From positions 10,548,001 to 10,612,000 of the forward strand of contig AP031358.1 of the NCBI GenBank assembly GCA_037833965.1: 64,000 nucleotides of DNA, in the 5' to 3' direction. The stretch comes from Marchantia polymorpha subsp. ruderalis. Its lineage: Eukaryota > Streptophyta > Marchantiopsida > Marchantiales > Marchantiaceae. Within the stretch, counting starts at the first letter, position 1. Each line of letters begins with the position of its first letter. This document shows, one piece after another, positions 1-64,000 of this stretch. Under the pieces are notes generated by a model that was not told where the DNA came from, made no database searches, and was given only the letters and a program-made list of their open reading frames with translations. The translations under genes were made by a program, and so were the position numbers.

Positions 1-430
1 TCTTGACATCTTCATTCTCTATTTCAGGTAAACCTGAAATTCTCACATTCTTCCTACGTGCAAGCTGGTTGGACTTTTCAATCTCTTGTTCTTGACAAAA
101 AGAGATTTGAGCAGCCTTTGTAGCTTCAGCGTAGGATTTGATCTTCAAATCTAAGCTTTCCACCACCTCATGCAATCTAGGACTATCCGCACTTGTCATC
201 TGAGAGCATACCTTCCCTTGGATGTCATCCACAGACTTAGATACATCCCACATCACACCCACACTATCCTTGAACACCTTCTCCACGTTCTTCTGTGATC
301 CCTTCAACTCTCGAATTTGATTATGTGCGAGAGTTAAAGCAGCCTGTTGCATCTTGAATTCATGTCGAAGTTCCTTCAATTCTTCGAAAATTGTTTGCAG
401 AAGTTGAAAAATATCGTCTTGAGAAGCCAT
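1..430 (-). CDS. LINE-A ORF1 protein, N-terminal part (cut by window edge)
   Basis: The first 143 codons of ORF1, starting at the ATG at 430 (MASQDDIFQLLQ). The frame is open to the window edge and almost identical to the complete 251-codon ORF1 at 10775-10020. Residues ~5-65 are a leucine-rich heptad region (predicted coiled coil, probable multimerisation). The RRM-like part begins at the conserved KNVRISGLPE near the edge. By analogy with L1 ORF1p the product would bind and package LINE RNA. The start is chosen because it is the first ATG after the 5' UTR monomers and is shared by every family A copy. Confidence 0.85.
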   Translation of the reverse strand, partial: MASQDDIFQLLQTIFEELKELRHEFKMQQAALTLAHNQIRELKGSQKNVEKVFKDSVGVMWDVSKSVDDIQGKVCSQMTSADSPRLHEVVESLDLKIKSYAEATKAAQISFCQEQEIEKSNQLARRKNVRISGLPEIENEDVK

Positions 431-1365
431 GTCGTATCAACTTCCGTATCAACCAAAACACTCTAAATTCTAGGTCAAAACACCAAAAAATATCGTAACT
501 TCTCACTCAAGCGTCCATGCACCTTCAAACTTGATGAGCTTCTGCCGAATATCAATCCCCAAGTCCTCAAAAATTTTCAGCCTCAGATCTTGCTTTGTCG
601 AAAAGATAAAAATGTCTGAACATTTTTGTGACCACCCGAACACTCGGGATAAAAAGTCGAAACTCAAAATGGTCTGTAACTTCTGACTCAAGCGTCCGTT
701 CACCTTCAAACTTTTTATGCTACTGCCAAATATTGATCTTCAAGTCCCCAAAAATTTTCAGACTCAGATCATGCTTCGTCAAAAAGATAAAAATGTCTGA
801 ACATTTTTGTGACCACGGAACACTCGAAACAAAAAGTCGAAACTCCAAATGGGCTGTAACTTCTGACTCAAGCGTCCGTTAACCTTCAAACTTTTTATGC
901 TTCTGCCGAATATTGATCTCCAAGTCCCCAAAAATTTTCAGCCTCAGATCATGCTTCGTCAAAAAGATAAAAATGTCTGAACATTTTTGTGACCACCCGA
1001 ACACTCGAAACAAAAAGTCGAAACTCCAAATGGGCTGTAACTTCTGAATCAAGCGTCCGTTCACCTTCAAACTTTTTATGCTACTGCCGAATATTGATCT
1101 CCAAGTCCCCAAAAATTTTCAGCCTCAGATCATGCTTCGTCAAAAAGATAAAAATCTCTGAACATTTTTGTGACCACCCTACCACTCGAAACAAAAAGTC
1201 GAAACTCCAAATGGGCTATAACTTCTGAATCAAGCGTCCGTTCACCTTCAAACTTTTTATGCTACTGCCGAATATTGATCTCCAAGTCCCCAAAAATTTT
1301 CAGCCTCAGATCATGCTTCGTCAAAAAGATAAAAATGTCTGAACATTTTTGTGACCACGTGAAAC
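431..1365 (-). repeat. LINE-A 5' UTR, five proximal 181-bp monomers
   Basis: Five tandem units of 180-181 bp. The landmark TAACTTCT recurs near 494, 674, 854, 1035 and 1216. The ORF1-proximal unit is the most diverged. The same five-unit block precedes ORF1 in A3 (10776-11690), and A6 keeps it apart from a truncated first unit. By analogy with mouse L1 monomers the units may act as promoters; that is inference. The short frames across them read on both strands and are not genes. Confidence 0.85.
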
Positions 1366-2947
1366 ACTCCCAATTGACACTCTTTGCTGAAGAAATTCGT
1401 GAACTTCGGTGTCGCAACTCCAAAATGCGTGAAATTTTGCAGGCTGGAGCGCTACCGAACTCCACGCCCCTGCAAATTTTCAATTTCCGTGGACACTCAG
1501 ACGCGAAGATACGATCTCTGCAAGAAACGATCTCGACCCCAACACTCGAAAACTCCAACTCGAAACTTGAGAAATCCGTGAACTTAGGCGTCCCAACTCC
1601 AAAATGCGTGAAATTTTGCAGGCTGGAGCGCACTACGGAACTCCACGCCCCTGCAAATTTTCAGCTTCCGTGGACACTCAGACGCGAAGATACGATCTCT
1701 GCAAGAAACGATCTCGACCCCAACACTCGAAAACTCCAACTCGAAACTTGAGAAATCCGTGAACTTCGGCGTCTCAACTCCAAAATGCGTGAAATTTTGC
1801 AGGCTGGAGCGCGCTACCGAACTCCTTGCCCCTGCAAATTTTCAGCTTCCGTGGACACTCAGACGCGAAGATACGATCTCTGCAAGGAACGATCTCGACC
1901 CCAACACTCGAAAACTCCAACTCGAAACTTGAGAAATCCGTGAACTTCGGCGTCCCAACTCCAAAATGCGTGAAATTTTGCAGGCTGGAGCGCGCTACCG
2001 AACTCCACGCCCCTGCAAATTTTCAGCTTCCGTGGACACTCAGACGCGAAGATACGATCTCTGCAAGGAACGATCTCGACCCCAACACTCGAAAACTCCA
2101 ACTCGAAACTTGAGAAATCCGTGAACTTCGGCGTCCCAACTCCAAAATGCGTGAAATTTTGCAGGCTGGAGCGCGCTACCGAACTCCACGCCCCTGCAAA
2201 TTTTCAGCTTCCGTGGACACTCAGACGCGAAGATACGATCTCTGCAAGAAACGATCTCGACCCCAACACTCGAAAACTCCAACTCGAAACTTGAGAAATC
2301 CGTGAACTTCGGCGTCCCAACTCCAAAATGCGTGAAATTTTGCAGGCTGGAGCGCGCTACCGAACTCCACGCCCCTGCAAATTTTCAGCTTCCGTGGACA
2401 CTCAGACGCGAAGATACGATCTCTGCAAGAAACGATCTCGACCCGAACACTCGAAAACTCCAACTCGAAACTTGAGAAATCCGTGAACTTCGGCGTCCCA
2501 ACTCCAAAATGCGTGAAATTTTGCAGGCTGGAGCGCGCTACCGAACTCCACGTCCCTGCAAATTTTCAGCTTCCGTGTACACTCAGACGCGAAGATACGA
2601 TCTCTGCAAGAAACGATCTCGACCCCAACACTCGAAAACTCCAACTCGAAACTTGAGAAATCCGTGAACTTCGGCGTCCCAACTCCAAAATGCGTGAAAT
2701 TTTGCAGGCTGGAGCGCGCTACCGAACTCCACGCCCCTGCAAATTTTCAGCTTCCGTGGACACTCAGACGCGAAGATACGATCTCTGCAAGAAACGATCT
2801 CGACCCCAACACTCGAAAACTCCAACTCGAAACTTGAGAAATCCGTGAACTTCGGCGTCTCAACTCCAAAATGCGTGAAATTTTGCAGGCTGGAGCGCGC
2901 TACCGAACTCCACGCCCCTGCAAATTTTCAGCTTCCGTGGACACTCA
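1366..2947 (-). repeat. LINE-A distal 5' UTR array, about nine 181-bp monomers
   Basis: Tandem 181-bp units, distinct from the proximal monomers. The landmark AACTCCAAAATGCGTG recurs every 181 bp from about 1416 to 2864. Units differ by only a few bases, so the array expanded recently. The join to the proximal monomers (around 1366) is the same as in A3 (around 11691), so the array belongs to the element and is not a chance neighbour. The 80-codon frames that repeat every 181 bp are by-products of a unit whose length is not a multiple of three. Confidence 0.9.
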
Positions 2948-2951
2948 CTCC

Positions 2952-3760
2952 GATGATATAGAAAGGTGGTTGGATGATTGTGAGAGTGAAGGAGTCAAAC
3001 TTGGAGACTTTGTGATCAAAGCTCTTTTGTATGCAGATGATATCATATTACTAGCACGTGATGCAATTAGTTTACAGAAACACCTTGATACTTTGGCTAG
3101 CTTTTGTACTCGAAATCAGATGGAGGTCAATCTGGAAAAATCAAAGATCATTCTTGTGGGCACTAGATCCAAGTTCTCTCTCTTTTACAAGGTACTAGAA
3201 TTGGAACAAGTGAAGAGTTACAAATATGTAGGCATTGATTTTTCTCAGAATTATAGTTGGGCACTTTGTGTACAAAAGAGAGTAGAAGCTGATTACAAAG
3301 CTCTATATTCATTGTTAAATCGATGTAGAAGAGCTCATCTAGTATCTTGGAGTCTTAGGAAATTTTTATTTAGGAGTTTAGTGTTGCCGGTGGTTCTATA
3401 TGGGACACAAGTGTGGGGTCCTGGCAGTAAGAAGTCAAGTTGGGAGCGTGTGGAGAGGGTGCAAAAGATCTTCTTACAAGAAGAGTTAGGTGTAAGGAAC
3501 CAAACTCCTTATGCTATTCTTCTTGCGGAAACCGGTTGTCTACCTCTTGAGGCTGAAGCTCTCTACTTGACCATCACTTATATTAGAAGGGTGAGATCTC
3601 TTGATGCTTCTCGACTTCCTCTTCATGCTTTGCGTGCCACACGTTCCAAGGGATGGTTTGCAGATGTGATGACTTGGTCTTTGAGGTGGAATGTGACGGA
3701 ATTGGATTGGGATCTGCAACCTATGGCCCTTCGCGAGCGTATGAAGGAGGAGTTTCTCAA
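2952..3760 (+). pseudogene. LINE-A ORF2 fragment (copy A2, first part)
   Basis: An open piece of ORF2 starting inside the reverse transcriptase at DDIERW, running through the YADD catalytic box and thumb region, and ending at EEFL, where the tail of minus-strand C1 interrupts it. The same element resumes at 19967 (from the codons after IIW), so C1 with all its cargo sits inside A2. About 3-5 nt of target are missing, and I see no target-site duplication. Upstream codons in the same frame (from 2871) come from the monomer array and are not part of the gene. It carries substitutions not seen in other A copies. Confidence 0.85.
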
Positions 3761-3872
3761 ATAAATGGTAAATGGTAAATAGATCAAGCCCGTGGGACCC
3801 AAAGGGTCAAAAGGCTAAAAAACACAATACAAACAATCCAACCCCAAACTAGGAGAGAACCAAAAGAACCCC

Positions 3873-6693
3873 CTAGCTAGTGCCCAAAGCACTAGAACGG
3901 TAACTAATAATATCTCTAATGTAACAACCTAAATCATAAGGCTCGAGTTGAAGCAGAGAAAAGAAATTCTCGACATCAACTTTATGCGCCACTCGAATCT
4001 CTACATACCTAGAACAAGTAAGAAATACATGCTCTTCATCCTCAACTTTTCTTCCATCACATAGCCTACAAATACGTTCACTCCTATCAATGTTCAACCA
4101 ACGCCCTTCTTCAATCCCAAGACTATGGGATCCAGTTCTATGTCTAGCAATAATATGACGTAAAGAAGTAGATATCTCTGCAAGTAAGTATCCTTGCTCA
4201 CAATAAACAAGCATAGGATTCACATGAAATTGATAAAACTGCATCTTGGTGCCTCGTCTGCTCCACATAATGCTGAGAAATTCCTCCTTAATACGCTCGC
4301 GTAGGGCAATAGGTTGCAAATTCCAATCGAGTTCCGTCACATTCCACCTCAAAGACCAAGTCACCACATCTGCAAACCAACCCTTGGGACGTGTGGCACG
4401 CAAAGCTTCAAGAGGAAGTCGAGAAGCATCAAGAGATCTCACTCTTTTGACGTAAGTGATAGTCAAAAAGAGAGCTTCAGCCTCAAGAGGTAGACAACCT
4501 GTTTCCGCAAGAAGAATTGCATAAGAAGTTTGGGTCCTCACACCCAATTCTTCTTGTAAGAAGATCTTTTGCACCCTCTCCAAACGCTGCCAACCTGTCT
4601 TCTTACAACCAGGACCCCACACTTGTGTTCCATATAAGATAACGGGAAACACTAAGCTCCTGAATAAGAATTTCCTAAGACTCCAAGACACTAGATGAGC
4701 TCCTCTACATCTATTTAGCAATGAATATAGAGCTTTGAAACCAGCTTCTACCCTCTTTTGCACACAAAGTGCCCAACTATAATCAGATGAGAAATCAATG
4801 CCCAAATATTTGTAACTTTTCACTTGTTCCAACTCTAATCCTTTGTAACAGAAAGAGAGCTTGGATCTAGTGCCCACAAGAATGACTTTGGACTTCTCCA
4901 AATTGACTTCCATCTGATTTTGAGTACAAAAGCTAGCCAAAGTGTCGAGGTGTTTCTGTAAACTAGTGGCATCACGTGCTAGTAATATGACATCATCTGC
5001 ATACAAAAGAGCTTTGATGACAAAGCCTCCAAGTTTAACACCTTCGCTATCACAATCCTCCAACCACCTTTCTATATCATCTATGAAAACTCCAAAGAGA
5101 GTGGGAGAGAGAGGACAACCTTGAATGACTCCAATGGTGCTGATAATCTCTTCGGTCTGAGAAGTGTTGATCTTGGCCCGAACTGAGTGGTATAATGCAG
5201 CCACCGCTGCCAAGAGATCTGATGGTACTCCAATGGTTTGCAATCTTTGCCATAAAAGCTCACGAGGTACTGTGTCAAAAGCTTTCTTGAAATCAATGAA
5301 GGCACAAAACAAAGCTTTTCCATTACCCTTGGATTTCTCCCATAGAACACGTAAAACCAAGATATGGTCTATAGTGTTGAATGTAGGACGAAAACCAGCT
5401 TGGAACTGTGCTCTTTTCTGACAAGATTCAGCCCATGTGCTCAACTTTGACTCCACCAATTTGCCAAATAACTTGGCAAAAATACTACCCACCATGATAG
5501 TGCGATAGTTTGTCACCAAGGCCTTGCTCCCAGATTTGTGAATAGGAACAATCTTCCGTAGAGACCAAGATGAAGGAAAGCCATGAATAGCAGCATCCTC
5601 TAACACTTTTGTGAGTATAGGCCCAATAGCATCTCCTCCCCACTTGAGAAGTTCAATGGAAAGCCCATCCAAATCCTCACATTTACCATTTGCCAATTGT
5701 CTGAGTTGAGTCATCACTTCAACTTCTGAAAATAAGCCTGGATTTCCTTCACAATGTGGCATAGATGCAACATTGGGAAAGAAATAAAGCTTTTCAGCAA
5801 AAGAAATCAAAGACTTGGCATCAAGAGTAGGTTTAGAAGATCGTACTGCCAACCGCCTCCAAAAGGATTTGGGATTCTCCAAGAGCTCCTTTGTCAAGCA
5901 CTCTTGCTTCTGCCTCAAAAATGCTCGTTTCTTGGACTTCACCAAGTCTTTGTAAAGTCTTGTCATAATCAACCGATTGTGGAGATTCAAGGATTTATCA
6001 AGTGATCTCGCCCTCGCTTGCTTGCAATCAAAGTCAAACCATCCATTGCAAGGAAGACCTCTAGCTCTCCTGGTCTTATGTCTCAAAAAGAACTTGGAAG
6101 CAGAGTTTTGAAGCAACTCAGTTAGTTGCAAACTAGATGTATGTGGATCAAGGCTCCAAGTAGTACAAGTCAAGAGGTCTTGGAAATGTTCACTATAAAG
6201 TTGCTTCTTACTAGCATCTAAACAAAACTTGGGGGAAGTAGAAACAAAGTGACATGTAGTGAGAGGGATTGACGTTGACAACAAAAGAGTAAATAAAAGA
6301 GGTGTATGATCTGATTCTGGTTGAGGCTCTAGAATATCAAACGTTGAGATAAATGAACTATTAGTGGCAGAGGACAAAAGATAATCTATAGTGCTAACAC
6401 CAGTAGAGGAAAAACATGTATTGGAGTGAGAGTTGGGAAAGAAAGAAACACCATTGAGAACTTTCAGATTACAAGTGGCTCCAAAAGTCAAGAAATGCTC
6501 AGTCAAATCATTTGTGAAAGTATCACAAGAGACTCTAGACCACAAACTATCTCTACTTTCTTCAAAAGAGTGGGAAGACAAGGAACTATCAAATTGTGTA
6601 AATTGAGTGGAACGTATGCGGGCATTGAAGTCTCCAACAAGAAAAACTTCACCTTTGTCTTGATATTTGAGAACATCTCCAATGAGCCGATGG
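3873..6693 (-). pseudogene. LINE-C ORF2, main piece (copy C1)
   Basis: Open from the A3 insertion point in the endonuclease domain to the normal TAG stop. Reading down the minus strand it has the endonuclease STIDY and SDH motifs, the RT boxes FIDFKKAFD, QGCPLSP and YADD, and the C-terminal CRLC...H...C zinc motif. No stop or frameshift appears in this piece. The first ~125 codons of the protein lie at 11976-12001 and 18954-19327, and a nonsense change near 19055 breaks them. The copy is therefore dead for two reasons: nested insertions and a premature stop. Confidence 0.85.
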
Positions 6694-6809
6694 TAATGGT
6701 AATGGTAAATGGTAAATAGATCAAGCCCGTGGGACCCAAAGGGTCAAAAGGCTAAAAAACACAATACAAACAATCCAACTCCAAACTAGGAGAGAACCAA
6801 AAGAACCCC

Positions 6810-9800
6810 CTAGCTAGTGCTCAAAGCACTAGAACGGTAACTAATAATATCTCTAATGTAACAACCTAAATCATAAGGCTCGAGTTGAAGCAGAGAAAAG
6901 AAATTCTCGACATCAACTTTATGCGCCACTCGAATCTCTATATATCTAGTACAAGTAATAAACACATGCTCTTCATCCTCAACATTTCTCCCATCACATA
7001 GCCTACAAATCCGTTCACTCCTATCAATATTCAACCAACGTCCTTCCTCAATTCCAAGCCTATGAGATCCTGTTCTATGCCTGGCAATAATATGACGTAA
7101 AGATGTAGCAATCTCTGCAACAAGGCACCCTTGCTCACAATAAATAAGCATAGGATTCACATGAAGTTGATAAAACTGCATTTTAGTGCCTCCTCTCCTC
7201 CAAATGATGTTGAGAAACTCCTCCTTAATACGCTCGCGAAGGGCCATAGGTTGCAGATCCCAATCCAATTCCGTCACATTCCACCTTAAAGACCAAGTTA
7301 TCACATCTGCAAACCATCCCTTGGAACGTGTGGCACGCAAAGCATGAAGAGGAAGTCGAGAAGCATCAAGAGATCTCACCCTTCTAATATAAGTGATGGT
7401 CAAGTAGAGAGCTTCAGCCTCAAGAGGTAGACAACCGGTTTCCGCAAGAAGAATAGCATAAGGAGTTTGGTTCCTTACACCTAACTCTTCTTGTAAGAAG
7501 ATCTTTTGCACCCTCTCCACACGCTCCCAACTTGTCTTCTTACTGCCAGGACCCCACACTTGTGTCCCATATAGAACCACCGGCAACACTAAACTCCTAA
7601 ATAAAAATTTCCTAAGACTCCAAGATACTAGATGAGCTCTTCTACATCGATTTAACAATGAATATAGAGCTTTGTAACCAGCTTCTACTCTCTTTTGTAC
7701 ACAAAGTGCCCAACTATAATTCTGAGAAAAATCAATGCCTAAATATTTGTAACTCTTCACTTGTTCCAATTCTAGTCCCTTGTAAAAGAGAGAGAACTTG
7801 GATCTAGTGCCCACAAGAATGATCTTTGATTTTTCCAGATTGACCTCCATCTGATTTCGAGTACAAAAGCTAGCCAAAGTATCAAGGTGTTTCTGTAAAC
7901 TAATTGCATCACGTGCTAGTAATATGATATCATCTGCATACAAAAGAGCTTTGATCACAAAGTCTCCAAGTTTGACTCCTTCACTCTCACAATCATCCAA
8001 CCACCTTTCTATATCATCTATGAATATTCCGAATAGAGTAGGAGAGAGAGGACAACCTTGAATAACTCCAATGGTGCTCGAGATCTCTTGAGGCTGAGAG
8101 GCATCAATCTTAGCTCGAACTGAAGTGTATAAAGTGGCCACAGCTCCGAGTAGATTAGCCGGTACTCCAATGTCTTGTAGTCTTTCCCATAAAAGCTTTC
8201 GAGGAACAGTATCAAAAGCTTTCTTCAAATCGATGAAGGCACAAAATAAAGCTTTCCCATTGCCCTTGGATTTCTCCCATAAAACACGTAAGGCCAAAAT
8301 ATGGTCAATAGTGTTGTATGTAGGACGAAAACCGGCTTGGGCCTTTGCTCTCTTCTGAAAATCCTCTGTCCATGTGCTCAACTTCGATTCTACCAACTTC
8401 CCAAACAACTTGGCAAAAACACTACCAACCATGATGGTGCGATAGTTTGTCACCACGTCCTTCCTTCCTGATTTATGAATAGGAACAATCTTCCGCATGG
8501 ACCAAGTTGATGGAAAACCATGAACCATAGCATCTTCCAAAAGCTTAGTGAGAACCGGTCCAATACAATCTCCTCCCCACTTGATAAGTTCAATGGACAA
8601 GCCATCTAAATCCTCACATTTGCCATTTGCTAATTTTCGGAGAATAGTCATCACCTCTCCTTCCGAAAATAATCCAGGTGTTGCTTCGCAATATGGCATA
8701 GATGTGGCTTCTGGAAAGAAATAGAGCTTTTCAGCAAAAGCTACCAAAGACTCGGAATCAAGAGAAGGTTTTGACGATGGTGTAGCTAATCGTCTCCAAA
8801 AGGACTTGGGATCCTTCATCAGGTCCTTTGTCAAGGATTCTTGCTTTCGTCTTAAGAAAGCTCGTTTCTTAGACTTCACCAAGTCTTTGTATATCCTTGT
8901 CAAAAGAAGCCGACTTTGAATATCCAAAGACCTATCAACAGACCTTGCCCTTGCTAGCTTGCATTCGGAGTCAAACCATCCATTGCAAGGTAGCCCCTTA
9001 GCAATCCTAGTACTATGCCTCAAAAAGAACTTCGATGCAGAAGTTTTGAGCAATTCTATGAGCTGTAAACTAGCGGTATGCGAATCTGGACTCCATATGG
9101 TGTGAGTCAAAAGATCTTGTAGATGTTCTTCATAAAGGTCTCTTTTACAAGGATCTAAGCGAAACTTGGGAGAAGCTAAAAGAGATTGGCAAGGTGAAGT
9201 AGAGATTGATTTTGACATTGAAAGTGTGAACAAAAGAGGTGCATGATCTGATTCAGGTTGAGGATCCAAAACATCAAAATTGGAGATCAGAGAGGTACTA
9301 ACCAAGGAAGACAAGAGAAAATCTATTGTGCTAGCACCGGTAGGGGAAAAACAAATCTTGGACTGAGAGTTGGGAAAGCGAGAGGTTCCATTGAGAACCT
9401 TCAAGTTACAAGTGGCTCCAAATGTCAAAAAGTGCTCTGTCAAAGAGTTTGTGGAAGGATCAAAAGAGGTTCTAGACCACAAACTATCGTAAATTTCTTC
9501 AAACATAGAAGAAGCCAAGGTAAATTGAGCACAACGTATACGAGCATTGAAATCTCCAGCTAGGAAGACATCCCCTTTACTTTGGAATCTAAGAACATCT
9601 TCAATAAGCCGATGGAATGGTTCACTTCGGTTGCAAAAGCGTGTTGAGTAGATACCCATGGACAATGGTGCAAAATAACAAATTGCCAAATAGCAATAAG
9701 ATCCTCCAACCACCCCGAGACGTAGCCAATGATACTGTCCACCAACATCTTGAGCTTCTAGATGTATGAGAGGTAGAAGATGAGACCTGATGAAAGTAGC

Positions 9801-10019
9801 AATACCTCCTTGACCCCTTCCCGCATGTTGTCTTCTCTGGTTCCATGTCGACCCCACCAAGGTAAACCCTTCCAACTCAGAAATAGTATTGCTTTCATGT
9901 TCCCAAGTCTCCACAATGTTGATGACGTCAGCCATCTTCCAAATCGGAGCAGCACTCACATACTTTGTTGTTGAAAATCCTCGGATATTCCACACCAACA
10001 CCCTTATCTTCTCGAATTG
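6810..10019 (-). CDS. LINE-A ORF2: endonuclease, reverse transcriptase, zinc motif
   Basis: Reads open from the codon after the ORF1 stop (10019) to the TAG at 6810. It nicks target DNA and reverse transcribes LINE RNA at the nick (target-primed reverse transcription). In order: APE endonuclease (VWNIRG, VETWEHE, GGIATFIR, GDFNAR, STIDF, SDH), RT (FIDLKKAFD, QGCPLSP, YADDIILLARD), and C-terminal C-x2-C-x9-H-x4-C. The codon that is ATG in families B and C before WNIRG is GTG here. The next in-frame ATG (KMADV) lies past the catalytic Asn, so normal initiation would lose it; this argues for readthrough from ORF1. Compared with A6 it lacks five codons after the endonuclease GDFNAR motif (QFSDP), and it has GTS changed to STS at the end. 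Confidence 0.9.
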   Translation of the reverse strand, partial: QFEKIRVLVWNIRGFSTTKYVSAAPIWKMADVINIVETWEHESNTISELEGFTLVGSTWNQRRQHAGRGQGGIATFIRSHLLPLIHLEAQDVGGQYHWLRLGVVGGSYCYLAICYFAPLSMGIYSTRFCNRSEPFHRLIEDVLRFQSKGDVFLAGDFNARIRCAQFTLASSMFEEIYDSLWSRTSFDPSTNSLTEHFLTFGATCNLKVLNGTSRFPNSQSKICFSPTGASTIDFLLSSLVSTSLISNFDVLDPQPESDHAPLLFTLSMSKSISTSPCQSLLASPKFRLDPCKRDLYEEHLQDLLTHTIWSPDSHTASLQLIELLKTSASKFFLRHSTRIAKGLPCNGWFDSECKLARARSVDRSLDIQSRLLLTRIYKDLVKSKKRAFLRRKQESLTKDLMKDPKSFWRRLATPSSKPSLDSESLVAFAEKLYFFPEATSMPYCEATPGLFSEGEVMTILRKLANGKCEDLDGLSIELIKWGGDCIGPVLTKLLEDAMVHGFPSTWSMRKIVPIHKSGRKDVVTNYRTIMVGSVFAKLFGKLVESKLSTWTEDFQKRAKAQAGFRPTYNTIDHILALRVLWEKSKGNGKALFCAFIDLKKAFDTVPRKLLWERLQDIGVPANLLGAVATLYTSVRAKIDASQPQEISSTIGVIQGCPLSPTLFGIFIDDIERWLDDCESEGVKLGDFVIKALLYADDIILLARDAISLQKHLDTLASFCTRNQMEVNLEKSKIILVGTRSKFSLFYKGLELEQVKSYKYLGIDFSQNYSWALCVQKRVEAGYKALYSLLNRCRRAHLVSWSLRKFLFRSLVLPVVLYGTQVWGPGSKKTSWERVERVQKIFLQEELGVRNQTPYAILLAETGCLPLEAEALYLTITYIRRVRSLDASRLPLHALRATRSKGWFADVITWSLRWNVTELDWDLQPMALRERIKEEFLNIIWRRGGTKMQFYQLHVNPMLIYCEQGCLVAEIATSLRHIIARHRTGSHRLGIEEGRWLNIDRSERICRLCDGRNVEDEEHVFITCTRYIEIRVAHKVDVENFFSLLQLEPYDLGCYIRDIISYRSSALSTS

Positions 10020-10022
10020 CTA
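10002..10022 (-). promoter_or_regulatory. In-frame UAG junction between ORF1 and ORF2 (family A)
   Basis: On the minus strand the ORF1 stop TAG is followed by CAA TTC and stays open in the same frame into ORF2. The A6 copy has TAG CAA TCC at 32621-32629. No ATG occurs between the stop and WNIRG. This resembles the tobamovirus-type leaky stop context (UAG CAR YYA), differing at the last base. Readthrough is inferred, not shown. Confidence 0.6.
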
Positions 10023-10775
10023 TGTTGACGACACCCTCCTCCTCTGAGTAATGATTGCTCTCCCATCGTGTAAATAAGCAACAAAACCCGATTCTTGAGC
10101 CTCTTTTACCTTCGCAAGCTCCTTTCTCCTAACTTCCACTTGTAGAGGAGTCAGATCAGGATCCAACCATATTCTACGTCCCTTTAACATAGCCTTATTA
10201 GCCAAGGCAACATCACGTTGAGTTTGATTGACAAACTTCACTATAATACCACGAGGTTGAGCTCCCTTGTTTCCAATACGAAAAGCTTGAGCCAATTCCG
10301 CATTGGACACCTGAAGTGTTTCATCCAAAAACTTGGTGACAATACTCTTGACATCTTCATTCTCTATTTCAGGTAAACCTGAAATTCTCACATTCTTCCT
10401 ACGTGCAAGCTGGTTGGACTTTTCAATCTCTTGTTCTTGACAAAAAGAGATTTGAGCAGCCTTTGTAGCTTCAGCGTAGGATTTGATCTTCAAATCTAAG
10501 CTTTCGACCACCTCATGCAATCTAGGACTATCCGCACTTGTCATCTGAGAGCATACCTTCCCTTGGATGTCATCCACAGATTTAGATACATCCCACATCA
10601 CACCCACACTATCCTTGAACACCTTCTCCACGTTCTTCTGTGATCCCTTCAACTCTCGAATTTGATTATGTGCGAGAGTTAAAGCAGCCTGTTGCATCTT
10701 GAATTCATGTTGAAGTTCCTTCAATTCTTCGAAAATTGTTTGCAGAAGTTGAAAAATATCGTCTTGAGAAGCCAT
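10020..10775 (-). CDS. LINE-A ORF1 RNA-binding protein
   Basis: 251 codons, ATG at 10775, TAG at 10022-10020. Residues ~5-65 form a leucine-rich heptad stretch (coiled coil). Then comes a spacer, then RRKNVRISGLPE, which opens an RRM-like domain, and a basic C-terminal part (LKGRRIWLDPDLTPLQVEVRRKEL). The order coiled coil, RRM, CTD is that of L1 ORF1p (Transposase_22 type). I see no CCHC zinc knuckle, which many angiosperm L1 ORF1 proteins carry. The probable role is forming the RNP on LINE RNA. It ends in SST followed by TAG CAA, the conserved junction to ORF2. Confidence 0.9.
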   Translation of the reverse strand: MASQDDIFQLLQTIFEELKELQHEFKMQQAALTLAHNQIRELKGSQKNVEKVFKDSVGVMWDVSKSVDDIQGKVCSQMTSADSPRLHEVVESLDLKIKSYAEATKAAQISFCQEQEIEKSNQLARRKNVRISGLPEIENEDVKSIVTKFLDETLQVSNAELAQAFRIGNKGAQPRGIIVKFVNQTQRDVALANKAMLKGRRIWLDPDLTPLQVEVRRKELAKVKEAQESGFVAYLHDGRAIITQRRRVSST

Positions 10776-11690
10776 GTCGTATCAATCTAAACACTCTAAA
10801 TTTTAGGTCGAAACACCAAAAAATATCGTAACTTCTCACTCAAGCGTCCATGCACCTTCAAACTTGATGAGCTTCTGCCGAATATCAATCTCCAAGTCCC
10901 CAAAAATTTTCAGCCTCAGATCATGCTTTGTCGAAGAGATAAAAATGTCTGAACATTTTTGTGACCACCTTAGCACTCGAGATAAAAAGTCGAAACTCAA
11001 AATGGTCTGTAACTTCTGACTCAAGCGTCCGTTCACCTTCAAATTTTTTATGCTACTGCCAAATATTGATCTCCAAGTCCCCAAAAATTTTCAGCCTCAG
11101 GTCATGCTTCGTCAAAAAGATAAAAATGTCTGAACATTTTTGAGACCACCAGAACACTCGAAACAAAAAGTCGAAACTCCAAATGGGCTGTAACTTCTGA
11201 CTCAAGCGTCCGTTCACCTTGAAACTTTTTATGCTACTGCCAAATATTGATCTCCAAGTCCCCAAAAATTTTCAGCCTCAGATCATGATTCGTCAAAAAG
11301 ATAAAAATGTCTGAACATTTTTGTGACCACCGGAACACTCGAAACAAAAAGTCGAAACTCCAAATCGGCTGTAACTTCTGACTCAAGCGTCTGTTCACCT
11401 TCAAACTTTTTATGCTACTGCCAAATATTGATCTCCAAGTCCCCAAAAATTTTCAGCCTCAGATCATGCTTCGTCAAAAAGATAAAAATGTCTGAACATT
11501 TTTGTAACCACCGGAACACTCGAAACAAAAAGTCGAAACTCCAAATGGGCTGTTACTTCTGAATCAAGCGTCCGTTCATCTTCAAACTTTTTATGCTACT
11601 GCCGAATATTATTCTCCAAGTCTCAAAAAATTTTCAGCTTCAGATCATACCTCGCCAAAAAGATAAAAATGTCTGAACATTTTTGTGACC
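10776..11690 (-). repeat. LINE-A 5' UTR, five proximal 181-bp monomers (A3)
   Basis: Five units with the same phase and order as in A1. The TAACTTCT landmark lies near 10828, 11009, 11191, 11372 and 11553. The unit nearest ORF1 is again the most diverged. Probable promoter region, by analogy with monomeric L1 5' UTRs. Confidence 0.85.
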
Positions 11691-11975
11691 ACGTGAAACA
11701 CTCCCGATTGACACTCTTCGCTTTAGAAATTCGTGAACTTCGGCGTCCCAACTCCAAAATGCGTGAAATTTTGCAGGTTGGAGCGCGCTACCCAACTCCA
11801 CGCCTCTGCAAATTTTCAGCTTCCGTGGACACTCAGACGTGAAGAAACGATCTCTGCAAGAAACGATCTCGACCCCAACACTCGAAAACTCCAACTCGAA
11901 ACTTGAGAAATCCGTGAACTTCGGCGTCCCAACTCCAAAATGCGTGAAATTTTGCAGGTTGGAGCGCGCTACCCA
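11691..11975 (-). repeat. LINE-A distal monomers, about 1.4 units (A3)
   Basis: The same linker and distal 181-bp monomer type as in A1 at 1366-2947, but only ~1.4 units before the 5' end of the element. The distal unit number therefore varies between copies while the proximal block stays at five. Confidence 0.85.
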
Positions 11976-12001
11976 ATGGAATGGTTGACTTCGATTGCAA
12001 G

Positions 12002-12920
12002 TTTTCAGAGTCACAGTGCGTCCAATTTTGAGTTTCGAGCTTTGAGTTTCAAGATCTGAGGGCAAGAGATTCTTACGGGAGCTGTATCTTCTTCGTTCGG
12101 AGTGATCTGGAGCTGAAATTTGGTGAAACGCTGGAGTAGGGCAGGGCGCATCCGCGTGCAAAATTTCAAGCAGAACGCCATTCAGAGCGAGAAGTTGACG
12201 TGTCTTGGAGGTCTGAGCTTTGTGAGAGGGGAGGGCCGAATCTTGCGGGGGCCGTAACTTTGGGCTCGAGTGTGAACGGGGGCTGAAATTTTGTGGCGTT
12301 GTGACGTTGGGTAGAGCGCTCAAGCCTGTCAATTTTCAGGTCGAACGGAGTTTCAGAGTCACAGTGCGTCCAATTTTGAGTTTCGAGCTTTGAGTTTCAA
12401 GATTTGAGGGCAAGAGATTCTTACGGGAGCTGTATCTTCTACGTTCGAAGTGATCTGGAGCTGAAATTTGGTGGAACGCTGAAGTAGGGCAGGGCGCATC
12501 CGCCTGCAAAATTTCAAGCAGAACGCCATTCGGAGCGAGAAGTTGACGTGTCTTGGAGGTCTGAGCTTTGTGAGAGGGGAGGGCCGAATCTTGCGGGGGC
12601 CGTAACTTTGGGCTCGAGTGTGAACAGGGGCTGAAATTTTGTGGCGTTGTGACGTTGGGTAGAGCGCTCAAGCTTGTCAATTTTCAAGTCGAACGGAGTT
12701 TCAGAGTCACAGTGCGTCCAATTTTAAGTTTCGAGCTTTGAGTTTCAAGATTTGAGGGCAAGAGATTCTTACGGGAGCTGTATCTTCTACGTTCGGAGTG
12801 ATCTGGAGCTGAAATTTGGTGGAACGCTGGAGTAGGGCAGGGCGCATTCGCCTGCAAAATTTCAAGGAGAACGCCATTCGGAGCGAGAAGTTGACGTGTC
12901 TTGGAGTTCTGAGCTTTTCG
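12002..12920 (+). repeat. LINE-B 5' UTR, about 2.6 monomers of 348 bp
   Basis: Tandem 348-bp units; GCGGGGGCC recurs at 12245 and 12593. Each unit has two related halves of ~174 bp, one with GGAGCTGTATCTTCT and the other with GGGGGCCGTAACTTT at matching positions, each followed by a GCTGAAATTT box. The element begins a few bases inside GTTTCAGAGTCACAGTGCG. B6 begins within ~13 bp of the same place in its unit. Confidence 0.85.
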
Positions 12921-13658
12921 ATGGCATCTCAAGACAATTTCATACTCAATCTGTTGCAAACGGTTTTGGAAGAGTTGAAAGTACTACGTGCAGAGTTCAA
13001 GGTACAGAGCTCTACTTTAATTGCAGCTCAATATGAAATTAGAGAGTTGAAGCTCTCTCAAAAGAGTTTCGAGAAGATTATGGTTGATATTTCAGAACAC
13101 GTAGAGGATATCCAGGAGAAAGTTGGTTCTCAAGCTTCCACTGCTGCTACTCCTAGATTGCATGAAGTGGTTGAAAGTCTAGAGGTGAAGATGAAATCTT
13201 ATGCAGAAGCCACCAAGTCTGCTCATATCTCTTTCTGTCAAGAGCAAGAGATTGAAAAGACTAATCAATTTGCTCGTAGAAAGAATGTGAGAATTTCTGG
13301 TCTACCTGAATCTGAGAAGGAAGAGGTGAAGTGTGTTGTCACCAAGTTTTTAGCTGAAACACTTGATGTTCCTAATGCGGATGTGGCTCAAGCTTTTCGC
13401 ATTGGAACCATAGGAACTCAACCTCGAGCCATCATAGTTAAGTTCAATGACCAAACTCAACGTGATACAGCTTTAGCCAACAAAGCTGTACTCAAAGGAC
13501 GTAGGATTTGGTTAGATCCCGATCTCACACCTCTACAAGTAGAGGCAAGGAGAAAGGAGCTTGCAAAAGTCAAAGAAGCTCAAGATGCTGGATTTTTTGC
13601 TTATCTTCGTGATGGACAAGCAATTGTCACTCAAAGGAAGAGACAATCATCCACATAG
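12921..13658 (+). CDS. LINE-B ORF1 RNA-binding protein
   Basis: 245 codons from ATG 12921 (MASQDNFILNLLQTVLEELK) to TAG 13656-13658. The upstream in-frame extension to 12816 lies in the 5' UTR monomer and was not used, because every copy shares this internal ATG. Heptad leucines at ~8-65 suggest a coiled coil. RRKNVRISGLPESEKEE starts the RRM-like domain at ~119, and LKGRRIWLDPDLTPLQ lies in the C-terminal part. The L1-ORF1p-like architecture implies LINE RNP assembly. The frame is intact and is followed by the in-frame TAG CAA TCC junction. Confidence 0.9.
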   Translation: MASQDNFILNLLQTVLEELKVLRAEFKVQSSTLIAAQYEIRELKLSQKSFEKIMVDISEHVEDIQEKVGSQASTAATPRLHEVVESLEVKMKSYAEATKSAHISFCQEQEIEKTNQFARRKNVRISGLPESEKEEVKCVVTKFLAETLDVPNADVAQAFRIGTIGTQPRAIIVKFNDQTQRDTALANKAVLKGRRIWLDPDLTPLQVEARRKELAKVKEAQDAGFFAYLRDGQAIVTQRKRQSST

Positions 13659-13753
13659 CAATCCAAGAGCTTGAGGGTGTTAATGTGGAATATTAGAGGT
13701 CTTTCTACAACGAAGTATGTGAGTGCTAATCCGATTTGGAAGATGGCGGACAT
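13659..13753 (+). pseudogene. LINE-B ORF2, first piece (copy B1)
   Basis: The first ~31 codons of ORF2 after the ORF1 stop, with ATG at 13683 and MWNIRGLSTTKY, broken at the Ala-Asp before the catalytic Glu region by insertion of A4. The frame resumes at 15704. The intact family sequence GACATCATC reads across the insertion point, so A4 left no target duplication and almost no deletion. Confidence 0.85.
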
Positions 13754-15703
13754 GCTATTCTCCGAAAATTAGCAAATGGCAAATGTGAGGATTTAGATGG
13801 CTTGTCCATTGAACTTATCAAGTGGGGAGGAGATTGTATTGGACCGGTTCTCACTAAGCTTTTGGAAGATGCTATGGTTCACGGTTTTCCATCAACTTGG
13901 TCCATGCGGAAGATTGTTCCTATTCATAAATCAGGAAGGAAGGACGTGGTGACAAACTATCGCACCATCATGGTTGGTAGTGTTTTTGCCAAGTTGTTTG
14001 GGAAGTTGGTAGAATCGAAGTTGAGCACATGGACAGAGGATTTTCAGAAGAGAGCAAAGGCCCAAGCCGGTTTTCGTCCTACATACAACACTATTGACCA
14101 TATTTTGGCCTTACGTGTTTTATGGGAGAAATCCAAGGGCAATGGGAAAGCTTTATTTTGTGCCTTCATCGATTTGAAGAAAGCTTTTGATACTGTTCCT
14201 CGAAAGCTTTTATGGGAAAGACTACAAGACATTGGAGTACCGGCTAATCTACTCGGAGCTGTGGCCACTTTATACACTTCAGTTCGAGCTAAGATTGATG
14301 CCTCTCAGCCTCAAGAGATCTCGAGCACCATTGGAGTTATTCAAGGTTGTCCTCTCTCTCCTACTCTATTCGGAATATTCATAGATGATATAGAAAGGTG
14401 GTTGGATGATTGTGAGAGTGAAGGAGTCAAACTTGGAGACTTTGTGATCAAAGCTCTTTTGTACGCAGATGATATCATATTACTAGCACGTGATGCAATT
14501 AGTTTACAGAAACACCTTGATACTTTGGCTAGCTTTTGTACTCGAAATCAGATGGAGGTCAATCTGGAAAAATCAAAGATCATTCTTGTGGGCACTAGAT
14601 CCAAGTTCTCTTTCTTTTACAAGGGACTAGAATTGGAACAAGTGAAGAGTTACAAATATTTAGGCATTGATTTTTCTCAGAATTATAGTTGGGCACTTTG
14701 TGTACAAAAGAGAGTAGAAGCTGGTTACAAAGCTCTATATTCATTGTTAAATCGATGTAGAAGAGCCCATCTAGTATCTTGGAGTCTTAGGAAATTTTTA
14801 TTTAGGAGTTTAGTGTTGCCGGTGGTTCTATATGGGACACAAGTGTGGGGTCCTGGCAGTAAGAAGACAAGTTGGGAGCGTGTGGAGAGGGTGCAAAAGA
14901 TCTTCTTACAAGAAGAGTTAGGTGTAAGGAACCAAACTCCTTATGCTATTCTTCTTGCGGAAACCGGTTGTCTACCTCTTGAGGCTGAAGCTCTCTACTT
15001 GACCATCACTTATATTAGAAGGGTGAGATCTCTTGATGCTTCTCGACTTCCTCTTCATGCTTTGCGTGCCACACGTTCCAAGGGATGGTTTGCAGATGTG
15101 ATGACTTGGTCTTTGAGGTGGAATGTGACGGAATTGGATTGGGATCTGCAACCTATGGCCCTTCGCGAGCGTATTAAGGAGGAGTTTCTCAACATCATTT
15201 GGAGGAGAGGAGGCACTAAAATGCAGTTTTATCAACTTCATGTGAATCCTATGCTTATTTATTGTGAGCAAGGGTACCTTGTTGCAGAGATTGCTACATC
15301 TTTACGTCATATTATTGCGAGGCATAGAACAGGATCTCATAGGCTTGGAATTGAGGAAGGACGTTGGTTGAATATTGATAGGAGTGAACGGATTTGTAGG
15401 CTATGTGATGGGAGAAATGTTGAGGATGAAGAGCATGTGTTTATTACTTGTACTAGATATATAGAGATTCGAGTGGCGCATAAAGTTGATGTCGAGAATT
15501 TCTTTTCTCTGCTTCAACTCGAGCCTTATGATTTAGGTTGTTACATTAGAGATATTATTAGTTACCGTTCTAGTGCTTTGGGCACTAGCTAGGGGGTTCT
15601 TTTGGTTCTCTCCTAGTTTGGAGTTGGATTGTTTGTGTTTTTTAGCCTTTTGACCCTTTGGGTCCCACGGGCTTGATCTATTTACCATTTACCATTTACC
15701 ATT
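13754..15703 (+). mobile_element. LINE-A copy A4, 5'-truncated
   Basis: Family A element truncated just upstream of the RT domain and inserted in B1 ORF2. It ends with the A/C-type 3' UTR and a tail of three to four heptamers. One extra base (G, 13754) sits at the 5' junction. I see no target-site duplication. Confidence 0.9.
13755..15592 (+). CDS. LINE-A ORF2 C-terminal part: RT and zinc motif (copy A4)
   Basis: Open for about 610 codons from ILRKLANGKCEDLDG to the TAG at 15590-15592. It holds all RT boxes (FIDLKKAFDTVPR, QGCPLSPTLF, YADDIILLARD) and the zinc motif CRLC...H...C. It lacks the endonuclease and its own start: the few upstream in-frame codons (13736-13753) are B1 sequence. It is a truncated retrocopy and probably not expressed, though it could act as a donor in recombination. 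Confidence 0.85.
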
Positions 15704-18700
15704 CATCAACATTGTGGAGACGTGGGAACATGAGAGCAACACTATTGGAGAGATACCAGGGTTTATTTTGGTGGGATCCACTTGGAATCAGAGAAGTCAA
15801 CGAGCTGGAAGGGGCTATGGCGGTATTGCTACTTTCATCAGATCTCAATTTCTACCTTTGATACATTTAGAAGGTCAGGATATTGGAGGTCAATATCATT
15901 GGCTTCGTCTTGGTTTGGTTGGAGGATCTTATAGTTATTTGGCTGTTTGTTACTTTGCACCATTGTCCATGCCTATCTACTCCACACGCACTTGCAATCG
16001 GAGTCAACCATTCCATCGACTTATAGGAGATGTTCTCAATTATCAGAGCAAAGGTGAAGTTTTTCTGGTTGGAGATTTCAATGCTCGAATAGGTTGTGCA
16101 CAATTTACTCAAGTTGGTGATCTCTTGAGTTCTCCCTCCTTTGAAGAACTTGAAGATAGTATGTGGTGTAGAAAGTCTTCTGATATTTGTACAAATCCTT
16201 TGACAGAACACTTTCTAACCTTTGGAGCCACATGTAATTTGAAAGTTCTCAACGGTATCTCTCTCTTTCCCAACTCCCTTTCCAATACGTGCTTTTCTCC
16301 TACAGGTGTTAGCACCATTGATTATCTTCTATCTTCAGCCACTCATAGCTCTTTTATTTCGAAATTTGATATTCTAGAACCTCAGCCAGAGTCAGATCAT
16401 GCACCTCTCTTATTTACTCTCTTGTTATCAAAAACAATCCCTCTCTCTCCATGCCATTCTGTTTTAGCTTCTCCCAAGTTTCGTTTAGATTCTAGTAAGA
16501 AAGAGTTGTACATGTTACATTTTCAAAACCTTTTGACTCACACTTCATGGAGCCTTGATCCACATAGAGCGAGTGGGCAATTAATAGAGTTGCTCAAAGA
16601 CACTGCTTCTAAGTTCTTTTTGCGGCACAAGGATCGAAGAGCTAGGGGGCTTCCTTGCAATGGATGGTTTGACTTGGATTGTAAGCAAGCGAGGATGAGA
16701 TCAGTTGACAAGTCTTTGGATTTCCAAAGTCGGCTTACCTTGACAAGGCTTTACAAAGACTTGGTGAAGTCTAAAAAAAGAGCTTTTTTGAGGACGAAGC
16801 AGGAATCCTTGACAAAGGAGTTGATGGAGAATCCCAAATCCTTTTGGAGACGGTTAGCTGTAAGGTCTTCAAAACCTACTCTTGATCCCAAGAGTTTGAT
16901 TGACTTTGCTGAAAAGCTTTATTTCTTTCCCAACGCCGCATCAATGCCTTGTTGTGAAGGAACATCAGGCTTATTTTCTGAATCAGAGGTGATGACTCAA
17001 GTTAGAAAATTAGCAAATGGTAAATCGGAGGATTTGGATGGTCTCTCTATTGAACTTTTGAAGTGGGGAGGAGATCTTATTGGACCGAGACTCACCAAAG
17101 CGTTAGAGAATGCAGCTATGTATGGTTTTCCTTCAGCTTGGTCATTACGGAAGATTGTGCCTATTCACAAGTCAGGAAGGAAGGACTTGGTGACAAACTA
17201 TCGCACTATCATGGTGGGTAGTGTTTTTGCCAAGTTGTTTGGCAAATTGGTGGAGTCAAAGTTGAGCACATGGACTGAATCTCACCGAAAGAGAGCGCGG
17301 TTTCAAGCAGGCTTTCGCCCCACATACAACACCATTGACCATATCTTGGCTTTGCGTGTTTTATGGGAGAAGTCGAAGGGCAATGGCAAAGCTTTGTTTT
17401 GCGCCTTCATTGATTTTAAGAAAGCTTTTGACACCGTACCTCGTGAGCTATTATGGGAAAGGCTGCAAGTCATTGGAGTACCATCAGATCTTCTAGCAGC
17501 TGTGGCCACGCTTTACCAATCTGTTCGAGCCAAGATCAACACTTCTCAAACTGAAGAGGTTTTGAGTACCATTGGAGTGATTCAAGGTTGTCCTCTCTCT
17601 CCTACTCTATTTGGAGTTTTTATAGATGATATCGAAGAGTGGTTGGAGGCATGTGATAGTGAAGGTGTCAAGCTTGGAAACTTTGTTATCAAAGCTCTCT
17701 TGTATGCAGATGATATCATATTACTAGCACGTGATGCAATTAGTTTACAGAAACACCTATACACTTTGGCTAGCTTTTGTACCCAGAATCAGATGGAGGT
17801 AAATATAGAGAAGTCCAAAGTCATGATAGTGGGCACTAGATCCAAGTTTTCCTTCTATTACCAGGATCTACAATTAGAAGAGGTGAAGAGTTATAAATAT
17901 CTAGGCATTGATTTTTCTAATGATTATAGTTGGGCACTTTGTGTGCAAAAGAGAGTAGAAGGTGGTTACAAAGCTCTATATTCATTGCTAAATCGGTGTA
18001 GAAGGGCTCATCTTGTGTCTTGGAGTCTTAGGAAATTTTTATTTAGAAGCTTAGTGTTGCCGGTAGTATTGTATGGAACCCAAGTGTGGGGTCCTAGTTG
18101 TAAGAAGACAGGATGGGAGCGTGTGGAGAGGGTGCAGAAGATATTTCTACAAGAAGAATTGGGTGTGAGAAACCAAACCTCATATGCTATTCTTCTTGCG
18201 GAAACAGGTTGTTTACCTCTAGAGGCTGAAGCTCTATACTTGACCATCACTTACATCACAAGGGTGAGATCTCTTGATGCTTCTCGCCTTCCTCCTCAGG
18301 CTTTGAGTGCCACACGTGCCAAAGGATGGTTAGCGGATGTGATAACTTGGTCTTTGAGGTGGAATGTGACGGAACGCGATTGGGACCTACAACCTATAGC
18401 ACTACGTGAACGTCTAAAGGAGGAGTTTCTGAACATTATTTGGAGCAAGCGCGGCACCAAGATGCAGTTTTATCAACTTCATGTGAATCCTATGCTTGTT
18501 TATTGTGAACAGGATTACCTACTTGCAGGAATCTCTACGTCCTTACGTCATCTTATTGCTAGGCATAGAACTGGATCTCATAGGCTAGGAATTGAGGAAG
18601 GACGTTGGCTTAATATTGATAGGAGTCAACGTATTTGTAGGCTATGTGATGGAAGAGAAGTTGAGGATGAAGAGCATGTATTTCTTACTTGTACTAGATA

Positions 18701-18833
18701 TGCAGAGATTAGAGTGACTCATAATATAGATGTAGAGAATTTTTATTCTTTGTTACAGTTAGTTCCTTTTGATTTAGGTTGTTATATTAGGGACATTATT
18801 AGTTATCGTTCTAGTGCTCTTGGCACTAGCTAG
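15704..18833 (+). pseudogene. LINE-B ORF2, main piece (copy B1)
   Basis: Continues B1 ORF2 after A4: about 1043 open codons to TAG 18831-18833. In order: endonuclease (VETWEHE, GGIATFIR, GDFNARIG, STIDY, SDH), linker, RT (FIDFKKAFD, QGCPLSP, YADDIILLARD) and CRLCDGR...H...C. No further stop or frameshift is visible, so the A4 insertion alone inactivated it. Family B differs from A and C in the last 60 codons ([19 protein letters not shown]). The short-frame ATG near 15714 is an artefact of the insertion. Confidence 0.88.
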
Positions 18834-18953
18834 GGTTTGGCCTTTGGGGTCTTTTCCCTTGTTTGTGGCTGTCGCTTGTATTGTGTTTTTCAGCCTTTTG
18901 ACCCTTTGGGTCCCCCGGGCTTGATCTATTACCATTTACCATTTACCATTTAC
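18834..18953 (+). other. LINE-B 3' UTR and heptamer tail
   Basis: Begins TAGGGTTTGGCC and has a family-B-specific middle. It then shares the terminal core with A and C: AGCCTTTT, the hairpin GACCC-TTT-GGGTC, a GGGCTTGATCTAT box, and finally TTTACCA heptamers. There is no poly(A). The shared core is the likely recognition site for the reverse transcriptase; this is inference. Confidence 0.75.
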
Positions 18954-19339
18954 CAAGTACTCGTGGAGTAGATCTGCATGGATAATGGTGCAAAGTAACA
19001 AACTGCCAAATAACTGTAAGATCCTCCAATTGATCCAAGACGAAGCCAATGATATTATTTCCCAATATCTTGGCTTTCCAAATGTATCATAGGAAGAAGT
19101 TTAGATCTGATGAAAGTAGCAATGCCTCCAAAGCCTCTTCCTGCTCGTCGATTTCTATGGTTCCAAGTAGATCCCACCAGAGTAAAACCTTGTATCTCTC
19201 CAATAACATTACTTTCATGCTCCCAAGTCTCAACAATGTTGAGGATGTCCGCCATCTTCCAAATCGGATGTGCACTCACATACTTAGTTGTAGATAGGCC
19301 TCTTATGTTCCACATCAACACCCTCAATCTCTTGGATTG
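18954..19339 (-). pseudogene. LINE-C ORF2, 5' piece (copy C1)
   Basis: Endonuclease start of C1 ORF2 (MWNIRGLSTTKYVSAHPIWKMADILN...). A CAA to TAA change near 19055 truncates it just after SQDIGK. It then breaks off at the B1 insertion point in the STSTCNR region. On its own it is non-functional. Confidence 0.85.
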
Positions 19340-19966
19340 CTAGGTTGATGATTGTCTCCTCCTCTTGGTGATAATAGCTTGACTATCACGTAGATAAGCT
19401 ACAAAACCTGCATCTTGAGCTTCTTTGACTTTTGCAAGCTCCTTCCTTCTTGCTTCAACTTGAAGAGGTGTAAGATCTGGATCTAACCAAATCCTCCGTC
19501 CCTTGAGAATGGCCTTGTTAGCTAAAGCCATATCACGTTGAGCTTGATCCACAAACTTAACTATAATGGCACGAGGTTGTGTGCCTTTGTTGCCAATACG
19601 ATAAGCATGAGCCAAATCCGGATTAGGAACATCAAGTGTTTCAGTCGAAAACTTGGTGACCACACTCTTCACCTCTTCCTTCTCAGATTCAGGTAGACCC
19701 GAAATCCTCACATTCTTCATACGAGCAAATTGATTAGCCTTTTCAATCTCTTGCTCTTGACAGAAAGAGATATGAGCAGACTTGGTAGCTTCAGCATAGG
19801 ACTTCATTTTCACCTCAAGAGTTTCAACCACTTCATGCAAAGCAGGAGTAGTAACAGTAGAAGCTTGAGAACCAACCTTGTCTTGAATGTCCTCAACAGA
19901 TCCAGAGATTTGGAGCATGATCTTCTCAAAACTTTTGTGAGAAATCTTCAACTCCCTGATTTCATT
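19340..19966 (-). pseudogene. LINE-C ORF1, 5'-truncated (copy C1)
   Basis: About 208 codons of C ORF1 from NEIRELKISHKSF to the TAG at 19340. The N-terminal ~38 codons and the whole 5' UTR are missing because the element is 5'-truncated here. The RRM-like region (RMKNVRISGLPE) and C-terminal domain are present, and so is the TAG CAA TCC junction. The longer frame starting at 20038 runs into unrelated A2 sequence. Confidence 0.85.
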
Positions 19967-20123
19967 TGGAGGAGAGGAGGCACTAAAATGCAGTTTTATC
20001 AACTTCATGTGAATCCTATGCTTATTTATTGTGAGCAAGGGTACCTTGTTGCAGAGATTGCTACATCTTTACGTCATATTATTGCCAGGCATAGAACAGG
20101 ATCTCATAGGCTTGGAATTGAGG
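19967..20123 (+). pseudogene. LINE-A ORF2 fragment (copy A2, second part)
   Basis: About 52 codons, from WRRGGTKMQFYQ to HRLGIE, continuing A2 from 3760. It switches at 20123-20124 to family C sequence from the region before the RT, so A2 does not reach its own 3' end here. Confidence 0.8.
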
Positions 20124-21123
20124 CTACTCTTGATCCCAAGGCTTTGATTTCTTTTGCTGAAAAGCTTTATTTCTTTCCCAATGTTGCATCTATGCCACAT
20201 TGTGAAGGAAATCCAGGCTTATTTTCAGAAGTTGAAGTGATGACTCAACTCAGACAATTGGCAAATGGTAAATGTGAGGATTTGGATGGGCTTTCCGTTG
20301 AACTTCTCAAGTGGGGAGGAGATGCTATTGGGCCTATACTCACGAAAGTGTTAGAGGATGCTGCTATTCATGGCTTTTCTTCATCTTGGTCTCTACGGAA
20401 GATTGTTCCTATTCACAAATCTGGAAGCAAGGCCTTGGTGACAAACTATCGCACTATCAAACTTTGCATCATGAAGCTTTGCGTGCCACACGTCCCAAGG
20501 GTTGGTTTGCAGATGTGGTGACTTGGTCTTTGAGGTGAAATGTGACGGAACTCGATTGGAATTTGCAACCTATTGCCCTACGCGAGCGTATTAAGGAGGA
20601 ATTTCTCATCATTATGTGAGCACACGAGGCACCAAGATGCAGTTTTATCAACTTCATGTGAATCCTTTGCTTGTTTATTGTGAGCAAGGATACTTACTTG
20701 CAGAGATATCTACTTCTTTACGTCATATTATTGCTAGACATAGAACTGGATCTCATAGTCTTGGGATTGGGATTGAAGAAGGGCGTTGGTTGAACATTGA
20801 TAGGAGTGAAGGTATTTGTAGGCTATGTGATGGGAGAAATGTTGAGGATGAAGAGCATGTATTTCTTACTTGTTCTAGGTATGTAGAGATTCGAGTGGCG
20901 CATAAAGTTGATGTCAAGAATTTCTTTTCTCTGCTTCAACTCGAGCCTTATGATTTAGGTTGTTACATTAGAGATATTATTAGTTACCGTTCTAGTGCTT
21001 TGGGCACTAGCTAGGGGGTTCTTTTGGTTCTCTCCTTGTTTGGAGTTGGATTGTTTGTATTGTATTTTTTAGCCTTTTGACCCTTTGGGTCCCATGGGCT
21101 TGATCTATTTACCATTTACCATT
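20124..21123 (+). pseudogene. LINE-C ORF2 remnant with internal deletions (copy C7)
   Basis: Family C sequence in two blocks: 20124-20459 (TLDPKALISF to TNYRTI) and 20472-21014 (from EALRATRPKG to the stop), joined by ~12 nt of filler. The RT catalytic core, including YADD, is deleted. Further damage: TGG to TGA at about 20536-20538, a 1-nt deletion at the position of SIMWST (~20618), and a 6-nt in-frame duplication (GIGIEE). The 3' UTR and tail follow to 21123. This is among the most degraded copies here. Confidence 0.8.
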
Positions 21124-21389
21124 TACATGAAGTTGATAAAACTGCATTTTAGTGCCTCCTCTCCTCCAAATGATGTTGAGAAACTCCTCCTTAATACGCT
21201 CGCGAAGGGCCATAGGTTGCAGATCCCAATCCAATTCCGTCACATTCCACCTCAAAGACCAAGTCATCACATCTGCAAACCATCCCTTGGAACGTGTGGC
21301 ACGCAAAGCATGAAGAGGAAGTCGAGAAGCATCAAGAGATCTCACCCTTCTAATATAAGTGATGGTCAAGTAGAGAGCTTCAGCCTCAA
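21124..21389 (-). pseudogene. LINE-A ORF2 fragment (A8, 3' side)
   Basis: Minus-strand internal piece of A ORF2 (LTITYIRRVRSLDASR to MQFYQLHVN), with no tail and no 5' end. It abuts the C7 tail on the left and a B tail fragment on the right. It may belong with 21548-21786, but ~280 codons between them are missing. Confidence 0.75.
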
Positions 21390-21547
21390 AATGGTAAATG
21401 GTAATAGATCAAGCCCGGGGGACCCAAAGGGTCAAAAGGCTGAAAAACACAATACAAGCTACAGCCACAAACAAGGGAAAAGACCCCAAAGGCCAAACCC
21501 TAGCTAGTGCCAAGAGCACTAGAACGATAACTAATAATGTCCCTAAT
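21390..21547 (-). mobile_element. LINE-B 3'-end-only insertion (B7)
   Basis: 158 bp: heptamer tail, complete B 3' UTR and the last few ORF2 codons, on the minus strand. It is an extreme 5'-truncation between two A ORF2 pieces. Confidence 0.8.
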
Positions 21548-21786
21548 GGCACAAAATAAAGCTTTCCCATTGCCCTTGGATTTCTCCCATAAAACACGTA
21601 AGGCCAAAATATGGTCAATAGTGTTGTATGTAGGACGAAAACCGGCTTGGGCCTTTGCTCTCTTCTGAAAATCCTCTGTCCATGTGCTCAACTTCGATTC
21701 TACCAACTTCCCAAACAACTTGGCAAATACACTACCAACCATGATGGTGCGATAGTTTGTCACCACGTCCTTCCTTCCTGATTTAT
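21548..21786 (-). pseudogene. LINE-A ORF2 fragment (A8, RT side)
   Basis: Internal piece of A ORF2 (VTNYRTIMVGSVFAK to GKALFCA), minus strand. It is cut on the right by the tail of B2 within GATTTAT. The expected continuation (upstream ORF2) is not found next to any later breakpoint in the window. Confidence 0.75.
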
Positions 21787-22126
21787 GGTAAATGGTAAAT
21801 GGTAATAGATCAAGCCCGGGGGACCCAAAGGGTCAAAAGGCTGAAAAACACAATACAAGCGACAGCCACAAACAAGGGAAAAGACCCCAAAGGCCAAACC
21901 CTAGCTAGTGCCAAGAGCACTAGAACGATAACTAATAATGTCCCTAATATAACAACCTAAATCAAAAGGAACTAACTGTAACAAAGAATAAAAATTCTCT
22001 ACATCTATATTATGGGTCACTCTAATCTATGCATATCTAGTACAAGTAAGAAATACATGCTCTTCATCCTCAACTTCTCTTCCATCACATAGCCTACAAA
22101 TACGTTGACTCCTATCAATATTAAGC

Positions 22127-22540
22127 ATTTTTCAACCCCAACGGAGCTGCTGTCAAGAAGTTGTCATTTCGAATCTTTGAGTTTAGGGATTTGAGCATGA
22201 ATCTTGCGGGGGCCATATCTTCTTGCTGGAGTGTCAACAGGAGTTGAGATTTGGTAGGCTTGTTCACGACGGCCGGGCGTACATACCTGCGAATTTTCAG
22301 CCCCAACGGAGCTGCTGTCAAGAAGTTGTCATTTCGAATCTTTGAGTTTAGGGATTTGAGCATGAATCTTGCGGGGGCCATATCTTCTTGCTGGAGTGTC
22401 AACAGGAGCTGAGATTTGGTGGGCTTGTTCACGACGGCCGGGCGCACATACCTGCGAATTGTCAGCCCCAACGAAGCTGCTGTCAAGAAGTTTTCATTTC
22501 GAAACTTTGAGCTTGTGTAACATCTTGCAAAGTTGGGTTC
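22127..22540 (+). repeat. LINE-C 5' UTR, about two monomers of ~165 bp plus leader
   Basis: GCGGGGGCCA recurs at 22206 and 22371 (165 bp apart). Each unit has ATCTTCTTGCTGGAGTGTC, a GGAG(C/T)TGAGATTTGG box and AATTTTCAGCCCCAACGG. The element starts at ATTTTTCAACCCCAACGG, within ~7 bp of the unit position where C3 starts (29231). Confidence 0.85.
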
Positions 22541-23278
22541 ATGATGGATTCTGAAAACAAACTTCTCAATCTTGTGCAAACGGTTTTGGAGGAATTGAAA
22601 GTGCTACGCCAAGAATTCAAGGCACAAAATGTTGCCTTGGCTGCTGCAAAGAATGAAATCAGGGAGTTGAAGATTTCTCACAAAAGTTTTGAGAAGATCA
22701 TGTTCCAAATCTCTGGATCTGTTGAGGACATTCAAGACAAGGTTGGTTCTCAAGCTTCTACTGTTACTACTCCTGCTTTGCATGAAGTGGTTGAAACTCT
22801 AGAAGTGAAAATGAAGTCCTATGCTGAAGCTACCAAGTCTGCTCATATCTCTTTCTGTCAAGAGCAAGAGATTGAAAAGGCTAATCAATTTGCTCGTATG
22901 AAGAATGTGAGGATTTCGGGTCTACCTGAATCTTAGAAGGAAGAGGTGAAGAGTATGGTCACCAAGTTTTTGACTGAAACACTTGATGTTCCTAATCCGG
23001 ATTTGGCTCATGCTTATCGTATTGGCAACAAAGGCACACAACCTCGTGCCATTATAGTTAAGTTTGTGGATCAAGCTCAACGTAATATGGCTTTAGCTAA
23101 CAAGGCCATTCTCAAGGGACGGAGGATTTGGTTAGATCCAGATCTTACACCTCTTCGAGTTGAAGCAAGAAGGAAGGAGCTTGCAAAAGTCAAAGAAGCT
23201 CAAGATGCAGGTTTTGTAGCTTATCTACGTGATAGTCAAGCTATTATCACCAAGAGGAGGAGACAATCATCAACCTAG
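22541..23278 (+). pseudogene. LINE-C ORF1 with a nonsense codon (copy C2)
   Basis: Starts at ATG 22541 (MMDSENKLLNLVQTVLEELK) and should be 245 codons. A GAG to TAG change at 22934-22936, just after the RRM opening RISGLPES, splits it into 131 and 113 codons. The coiled coil (~8-65) is whole; the RRM-like domain is cut. The downstream part stays open to the usual TAG at 23276-23278. Confidence 0.9.
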
Positions 23279-26200
23279 CAATCCAAGAGATTGAGGGTGT
23301 TGATGTGGAACATAAGAGGCCTATCTACAACTAAGTATGTGAGTGCACATCCGATTTGGAAGATGGCGGACATCCTCAACATTGTTGAGACTTGGGAGCA
23401 TGAAAGTAATGTTATTGGAGAGATACAAGGTTTTACTCTGGTGGGATCTACTTGGAACCATAGAAATCGACGAGCAGGAAGAGGCTTTGGAGGCATTGCT
23501 ACTTTCATCAGATCTGAACTTCTTCCTATGATACATTTGGAAAGCCAAGATATTGGGAAACAATATCATTGGCTTCGTCTTGGATCAATTGGAGGATCTT
23601 ACAGTTATTTGGCAGTTTGTTACTTTGCACCATTATCCATGCAGATCTACTCCACAAGTACTTGCAATCGAAGTCAACCATTCCATCGGCTCATTGAAGA
23701 TGTTCTCAAATATCAAGACAAAGGTGAAGTTTTTCTTGTTGGAGACTTCAATGCCCGCATACGTTCCACTCAATTTGCACAATTTGATAGTTCCTTGTCT
23801 TCCCACTCTTTTGAAGAAAGTAGAGATAGTTTGTGGTCCAGAGTCTCTTGTGATACTTTCACAAATGATTTGACTGAGCATTTCTTGACTTTTGGAGCCA
23901 CTTGTAATCTGAAAGTTCTCAATGGTGTTTCTTTCTTTCCCAACTCTCACTCCAATACATGTTTTTCCTCTACTGGTGTTAGCACTATAGATTATCTTTT
24001 GTCCTCTGCCACTAATAGTTCATTTATCTCAACGTTTGATATTCTAGAGCCTCAACCAGAATCAGATCATACACCTCTTTTATTTACTCTTTTGTTGTCA
24101 ACGTCAATCCCTCTCACTACATGTCACTTTGTTTCTACTTCCCCCAAGTTTTGTTTAGATGCTAGTAAGAAGCAACTTTATAGTGAACATTTCCAAGACC
24201 TCTTGACTTGTACTACTTGGAGCCTTGACCCACATACATCTAGTTTGCAACTAACTGAGTTGCTCCAAAACTCAGCTTCCAAGTTCTTTTTGAGACATAA
24301 GACCAGGAGAGCTAGAGGTCTTCCTTGCAATGGATGGTTTGACTTTGATTGCAAGCAAGCGAGGGCGAGATCACTTGATAAATCCTTGGATCTTCACAAT
24401 CGGTTGATTATGACAAGACTTTACAAAGACTTGGTGAAGTCCAAGAAACGAGCATTTTTGAGGCAGAAGCAAGAGTGCTTGACAAAGGAGCTCTTGGAGA
24501 ATCCCAAATCCTTTTGGAGGCGGTTGGCAGTACGATCTTCTAAACCTACTCTTGATGCCAAGTCTTTGATTTCTTTTGCTGAAAAGCTTTATTTCTTTCC
24601 CAATGTTGCATCTATGCCACATTGTGAAGGAAATCCAGGCTTATTTTCAGAAGTTGAAGTGATGACTCAACTCAGACAATTGGCAAATGGTAAATGTGAG
24701 GATTTGGATGGGCTTTCCATTGAACTTCTCAAGTGGGGAGGAGATGCTATTGGGCCTATACTCACAAAAGTGTTAGAGGATGCTGCTATTCATGGCTTTC
24801 CTTCATCTTGGTCTCTACGGAAGATTGTTCCTATTCACAAATATGGGAGCAAGGCCTTGGTGACAAACTATCGCACTATCATGGTGGGTAGTATTTTTGC
24901 CAAGTTATTTGGCAAATTGGTGGAGTCAAAGTTGAGCACATGGGCTGAATCTTGTCAGAAAAGAGCACAGTTCCAAGCTGGTTTTCGTCCTACATTCAAC
25001 ACTATAGACCATATCTTGGTTTTACGTGTTCTATGGGAGAAATCCAAGGGTAATGGAAAAGCTTTGTTTTGTGCCTTCATTGATTTCAAGAAAGCTTTTG
25101 ACACAGTACCTCGTGAGCTTTTATGGCAAAGATTGCAAACCATTGGAGTACCATCAGATCTCTTGGCAGCGGTGGCTGCATTATACCACTCAGTTCGGGC
25201 CAAGATCAACACTTCTCAAACCGAAGAGATTATCAGCACCATTGGAGTCATTCAAGGTTGTCCTCTCTCTCCCACTCTCTTTGGAGTTTTCATAGATGAT
25301 ATAGAAAGGTGGTTGGAGGATTGTGATAGCGAAGGTGTTAAACTTGGAGGCTTTGTCATCAAAGCTCTTTTGTATGCAGATGATGTCATATTACTAGCAC
25401 GTGATGCCACTAGTTTACAGAAACACCTCGACACTTTGGCTAGCTTTTGTACTCAAAATCAGATGGAAGTCAATTTGGAGAAGTCCAAAGTCATTCTTGT
25501 GGGCACTAGATCCAAGCTCTCTTTCTGTTACAAAGGATTAGAGTTGGAACAAGTGAAAAGTTACAAATATTTGGGCATTGATTTCTCATCTGATTATAGT
25601 TGGGCACTTTGTGTGCAAAAGAGGGTAGAAGCTGGTTTCAAAGCTCTATATTCATTGCTAAATAGATGTAGAGGAGCTCATCTAGTGTCTTGGAGTCTTA
25701 GGAAATTCTTATTCAGGAGCTTAGTGTTTCCCGTTATCTTATATGGAACACAAGTGTGGGGTCCTGGTTGTAAGAAGACAGGTTGGCAGCGTTTGGAGAG
25801 GGTGCAAAAGATCTTCTTACAAGAAGAATTGGGTGTGAGGACCCAAACTTCTTATGCAATTCTTCTTGCGGAAACAGGTTGTCTACCTCTTGAGGCTGAA
25901 GCTCTCTTTTTGACTATCACTTACGTCAAAAGAGTGAGATCTCTTGATGCTTCTCGACTTCCTCTTGAAGCTTTGCGTGCCACACGTCCCAAGGGTTGGT
26001 TTGCAGATGTGGTGACTTGGTCTTTGAGGTGGAATGTGACGGAACTCGATTGGAATTTGCAACCTATTGCCCTACGCGAGCGTATTAAGGAGGAATTTCT
26101 CAGCATTATGTGGAGCAGACGAGGCACCAAGATGCAGTTTTATCAATTTCATGTGAATCCTATGCTTGTTTATTGTGAGCAAGGATACTTACTTGCAGAG

Positions 26201-26503
26201 ATATCTACTTCTTTACGTCATATTATTGCTAGACATAGAACTGGATCCCATAGTCTTGGGATTGAAGAAGGGCGTTGGTTGAACATTGATAGGAGTGAAC
26301 GTATTTGTAGGCTATGTGATGGAAGAAAAGTTGAGGATGAAGAGCATGTATTTCTTACTTGTTCTAGGTATGTAGAGATTCGAGTGGCGCATAAAGTTGA
26401 TGTCGAGAATTTCTTTTCTCTGCTTCAACTCGAGCCTTATGATTTAGGTTGTTACATTAGAGATATTATTAGTTACCGTTCTAGTGCTTTGGGCACTAGC
26501 TAG
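23279..26503 (+). CDS. LINE-C ORF2: endonuclease, RT, zinc motif (copy C2)
   Basis: Open from the codon after the ORF1 stop to TAG 26501-26503. The first ATG is 23303 (MWNIRG). In order: endonuclease MWNIRG, VETWEHE, GDFNARIR, STIDY, SDH (about residues 5-260); RT FIDFKKAFD (~596), QGCPLSP (~655), YADD (~695); zinc motif C-x2-C-x9-H-x4-C (~1006-1024). Length matches the intact C8 copy. It differs from C8 at a few residues (for example HKYGSK for HKSGSK). The ORF1 nonsense change would still block a readthrough product. Confidence 0.88.
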   Translation, partial: QSKRLRVLMWNIRGLSTTKYVSAHPIWKMADILNIVETWEHESNVIGEIQGFTLVGSTWNHRNRRAGRGFGGIATFIRSELLPMIHLESQDIGKQYHWLRLGSIGGSYSYLAVCYFAPLSMQIYSTSTCNRSQPFHRLIEDVLKYQDKGEVFLVGDFNARIRSTQFAQFDSSLSSHSFEESRDSLWSRVSCDTFTNDLTEHFLTFGATCNLKVLNGVSFFPNSHSNTCFSSTGVSTIDYLLSSATNSSFISTFDILEPQPESDHTPLLFTLLLSTSIPLTTCHFVSTSPKFCLDASKKQLYSEHFQDLLTCTTWSLDPHTSSLQLTELLQNSASKFFLRHKTRRARGLPCNGWFDFDCKQARARSLDKSLDLHNRLIMTRLYKDLVKSKKRAFLRQKQECLTKELLENPKSFWRRLAVRSSKPTLDAKSLISFAEKLYFFPNVASMPHCEGNPGLFSEVEVMTQLRQLANGKCEDLDGLSIELLKWGGDAIGPILTKVLEDAAIHGFPSSWSLRKIVPIHKYGSKALVTNYRTIMVGSIFAKLFGKLVESKLSTWAESCQKRAQFQAGFRPTFNTIDHILVLRVLWEKSKGNGKALFCAFIDFKKAFDTVPRELLWQRLQTIGVPSDLLAAVAALYHSVRAKINTSQTEEIISTIGVIQGCPLSPTLFGVFIDDIERWLEDCDSEGVKLGGFVIKALLYADDVILLARDATSLQKHLDTLASFCTQNQMEVNLEKSKVILVGTRSKLSFCYKGLELEQVKSYKYLGIDFSSDYSWALCVQKRVEAGFKALYSLLNRCRGAHLVSWSLRKFLFRSLVFPVILYGTQVWGPGCKKTGWQRLERVQKIFLQEELGVRTQTSYAILLAETGCLPLEAEALFLTITYVKRVRSLDASRLPLEALRATRPKGWFADVVTWSLRWNVTELDWNLQPIALRERIKEEFLSIMWSRRGTKMQFYQFHVNPMLVYCEQGYLLAEISTSLRHIIARHRTGSHSLGIEEGRWLNIDRSERICRLCDGRKVEDEEHVFLTCSRYVEIRVAHKVDVENFFSLLQLEPYDLGCYIRDIISYRSSALGTS

Positions 26504-26554
26504 GGGGTTCTTTTGGTTCTCTCCTAGTTTGGAGTTGGATTGTTTGTATTGTGT

Positions 26555-26593
26555 TTTTTAGCCTTTTGACCCTTTGGGTCAAAAGGCTAAAAA
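26555..26593. repeat. Perfect 18-bp inverted repeat at the C2/A5 join
   Basis: TTTTTAGCCTTTTGACCC, loop TTT, then its exact reverse complement. The left arm is the normal C 3' UTR. The right arm is the same sequence inverted. Plus-strand A ORF2 (GGAGCGTGTGG) follows directly. The sequence suggests snap-back priming on the natural GACCC-TTT-GGGTC hairpin, followed by a template jump. Confidence 0.8.
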
Positions 26594-27424
26594 GGAGCGT
26601 GTGGAGAGGGTGCAAAAGATCTTCTTACAAGAAGAGTTAGGTGTAAGGAACCAAACTCCTTATGCTATTCTTCTTGCGGAAACCGGTTGTCTACCTCTTG
26701 AGGCTGAAACTCTCTACTTGACCATCACTTATATTAGAAGGGTGAGATCTCTTGATGCTTCTCGACTTCCTCTTCATGCTTTGCGTGCCACACGTTCCAA
26801 GGGATGGTTTGCAGATGTGATGACTTGGTCTTTGAGGTGGAATGTGACGGAATTGGATTGGGATCTGCAACCTATGGCCCTTCGCGAGCGTATTAAGGAG
26901 GAGTTTCTCAACATCATTTGGAGGAGAGGAGGCACTAAAATGCAGTTTTATCAACTTCATGTGAATCCTATGCTTATTTATTGTGAGCAAGGGTACCTTG
27001 TTGCAGAGATTGCTACATCTTTACGTCATATTATTGCGAGGCATAGAACAGGATCTCATAGGCTTGGAATTGAGGAAGGACGTTGGTTGAATATTGATAG
27101 GAGTGAACGGATTTGTAGGCTATGTGATGGGAGAAATGTTGAGGATGAAGAGCATGTGTTTATTACTTGTACTAGATATATAGAGATTCGAGTGGCGCAT
27201 AAAGTTGATGTCGAGAATTTCTTTTCTCTGCTTCAACTCGAGCCTTATGATTTAGGTTGTTACATTAGAGATATTATTAGTTACCGTTCTAGTGCTTTGG
27301 GCACTAGCTAGGGGGTTCTTTTGGTTCTCTCCTAGTTTGGAGTTGGATTGTTTGTATTGTGTTTTTTAGCCTTTTGACCCTTTGGGTCCCACGGGCTTGA
27401 TCTATTTACCATTTACCATTTACC
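26594..27424 (+). pseudogene. LINE-A ORF2 C-terminal fragment with 3' UTR and tail (A5)
   Basis: About 238 codons from ERVERVQKIFLQ to TAG 27309-27311, covering the post-RT region and the zinc motif CRLC...H...C, then the A/C-type 3' UTR and heptamer tail. It has no RT core and no start. It is joined to C2 through the fold-back at 26555-26593, and its tail is the 3' end of the joint insertion in B2 (duplication AAGC). Confidence 0.85.
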
Positions 27425-27597
27425 AAGCCAACGTTCTTCCTCAATTCCTAGCCTATGAGATCCAGTTCTATGCCTAGCAATAAGATGACGTAAGGACGTA
27501 GAGATTCCTGCAAGTAGGTAATCCTGTTCACAATAAACAAGCATAGGATTCACATGAAGTTGATAAAACTGCATCTTGGTGCCGCGCTTGCTCCAAA

Positions 27598-27816
27598 AAG
27601 GCTGAAAAACACAATACAAGCGACAGCCACAAACAAGGGAAAAGACCCCAAAGGCCAAACCCTAGCTAGTGCCAAGAGCACTAGAACGATAACTAATAAT
27701 GTCCCTAATATAACAACCTAAATCAAAAGGAACTAACTGTAACAAAGAATAAAAATTCTCTACATCTATATTATGGGTCACTCTAATGTTCACTCTGTCC
27801 CTTCGGGGACATCCGA

Positions 27817-27848
<32 letters not shown>

Positions 27849-27895
27849 GGCCCCTGCGCAAGGATGACACGCACAAATCGAGAAATGGTCCAAAT
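27598..27895 (-). mobile_element. Chimeric LINE-B 3' end plus inverted U6 insertion
   Basis: About 0.3 kb placed in B2 ORF2 and flanked by TCCAAA. On the minus strand it reads full-length U6 in antisense, ~9 nt of filler (27788-27796), then the sense 3' end of a LINE-B (27598-27787: last codons and part of the 3' UTR) stopping at CAGCCTTTT, before the hairpin and heptamer tail. The right-hand 7 nt TCCAAAT (27889-27895) is both the U6 3' end and the target. Confidence 0.8.
27797..27895 (+). ncRNA. U6 spliceosomal snRNA copy (retro-pseudogene)
   Basis: 99 nt. Starts with GTCCCTTCGGGGACATCC (5' stem-loop), contains GATACAGAGAAGATTAGC (the ACAGAGA box that pairs with the 5' splice site, then the AGC triad) and ends AAATGGTCCAAAT. 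It agrees with my memory of land-plant U6 over its full length, except that the terminal U-run is missing. It lacks a plant upstream sequence element (TCCCACATCG type) near -60. A chance TATATT lies at about -30 inside LINE sequence. There is no T-run terminator. It is therefore probably not transcribed and was made from U6 RNA by LINE machinery. Confidence 0.93.
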
Positions 27896-28871
27896 AATGT
27901 TCAGAAACTCCTCCTTTAGACGTTCACGTAGTGCTATAGGTTGTAGGTCCCAATCGCGTTCCGTCACATTCCACCTCAAAGACCAAGTTATCACATCCGC
28001 TAACCATCCTTTGGCACGTGTGGCACTCAAAGCCTGAGGAGGAAGGCGAGAAGCATCAAGAGATCTCACCCTTGTGATGTAAGTGATGGTCAAGTATAGA
28101 GCTTCAGCCTCTAGAGGTAAACAACCTGTTTCCGCAAGAAGAATAGCATATGAGGTTTGGTTTCTCACACCCAATTCTTCTTGTAGAAATATCTTCTGCA
28201 TCCTCTCCACACGCTCCCATCCTGTCTTCTTACAACCAGGACCCCACACTTGGGTTCCATACAATACTACCGGCAACACTAAGCTTCTGAATAAAAATTT
28301 CCTAAGACTCCAAGACACAAGATGAGCCCTTCTACACCGATTTAGCAATGAATATAGAGCTTTGTAACCACCTTCTACTCTCTTTTGCACACAAAGTGCC
28401 CAACTATAATCATTAGAAAAATCAATGCCTAGATATTTATAACTCTTCACCTCTTCTAATTGTAGATCCTGGTAATAGAAGGAAAACTTGGATCTAGTGC
28501 CCACTATCATGACTTTGGACTTCTCTATATTTACCTCCATCTGATTCTTTTTACAAAACCTAGCCAAAGTGTATAGGTGTTTCTGTAAACTAATTGCATC
28601 ACGTGCTAGTAATATGATATCATCTGCATACAAGAGAGCTTTGATAACAAAGTTTCCAAACTTGACACCTTCACTATCACATGCCTCCAACCACTCTTCG
28701 ATATCATCTATAAAAACTCCAAAAAGAGTAGGAGAGAGAGGACAACCTTGAATCACTCCAATGGTACTCAAAACCTCTTCAATTTGAGAAGTGTTGATCT
28801 TGGCTCGAACAGATTGGTAAAGCGTGGCCACAGCTGCTAGAAGATCTGATGGTACTCCAATGATGGTACTC

Positions 28872-29156
28872 CATATTATTGCTAGGCATAGAACTGGATC
28901 TCATAGGCTAGGAATTGAAGAAGGACGTTGGCTTAATATTGATAGGAGTCAACGTATTTGTAGGCTATGTGATGGAAGAGAAGTTGAGGATGAAGAGCAT
29001 GTATTTCTTACTTGTACTAGATATGCAGAGATTAGAGTGACTCATAATATTGATGTAGAGAATTTTTATTCTTTGTTACAGTTAGTTCCTTTTGATTTAG
29101 GTTGTTATATTAGGGACATTATTAGTTATCGTTCTAGTGCTCTTGGCACTAGCTAG
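28872..29156 (+). pseudogene. LINE-B ORF2 C-terminal remnant (copy B3)
   Basis: About 94 codons from HIIARHRTGSHRLGIEEGRW through the CRLCDGREVEDEEHVFLTC zinc motif to the TAG at 29154-29156. It keeps the family-B ending ([13 protein letters not shown]). The frame extends upstream to 28824 only by running through antisense B2 sequence. There is no RT and no start codon of its own. Confidence 0.85.
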
Positions 29157-29230
29157 GGTTTGGCCTTTGGGGTCTTTTCCCTTGTTTGTGGCTGTCGCTT
29201 GTATTGTGTTTTTCAGCCTTTTGACCCTTT

Positions 29231-29803
29231 ACAGCCCCAACAGAGCTGCTGTCAAGAAGTTGTCATTTCGAAACTTTGAGTTTATGGATTTGAGCATGAA
29301 TCTTGCGGGGGCCATATCTTCTTGTTGGAGTTTCAACAGGAGCTGAGATTTGGTGGGCTTGTTTACAACGGACGGACGCACATACCTGCAAATTTTCAGC
29401 CCCAACGGAGCTGCTGTCAAGAAGTTGTCATTTCGAAACTTTGAGTTTAGGGATTTGAGCATGAATCTTGTGGGGGCCATATCTTCTTGCTGGAGTGTCA
29501 ACAGGAGCTGAGATTTGGTGGGCTTGTTCACAACGGCCGGGCGCACATACCTGCAAATTTACAGCCCCAACAGAGCTGCTGTCAAGAAGTTGTCATTTCG
29601 AAACTTTGAGTTTAGGGATTTGAGCATAAACTTGCGGGGGCCATATCTTCTTGCTGGAGTTTCAACAGTAGCTGAGATTTGGTGGGCTTGTTCACAACGG
29701 ACGGACGCACATACCTGCAAATTTTCAGCCCCAACGGAGCTGCTTTCAAGAAGTTGTCATTTCAAAACTTTGAGCTTGTGTAACATCTTGCAAAGTTGGG
29801 TTC
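29231..29803 (+). repeat. LINE-C 5' UTR, about three ~165-bp monomers plus leader
   Basis: The (G/T)GGGGGCCA landmark lies near 29304, 29470 and 29634 (164-166 bp apart). It starts at ACAGCCCCAAC, the same unit position as the C2 5' end. The leader before ORF1 (CTTGTGTAACATCTTGC) is shared by all C copies. Confidence 0.85.
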
Positions 29804-30541
29804 ATGATGGATTCTGAAAACAAACTTCTCAATCTTGTGCAAACGGTTTTGGAGGAATTGAAAGTGCTACGCCAAGAATTCAAGGCACAAAATGTTGCCT
29901 TGGCTGCTGCAAAGAATGAAATCAGGGAGTTGAAGATTTCTCACAAAAGTTTTGAGAAGATCATGTTCCAAATCTCTGGATCTGTTGAGGACATTCAAGA
30001 CAAGGTTGGTTCTCAAGCTTCTACTGTTACTACTCCTGCTTTGCATGAAGTGGTTGAAACTCTAGAGGTGAAAATGAAGTCCTATGCTGAAGCTACCAAG
30101 TCTGCTCATATCTCCTTCTGTCAAGAGCAAGAGATTGAAAAGGCTAATCAATTTGCTCATATGAAGAATGTAAGGATTTCGGGTCTACCTGAATCTGAGA
30201 AGGAAGAGGTGAAGAGTGTGGTCACCAAGTTTTTGACTGAAACACTTGATGTTCCTAATCCGGATTTGGCTCATGCTTATCGTATTGGCAACAAAGGCAC
30301 ACAACCTCGTGCCATTATTGTCAAGTTTGTAGATCAAGCTCAACGTGATATGGCTTTAGCTAACAAGGCCATTCTCAAGGGACGGAGGATTTGGTTGGAT
30401 CCAGATCTTACACCTCTTCAAGTTGAAGCAAGGAGGAAGGAGCTTGCAAAAGTCAAAGAAGCTCAAGATGCAGGTTTTGTAGCTTATCTACGTGATAGTC
30501 AAGCTATTATCACCAAGAGAAGGAGACAATCATCAACCTAG
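29804..30541 (+). CDS. LINE-C ORF1 RNA-binding protein (copy C3)
   Basis: 245 codons, ATG 29804 (MMDSENKLL), TAG 30539-30541. N-terminal heptad leucines at ~8-65 (coiled coil). KNVRISGLPESEKEEVKSVV opens the RRM-like domain at ~121. LKGRRIWLDPDLTPLQVEARRKEL and YLRDSQAI lie in the C-terminal domain. The likely job is coating LINE RNA and forming the RNP. It differs from C8 by single residues (for example FAHMKNV for FARMKNV). The stop is TAG CAA TCC with ORF2 open in the same frame. The frame itself is intact. Confidence 0.9.
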   Translation: MMDSENKLLNLVQTVLEELKVLRQEFKAQNVALAAAKNEIRELKISHKSFEKIMFQISGSVEDIQDKVGSQASTVTTPALHEVVETLEVKMKSYAEATKSAHISFCQEQEIEKANQFAHMKNVRISGLPESEKEEVKSVVTKFLTETLDVPNPDLAHAYRIGNKGTQPRAIIVKFVDQAQRDMALANKAILKGRRIWLDPDLTPLQVEARRKELAKVKEAQDAGFVAYLRDSQAIITKRRRQSST

Positions 30542-30969
30542 CAATCCAAGAGATTGAGGGTGTTGATGTGGAACATAAGAGGCCTATCTACAACTAAGTA
30601 TGTGAGTGCACATCCGATTTGGAAGATGGCGGACATCCTCAACATTGTTGAGACTTGGGAGCATGAAAGTAATGTTATTGGAGAGATACAAGGTTTTACT
30701 CTGGTGGGATCTACTTGGAACCATAGAAATCGAAGAGCAGGAAGAGGCATTGCTACTTTCATCAGATCTGAACTTCTTCCTATGATACATTTGGAAAGCC
30801 AAGATATTGGGAAACAATATCATTGGCTTCGTCTTGGATTGATTGGAGGATCTTACAGTTATTTGGCAGTTTGCTACTTTGCACCATTATCCATGCAGAT
30901 CTACTCCACAAGCACTTGCAATCGAAGTCAACCATTCCATCGGCTCATAGGAGATGTTCTCAAATATCA
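30542..30969 (+). pseudogene. LINE-C ORF2, first piece (copy C3)
   Basis: The first ~142 codons of ORF2 (MWNIRG at 30566, VETWEHE, YLAVCYFAPLS), cut at KYQ by A6. A 9-nt in-frame deletion near 30747 removes three codons (FGG) from the conserved GFGGIATF motif of the endonuclease, so the enzyme was probably weakened even before the insertion. Confidence 0.85.
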
Positions 30970-31867
30970 GACATTTTTATCTTTTTGACGAAGCATGATC
31001 TGAGGCTGAAAATTTTTGGGGACTTGGAGATTAATATTTGGCAGTAGCATAAAAAGTTTGAAGGTTAACGGACGTTTGAGTCAGAAGTTACAGCCCATTT
31101 GGAGTTTCGACTTTTTGTTTCGAGTGTTCTGGTGGTCACAAAAATGTTCAGACATTTTTATCTTTTTGACGAAGCATGATCTGAGGCTGAAAATTTTTGG
31201 GGACTTGGAGATCAATATTTGGCAGTAGCATAAAAAGTTTGAAGGTCAACGGACGCTTAAGTCAGAAGTTACTGCCCATTTGGAGTTTCGACTTTTTGTT
31301 TCGAGTGTTCCGGTGGTCTCAAAAATGTTCAGACATTTTTATCTCTTTGACGAAGCATGATCTGAGGCTGAAAATTTTTGGGGACTTGGAGATCAATATT
31401 TGGCACTAGCATAAAAAGTTTGAAGATCAACGGACGCTTGAGTCAGAAGTTACAGCCCATTTGGAGTTTCGACTTTTTGTTTCGAGTGTTCCAGTGGTCT
31501 CAAAAATGTTCAGACATTTTTATCTTTTTGACGAAGCATGACCTGAGGCTGAAAATTTTTGGGGACTTGGAGATCAATATTTGGCAGTAGCATAAAAAGT
31601 TTGAAGGTGATTGGACGCTTGAGTCAGAAGTTACAGCCCATTTGGAGTTTCGACTTTTTGTTTAGAGTGTTCCGAGAGTCACAAAAATGTTCAGACATTT
31701 TTATCTTTTTGATGAAGCATGATCAGAGGCTGAAAATTTTTGGGGACTTGGAGATTGATATTCGGCAGTAGCATAAAAAGTTTGAAGGTGCATGGAGGCT
31801 TGAGTGAGAAGTTACGATATTTTTTGGTGTTTCGACCTAGAATTTAGAGTGTTTCGGTTGATACGAC
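30970..31867 (+). repeat. LINE-A 5' UTR, about five proximal 181-bp monomers (A6)
   Basis: Units are repeated every 181 bp; AAATTTTTGGGGACTTGGAG recurs near 31009, 31190, 31371, 31552 and 31733. The first unit is truncated at the 5' end of the element. The last unit is the diverged, ORF1-proximal type seen in A1 and A3. Confidence 0.85.
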
Positions 31868-32623
31868 ATGGCTTCTCAAGACGATATTTTTCAGCTTCTG
31901 CAAACAATTTTCGAAGAATTGAAGGAACTTCGACATGAATTCAAGATGCAACAGGCTGCTTTAACTCTCGCACATAATCAAATTCGAGAGTTGAAGGGAT
32001 CACAGAAGAACGTGGAGAAGGTGTTCAAGGATAGTGTGGGTGTGATGTGGGATGTATCTAAATCTGTTGATGACATCCAAGGGAAGGTATGCTCTCAGAT
32101 GACAAGTGCGGATAGTCCTAGATTGCATGAGGTGGTCGAAAGCTTAGATTTGAAGATCAAATCCTACGCTGAAGCTACAAAGGCTGCTCAAATCTCTTTT
32201 TGTCAAGAACAAGAGATTGAAAAGTCCAACCAGCTTGCACGTAGGAAGAATGTGAGAATTTCAGGTTTACCTGAAATAGAGAATGAAGATGTCAAGAGTG
32301 TTGTCACCAAGTTTTTGGATGAAACACTTCAGGTGTCCAATGCGGAATTGGCTCAAGCTTTTCGTATTGGAAACAAGGGAGCTCAACCTCGTGGTATTAT
32401 AGTGAAGTTTGTCAATCAAACTCAACGTGATGTTGCCTTGGCTAATAAGGCTATGTTAAAGGGACGTAGAATATGGTTGGATCCTGATCTGACTCCTCTA
32501 CAAGTGGAAGTTAGGAGAAAGGAGCTTGCGAAGGTAAAAGAGGCTCAAGAATCGGGTTTTGTTGCTTATTTACACGATGGGAGAGCAATCGTTACTCAGA
32601 GGAGGAAGGTGTCGTCAACATAG
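31868..32623 (+). CDS. LINE-A ORF1 RNA-binding protein (copy A6)
   Basis: 251 codons from ATG 31868 (MASQDDIFQLLQTIFEELKELRHEF) to TAG 32621-32623. Coiled-coil heptads at ~5-65, a spacer with KSYAEATKAAQISFCQEQEIEK, the RRM-like start RRKNVRISGLPEIENED at ~125, and C-terminal KGRRIWLDPDLTPLQ. It is nearly identical to A3 ORF1. It is followed by TAG CAA TCC and continues in frame into ORF2 with no ATG before WNIRG, the same arrangement as A3. Confidence 0.9.
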   Translation: MASQDDIFQLLQTIFEELKELRHEFKMQQAALTLAHNQIRELKGSQKNVEKVFKDSVGVMWDVSKSVDDIQGKVCSQMTSADSPRLHEVVESLDLKIKSYAEATKAAQISFCQEQEIEKSNQLARRKNVRISGLPEIENEDVKSVVTKFLDETLQVSNAELAQAFRIGNKGAQPRGIIVKFVNQTQRDVALANKAMLKGRRIWLDPDLTPLQVEVRRKELAKVKEAQESGFVAYLHDGRAIVTQRRKVSST

Positions 32624-33544
32624 CAATCCGAGAAGATAAGGGTGTTGGTGTGGAATATCCGAGGACTTTCAACAACAAAGTATGTGAGTGCTGCTCCGAT
32701 TTGGAAGATGGCTGACGTGATCAACATTGTGGAGACTTGGGAACATGAAAGCAATACTATTGCTGAGTTGGAAGGGTTTACCTTGGTGGGGTCGACATGG
32801 AACCAGAGAAGACAACATGCGGGAAGGGGTCAAGGAGGTATTGCTACTTTCATCAGGTCTCATCTTCTACCTCTCATACATCTAGAAGCTCAAGATGTTG
32901 GTGGACAGTATCATTGGCTACGTCTCGGGGTGGTTGGAGGATCTTATTGCTATTTGGCAATTTGTTATTTTGCACCATTGTCCATGGGTATCTACTCAAC
33001 ACGCTTTTGCAACCGAAGTGAACCATTCCATCGGCTTATTGAAGATGTTCTTAGATTCCAAAGTAAAGGGGATGTCTTTCTTGCTGGAGATTTCAATGCT
33101 CGTATACGTTGTGCTCAATTTACTCAATTTAGTGATCCCTTGGCTTCTTCTATGTTTGAAGAAATTTACGATAGTTTGTGGTCTAGAACCTCTTTTGATC
33201 CTTCCACAAACTCTTTGACAGAGCACTTTTTGACATTTGGAGCCACTTGTAACTTGAAGGTTCTCAATGGAACCTCTCGCTTTCCCAACTCTCAGTCCAA
33301 TACTTGTTTTTCCCCTACCGGTGCTAGCACAATAGATTTTCTCTTGTCTTCCTTGGTTAGTACCTCTCTGATCTCCAATTTTGATGTTTTGGATCCTCAA
33401 CCTGAATCAGATCATGCACCTCTTTTGTTCACACTTTCAATGTCAAAATCAATCTCTACTTCACCTTGCCAATCTCTTTTAGCTTCTCCCAAGTTTCTCT
33501 TAGATCCTTGTAAAAGAGACCTTTATGCAGAACATCTACAAGAT

Positions 33545-33657
33545 GGTAAATGGTAAATAGATCAAGCCCGTGGGACCCAAAGGGTCAAAAGGCTAAAAAA
33601 CACAATACAAACAAGCCAACTCCAAACTAGGAGAGAACCAAAAGAACCCCCTAGCTA
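33545..33657 (-). mobile_element. Micro-insertion m1: A/C-type LINE 3' end only (113 bp)
   Basis: Minus-strand heptamer tail plus 3' UTR, ending at the last codons (CTAGCTAG). Flanked by GAT (33542-33544 and 33658-33660). It is a complete 3' end with nothing upstream, so reverse transcription stopped almost at once. Confidence 0.9.
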
Positions 33658-35388
33658 GATCTTTTGACTCACACCATATGGAGTCCAGATTCGCATACCG
33701 CTAGTTTACAGCTCATAGAATTGCTCAAAACTTCAGCATCGAAGTTCTTTTTGAGGCATAGTACTAGGATTGCTAAGGGGCTACCTTGCAATGGATGGTT
33801 TGACTCCGAATGCAAGCTAGCAAGGGCAAGGTCTGTTGATAGGTCTTTGGATATTCAAAGTCGGCTTCTTTTGACAAGGATATACAAAGACTTGATGAAG
33901 TCTAAGAAACGAGCTTTCTTAAGAAGAAAGCAAGAATCCTTGACAAAGGACCTGATGAAGGATCCCAAGTCCTTTTGGAGACGATTAGCTACACCACCGT
34001 CAAAACCTTCTCTTGATTCCGAGTCTTTGGTAGCTTTTGCCGAAAAGCTCTATTTCTTTCCAGAAGCCACATCTATGCCATATTGCGAAGCAACACCTGG
34101 ATTATTTTCGGAAGGAGAGGTGATGACTATTCTCCGAAAATTAGCAAATGGCAAATGTGAGGATTTAGATGGCTTGTCCATTGAACTTATCAAGTGGGGA
34201 GGAGATTGTATTGGACCGGTTCTCACTAAGCTTTTGGAAGATGCTATGGTTCATGGTTTTCCATCAACTTGGTCCATGCGGAAGATTGTTCCTATTCATA
34301 AATCAGGAAGGAAGGACGTGGTGACAAACTATCGCACCATCATGGTTGGTAGTGTTTTTGCCAAGTTGTTTGGGAAGATGGTAGAATCGAAGTTGAGCAC
34401 ATGGACAGAGGATTTTCAGAAGAGAGCAAAGGCCCAAGCCGGTTTTCGTCCTACATACAACACTATTGACCATATTTTGGCCTTACGTGTTTTATGGGAG
34501 AAATCCAAGGGCAATGGGAAAGCTTTATTTTGTGCCTTCATCGATTTGAAGAAAGCTTTTGATACTGTTCCTCGAAAGCTTTTATGGGAAAGACTACAAG
34601 ACATTGGAGTACCGGCTAATCTACTCGGAGCTGTGGCCACTTTATACACTTCAGTTCGAGCTAAGATTGATGCCTCTCAGCCTCAAGAGATCTCGAGCAC
34701 CATTGGAGTTATTCAAGGTTGTCCTCTCTCTCCTACTCTATTCGGAATATTCATAGATGATATAGAAAGGTGGTTGGATGATTGTGAGAGTGAAGGAGTC
34801 AAACTTGGAGACTTTGTGATCAAAGCTCTTTTGTATGCAGATGATATCATATTACTAGCACGTGATGCAATTAGTTTACAGAAACACCTTGATACTTTGG
34901 CTAGCTTTTGTACTCAAAATCAGATGGAGGTCAATCTGGAAAAATCAAAGATCATTCTTGTGGGCACTAGATCCAAGTTCTCTCTCTTTTACAAGGGACT
35001 AGAATTGGAACAAGTGAAGAGTTACAAATATTTAGGCATTGATTTTTCTCAGAATTATAGTTGGGCACTTTGTGTACAAAAGAGAGTAGAAGCTGGTTAC
35101 AAAGCTCTATATTCATTGTTAAATCGATGTAGAAGAGCTCATCTAGTATCTTGGAGTCTTAGGAAATTTTTATTTAGGAGTTTAGTGTTGCCGGTGGTTC
35201 TATATGGGACACAAGTGTGGGGTCCTGGCAGTAAGAAGACAAGTTGGGAGCGTGTGGAGAGGGTGCAAAAGATCTTCATACAAGAAGAGTTAGGTGTAAG
35301 GAACCAAACTCCTTATGCTATTCTTCTTGCGGAAACCGGTTGTCTACCTCTTGAGGCTGAAGCTCTCTACTTGACCATCACTTATATT

Positions 35389-35456
35389 GTGTTTTTCAGC
35401 CTTTTGACCCTTTGGGTCCCCCGGGCTTGATCTATTACCATTTACCATTTACCATT
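35389..35456 (+). mobile_element. Micro-insertion m2: B-type LINE 3' end only (68 bp)
   Basis: Plus-strand GTGTTTTTCAGCCTTTTG... through the GACCC-TTT-GGGTC hairpin to three heptamers, with the family-B bases (GTCCCCCGGG, CTATTACC). Flanked by TATT (35385-35388 and 35457-35460). Confidence 0.9.
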
Positions 35457-36142
35457 TATTAGAAGGGTGAGATCTCTTGATGCTTCTCGACTTCCTCTTC
35501 ATGCTTTGCGTGCCACACGTTCCAAGGGATGGTTTGCAGATGTGATGACTTGGTCTTTGAGGTGGAATGTGACGGAATTGGATTGGGATCTGCAACCTAT
35601 GGCCCTTCGCGAGCGTATTAAGGAGGAGTTTCTCAACATCATTTGGAGGAGAGGAGGCACTAAAATGCAGTTTTATCAACTTCATGTGAATCCTATGCTT
35701 ATTTATTGTGAGCAAGGGTACCTTGTTGCAGAGATTGCTACATCCTTACGTCATATTATTGCTAGGCATAGAACAGGATCTCATAGGATTGGAATTGAGG
35801 AAGGACGTTGGTTGAATATTGATAGGAGTGAACGGATTTGTAGGCTATGTGATGGGAGAAATGTTGAGGATGAAGAGCATGTGTTTATTACTTGTACTAG
35901 ATATATAGAGATTCGAGTGGCGCATAAAGTTGATGTCGAGAATTTCTTTTCTCTGCTTCAACTCGAGCCTTATGATTTAGGTTGTTACATTAGAGATATT
36001 ATTAGTTACCGTTCTAGTGCTTTGGGCACTATCTAGGGGGTTCTTTTGGTTCTCTCCTAGTTTGGAGTTGGATTGTTTGTATTGTGTTTTTTAGCCTTTT
36101 GACCCTTTGGGTCCCACGGGCTTGATCTATTTACCATTTACC

Positions 36143-38721
36143 ATATCAAGACAAAGGTGAAGTTTTTCTTGTTGGAGACTTCAATGCCCGCATAAGTTCC
36201 GCTCAATTTACACAATTTGATAGTTCCTTGTCTTCTCACTCTTTTGAAGAAAGTAGAGATAGTTTGTGGTCTAGAGTCTCTTGTGATCCTTGTACAAATG
36301 ATTTGACTGAGCATTTCTTGACTTTTGGAGCCACTTGTAATCTGAAAGTTCTCAATGGTGTTTCTTTCTTTCCCAACTCTCACTCCAATACATGTTTTTC
36401 CTCTACTGGTGTTAGCACTATAGATTATCTTTTGTCCTCTGCCACTAATAGTTCATTTATCTCAGCGTTTGATATTCTAGAGCCTCAACCAGAATCAGAT
36501 CATACACCTCTTTTATTTACTCTTTTGTTGTCAACGTCAATCCCTCTCCCTACATGTCACTATGTTTCTACTTCCCCCAAGTTTTGTTTAGATGCTAGTA
36601 AGAAGCAACTTTATAGTGAACATTTCCAAGACCTCTTGACTTGTACTACTTGGAGCCTTGATCCACATACATCTAGTTTGCAACTAACTGAGTTGCTCCA
36701 AAACTCTGCTTCTAAGTTCTTTTTGAGACATAAGACCAGGAGAGCTAGAGGTCTTCCTTGCAATGGATGGTTTGACTTTGATTGCAAGCAAGCGAGGGCG
36801 AGATCACTTGATAAATCCTTGGATCTTCAAAATCGGTTGATTATGACAAGACTTTACAAAGACTTGGTGAAGTCCAAGAAACGAGCATTTTTGAGGCAGA
36901 AGCAAAAGTGCTTGACAAAGGAGCTTTTGGAGAATCCCAAATTCTTTTGGAGGCGGTTGGCAGTACAATCTTCTAAACCTACTCTTGATCCCAAGTCTTT
37001 GATTTCTTTTGCTGAAAAGCTTTATTTCTTTCCCAATGTTGCATCTATGCCACATTGTGAAGGAAATCCAGGCTTATTTTCAGAAGTTGAAGTGATGACT
37101 CAACTCAGACAATTGGCAAATGGTAAATGTGAGGATTTGGATGGGCTTTCCATTGAACTTCTCAAGTGGGGAGGAGATGCTATTGGACCTATACTCACGA
37201 AAGTGTTAGAGGATGCTGCTATTCATGGCTTTCCTTCATCTTGGTCTCTACGGAAGATTGTTCCTATTCACAAATCTGGGAGCAAGGCCTTGGTGACAAA
37301 CTATCATGGTGGGTAGTATTTTTGCCAAGTTATTTGGCAAATTGGTGGAGTCAAAGTTGAGCACATGGGCTGAATCTTGTCAGAAGAGAGCGCGGTTCCA
37401 AGCTGGTTTTCGTCTTACATTCAACACTATAGACCATATCTTGGTTTTACGTGTTCTATGGGAGAAATCCAAGGGTAATGGAAAAGCTTTGTTTTGTGCC
37501 TTCATTGATTTCAAGAAAGCTTTTGACACAGTACCTCGTGAGCTTTTATGGCAAAGATTGCAAACCATTGGAGTACCATCAGATCTCTTGGCAGCGGTGG
37601 CTGCATTATACCACTCAGTTCGGGCCAAGATCAACACTTCTCAAACCGAAGAGATTATCAGCACCATTGGAGTCATTCAAGGTTGTCCTCTCTCTCCCAC
37701 TCTCTTTGGAGTTTTCATAGATGATATAGAAAGGTGGTTGGAGGATTGTGATAGCGAAGGTGTTAAACTTGGAGGCTTTGTCATCAAAGCTCTTTTGTAT
37801 GCAGATGATGTCATATTACTAGCACGTGATGCCACTAGTTTACAGAAACACCTCGACACTTTGGCTAGCTTTTGTACTCAAAATCAGATGGAAGTCAATT
37901 TGGAGAAGTCCAAAGTCATTCTTGTGGGCACTAGATCCAAGCTCTCTTTCTGTTACAAAGGATTAGAGTTGGAACAAGTGAAAAGTTACAAATATTTGGG
38001 CATTGATTTCTCATCTGATTATAGTTGGGCACTTTGTGTGCAAAAGAGGGTAGAAGCTGGTTTCAAAGCTCTATATTCATTGCTAAATAGATGTAGAGGA
38101 GCTCATCTAGTGTCTTGGAGTCTTAGGAAATTCTTATTCAGGAGCTTAGTGTTTCCCGTTATCTTATATGGAACACAAGTGTGGGGTCTTGGTTGTAAGA
38201 AGACAGGTTGGCAGCGTTTGGAGAGGGTGCAAAAGATCTTCTTACAAGAAGAATTGGGTGTGAGGACCCAAACTTCTTATGCGATTCTTCTTGCGGAAAC
38301 AGGTTGTCTACCTGTTGAGGCTGAAGCTCTCTTTTTGACTATCACTTACGTCAAAAGAGTGAGATCTCTTGATGCTTCTCGACTTCCTCTTGAAGCTATG
38401 CATGCCACACGTCCCAAGGGTTGGTTTGCAGATGTGGTGACTTGGTCTTTGAGGTGGAATGTGACGGAACTTGATTGGAATTTGCAACCTATTGCCCTAC
38501 GCGAGCGTATTAGGGAGGAATTTCTCAGCATTATGTGGAGCACACGAGGCACCAAGATGCAGTTTTATCAACTTCATGTGAATCCTATGCTTGTTTATTG
38601 TGAGCAAGGATACTTACTTGCAGGGATATCTACTTCTTTACGTCATATTATTGCTAGACATAGAACTGGATCTCATAGTCTTGGGATTGAAGAAGGGCGT
38701 TGGTTGAACATTGATAGGAGT
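36143..38721 (+). pseudogene. LINE-C ORF2, middle piece (copy C3)
   Basis: Resumes C3 after A6 at YQDKGEVFLVGDFNA, through STIDY, SDH, linker and RT (FIDFKKAFD, QGCPLSP, YADDVILLARD), to NIDRS, where the B4 tail interrupts. An 8-nt deletion near 37305 (TNYRTIMVGS region) shifts the frame, giving two open parts (36143-37316 and 37306-38721). It also has changes such as VQSSKP for VRSSKP. Confidence 0.87.
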
Positions 38722-39030
38722 AAATGGTAAATGGTAATAGATCAAGCCCGGGGGACCCAAAGGGTCTAAAGGCTGAAAAACACAATACAAGCGACAGCCA
38801 CAAACAAGGGAAAAGACCCCAAAGGCCAAACCCTAGCTAGTGCCAAGAGCACTAGAACGATAACTAATAATGTCCCTAATATAACAACCTAAATCAAAAG
38901 GAACTAACTGTAACAAAGAATAAAAATTCTCTACATCTATATTATGAGTTACTCTAATCTCTGCATATCTAGTACAAGTAAGAAATACATGCTCTTCATC
39001 CTCAACTTCTCTTCCATCACATAGCCTACA

Positions 39031-39060
39031 TCTCTATTTACCATTTACCATTTACCATTT
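39031..39060 (+). mobile_element. Micro-insertion m3: 30-bp LINE tail only
   Basis: Only the last bases before the tail (TCTCTATTT) and heptamers, placed in B4 ORF2 and flanked by ACA (39028-39030 and 39061-39063). The neighbouring B sequence (AGCCTACA / ACAAATACG) is otherwise continuous, so this is a real insertion and not a repeat expansion. Confidence 0.85.
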
Positions 39061-39731
39061 ACAAATACGTTCACTCCTATCAATATTAAGCCAACGTCCT
39101 TCCTCAATTCCTAGCCTATGAGATCCAGTTCTATGCCTAGCAATAAGATGACGTAAGGACGTAGAGATTCCTGCAAGTAGGTAATCCTGTTCACAATAAA
39201 CAAGCATAGGATTCACATGAAGTTGATAAAACTGCATCTTGGTGCCGCGCTTGCTCCAAATAATGTTCAGAAACTCCTCCTTTAGACGTTCACGTAGTGC
39301 TATAGGTTGTAGGTCCCAATCGCGTTCCGTCACATTCCACCTCAAAGACCAAGTTATCACATCCGCTAACCATCCTTTGGCACGTGTGGCACTCAAAGCC
39401 TGAGGAGGAAGGCGAGAAGCATCAAGAGATCTCACCCTTGTGATGTAAGTGATGGTCAAGTATAGAGCTTCAGCCTCTAGAGGTAAACAACCTGTTTCCG
39501 CAAGAAGAATAGCATATGAGGTTTGGTTTCTCACACCCAATTCTTCTTGTAGAAATATCTTCTGCACCCTCTCCACACGCTCCCATCCTGTCTTCTTACA
39601 ACCAGGACCCCACACTTGGGTTCCATACAATACTACCGGCAACACTAAGCTTCTTAATAAAAATTTCCTAAGACTCCAAGACACAAGATGAGCCCTTCTA
39701 CACCGATTTAGCAATGAATATAGAGCTTTGT
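39061..39731 (-). pseudogene. LINE-B ORF2 piece (copy B4)
   Basis: ORF2 from SLLNRCRRAHLVSW to NIDRSER, with the RT thumb and linker before the zinc motif. The zinc motif codons are on the other side of m3 (38840-39030). The upstream 41027-41225 piece holds the codons just after YADD, through SKVMIVGTRSKF. There is no catalytic core, so it cannot be functional. Confidence 0.83.
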
Positions 39732-40910
39732 GAGAGTGAAGGAGTCAAACTTGGAGACTTTGTGATCAAAGCTCTTTTGTACGCAGATGATATCATATTA
39801 CTAGCACGTGATGCAATTAGTTTACAGAAACACCTTGATACTTTGGCTAGCTTTTGTACTCGAAATCAGATGGAGGTCAATCTGGAAAAATCAAAGATCA
39901 TTCTTGTGGGCACTAGATCCAAGTTCTCTTTCTTTTACAAGGGACTAGAATTGGAACAAGTGAAGAGTTACAAATATTTAGGCATTGATTTTTCTCAGAA
40001 TTATAGTTGGGCACTTTGTGTACAAAAGAGAGTAGAAGCTGGTTACAAAGCTCTATATTCATTGTTAAATCGATGTAGAAGAGCCCATCTAGTATCTTGG
40101 AGTCTTAGGAAATTTTTATTTAGGAGTTTAGTGTTGCCGGTGGTTCTATATGGGACACAAGTGTGGGGTCCTGGCAGTAAGAAGACAAGTTGGGAGCGTG
40201 TGGAGAGGGTGCAAAAGATCTTCTTACAAGAAGAGTTAGGTGTAAGGAACCAAACTCCTTATGCTATTCTTCTTGCGGAAACCGGTTGTCTACCTCTTGA
40301 GGCTGAAGCTCTCTACTTGACCATCACTTATATTAGAAGGGTGAGATCTCTTGATGCTTCTCGACTTCCTCTTCATGCTTTGCGTGCCACACGTTCCAAG
40401 GGATGGTTTGCAGATGTGATGACTTGGTCTTTGAGGTGGAATGTGACGGAATTGGATTGGGATCTGCAACCTATGGCCCTTCGCGAGCGTATTAAGGAGG
40501 AGTTTCTCAACATCATTTGGAGGAGAGGAGGCACTAAAATGCAGTTTTATCAACTTCATGTGAATCCTATGCTTATTTATTGTGAGCAAGGGTACCTTGT
40601 TGCAGAGATTGCTACATCTTTACGTCATATTATTGCGAGGCATAGAACAGGATCTCATAGGCTTGGAATTGAGGAAGGACGTTGGTTGAATATTGATAGG
40701 AGTGAACGGATTTGTAGGCTATGTGATGGGAGAAATGTTGAGGATGAAGAGCATGTGTTTATTACTTGTACTAGATATATAGAGATTCGAGTGGCGCATA
40801 AAGTTGATGTCGAGAATTTCTTTTCTCTGCTTCAACTCGAGCCTTATGATTTAGGTTGTTACATTAGAGATATTATTAGTTACCGTTCTAGTGCTTTGGG
40901 CACTAGCTAG
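39732..40910 (+). CDS. LINE-A ORF2 C-terminal part (copy A7)
   Basis: About 392 open codons from CESEGVKLGDFVIKALLYADDIILLARD to TAG 40908-40910, with the zinc motif CRLCDGRNVEDEEHVFITC. It keeps the YADD box but lacks the other RT boxes and the endonuclease, so no activity is expected. The start is arbitrary: the frame enters from antisense B4 sequence. Confidence 0.82.
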   Translation, partial: ESEGVKLGDFVIKALLYADDIILLARDAISLQKHLDTLASFCTRNQMEVNLEKSKIILVGTRSKFSFFYKGLELEQVKSYKYLGIDFSQNYSWALCVQKRVEAGYKALYSLLNRCRRAHLVSWSLRKFLFRSLVLPVVLYGTQVWGPGSKKTSWERVERVQKIFLQEELGVRNQTPYAILLAETGCLPLEAEALYLTITYIRRVRSLDASRLPLHALRATRSKGWFADVMTWSLRWNVTELDWDLQPMALRERIKEEFLNIIWRRGGTKMQFYQLHVNPMLIYCEQGYLVAEIATSLRHIIARHRTGSHRLGIEEGRWLNIDRSERICRLCDGRNVEDEEHVFITCTRYIEIRVAHKVDVENFFSLLQLEPYDLGCYIRDIISYRSSALGTS

Positions 40911-41026
40911 GGGGTTCTTTTGGTTCTCTCCTAGTTTGGAGTTGGATTGTTTGTATTGTGTTTTTTAGCCTTTTGACCCTTTGGGTCCCACGGGCTTGAT
41001 CTATTTACCATTTACCATTTACCATT
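39732..41026 (+). mobile_element. LINE-A copy A7, 5'-truncated
   Basis: Inserted in B4 with microhomology TTGT at the 5' junction and no more than 1 bp of duplication. It starts just before YADD and ends with the A/C 3' UTR and three to four heptamers. Confidence 0.87.
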
Positions 41027-41229
41027 TAACCACCTTCTACTCTCTTTTGCACACAAAGTGCCCAACTATAATCATTAGAAAAATCAATGCCTAGATATTT
41101 ATAACTCTTCACCTCTTCTAATTGTAGATACTGGTAATAGAAGGAAAACTTGGATCTAGTGCCCACTATCATGACTTTGGACTTCTCTATATTTACCTCC
41201 ATCTGATTCTGGGTACAAAAGCTAGATTT

Positions 41230-41438
41230 GTGAACGTATTTGTAGGCTATGTGATGGAAGAAAAGTTGAGGATGAAGAGCATGTATTTCTTACTTGTTCT
41301 AGGTATGTAGAGATTCGAGGGGCGCATAAAGTTGATGTCGAGAATTTCTTTTCTCTGCTTCAACTCGAGCCTTATGATTTAGGTTGTTACATTAGAGATA
41401 TTATTAGTTACCGTTCTAGTGCTTTGGGCACTAGCTAG
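41230..41438 (+). pseudogene. LINE-C ORF2, last piece (copy C3)
   Basis: The last ~69 codons of C3 ORF2 (ERICRLCDGRKVEDEEHVFLTC to ALGTS, TAG 41436-41438), rejoined after B4. V to G in IEIRGAHKV is shared with B4's neighbour C6 (IRGAHK at about 45307). The 3' UTR and tail continue to 41551. Confidence 0.85.
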
Positions 41439-41602
41439 GGGGTTCTTTTGGTTCTCTCCTAGTTTGGAGTTGAATTGTTTGTATTGTGTTTTTTTTAGCC
41501 TTTTGACCCTTTGGGTCCCACGGGCTTGATCTATTTACCATTTACCATTTACCTTTGGGTCCCCCGGGCTTGATCTATTACCATTTACCATTTACCATTT
41601 AC

Positions 41603-43943
41603 CAATCGAGTTCCGTCACATTCCACCTCAAAGACCAAGTCACCACATCTTCAAACCAGCCCTTGGGTCGTGTGGCACGCAAAGCTTCAAGAGGAAGTCG
41701 AGAAGCATCAAGAGATCTCACTCTTTTGACGTAAGTGATAGTCAAAAAGAGAGCTTCACCCTCAAGAGGTAGACAACCTGTTTCCGCAAGAAGCATTGCA
41801 TAAGAAGTTTGGGTCCTCACACCCAATTCTTCTTGTAAGAAGATCTTTTGCACCCTCTCCAAACGCTGCCAACCTATCTTCTTACAACTAGGACCCCACA
41901 CTTGTGTTCCATATAAGATAACGGGAAACACTAAGCTCCTTAATAAGAATTTCCTAAGACTCCAAGACACTAGATGAGCTCCTCTACATCTATTTAGCAA
42001 AGAATAAAGAGCTTTGAAACCAGCTTCTACCCTCTTTTGCACACAAAGTGCCCAACTATAATCAGATGAGAAATCAATGCCCAAATATTTGTAACTTTTC
42101 ACTTGTTCTAACTCTAATCCTTTGTAACGGAAAGAGAGCTTGGATCTAGTGCCCACAAGAATGACTTTGGACTTCTCCAAATTGACTTCCATCTGATTTT
42201 GAGTACAAAAGCTAGCCAAAGTGTCGAGGTGTTTCTGTAAACTAGTGGCATCACGTGCTAGTAATATGACATCATCTGCATACAAAAGAGCTTTGATCAC
42301 AAAGCCTCCAAGTTTAACACCTTCGCTATCACAATCCTCCAACCACCTTTCTATATCATCTATGAAAACTCCAAAGAGAGTGGGAGAGAGAGGACAACCT
42401 TGAATGACTCCAATGGTGCTGATAATCTCTTCGGTTTGAGAAGTGTTGATCTTGGCCCGAACTGAGTGGTATAATGCAGCCACCGCTGCCAAGAGATCTG
42501 ATGGTACTCCAATGGTTTGCAATCTTTGCCATAAAAGCTCACGAGGTACTGTGTCAAAAGCTTTCTTGAAATCAATGAAGGCACAAAACAAAGCTTTTCC
42601 ATTACCCTTGGATTTCTCCCATAGAACACGTAAAACCAAGATATGGTCTATAGTGTTGAATGTAGGACAAAAACCAGCTTGGAACCGCGCTCTCTTCTGA
42701 CAAGATTCAGCCCATGTGCTCAACTTTGACTCCACCAATTTGCCAAATAACTTGGCAAAAATACTACCCACCATGATAGTGCGATAGTTTGTCACCAAGG
42801 CCTTGCTCCCAAATTTGTGAATAGGAACAATCTTCCGTAGAGACCAAGATGAAGGAAAGCCATGAATAGCAGCATCCTCTAACACTTTTGTGAGTATAGG
42901 CCCAATAGCATCTCCACCCCACTTGAAAAGTTCAATGGAAAGCCCATCCAAATCCTCACATTTACCATTTGCCAATTGTCTGAGTTGAGTCATCACTTCA
43001 ACTTCTGAAAATAAGCCTGGATTTCCTTCACAATGTGGCATAGATGCAACATTGGGAAAAAATAAAGCTTTTCAGCAAAAGAAATCAAAGACTTGGGATC
43101 AAGAGTAGGTTTAGAAGATCGCACTGCCAACCGCCTCCAAAAGGATTTGGGATTCTCCAAGAGCTCCTTTGTCAAGCACTCTTGCTTCTGCCTCAAAAAT
43201 GCTCGTTTCTTGGACTTCACCAAGTCTTTGTAAAGTCTTGTCATAATCAACCGATTGTGAAGATCCAAGGATTTATCAAGTGATTTCGCCCTTGCTTGCT
43301 TGCAATCAAAGTCAAACCATCCATTGCAAGGAAGACCTCTAGCTCTCCTGGTTTTGTGTCTCAAAAAGAACTTAGAAGCAGAGTTTTGGAGCAACTCAGT
43401 TAGTTGCAAACTAGATGTATGTGAATCAAGGCTCCAAGGAGTACAAGTCAAGAGGTCTTGGAAATGTTCACTATAAAGTTGCTTCTTACTAGCATCTAAA
43501 CAAAACTTGGGGGAAGTAGAAACATAGTGACATGTAGGGAGAGGGATTTTTGTTGACAACAAAAGAGTAAATAAAAGAGGTGTATGATCTGATTCTGGTT
43601 GAGGCTCTAGAATATCAAACGCTGAGATAAATGAACTATTAGTGGCAGAGGACAAAAGATAATCTATAGTGCTAACACCAGTAGAGGAAAAACATGTATT
43701 GGAGTGAGAGTTGGGAAAGAAAGAAACACCATTGAGAACTTTCAGATTACAAGTGGCTCCAAAAGTCAAGAAATGCTCAGTCAAATCATTTGTACAAGGA
43801 TCACAAGAGACTCTAGACCACAAACTATCTCTACTTTCTTCAAAAGAGTGAGAAGAAAAGGAACTATCAAATTGTGTAAATTGAGCGGAACGTATGCGGG
43901 CATTGAAGTCTCCAACAAGAAAAACTTCACCTTTGTCTTGATA
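41603..43943 (-). pseudogene. LINE-C ORF2 piece with a frameshift (copy C4)
   Basis: Minus-strand C sequence from YQDKGEVFLVGDF (43943) to NVTELDW (41603). It holds the endonuclease GDFNAR, STIDY and SDH motifs and the RT boxes FIDFKKAFD, QGCPLSP and YADD. A 1-nt deletion near 43058 (EKLYFFP region) breaks the frame. The first 140 codons and the 3' end are missing. The left edge meets the B3 tail, and the right edge meets C5 in the same orientation with ~4 nt between. Confidence 0.83.
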
Positions 43944-43947
43944 AATC

Positions 43948-44850
43948 AATAAACAAGCATAGGATTCACATGAAGTTGTGAAAACTGCATCTTGGTGCCT
44001 CGTGTGCTCCACATAATGCTGAGAAATTCCTCCCTAATACGCTCGCGTAGGGCAATAGGTTGCAAATTCCAATCGAGTTCCGTCACATTCCACCTCAAAG
44101 ACCAAGTCACCACATCTGCAAACCAACCCTTGGGACGTGTGGCACGCAAAGCTTCAAGAGGAAGTCGAGAAGCATCAAGAGATCTCACTCTTTTGACGTA
44201 AGTGATAGTCAAAAAGAGAGCTTTAGCCTCAAGAGGTAGACAACCTGTTTCCGCAAGAAGAATTGCATAAGAAGTTTGGGTCCTCACACCCAATTCTTCT
44301 TGTAAGAAGATCTTTTGCACCCTCTCCAAACGCTGCCAACCTGTCTTCGTACAACTAGGACCCCAAACTTGAGTTCCATATAAGATAACGGGAAACACTA
44401 AGCTCCTTAATAAGAATTTCCTAAGACTCCAAGACACAAGATGAGCTCCTCTACATCTGTTTAGCAATGAATATAGAGCTTTGAAACCAGCTTCTACCCT
44501 CTTTTGCACACAAAGTGCCCAACTATAATCAGATGAGAAATCAATGCCCAAATATTTGTAACTTTTCACTTGTTCCAACTCTAATCCTTTGTAACAGAAA
44601 GAGAGCTTGGATCTAGTGCCCACAAGAATGACTTTGGACTTCTCCAAATTGACTTCCATCTGATTTTGAGTACAAAAGCTAGCCAAAGTGTCGAGGTGTT
44701 TCTGTAAACTAGTGGCATCACGTGCTAGTAATATGACATCATCTGCATACAAAAGAGCTTTGATCACAAAGCCTCCAAGTTTAACACCTTCGCTATCACA
44801 ATCCTCCAACCACCTTTCTATATCATCTATGAAAACTCCAAAGAGAGTGG
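43948..44850 (-). pseudogene. LINE-C ORF2, C-terminal piece (copy C5)
   Basis: From TLFGVFIDDIERW through YADDVILLARD to MQFSQLHVNPMLVY. It is cut on the 3' side before the zinc motif, and on the 5' side by the B5 tail inside QGCPLSPTLF. Otherwise open. Confidence 0.85.
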
Positions 44851-45078
44851 TAAATGGTAAATGGTAAAATGGTAAATGGTAATAGATCAAGCCCGGGGGA
44901 CCCAAAGGGTCAAAAGGCTGAAAAACACAATACAAGCGACAGCCACAAACAAGGGAAAAGACCCCAAAGGCCAAACCCTAGCTAGTGCCAAGAGCACTAG
45001 AACGATAACTAATAATGTCCCTAATATAACAACCTAAATCAAAAGGAACTAACTGTAACAAAGAATAAAAATTCTCTA

Positions 45079-46432
45079 AAATGGTAAATGGTAAATAGAT
45101 CAAGCCCGTGGGACCCAAAGGGTCAAAAGGCTAAAAAAACACAATACAAACAATTCAACTCCAAACTAGGAGAGAACCAAAAGAACCCCCTAGCTAGTGC
45201 CCAAAGCACTAGAACGGTAACTAATAATATCTCTAATGTAACAACCTAAATCATAAGGCTCGAGTTGAAGCAGAGAAAAGAAATTCTCGACATCAACTTT
45301 ATGCGCCCCTCGAATCTCTACATACCTAGAACAAGTAAGAAATACATGCTCTTCATCCTCAACTTTTCTTCCATCACATAGCCTACAAATACGTTCACTC
45401 CTATCAATGTTCAACCAACGCCCTTCTTCAATCCCAAGACTATGAGATCCAGTTCTATGTCTAGCAATAATATGACGTAAAGAAGTAGATATCCCTGCAA
45501 GTAAGTATCCTTGCTCACAATAAACAAGCATAGGATTCACATGAAGTTGATAAAACTGCATCTTGGTGCCTCGTCTGCTCCACATAATGCTGAGAAATTC
45601 CTCCTTAATACGCTCGCGTAGGGCAATAGGTTGCAAATTCCAATCAAGTTCCGTCACATTCCACCTCAAAGACCAAGTCACCACATCTGCAAACCAACCC
45701 TTGGGACGTGTGGCATGCATAGCTTCAAGAGGAAGTCGAGAAGCATCAAGAGATCTCACTCTTTTGACGTAAGTGATAGTCAAAAAGAGAGCTTCAGCCT
45801 CAAGAGGTAGACAACCTGTTTCCGCAAGAAGAATCGCATAAGAAGTTTGGGTCCTCACACCCAATTCTTCTTGTAAGAAGATCTTTTGCACCCTCTCCAA
45901 ACGCTGCCAACCTGTCTTCTTACAACCAGGACCCCACACTTGTGTTCCATATAAGATAACGGGAAACACTAAGCTCCTGAATAAGAATTTCCTAAGACTC
46001 CAAGACACGAGATGAGCTCCTCTACATCTATTTAGCAATGAATATAGAGCTTTGAAACCAGCTTCTACCCTCTTTTGCACACAAAGTGCCCAACTATAAT
46101 CAGATGAGAAATCAATGCCCAAATATTTGTAACTTTTCACTTGTTCCAACTCTAATCCTTTGTAACAGAAAGAGAGCTTGGATCTAGTGCCCACAAGAAT
46201 GACTTTGGACTTCTCCAAATTGACTTCCATCTGATTTTGAGTACAAAAGCTAGCCAAAGTGTCGAGGTGTTTCTGTAAACTAGTGGCATCACGTGCTAGT
46301 AATATGACATCATCTGCATACAAAAGAGCTTTGATCACAAAGCCTCCAAGTTTAACACCTTCGCTATCACAATCCTCCAACCACCTTTCTATATCATCTA
46401 TGAAAACTCCAAAGAGAGTGGGAGAGAGAGGA
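45079..46432 (-). mobile_element. LINE-C copy C6, 5'-truncated
   Basis: Heptamer tail, 3' UTR (45079-45189) and ORF2 from SPTLFGVF to the stop. Target duplication CTCTA in B5. About 13 nt of filler (46433-46445, built from CTCTATC-like bits) separates the 5' end from the target, as happens in error-prone end joining. Confidence 0.88.
45190..46432 (-). CDS. LINE-C ORF2 C-terminal part (copy C6)
   Basis: About 410 open codons from LFGVFIDDIERWLEDCDSEGVKL through YADDVILLARD to the CRLCDGRKVEDEEHVFLTC zinc motif and TAG at 45190. It shares EAMHATRP and IRGAHK with C3, so C3 and C6 come from a close common source. It has no endonuclease and only part of the RT, so no activity is expected. Confidence 0.83.
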
Positions 46433-46445
46433 TCTCTATCCTATC

Positions 46446-47013
46446 CTCTACATCTATATTATGAGTCACTCTAATCTCTGCATATCTAGTACAAGTAAGA
46501 AATACATGCTCTTCATCCTCAACTTCTCTTCCATCACATAGCCTACAAATACGTTGACTCCTATCAATATTAAGCCAACGTCCTTCCTCAATTCCTAGCC
46601 TATGAGATCCAGTTCTATGCCTAGCAATAATATGACGTAAGGACGTAGAGATTCCTGCAAGTAGGTAATCCTGTTCACAATAAACAAGCATAGGATTCAC
46701 ATGAAGTTGATAAAACTGCATCTTGGTGCCGCGCTTGCTCCAAATAATGTTCAGAAACTCCTCCTTTAGACGTTCACGTAGTGCTATAGGTTGTAGGTCC
46801 CAATCGCGTTCCGTCACATTCCACCTCAAAGACCAAGTTATCACATCCGCTAACCATCCTTTGGCACGTGTGGCACTCAAAGCCTGAGGAGGAAGGCGAG
46901 AAGCATCAAGAGATCTCACCCTTGTGATGTAAGTGATGGTCAAGTATAGAGCTTCAGCCTCTAGAGGTAAACAACCTGTTTCCGCAAGAAGAATAGCATA
47001 TGAGGTTTGGTTT
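46446..47013 (-). pseudogene. LINE-B ORF2, C-terminal piece (copy B5)
   Basis: From LLAETGCLPLEAEALYLTITYITRV to the CRLCDGREVEDEEHVFLTC zinc motif and THNIDVE. The last ~30 codons and the 3' UTR lie at 44851-45078, beyond C6. On the 5' side it is cut by C8 at VRNQTSYA. No stop inside. Confidence 0.83.
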
Positions 47014-47181
47014 TTTCACCCTATCTTCTTGCTGCAGTGTCAACAGGAGCTGAAATTTGGTGGGCTTGTTCACGACGGCCGGGCGCACATACCTGCGAAT
47101 TGTCAGCCCCAACGAAGCTGCTGTCAAGAAGTTTTCATTTCGAAACTTTGAGCTTGTGTAACATCTTGCAAAGTTGGGTTC

Positions 47182-47919
47182 ATGATGGATTCTGAAAACA
47201 AACTTCTCAATCTTGTGCAAACGGTTTTGGAGGAATTGAAAGTGCTACGCCAAGAATTCAAGGCACAAAATGTTGCCTTGGCTGCTGCAAAGAATGAAAT
47301 CAGGGAGTTGAAGATTTCTCACAAAAGTTTTGAGAAGATCATGCTCCAAATCTCTGGATCTGTTGAGGACATTCAAGACAAGGTTGGTTCTCAAGCTTCT
47401 ACTGTTACTACTCCTGCTTTGCATGAAGTGGTTGAAACTCTAGAAGTGAAAATGAAGTCCTATGCTGAAGCTACCAAGTCTGCTCATATCTCTTTCTGTC
47501 AAGAGCAAGAGATTGAAAAGGCTAATCAATTTGCTCGTATGAAGAATGTGAGGATTTCGGGTCTACCTGAATCTGAGAAGGAAGAGGTGAAGAGTATGGT
47601 CACCAAGTTTTTGACTGAAACACTTGATGTTCCTAATCCGGATTTGGCTCATGCTTATCGTATTGGCAACAAAGGCACACAACCTCGTGCCATTATAGTT
47701 AAGTTTGTGGATCAAGCTCAACGTGATATGGCTTTAGCTAACAAGGCCATTCTCAAGGGACGGAGGATTTGGTTAGATCCAGATCTTACACCTCTTCAAG
47801 TTGAAGCAAGAAGGAAGGAGCTTGCAAAAGTCAAAGAAGCTCAAGATGCAGGTTTTGTAGCTTATCTACGTGATAGTCAAGCTATTATCACCAAGAGGAG
47901 GAGACAATCATCAACCTAG
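47182..47919 (+). CDS. LINE-C ORF1 RNA-binding protein (copy C8)
   Basis: 245 codons, ATG 47182 (MMDSENKLLNLVQTVLEELKVLRQEF), TAG 47917-47919. Coiled-coil heptads at ~8-65 (LLNLVQTVLEEL, EIRELKIS, EDIQDKV). Linker KSYAEATKSAHISFCQEQEIEKANQ. RRM-like domain from KNVRISGLPE at ~121, with PRAIIVKF as a second strand. Basic CTD KGRRIWLDPDLTPLQVEARRKEL. Architecture of L1 ORF1p: a trimerising RNA chaperone for LINE RNA. No defects. Followed in frame by ORF2 across TAG CAA TCC. Confidence 0.92.
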   Translation: MMDSENKLLNLVQTVLEELKVLRQEFKAQNVALAAAKNEIRELKISHKSFEKIMLQISGSVEDIQDKVGSQASTVTTPALHEVVETLEVKMKSYAEATKSAHISFCQEQEIEKANQFARMKNVRISGLPESEKEEVKSMVTKFLTETLDVPNPDLAHAYRIGNKGTQPRAIIVKFVDQAQRDMALANKAILKGRRIWLDPDLTPLQVEARRKELAKVKEAQDAGFVAYLRDSQAIITKRRRQSST

Positions 47920-47946
47920 CAATCCAAGAGATTGAGGGTGTTGATG
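47917..47946 (+). promoter_or_regulatory. In-frame UAG junction between ORF1 and ORF2 (family C)
   Basis: TAG CAA TCC, then seven open codons to the ATG at 47944 (MWNIRG). The same junction occurs at 23276 (C2), 30539 (C3) and, on the minus strand, 19340 (C1) and 62979 (C5). Codons after the stop encode QSKRLRVL and keep this reading in the other families with synonymous changes, so the region seems to be translated. Termination-reinitiation at the ATG is the alternative for B and C but not for A. Confidence 0.6.
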
Positions 47947-50900
47947 TGGAACATAAGAGGCCTATCTACAACTAAGTATGTGAGTGCACATCCGATTTGG
48001 AAGATGGCGGACATCCTCAACATTGTTGAGACTTGGGAGCATGAAAGTAATGTTATTGGAGAGATACAAGGTTTTACTCTGGTGGGATCTACTTGGAACC
48101 ATAGAAATCGACGAGCAGGAAGAGGCTTTGGAGGCATTGCTACTTTCATCAGATCTGAACTTCTTCCTATGATACATTTGGAAAGCCAAGATATTGGGAA
48201 ACAATATCATTGGCTTCGTCTTGGATCAATTGGAGGATCTTACAGTTATTTGGCAGTTTGTTACTTTGCACCATTATCCATGCAAATCTATTCCACAAGT
48301 ACTTGCAATCGAAGTCAACCATTCCATCGGCTCATTGGAGATGTTCTCAAATATCAAGACAAAGGTGAAGTTTTTCTTGTTGGAGACTTCAATGCCCGCA
48401 TACGTTCCACTCAATTTACACAATTTGATAGTTCCTTGTCTTCCCACTCTTTTGAAGAAAGTAGAGATAGTTTGTGGTCTAGAGTCTCTTGTGATACTTT
48501 CACAAATGATTTGACTGAGCATTTCTTGACTTTTGGAGCCACTTGTAATCTGAAAGTTCTCAATGGTGTTTCTTTCTTTCCCAACTCTCACTCCAATACA
48601 TGTTTTTCCTCTACTGGTGTTAGCACTATAGATTATCTTTTGTCCTCTGCCACTAATAGTTCATTTATCTCAACGTTTGATATTCTAGAGCCTCAACCAG
48701 AATCAGATCATACACCTCTTTTATTTACTCTTTTGTTGTCAACGTCAATCCCTCTCACTACATGTCACTTTGTTTCTACTTCCCCCAAGTTTTGTTTAGA
48801 TGCTAGTAAGAAGCAACTTTATAGTGAACATTTCCAAGACCTCTTGACTTGTACTACTTGGAGCCTTGATCCACATACATCTAGTTTGCAACTAACTGAG
48901 TTGCTCCAAAACTCTGCTTCCAAGTTCTTTTTGAGACATAAGACCAGGAGAGCTAGAGGTCTTCCTTGCAATGGATGGTTTGACTTTGATTGCAAGCAAG
49001 CGAGGGCGAGATCACTTGATAAATCCTTCGATCTTCACAATCGGTTGATTATGACAAGACTTTACAAAGACTTGGTGAAGTCCAAGAAACGAGCATTTTT
49101 GAGGCAGAAGCAAGAGTGCTTGACAAAGGAGCTCTTGGAGAATCCCAAATCCTTTTGGAGGCGGTTGGCAGTACGATCTTCTAAACCTACTCTTGATGCC
49201 AAGTCTTTGATTTCTTTTGCTGAAAAGCTTTATTTCTTTCCCAATGTTGCATCTATGCCACATTGTGAAGGAAATCCAGGCTTATTTTCAGAAGTTGAAG
49301 TGATGACTCAACTCAGACAATTGGCAAATGGTAAATGTGAGGATTTGGATGGGCTTTCCATTGAACTTCTCAAGTGGGGAGGAGATGCTATTGGGCCTAT
49401 ACTCACAAAAGTGTTAGAGGATGCTGCTATTCATGGCTTTCCTTCATCTTGGTCTCTACGGAAGATTGTTCCTATTCACAAATCTGGGAGCAAGGCCTTG
49501 GTGACAAACTATCGCACTATCATGGTGGGTAGTATTTTTGCCAAGTTATTTGGCAAATTGGTGGAGTCAAAGTTGAGCACATGGGCTGAATCTTGTCATA
49601 AAAGAGCACAGTTCCAAGCTGGTTTTCGTCCTACATTCAACACTATAGACCATATCTTGGTTTTACGTGTTCTATGGGAGAAATCCAAGGGTAATGGAAA
49701 AGCTTTGTTTTGTGCCTTCATTGATTTCAAGAAAGCTTTTGACACAGTACCTCGTGAGCTTTTATGGCAAAGATTGCAAACCATTGGAGTACCATCAGAT
49801 CTCTTGGCAGCGGTGGCTGCATTATACCACTCAGTTCGGGCCAAGATCAACACTTCTCAAACCGAAGAGATTATCAGCACCATTGGAGTCATTCAAGGTT
49901 GTCCTCTCTCTCCCACTCTCTTTGGAGTTTTCATAGATGATATAGAAAGGTGGTTGGAGGATTGTGATAGCGAAGGTGTTAAACTTGGAGGCTTTGTCAT
50001 CAAAGCTCTTTTGTATGCAGATGATGTCATATTACTAGCACGTGATGCCACTAGTTTACAGAAACACCTCGACACTTTGGCTAGCTTTTGTACTCAAAAT
50101 CAGATGGAAGTCAATTTGGAGAAGTCCAAAGTCATTCTTGTGGGCACTAGATCCAAGCTCTCTTTCTGTTACAAAGGATTAGAGTTGGAACAAGTGAAAA
50201 GTTACAAATATTTGGGCATTGATTTCTCATCTGATTATAGTTGGGCACTTTGTGTGCAAAAGAGGGTAGAAGCTGGTTTCAAAGCTCTATATTCATTGCT
50301 AAATAGATGTAGAGGAGCTCATCTAGTGTCTTGGAGTCTTAGGAAATTCTTATTCAAGAGCTTAGTGTTTCCCGTTATCTTATATGGAACACAAGTGTGG
50401 GGTCCTGGTTGTAAGAAGACAGGTTGGCAGCGTTTGGAGAGGGTGCAAAAGATCTTCTTACAAGAAGAATTGGGTGTGAGGACCCAAACTTCTTATGCAA
50501 TTCTTCTTGCGGAAACAGGTTGTCTACCTCTTGAGGCTGAAGCTCTCTTTTTGACTATCACTTACGTCAAAAGAGTGAGATCTCTTGATGCTTCTCGACT
50601 TCCTCTTGAAGCTTTGCGTGCCACACGTCCCAAGGGTTGGTTTGCAGATGTGGTGACTTGGTCTTTGAGGTGGAATGTGACGGAACTCGATTGGAATTTG
50701 CAACCTATTGCCCTACGCGAGCGTATTAAGGAGGAATTTCTCAGCATTATGTGGAGCAGACGAGGCACCAAGATGCAGTTTTATCAATTTCATGTGAATC
50801 CTATGCTTGTTTATTGTGAGCAAGGATACTTACTTGCAGAGATATCTACTTCTTTACGTCATATTATTGCTAGACATAGAACTGGATCCCATAGTCTTGG

Positions 50901-51144
50901 GATTGAAGAAGGGCGTTGGTTGAACATTGATAGGAGTGAACGTATTTGTAGGCTATGTGATGGAAGAAAAGTTGAGGATGAAGAGCATGTATTTCTTACT
51001 TGTTCTAGGTATGTAGAGATTCGAGTGGCGCATAAAGTTGATGTCGAGAATTTCTTTTCTCTACTTCAACTCGAGCCTTATGATTTAGGTTGTTACATTA
51101 GAGATATTATTAGTTACCGTTCTAGTGCTTTGGGCACTAGCTAG
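47920..51144 (+). CDS. LINE-C ORF2: endonuclease, RT, zinc motif (copy C8)
   Basis: Reference copy for the family, about 1070 codons to TAG 51142-51144. Numbering from the TTG at 47932: endonuclease with N7 in MWNIRG, E33 in VETWEHE, GDFNAR at 151-156, STIDY at 231, D259/H260 in SDH. RT with FIDFKKAFD at 596, IQGCPLSP at 654 and YADD at 695-698. Zinc motif C1006, C1009, H1019, C1024. All canonical catalytic residues are present. There is no RNase H domain. It nicks DNA and primes reverse transcription of its own RNA at the nick, in the nucleus. The first ATG is 47944. Confidence 0.92.
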   Translation, partial: QSKRLRVLMWNIRGLSTTKYVSAHPIWKMADILNIVETWEHESNVIGEIQGFTLVGSTWNHRNRRAGRGFGGIATFIRSELLPMIHLESQDIGKQYHWLRLGSIGGSYSYLAVCYFAPLSMQIYSTSTCNRSQPFHRLIGDVLKYQDKGEVFLVGDFNARIRSTQFTQFDSSLSSHSFEESRDSLWSRVSCDTFTNDLTEHFLTFGATCNLKVLNGVSFFPNSHSNTCFSSTGVSTIDYLLSSATNSSFISTFDILEPQPESDHTPLLFTLLLSTSIPLTTCHFVSTSPKFCLDASKKQLYSEHFQDLLTCTTWSLDPHTSSLQLTELLQNSASKFFLRHKTRRARGLPCNGWFDFDCKQARARSLDKSFDLHNRLIMTRLYKDLVKSKKRAFLRQKQECLTKELLENPKSFWRRLAVRSSKPTLDAKSLISFAEKLYFFPNVASMPHCEGNPGLFSEVEVMTQLRQLANGKCEDLDGLSIELLKWGGDAIGPILTKVLEDAAIHGFPSSWSLRKIVPIHKSGSKALVTNYRTIMVGSIFAKLFGKLVESKLSTWAESCHKRAQFQAGFRPTFNTIDHILVLRVLWEKSKGNGKALFCAFIDFKKAFDTVPRELLWQRLQTIGVPSDLLAAVAALYHSVRAKINTSQTEEIISTIGVIQGCPLSPTLFGVFIDDIERWLEDCDSEGVKLGGFVIKALLYADDVILLARDATSLQKHLDTLASFCTQNQMEVNLEKSKVILVGTRSKLSFCYKGLELEQVKSYKYLGIDFSSDYSWALCVQKRVEAGFKALYSLLNRCRGAHLVSWSLRKFLFKSLVFPVILYGTQVWGPGCKKTGWQRLERVQKIFLQEELGVRTQTSYAILLAETGCLPLEAEALFLTITYVKRVRSLDASRLPLEALRATRPKGWFADVVTWSLRWNVTELDWNLQPIALRERIKEEFLSIMWSRRGTKMQFYQFHVNPMLVYCEQGYLLAEISTSLRHIIARHRTGSHSLGIEEGRWLNIDRSERICRLCDGRKVEDEEHVFLTCSRYVEIRVAHKVDVENFFSLLQLEPYDLGCYIRDIISYRSSALGTS

Positions 51145-51253
51145 GGGGTTCTTTTGGTTCTCTCCTTGTTTGGAGTTGGATTGTTTGTATTGTGTTTTTT
51201 AGCCTTTTGACCCTTTGGGTCCCACGGGCTTGATCTATTTACCATTTTACCAT
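51145..51253 (+). other. LINE-C 3' UTR and heptamer tail
   Basis: TAGGGGGTTCTTTTGG start, GGAGTTGGATTG middle, then the shared terminal core (AGCCTTTT, hairpin GACCC-TTT-GGGTC, GGGCTTGATCTAT) and TTTACCA heptamers. It is almost identical to the family A 3' UTR and differs from B upstream of the core. Confidence 0.75.
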
Positions 51254-52721
51254 TCTCACACCCAATTCTTCTTGTAGAAATATCTTCTGCACCCTCTCCA
51301 CACGCTCCCATCCTGTCTTCTTACAACCAGGACCCCACACTTGGGTTCCATACAATACTACCGGCAACACTAAGCTTCTAAATAAAAATTTCCTAAGACT
51401 CCAAGACACAAGATGAGCCCTTCTACACCGATTTAGCAATGAATATAGAGCTTTGTAACCACCTTCTACTCTCTTTTGCACACAAAGTGCCCAACTATAA
51501 TCATTAGAAAAATCAATGCCTAGATATTTATAACTCTTCACCTCTTCTAATTGTAGATCCTGGTAATAGAAGGAAAACTTGGATCTAGTGCCCACTATCA
51601 TGACTTTGGACTTCTCTATATTTACCTCCATCTGATTCTGGGTACAAAAGCTAGCCAAAGTGTATAGGTGTTTCTGTTAACTAATTGCATCACGTGCTAG
51701 TAATATGATATCATCTGCATACAAGAGAGCTTTGATAACAAAGTTTCCAAGCTTGACACCTTCACTATCACATGCCTCCAACCACTCTTCGATATCATCT
51801 ATAAAAACTCCAAATAGAGTAGGAGAGAGAGGACAACCTTGAATCACTCCAATGGTACTCAAAACCTCTTCGGTTTGAGAAGTGTTGATCTTGGCTCGAA
51901 CAGATTGGTAAAGCGTGGCTACAGCTGCTAGAAGATCTGATGGTACTCCAATGACTTGCAGCCTTTCCCATAATAGCTCACGAGGTACGGTGTCAAAAGC
52001 TTTCTTAAAATCAATGAAGGCGCAAAACAAAGCTTTGCCATTGCCCTTCGACTTCTCCCATAAAACACGCAAAGCCAAGATATGGTCAATGGTGTTGTAT
52101 GTGGGGCGAAAGCCTGCTTGAAACCGCGCTCTCTTTCGGTGAGATTCAGTCCATGTGCTCAACTTTGACTCCACCAATTTGCCAAACAACTTGGCAAAAA
52201 CACTACCCACCATAATAGTGCGATAGTTTGTCACCAAGTCCTTCCTTCCTGACTTGTGAATAGGCACAATCTTCCGTAATGACCAAGCTGAAGTAAAACC
52301 ATACATAGCTGCATTCTCTAACGCTTTGGTGAGTCTCGGTCCAATAAGATCTCCTCCCCACTTCAAAAGTTCAATAGAGAGACCATCCAAATCCTCCGAT
52401 TTACCATTTGCTAATTTTCTAACTTGAGTCATCACCTCTGATTCAGAAAATAAGCCTGATGTTCCTTCACAACAAGGCATTGATGCAGCGTTGGGAAAGA
52501 AATAAAGCTTTTCAGCAAAGTCAATCAAACTTTTGGGATCAAGAGTAGGTTTTGAAGACCTTACAGCTAACCGTCTCCAAAAGGATTTGGGATTCTCCAT
52601 CAACTCCTTTGTCAAGGATTCCTGCTTCGTCCTCAAAAAAGCTCTTTTTTTAGACTTCACCAAGTCTTTGTAAAGCCTTGTCAAGGTAAGCCGACTTTGG
52701 AAATCCAAAGACTTGTCAACT
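51254..52721 (-). pseudogene. LINE-B ORF2, RT piece with a nonsense codon (copy B5)
   Basis: From SVDKSLDFQSRLTLTRLYKDL (52721) through FIDFKKAFD, QGCPLSP and YADDIILLARD to QEELGVR (51254). TTA to TAA just after LLARDAIS (near 51678) stops it 8-9 codons past YADD. The upstream endonuclease is missing because of 5' truncation. Longer frames reaching 52870 read across into C5 and are not real. Confidence 0.85.
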
Positions 52722-53662
52722 GAGAGAGAGGACAACCTTGAATGACTCCAATGGTGCTGATAATCTCTTCGGTTTGAGAAGTGTTGATCTTGGCCCGAAC
52801 TGAGTGGTATAATGCAGCCACCGCTGCCAAGAGATCTGATGGTACTCCAATGGTTTGCAATCTTTGCCATAAAAGCTCACGAGGTACTGTGTCAAAAGCT
52901 TTCTTGAAATCAATGAAGGCACAAAACAAAGCTTTTCCATTGCCCTTGGATTTCTCCCATAGAACACGTAAAACCAAGATATGGTCTATAGTGTTGAATG
53001 TAGGACGAAAACCAGCTTGGAACCGCGCTCTCTTCTGACAAGATTCAGCCCATGTGCTCAACTTTGACTCCACCAATTTGCCAAATAACTTGGCAAAAAT
53101 ACTACCCACCATGATAGTGCGATAGTTTGTCACCAAGGCCTTGCTCCCAGATTTGTGAATAGGAACAATCTTCCGTAGAGACCAAGATGAAGGAAAGCCA
53201 TGAATAGCAGCATCCTCTAACACTTTTGTGAGTATAGGCCCAATAGCATCTCCTCCCCACTTGAGAAGTTCAATGGAAAGCCCATCCAAATCCTCACATT
53301 TACCATTTGCCAATTGTCTGAGTTGAGTCATCACTTCAACTTCTGAAAATAAGCCTGGATTTCCTTCACAATGTGGCATAGATGCAACATTGGGAAAGAA
53401 ATAAAGCTTTTTAGCAAAAGAAATCAAAGACTTGGGATCAAGAGTAGGTTTAGAAGATCGTACTGCCAACCGCCTCCAAAAGGATTTGGGATTCTCCAAG
53501 AGCTCCTTTGTCAAGCACTCTTGCTTCTGCCTCAAAAATGCTCGTTTCTTGGACTTCACCAAGTCTTTGTAAAGTCTTGTCATAATCAACCGATTGTGAA
53601 GATCCAAGGATTTATCAAGTGATTTCGCCCTTGCTTGCTTGCAATCAAAGTCAAACCATCCA
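52722..53662 (-). pseudogene. LINE-C ORF2, middle piece (copy C5)
   Basis: From GWFDFDCKQARAKSLDKSLDLHNR (53662) through FIDFKKAFD to IQGCPLS (52722), between the B6 and B5 insertions. Open throughout. The apparent 432-codon frame from 53979 fuses antisense 5' UTR monomer sequence of B6 to this piece and is an artefact. Confidence 0.85.
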
Positions 53663-55611
53663 ATGCGTCCAATTTTGAGTTTCGAGCTTTGAGTTTCAAG
53701 ATTTGAGGGCAAGAGATTCTTACGGGAGCTGTATCTTCTACGTTCGGAGTGATCTGGAGCTGAAATTTGGTGCAACGCTGGAGTAGAGCAGGGCGCATCC
53801 GCCTGCAAAATTTCAAGCAGAACGCCATTCGGAGCGAGAAGTTGACGTGTCTTGGAGGTCTGAGCTTTTTGAGAGGGGAGGGCCGAATCTTGCGGGGGCC
53901 GTAACTTTGGGCTCAAGTGTGAACGGGGGCTGAAATTTTGTGGCGTTGTGACGTTGGGTAGAGCGCTCAAGCCTGTCAATTTTCAGGTCGAACGGAGTTT
54001 CAGAGTCACAGTGCGTCAAATTTTGAGTTTTGAGCTTTGAGTTTCAAGATTTGAGGGCAAGAGATTCTTACGGGAGCTGTATCTTCTACGTTCGGAGTGA
54101 TCTGGAGCTGAAATTTGGGGCAACGCTGGAGTAGGGCAGGGCGCATCCGCTTGCAAAATTTCAAGCAGAACGCCATTCGGAGCGAGAAGTTGACGTGTCT
54201 TGGAGGTCTGAGCTTTTTGAGAGGGGAGGGCCGAATCTTGCGGGGGCCGTAACTTTGGGCTCGAGTGTGAACGGGGGCTGAAATTTTGTGGCGTTGTGAC
54301 GTTGGGTAGAGCGCTCAAGCCTGTCAATTTTCAGGTCGAACGGAGTTTCAGAGTCACAGTGCGTCCAATTTTGAGTTTTGAGCTTTGAGTTTCAAGATTT
54401 GAGGGCAAGAGATTCTTACGGGAGCTGTATCTTCTATGTTAGGAGTGATCTGGAGCTGAAATTTGGTGCAACGCTGGAGTAGGGCAGGGCGCATCCGCTT
54501 GCAAAATTTCAAGCAGAACGCCATTCGGAGCGAGAAGTTGACGTGTCTTGGAGGTCTGAGCTTTTTGAGAGGGGAGGGCCGAATCTTGCGGGGGCCGTAA
54601 CTTTGGGCTCAAGTGTGAACGGGGGCTGAAATTTTGTGGCGTTGTGACGTTGGGTAGAGCGCTCAAGCCTGTCAATTTTCAGATTGAACGGAGTTTCAGA
54701 GTCACAGTGCGTCCAATTTTGAGTTTCGAGCTTTGAGTTTCAAGATTTGAGGGCAAGAGATTCTTACGGGAGCTATATCTTCTACGTTCGGAGTGATCTG
54801 GAGCTGAAATTTGGTGCAACGCTGGAGTAGGGCAGGGCGCATTCGCCTGCAAAATTTCAAGCAGAACGCCATTCGGAGCGAGAAGTTGACGTGTCTTGGA
54901 GGTCTGAGCTTTTTGAGAGGGGAGGGCCGAATCTTGCGGGGGCCGTAACTTTGGTCTCGAGTGTGAACGGGGGCTGAAATTTTATGGCGTTGTGACGTTG
55001 GGTAGAGCGCTCAAGCCTGTCAATTTTCAGATTGAACGGAGTGTCAGAGTCACAGTGCGTCCAATTTTGAGTTTCGAGCTTTGAGTTTCAAGATTTGAGG
55101 GCAAGAGATTCTTACGGGAGCTGTATCTTCTACGTTCGGAGTGATCTGGAGCTGAAATTTGGTGCAACGCTGGAGTGGGGCAGGGCGCATCCGCCTGCAA
55201 AATTTCAAGCAGAACGCCATTCGGAGCGAGAAGTTGACGTGTCTTGGAGGTCTGAGCTTTTTGAGAGGGGAGGGCCGAATCTTGCGGGGGCCGTAACTTT
55301 GGGCTCGAGTGTGAACGGGGGCTGAAATTTTGTGGCTTTGTGACGTTGGGTAGAGCGCTCAAGGCTGTCAATTTTCAGGTCTAACGGAGTTTTAGAGTCA
55401 CAGTGCGTCCAATTTTGAGTTTCGAGCTTTGAGTTTCAAGATTTGAGGGGAAGAGATTCTTACGGGAGCTGTATCTTCTACGTTCGGAGTGATCTGGAGC
55501 TGAAATTTGGTGGAACGCTGGAGTAGGGCAGGGCGCATCAGCCTGCAAAATTTCAAGCAGAACGCCATTCGGAGCGAGAAGTTGACGTGCCTTGGAGTTC
55601 TGAGCTTTTCG
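53663..55611 (+). repeat. LINE-B 5' UTR, about 5.6 monomers of 348 bp
   Basis: GCGGGGGCC recurs at about 53892, 54240, 54588, 54935 and 55283 (347-348 bp). Units are ~97% alike by eye. Each is a dimer of two ~174-bp halves that share a GTATCTT/GTAACTT box, a GCTGAAATTT box and a CCTG...AATTTCA box. C monomers have the same three boxes in the same order. Probable promoter array, by analogy with monomeric L1 elements. Confidence 0.88.
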
Positions 55612-56349
55612 ATGGCGTCTCAAGACAATTTCATACTCAATCTGTTGCAAACGGTTTTGGAAGAGTTGAAAGTACTACGTGCAGAGTTCAAGGTACAGAG
55701 CTCTACTTTAATTGCAGCTCAATATGAAATTAGAGAGTTGAAGCTCTCTCAAAAGAGTTTCGAGAAGATTATGGTTGATATTTCAGAACACGTAGAGGAT
55801 ATCCAGGAGAAAGTTGGTTCTCAAGCTTCCACTGCTGCTACTCCTAGATTGCATGAAGTGGTTGAAAGTCTAGAGGTGAAGATGAAATCTTATGCAGAAG
55901 CCACCAAGTCTGCTCATATCTCTTTCTGTCAAGAGCAAGAGATTGAAAAAACTAATCAATTTGCTCGTAGAAAGAATGTGAGAATTTCTGGTCTACCTGA
56001 ATCTGAGAAGGAAGAGGTGAAGAGTGTTGTCACCAAGTTTTTAGCTGAAACACTTGATGTTCCTAATGCGGATGTGGCTCAAGCTTTTCGCATTGGAACC
56101 ATAGGAACTCAACCTCGAGCCATCATAGTTAAGTTCAATGACCAAACTCAACGTGATACAGCTTTAGCCAACAAAGCTGTACTCAAAGGACGTAGGATTT
56201 GGTTAGATCCCGATCTCACACCTCTACAAGTAGAGGCAAGGAGAAAGGAGCTTGCAAAAGTCAAAGAAGCTCAAGATGCTGGATTTTTTGCTTATCTTCG
56301 TGATGGACAAGCAATTGTCACTCAAAGGAAGAGACAATCATCCACATAG
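55612..56349 (+). CDS. LINE-B ORF1 RNA-binding protein (copy B6)
   Basis: 245 codons from ATG 55612 (MASQDNFILNLLQTVLEELKVLRAEF) to TAG 56347-56349. Coiled coil at ~8-65, RRM-like domain from RRKNVRISGLPESEKEEVKSVV, CTD with LKGRRIWLDPDLTPLQ. It differs from B1 ORF1 by one or two residues (VKSVV for VKCVV). The in-frame stretch before the ATG (from 55507) is monomer sequence. The TAG CAA TCC junction follows. Confidence 0.9.
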   Translation: MASQDNFILNLLQTVLEELKVLRAEFKVQSSTLIAAQYEIRELKLSQKSFEKIMVDISEHVEDIQEKVGSQASTAATPRLHEVVESLEVKMKSYAEATKSAHISFCQEQEIEKTNQFARRKNVRISGLPESEKEEVKSVVTKFLAETLDVPNADVAQAFRIGTIGTQPRAIIVKFNDQTQRDTALANKAVLKGRRIWLDPDLTPLQVEARRKELAKVKEAQDAGFFAYLRDGQAIVTQRKRQSST

Positions 56350-56376
56350 CAATCCAAGAGCTTGAGGGTGTTAATG
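56347..56376 (+). promoter_or_regulatory. In-frame UAG junction between ORF1 and ORF2 (family B)
   Basis: TAG CAA TCC and then open codons QSKSLRVL to ATG TGG AAT (ATG at 56374). The same sequence is found in B1 at 13656. The Leu codon before the ATG is TTA here and TTG in A and C, a synonymous change consistent with translation of the junction. Confidence 0.6.
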
Positions 56377-56954
56377 TGGAATATTAGAGGTCTTTCAACA
56401 ACCAAGTATGTGAGTGCTAATCCGATTTGGAAGATGGCGGACATCATCAACATTGTGGAGACGTGGGAACATGAGAGCAACACTATTGGAGAGATACCAG
56501 GGTTTACTTTGGTGGGATCCACTTGGAATCAGAGAAGTCAACGAGCTGGAAGAGGCTATGGCGGTATTGCTACTTTCATCAGATCTCAATTTCTACCTTT
56601 GATACATTTAGAAGGTCAGGATATTGGAGGTCAATATCATTGGCTTCGTCTTGGTTTGGTTGGAGGATCTTATAGTTATTTGGCTGTTTGTTACTTTGCA
56701 CCATTGTCCATGCCTATCTACTCCACACGCACTTGCAATCGGAGTCAACCATTCCATCGACTTATAGGAGATGTTCTCAATTATCAGAGCAAAGGTGAAG
56801 TTTTTCTGGTTGGAGATTTCAATGCTCGAATAGGTTGTGCACAATTTACTCAAGTTGGTGATCTCTTGAGTTCTCCCTCCTTTGAAGAACTTGAAGATAG
56901 TATGTGGTGTAGAAAGTCTTCTGATATTTGTACAAATCCTTTGACAGAACACTT
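56350..56954 (+). pseudogene. LINE-B ORF2, first piece (copy B6)
   Basis: The first ~201 codons: MWNIRGLSTTKY, VETWEHE, GGIATFIR, YLAVCYFAPLS and GDFNARIG, up to PLTEHF. C9 interrupts it at CACTT. The remaining endonuclease motifs (STIDY, SDH) resume at 59181. Open until the insertion. Confidence 0.87.
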
Positions 56955-59063
56955 CACAATCGGTTGATTACGACAAGACTTTACAAAGACTTGGTGAAGT
57001 CCAAGAAACGAGCATTTTTGAGGCAGAAGCAAGAGTGCTTGACAAAGGAGCTCTTGGAGAATCCCAAATTCTTTTGGAGGCGGTTGGCAGTACGATCTTC
57101 TAAACCTACTCTTGATCCCAAGTCTTTGATTTCTTTTGCTGAAAAGCTTTATTTCTTTCCCAATGTTGCATCTATGCCACATTGTGAAGGAAATCCAGGC
57201 TTATTTTCAGAAGTTGAAGTGATGACTCAACTCAGACAATTGGCAAATGGTAAATGTGAGGATTTGGATGGGCTTTCCATTGAACTTCTCAAGTGGGGAG
57301 GAGATGCTATTGGACCTATACTCACGAAAGTGTTAGAGGATGCTGCTATTCATGGCTTTCCTTCATCTTGGTCTCTACGGAAGATTGTTCCTATTCACAA
57401 ATCTGGGAGCAAGGCCTTGGTGACAAACTATCGCACTATCATGGTGGGTAGTATTTTTGCCAAGTTATTTGGCAAATTGGTGGAGTCAAAGTTGAGCACA
57501 TGGGCTGAATCTTGTCAGAAGAGAGCGCGGTTCCAAGCTGGTTTTCGTCCTACATTCAACACTATAGACCATATCTTGGTTTTACGTGTTCTATGGGAGA
57601 AATCCAAGGGTAATGGAAAAGCTTTGTTTTGTGCCTTCATTGATTTCAAGAAAGCTTTTGACATAGTACCTCGTGAGCTTTTATGGCAAAGATTGCAAAC
57701 CATTGGAGTACCATCAGATCTCTTGGCAGCGGTGGCTGCATTATACCACTCAGTTCGGGCCAAGATCAACACTTCTCAAACCGAAGAGATTATCAGCACC
57801 ATTGGAGTCATTCAAGGTTGTCCTCTCTCTCCCACTCTCTTTGGAGTTTTCATAGATGATATAGAAAGGTGGTTGGAGGATTGTGATAGCGAAGGTGTTA
57901 AACTTGGAGGCTTTGTCATCAAAGCTCTTTTGTATGCAGATGATGTCATATTACTAGCACGTGATGCCACTAGTTTACAGAAACACCTCGACACTTTGGC
58001 TAGCTTTTGTACTCAAAATCAGATGGAAGTCAATTTGGAGAAGTCCAAAGTCATTCTTGTGGGCACTAGATCCAAGCTCTCTTTCTGTTACAAAGGATTA
58101 GAGTTGGAACAAGTGAAAAGTTACAAATATTTGGGCATTGATTTCTCATCTGATTATAGTTGGGCACTTTGTGTGCAAAAGAGGGTAGAAGCTGGTTTCA
58201 AAGCTCTATATTCATTGCTAAATAGATGTAGAGGAGCTCATCTAGTGTCTTGGAGTCTTAGGAAATTCTTATTCAGGAGCTTAGTGTTTCCCGTTATCTT
58301 ATATGGAACACAAGTATGGGGTCCTGGTTGTAAGAAGACAAGTTGGCAGCGTTTGGAGAGGGTGCAAAAGATCTTCTTACAAGAAGAATTGGGTGTGAGG
58401 ACCCAAACTTCTTATGCAATTCTTCTTGCGGAAACAGGTTGTCTACCTCTTGAGGCTGAAGCTCTCTTTTTGACTATCACTTACGTCAAAAGAGTGAGAT
58501 CTCTTGATGCTTCTCGACTTCCTCTTGAAGCTCTGCATGCCACACGTCCCAAGGGTTGGTTTGCAGATGTGGTGACTTGGTCTTTGAGGTGGAATGTGAC
58601 GGAACTTGATTGGAATTTGCAACCTATTGCCCTACGCGAGCGTATTAGGGAGGAATTTCTGAGCATTATGTGGAGCACACGAGGCACCAAGATGCAGTTT
58701 TATCAACTTCATGTGAATCCTATGCTTGTTTATTGTGAGCAAGGATACTTACTTGCAGAGATATCTACTTCTTTACGTCATATTATTGCTAGACATAGAA
58801 CTGGATCTCATAGTCTTGGGATTGAAGAAGGGCGTTGGTTGAACATTGATAGGAGTGAACGTATTTGTAGGCTATGTGATGGAAGAAAAGTTGAGGATGA
58901 AGAGCATGTATTTCTTACTTGTTCTAGGTATGTAGAGATTCGAGTGGCGCATAAAGTTGATGTCGAGAATTTCTTTTCTCTGCTTCAACTCGAGCCTTAT
59001 GATTTAGGTTGTTACATTAGAGATATTATTAGTTACCGTTCTAGTGCTTTGGGCACTAGCTAG
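56955..59063 (+). CDS. LINE-C ORF2: linker, RT and zinc motif (copy C9)
   Basis: About 702 open codons to TAG 59061-59063. RT boxes FIDFKKAFDIVPR (T to I in the usual DTVPR), QGCPLSPTLF and YADDVILLARD, then CRLCDGRKVEDEEHVFLTC. It has no endonuclease, and the apparent N-terminus (from 56928) is B6 sequence. EALHATRP and IREEFL place it close to C3 and C6. Confidence 0.85.
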   Translation, partial: HNRLITTRLYKDLVKSKKRAFLRQKQECLTKELLENPKFFWRRLAVRSSKPTLDPKSLISFAEKLYFFPNVASMPHCEGNPGLFSEVEVMTQLRQLANGKCEDLDGLSIELLKWGGDAIGPILTKVLEDAAIHGFPSSWSLRKIVPIHKSGSKALVTNYRTIMVGSIFAKLFGKLVESKLSTWAESCQKRARFQAGFRPTFNTIDHILVLRVLWEKSKGNGKALFCAFIDFKKAFDIVPRELLWQRLQTIGVPSDLLAAVAALYHSVRAKINTSQTEEIISTIGVIQGCPLSPTLFGVFIDDIERWLEDCDSEGVKLGGFVIKALLYADDVILLARDATSLQKHLDTLASFCTQNQMEVNLEKSKVILVGTRSKLSFCYKGLELEQVKSYKYLGIDFSSDYSWALCVQKRVEAGFKALYSLLNRCRGAHLVSWSLRKFLFRSLVFPVILYGTQVWGPGCKKTSWQRLERVQKIFLQEELGVRTQTSYAILLAETGCLPLEAEALFLTITYVKRVRSLDASRLPLEALHATRPKGWFADVVTWSLRWNVTELDWNLQPIALRERIREEFLSIMWSTRGTKMQFYQLHVNPMLVYCEQGYLLAEISTSLRHIIARHRTGSHSLGIEEGRWLNIDRSERICRLCDGRKVEDEEHVFLTCSRYVEIRVAHKVDVENFFSLLQLEPYDLGCYIRDIISYRSSALGTS

Positions 59064-59180
59064 GGGGTTCTTTTGGTTCTCTCCTAGTTTGGAGTTGAAT
59101 TGTTTGTATTGTGTTTTTTAGCCTTTTGACCCTTTGGGTCCCACGGGCTTGATCTATTTACCATTTACCATTTACCATTT
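56955..59180 (+). mobile_element. LINE-C copy C9, 5'-truncated
   Basis: Starts in the linker between endonuclease and RT (LHNRLITTRLYKDL) and ends with 3' UTR and three to four heptamers. Target duplication ACTT (56951-56954 and 59181-59184; the AC may belong to the tail). Confidence 0.88.
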
Positions 59181-61804
59181 ACTTTCTAACCTTTGGAGCC
59201 ACATGTAATTTGAAAGTTCTCAACGGTATCTCTCTCTTTCCCAACTCCCTTTCCAATACGTGCTTTTCTCCTACAGGTGTTAGCACCATTGATTATCTTC
59301 TATCTTCAGCCACTCATAGCTCTTTTATTTCAAAATTTGATATTCTAGAACCTCAGCCAGAGTCAGATCATGCACCTCTCTTATTTACTCTTTTGTTATC
59401 AAAAACAATCCCTCTCTCTCCATGTCATTCTGTTTTAGCTTCTCCCAAGTTTCGTTTAGATCCTAGTAAGAAAGAGTTGTACATGTTACATTTTCAAAAC
59501 CTTTTGACTCACACTTCATGGAGCCTTGATCCACATACAGCGAGTGGGCAATTAATAGAGTTGCTCAAAGACACTGCTTCTAAGTTCTTTTTGCGGCACA
59601 AGGATCGAAGAGCTAGGGGGCTTCCTTGCAATGGATGGTTTGACTTGGATTGTAAGCAAGCCAGGATGAGATCAGTTGACAAGTCTTTGGATTTCCAAAG
59701 TCGGCTTACCTTGACAAGGCTTTACAAAGACTTGGTGAAGTCTAAAAAAAGAGCTTTTTTGAGGACGAAGCAGGAATCCTTGACAAAGGAGTTGATGGAG
59801 AATCCCAAATCCTTTTGGAGACGGTTAGCTGTAAGGTCTTCAAAACCTACTCTTGATCCCAAGAGTTTGATTGACTTTGCTGAAAAGCTTTATTTCTTTC
59901 CCAACGCTGCATCAATGCCTTGTTGTGAAGGAACATCAGGCTTATTTTCTGAATCAGAGGTGATGACTCAAGTTAGAAAATTAGCAAATGGTAAATCGGA
60001 GGATTTGGATGGTCTCTCTATTGAACTTTTGAAGTGGGGAGGAGATCTTATTGGACCGAGACTCACCAAAGCGTTAGAGAATGCAGCTATGTATGGTTTT
60101 CCTTCAGCTTGGTCATTACGGAAGATTGTGCCTATTCACAAGTCAGGAAGGAAGGACTTGGTGACAAACTATCGCACTATTATGGTGGGTAGTGTTTTTG
60201 CCAAGTTGTTTGGCAAATTGGTGGAGTCAAAGTTGAGCACATGGACTGAATCTCACCGAAAGAGAGCGCGGTTTCAAGCAGGCTTTCGCCCCACATACAA
60301 CACCATTGACCATATCTTGGCTTTGCGTGTTTTATGGGAGAAGTCGAAGGGCAATGGCAAAGCTTTGTTTTGCGCCTTCATTGATTTTAAGAAAGCTTTT
60401 GACACCGTACCTCGTGAGCTATTATGGGAAAGGCTGCAAGTCATTGGAGTACCATCAGATCTTCTAGCAGCTGTGGCCACGCTTTACCAATCTGTTTGAG
60501 CCAAGATCAACACTTCTCAAACTGAAGAGGTTTTGAGTACCATTGGAGTGATTCAAGGTTGTCCTCTCTCTCCTACTCTATTTGGAGTTTTTATAGATGA
60601 TATCGAAGAGTGGTTGGAGGCATGTGATAGTGAAGGTGTCAAGCTTGGAAACTTTGTTATCAAAGCTCTCTTGTATGCAGATGATATCATATTACTAGCA
60701 CGTGATGCAATTAGTTTACAGAAACACCTATACACTTTGGCTAGCTTTTGTACCCAGAATCAGATGGAGGTAAATATAGAGAAGTCCAAAGTCATGATAG
60801 TGGGCACTAGATCCAAGTTTTCCTTCTATTACCAGGATCTACAATTAGAAGAGGTGAAGAGTTATAAATATCTAGGCATTGATTTTTCTAATGATTATAG
60901 TTGGGCACTTTGTGTGCAAAAGAGAGTAGAAGGTGGTTACAAAGCTCTATATTCATTGCTAAATCGGTGTAGAAGGGCTCATCTTGTGTCTTGGAGTCTT
61001 AGGAAATTTTTATTTAGAAGCTTCGTGTTGCCGGTAGTATTGTATGGAACCCAAGTGTGGGGTCCTGGTTGTAAGAAGACAGGATGGGAGCGTGTGGAGA
61101 GGGTGCAGAAGATATTTCTACAAGAAGAATTGGGTGTGAGAAACCAAACCTCATATGCTATTCTTCTTGCGGAAACTGGTTGTTTACCTCTAGAGGCTGA
61201 AGCTCTATACTTGACCATCACTTACATCACAAGGGTGAGATCTCTTGATGCTTCTCGCCTTCCTCCTCAGGCTTTGAGTGCCACACGTGCCAAAGGATGG
61301 TTAGCGGATGTGATAACTTGGTCTTTGAGGTGGAATGTGACGGAACGCGATTGGGACCTACAACCTATAGCACTACGTGAACGTCTAAAGGAGGAGTTTC
61401 TGAACATTATTTGGAGCAAGCGCGGCACCAAGATGCAGTTTTATCAACTTCATGTGAATCCTATGCTTGTTTATTGTGAACAGGATTACCTACTTGCAGG
61501 AATCTCTACGTCCTTACGTCATCTTATTGCTAGGCATAGAACTGGATCTCATAGGTTAGGAATTGAGGAAGGACGTTGGCTTAATATTGATAGGAGTCAA
61601 CGTATTTGTAGGCTATGTGATGGAAGAGAAGTTGAGGATGAAGAGCATGTATTTCTTACTTGTACTAGATATGCAGAGATTAGAGTAACTCATAATATAG
61701 ATGTAGAGAATTTTTATTCTTTGTTACAGTTAGTTCCTTTTGATTTAGGTTGTTATATTAGGGACATTATTAGTTATCGTTCTAGTGCTCTTGGCACTAG
61801 CTAG
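59181..61804 (+). pseudogene. LINE-B ORF2, second piece with a nonsense codon (copy B6)
   Basis: Resumes at LTFGATCNLKVLNG with STIDY and SDH, linker, and RT box FIDFKKAFDTVPR. CGA to TGA at 60497-60499 (LYQSVRAK region) stops it before QGCPLSP. The frame then reopens through QGCPLSP, YADDIILLARD and the CRLC...H...C zinc motif to TAG 61802-61804. The copy is doubly inactivated, by C9 and by the nonsense change. Confidence 0.88.
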
Positions 61805-61922
61805 GGTTTGGCCTTTGGGGTCTTTTCCCTTGTTTGTGGCTGTCGCTTGTATTGTGTTTTTCAGCCTTTTGACCCTTTGGGTCCCCCGGGCTTGATCTAT
61901 TACCATTTACCATTTACCATTT

Positions 61923-62978
61923 TCCATTGCAAGGAAGACCTCTAGCTCTCCTGGTCTTATGTCTCAAAAAGAACTTAGAAGCAGAGTTTTGGAGCAACTC
62001 GGTTAGTTGTAAACTAGATGTATGTGGATCAAGGCTCCAAGTAGTACAAGTCAAGAGGTCTTGGAAATGTTCACTATAAAGTTGCTTCTTACTAGCATCT
62101 AAACAAAACTTGGGGGAAGTAGAAACATAGTGACATGTAGGGAGAGGGATTGACGTTGACAACAAAAGAGTGAATAAAAGAGGTGTATGATCTGATTCTG
62201 GTTGAGGCTCTAGAATATCAAATGCTGAGATAAATGAACTATTAGTGGCAGAGGACAAAAGATAATCTATAGTGCTAACACCAGTAGAGGAAAAACATGT
62301 ATTGGAGTGAGAGTTGGGAAAGAAAAAAACACCATTAAGAACTTTCAGATTACAAGTGGCTCCAAAAGTCAAGAAATGCTCAGTCAAATCATTTGTACAA
62401 GGATCACAAGAGACTCTAGACCACAAACTATCTCTACTTTCTTCAAAAGAGTGGGAAGACAAGGAACTATCAAATTGTGTAAATTGAGCGGAACGTATGC
62501 GGGCATTGAAGTCTCCAACAAGAAAAACTTCACCTTTGTCTTGATATTTGAGAACATCTCCTATGAGCCGATGGAATGGTTGACTTCGATTGCAAGTGCT
62601 TGTGGAGTAGATCTGCATGGATAATGGTGCAAAGTAACAAACTGCCAAATAACTGTAAGATCCTCCAATCGATCCAAGACGAAGCCAATGATATTGTTTC
62701 CCAATATCTTGGTTTTCCAAATGTATCATAGGAAGAAGTTCAGATCTGATGAAAGTAGCAATGCCTCCAAAGCCTCTTCCTGCTCGTCGATTTCTATGGT
62801 TCCAAGTAGATCCCACCAGAGTAAAACCTTGTATCTCTCCAATAACATTACTTTCATGCTCCCAAGTCTCAACAATGTTGAGGATGTCCGCCATCTTCCA
62901 AATCGGATGTGCACTCACATACTTAGTCGTAGATAGGCCTCTTATGTTCCACATCAACACCCTCAATCTCTTGGATTG
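61923..62978 (-). pseudogene. LINE-C ORF2, endonuclease piece (copy C5)
   Basis: From the codon after the ORF1 stop (62978) through MWNIRG, VETWEHE, GGIATFIR, GDFNAR, STIDY and SDH to ARGLPCN, where B6 interrupts. No stop inside. With 52722-53662 and 43948-44850 it would make a nearly full ORF2 lacking the C-terminal zinc motif. Confidence 0.87.
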
Positions 62979-63716
62979 CTAGGTTGATGATTGTCTCCTC
63001 CTCTTGGTGATAATAGCTTGACTATCACGTAGATAAGCTACAAAACCTGCATCTTGAGCTTCTTTGACTTTTGCAAGCTCCTTCCTCCTTGCTTCAACTT
63101 GAAGAGGTGTAAGATCTGGATCTAACCAAATCCTCCGTCCCTTGAGAATGGCCTTGTTAGCTAAAGCCATATCACGTTGAGCTTGATCTACAAACTTAAC
63201 AATAATGGCACGAGGTTGTGTGCCTTTGTTGCCAATACGATAAGCATGAGCCAAATCCGGATTAGGAACATCAAGTGTTTCAGTCAAAAACTTGGTGACC
63301 ACACTCTTCACCTCTTCCTTCTCAGATTCAGGTAGACCCGAAATCATCACATTCTTCATACGAGCAAATTGATTAGCCTTTTCAATCTCTTGCTCTTGAC
63401 AGAAAGAGATATGAGCAGACTTGGTAGCTTCAGCATAGGACTTCATTTTCACCTCAAGAGTTTCAACCACTTCATGCAAAGCAGGAGTAGTAACAGTAGA
63501 AGCTTGAGAACCAACCTTGTCTTGAATGTCCTCAACAGATCCAGAGATTTGGAGCATGATCTTCTCAAAACTTTTGTGAGAAATCTTCAACTCCCTGATT
63601 TCATTCTTTGCAGCAGCCAAGGCAACATTTTGTGCCTTGAATTCTTGGCGTAGCACTTTCAATTCCTCCAAAACCGTTTGCACAAGATTGAGAAATTTGT
63701 TTTCAGAATCCATCAT
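62979..63716 (-). CDS. LINE-C ORF1 RNA-binding protein (copy C5)
   Basis: 245 codons from ATG 63716 (MMDSENKFLNLVQTVLEELK) to TAG 62981-62979. Coiled-coil heptads at ~8-65, RRM-like domain from KNVMISGLPE (R to M at a position that is Arg in every other copy), and intact CTD. The in-frame extension up to 63869 is 5' UTR. The TAG CAA TCC junction to ORF2 is present. The frame is intact, but R to M in the first RRM strand may weaken RNA binding; that is inference. Confidence 0.9.
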   Translation of the reverse strand: MMDSENKFLNLVQTVLEELKVLRQEFKAQNVALAAAKNEIRELKISHKSFEKIMLQISGSVEDIQDKVGSQASTVTTPALHEVVETLEVKMKSYAEATKSAHISFCQEQEIEKANQFARMKNVMISGLPESEKEEVKSVVTKFLTETLDVPNPDLAHAYRIGNKGTQPRAIIVKFVDQAQRDMALANKAILKGRRIWLDPDLTPLQVEARRKELAKVKEAQDAGFVAYLRDSQAIITKRRRQSST

Positions 63717-64000
63717 GAACCCAACTTTGCAAGATGTTACACAAGTTGAAAGTTTCGAAATGAAAACTTCTTGACAGCAGCTCCGTTGGGGCTGAAAATT
63801 TGCAGGTATGTGCGTCCGGCCGTAGTGAACAAGCCCACCAAATTTCAGCTCCTGTTGACACTCCAACAAGAAGATATGGCCCCCGCAAGATTCATGCTCA
63901 AATCCCTAAACTCAAAGTTTCGAAATGACAACTTCTTGACAGCAGCTCCGTTGGGGCTGAAAATTTGCACGTATGTGCATCCGGCCGTCTTGAACAAGCC
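63717..64000 (-). repeat. LINE-C 5' UTR monomers (copy C5), cut by window edge
   Basis: Leader (minus strand CTTGTGTAACATCTTGC) followed by ~1.6 monomers of the ~165-bp C type, with AATTTTCAGCCCCAACGG and GGAGCTGAAATTTGG boxes, continuing past the right edge. Confidence 0.83.

Follow-up and report, generated by a model that had tools for sequence, protein, structure and literature searches.

Organization of ORF1 and ORF2 in the window

The window was a stretch of 64,000 nucleotides from Marchantia polymorpha (contig C9, 10.55-10.61 Mb), and its content was mostly tandem arrays and nested LINE copies. A family C copy on the plus strand carried ORF1 (47182..47916, 245 aa), an in-frame TAG (47917..47919) and ORF2 (47920..51141, 1074 codons), which ended at TAG GGG (stop 51142-51144). 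From 47182 to 51141 these parts were contiguous in the same frame, and the spacer was zero. The leader, codons 1-9 after the stop (QSKRLRVLM, 47920..47946, plus strand), consisted of the hexamer CAATCC and then a piece of the first endonuclease strand, and it ended with the first in-frame ATG (47944-47946).

The ORF1 proteins of the three families were 245-251 aa long. The AF2 model of ORF1 (mean pLDDT 86.1, pTM 0.52) showed a long coiled coil, an RRM and a C-terminal domain. Its top Foldseek matches were structures of human L1 ORF1p (2yko, 2ykp and 2ykq), and a Pfam search with ORF1 gave no significant match. ORF2 matched RVT_1 (6.1e-33) and Exo_endo_phos (4.9e-09) in Pfam. Its endonuclease was of the APE type by fold, with 1vyb as the structure match, and its reverse transcriptase was similar in sequence to 8sxt. 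The elements are L1-like LINEs according to the ORF1 fold, the endonuclease and reverse transcriptase domains of ORF2 and the similarity of the reverse transcriptase, all of which human LINE-1 shares. In the modelled endonuclease, residues 2-11 after the stop formed strand 1, so a start at codon 9 would be predicted to truncate the enzyme.

The same arrangement was found at the other junctions of the window. Family A had a junction TAG at 10020..10022 on the minus strand (ORF1 10023-10775, ORF2 6813-10019), followed by CAA TTC, and one at 32621..32623 on the plus strand (ORF1 31868-32620), followed by CAA TCC; codon 9 was GTG in both. CAA TCC also followed the TAG in family B at 13656..13658 (ORF1 12921-13655) and 56347..56349 (ORF1 55612-56346), both on the plus strand. 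In family C it followed the TAG at 23276..23278 (ORF1 22541-23275, ORF2 23279-26500) and 30539..30541 on the plus strand, and at 19340..19342 and 62979..62981 (ORF1 62982-63716) on the minus strand. Including 47917, all nine window junctions read TAG CAA TYC in frame, and a second stop was found in none of the nine within 20 codons before and 29 after. The first-pass annotation had described ORF1 and ORF2 as sharing one frame with TAG as the sole stop between them, and this was true of 9/9 junctions. The codons that it gave after the stop, CAA and then TCC with TTC in one A copy, were likewise present at 9/9, the TTC being that of the copy at 10022.

Start codons and family A

Codon 9 after the stop was ATG in B and C copies, with T at -3 and +4. 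In the copies of these two families that were checked, no in-frame ATG preceded it, and it lay 27 nt from the first base of the stop. When five copies were scanned from -44 to +27, AUG was not found in any frame, and no AUG touched or overlapped the stop.

Family A was different at this position. Among 95 family A matches across the genome, codon 9 was GTG in 93, CTG in 1 and ATG in 1. The GTG in place of ATG that had been noticed in the two window copies was therefore a property of 93/95 matches. The next in-frame ATG of family A lay 87 nt from the first base of the stop, past the conserved Asn of the endonuclease. This agreed with the earlier remark that starting there would cost the catalytic residue. 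A search with P0001 as the query gave 2,345 candidates for family A ORF2, of which 43 were scored: 38 were without an internal stop, in 34 the exact GTG site stood at the distance expected, and 30 combined the two features. Family A thus appears to have been amplified with almost no AUG for ORF2. Family A copies could have been moved in trans by proteins of the AUG-bearing B or C families. With codon 9 AUG missing in 94/95 matches, the first-pass annotation was correct that simple reinitiation does not explain family A, and the observation is stronger for this family than originally stated. The sole match with ATG at codon 9 (C9:14564057-14564083) was an outlier away from the cluster.

Stop codon identity across the genome

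The genome searched comprised 9 contigs with 241,466,482 bases. Junctions were collected with a pattern that placed no constraint on the stop or on the codon after it but required C as the last base of codon 2. TAG was found in 375 of the 381 junctions matched, TAA CAA YYC in 3, and the stop was not assigned in the other 3. The TAA junctions occurred in all three families. In the junction contexts of loci L001-L060 (n=68, with overlapping loci counted repeatedly), TAA stood at the stop in 1 and an extra TAA lay four codons upstream in 2. Loci L001-L030 had TAG in 29 and TAA in 1. Both ORFs were open from ATG in 13 copies of these loci (12 distinct), 12 with TAG and 1 with TAA. This open copy with TAA, like the TAA junctions of each family, counts against readthrough.

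The terminal stop of ORF2 was used as a control. It was TAG GGG or TAG GGT in 18/18 window matches that reached the last residue. Because the copies are young and the terminal stop is equally constant, the constancy of the junction TAG says little about readthrough. The genome-wide pattern search thus confirmed the TAG itself, in 375/381 junctions, and we dropped its retention as a strong argument.

Diverged junctions were also collected. Searching the motif pattern with the main families removed gave 3 places, and 4 more were picked from 100 listed, giving seven stretches of 200 bases. TAG CAA TCC was kept in 6/7 of them. One locus, L062 (C4:15268650-15268849), was leader-like from CAATCC on; its upstream sequence was unrelated and open in frame.

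Conservation of the leader

The families were well separated, with pairwise dS of about 0.6-1.4 (C-A ORF2: dS 0.617, dN 0.113; A-B ORF1: dS 1.385, dN 0.169). Fourfold sites were unchanged across A, B and C in 46/122 cases (76/122 variable), and in 9/38 within 60 codons of the junction. The 24-base leader had 6 variable columns when the A copy at 32621 was used, and 7 when the second A copy (10022, TTC) was added. The binomial probability of such low variability was 2.6e-4 against a variable fraction of 0.62 and 2e-7 against 0.76. With 6/24 leader columns variable compared with 76/122 fourfold sites, the leader is unlikely to be a neutral spacer. The hexamer CAATCC was unchanged at 6/6 positions among A (32621), B and C. 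Its conservation was unexceptional for coding sequence, since 23/438 three-codon coding windows were equally invariant.

The dN/dS of the codons between TAG and ATG had been suggested as a check of translation. By NG86, the eight codons gave 0.70 (C-A), 0.25 (C-B) and 0.85 (A-B) on about 5 synonymous sites, too few for the ratio to be informative. The synonymous third-base changes that had been taken as a sign of translation were weak evidence, amounting to one plain synonymous change among A, B and C (TTG/TTA at codon 8).

Readthrough context and RNA structure

The context UAG CAA UYC corresponded to the type I signal UAG CAR YYA except at the last base. As the first-pass annotation had indicated, it departed from the tobamovirus signal solely there, with C instead of A as the sixth base in 9/9 window junctions. 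Beyond the window the sixth base was uninformative because the genome-wide pattern itself fixed C at this position. Excerpts of PMC5382211 also give the type I consensus as UAG CAR YYA, and the natural cases tabulated in the part consulted of a review include UAG-CAA-UUA and UAG-CAA-UYA (PMC3542737). For the TMV context in plants, 32% has been reported in transient expression and 6-10% estimated in transgenic lines (excerpt of PMC2754532). A mammalian mutagenesis study that used a UGA stop suggests that each of the six CARYYA positions matters (excerpt of PMC4132726), and the missing final A is therefore a real weakness of the signal. The type III feature, G or purine after UAG, was not seen, and C followed the stop in 9/9 window junctions.

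Local folding gave no clear stimulatory RNA structure in the single-copy folds or in the consensus folds of four copies. Downstream of the stop, single-sequence folding gave z from -1.36 to +0.98. The most negative single-copy values came from upstream of the stop, with -2.16 for B and -1.71 for C compared with -0.55 for A and +0.33 for A2. The four-copy consensus folds covered 11 windows; the 120 nt directly downstream of the stop reached z -1.98, and the other ten ranged from -0.56 to +0.91. None of these values was taken as support for readthrough.

Translation of ORF2

ORF1 and ORF2 lie in one frame with a single stop between them, and family A almost never has a start codon for ORF2, which makes readthrough probable. 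Judged from sequence, UAG readthrough is the best explanation for the expression of ORF2, and we give it slightly better than an even chance. In the proposed mechanism, ORF2 would lack a good start codon and would directly continue the ORF1 frame beyond the stop. The majority of ribosomes would terminate at the UAG and release ORF1p. In a minority, a near-cognate tRNA may decode the UAG, aided by the CAA UYC context, and the product would be an ORF1p-ORF2p fusion. ORF1p would then be predicted to far outnumber the enzyme, as gag does gag-pol. The candidate readthrough raised by the first-pass annotation thus retained the zero spacer, the single frame, the missing AUG in 94/95 family A matches and the post-stop codons that fall within the endonuclease model. 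Its weaker side was the context that is one base off, the lack of a clear structure in the folds described above and the competing route of non-AUG initiation.

In that route, ribosomes would terminate and then initiate right after the stop in an AUG-independent or near-cognate manner. Examples of such sites would be codon 5, which is UUG in families B and C and AUA in family A, and the GUG that family A has at codon 9. We regard this as the serious rival, possible but less probable than readthrough. An ORF2p started at codon 5 would open with M-R-V-L-(M/V)-W-N. Codon 5 was one base off AUG in all three families and was aligned with an internal Met of P0002, the predicted start of P0007 lying about one residue earlier; the family A GUG would be a possible near-cognate start. 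UUG and AUA are poor start codons. Codons 1-2 (CAA TCC) would be an untranslated spacer under such initiation, yet they showed no change among B, C and the A copy at 32621, in contrast to the majority of fourfold sites. The shared frame, the zero spacer and the lack of a second stop would also be a coincidence, but they are needed for readthrough. Human L1 offers a parallel to non-AUG initiation, since its ORF2 expression is suspected to be AUG-independent in the part consulted of PMC5009743. For families B and C, ordinary reinitiation at the codon 9 AUG has in its favour that this is the first in-frame ATG, at +27 nt in the copies checked. We consider it improbable because the same AUG was missing in 94/95 family A matches, its start context was weak with T at -3 and +4, and a start at codon 9 would delete most of the modelled strand 1.

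Routes that act on the RNA were judged still less probable. If the AG of the TAG served as a 3' splice site, a subgenomic mRNA would fuse part of ORF1 to ORF2, and use of the TAG as an acceptor would favour TAG over TAA and TGA too. Counted back from the end of the TAG, a GT site at 372 nt was common to the four copies tested and kept the frame, and a site at -537 was present in 3/4. These GT sites fitted only 7/9 donor positions, no U-rich tract was found upstream of the TAG, and the -372 site lay within conserved NVR codons, where its use would delete the RRM and the C-terminal domain; splicing is very unlikely on this evidence. A separate ORF2 transcript initiated inside ORF1, with the stop not bypassed, is just as unlikely. 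Its precedent is the LTR element Tca2, for which an excerpt of PMC2194720 reports a minor promoter at the gag-pol junction and no readthrough in yeast. The pol of Tca2 is nevertheless translated from gag-pol RNA according to the same excerpt, and family A would still be without a start codon. Both routes, by splicing or by an internal promoter, are possible but have weak support. A genome-wide code change in which TAG specifies an amino acid had no supporting point, and ORF2 itself ended at TAG in 18/18 window 3' ends. The nuclear genetic code of plants is the standard one, and the probability of such a change is close to nil.

Comparison with known systems

UAG readthrough, the preferred explanation, has counterparts in viruses. 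The type I signals of tobamoviruses, benyviruses and pomoviruses likewise have UAG, CAA and two pyrimidines, whereas here the final base is C rather than A, the element is a LINE and the signal is a putative one. The gammaretroviral gag-UAG-pol arrangement also places a single UAG in one frame between a structural protein and the reverse transcriptase. It differs in that a pseudoknot is needed and G follows the stop (excerpt of PMC3542737), in contrast to the CAA and the lack of a clear structure in the folds of the Marchantia LINE. Among LINEs, human L1 has the ORF1p fold (2yko), the APE endonuclease fold (1vyb) and the reverse transcriptase similarity (8sxt) in common with the Marchantia element, and an inter-ORF spacer of 63 nt (excerpt of PMC5972666) where the Marchantia LINE has zero spacer and one stop. 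In SART1, ORF2 likewise begins directly at the termination of ORF1. For SART1 the same excerpt describes a stop and a start that overlap, followed by a structure downstream, and the Marchantia LINE was without such an AUG.

Searches of viral contigs and genome contigs gave no relatives. A protein search match, P0001 (40%), was silent on the junction because its sequence begins after the leader. Matches of the ORF1 protein search included named Marchantia proteins. Relatives of ORF1 were present in Riccia fluitans and R. sorocarpa, with 39-46% local identity (proteins only). Those that reached the C-terminus differed by a few residues at most in where they ended, and P0049 ended earlier. The position of the ORF1 end may therefore be old. 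Junction DNA was compared within the Marchantia genome under study.

No readthrough LINE was found in the literature searched, most subscription journals being beyond its reach. The Marchantia element, with hundreds of copies in centromere-like regions of a land plant and one family nearly devoid of an ORF2 start, may be the first LINE shown to obtain its reverse transcriptase through programmed UAG readthrough, in an ORF1p-ORF2p fusion and at a relaxed type I signal (UAG CAA UYC); we place this at an even chance. The translation of ORF2 is unsettled even in human L1, and a LINE that is stop-joined and poor in start codons makes the question testable in a tractable plant. If true, readthrough in the gag-pol style would extend to non-LTR retrotransposons, and land plants would gain another natural leaky UAG context.

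Genomic context of the copies

Of 2,945 ORF2 candidates, 43 were scored. Each of the nine contigs had a single interval of less than 1 Mb in which the copies lay; these intervals together contained 41 of the 43 matches, and the other 2 were elsewhere on C4. These ORF2-rich intervals, one per contig, are probably centromeres; the reading is based on their position. Central centromeres have been described in Marchantia, with the male sex chromosome excepted (excerpt of PMC13078153). Centromere-type clustering of LINEs in Marchantia was not found described in the literature searched, which excluded most subscription journals. LINE copies of Zepp/ZeppL (PMC8226300) and Celine (PMC11288735) are likewise clustered at centromeres in the excerpts consulted. 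Celine is unlike the Marchantia LINE in having overlapping ORFs and a DUF4283 ORF1 (same excerpt).

Several copies were related by position. On contig C9, the copy pairs 10439549/10571279 and 10464190/10595920 had the same offset of 131,730 bases, and both ORFs were identical within each pair. The shared offset suggests a large segmental duplication that takes in part of the window. Three copies on contig C3 (15135459, 15140304 and 15145149) were spaced by exactly 4,845 bases, possibly as a tandem array of the element.

Tandem arrays lay directly upstream of ORF1, and each family had its own unit. The unit was 181 bp in family A (window 10828-11692 and 30967-31815), 348 bp in family B (12003-12917 and 53664-55609) and 165 bp in family C (22129-22511 and 29228-29774). 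These arrays bring to mind the monomer promoters of mouse L1. A full-length U6 snRNA sequence (Rfam RF00026, 105 bits) was found at 27797-27899 on the plus strand, within a minus-strand ORF2 fragment of family B, and LINE sequence was missing around it. It is perhaps a U6 retrocopy or a chimera produced by the LINE machinery.
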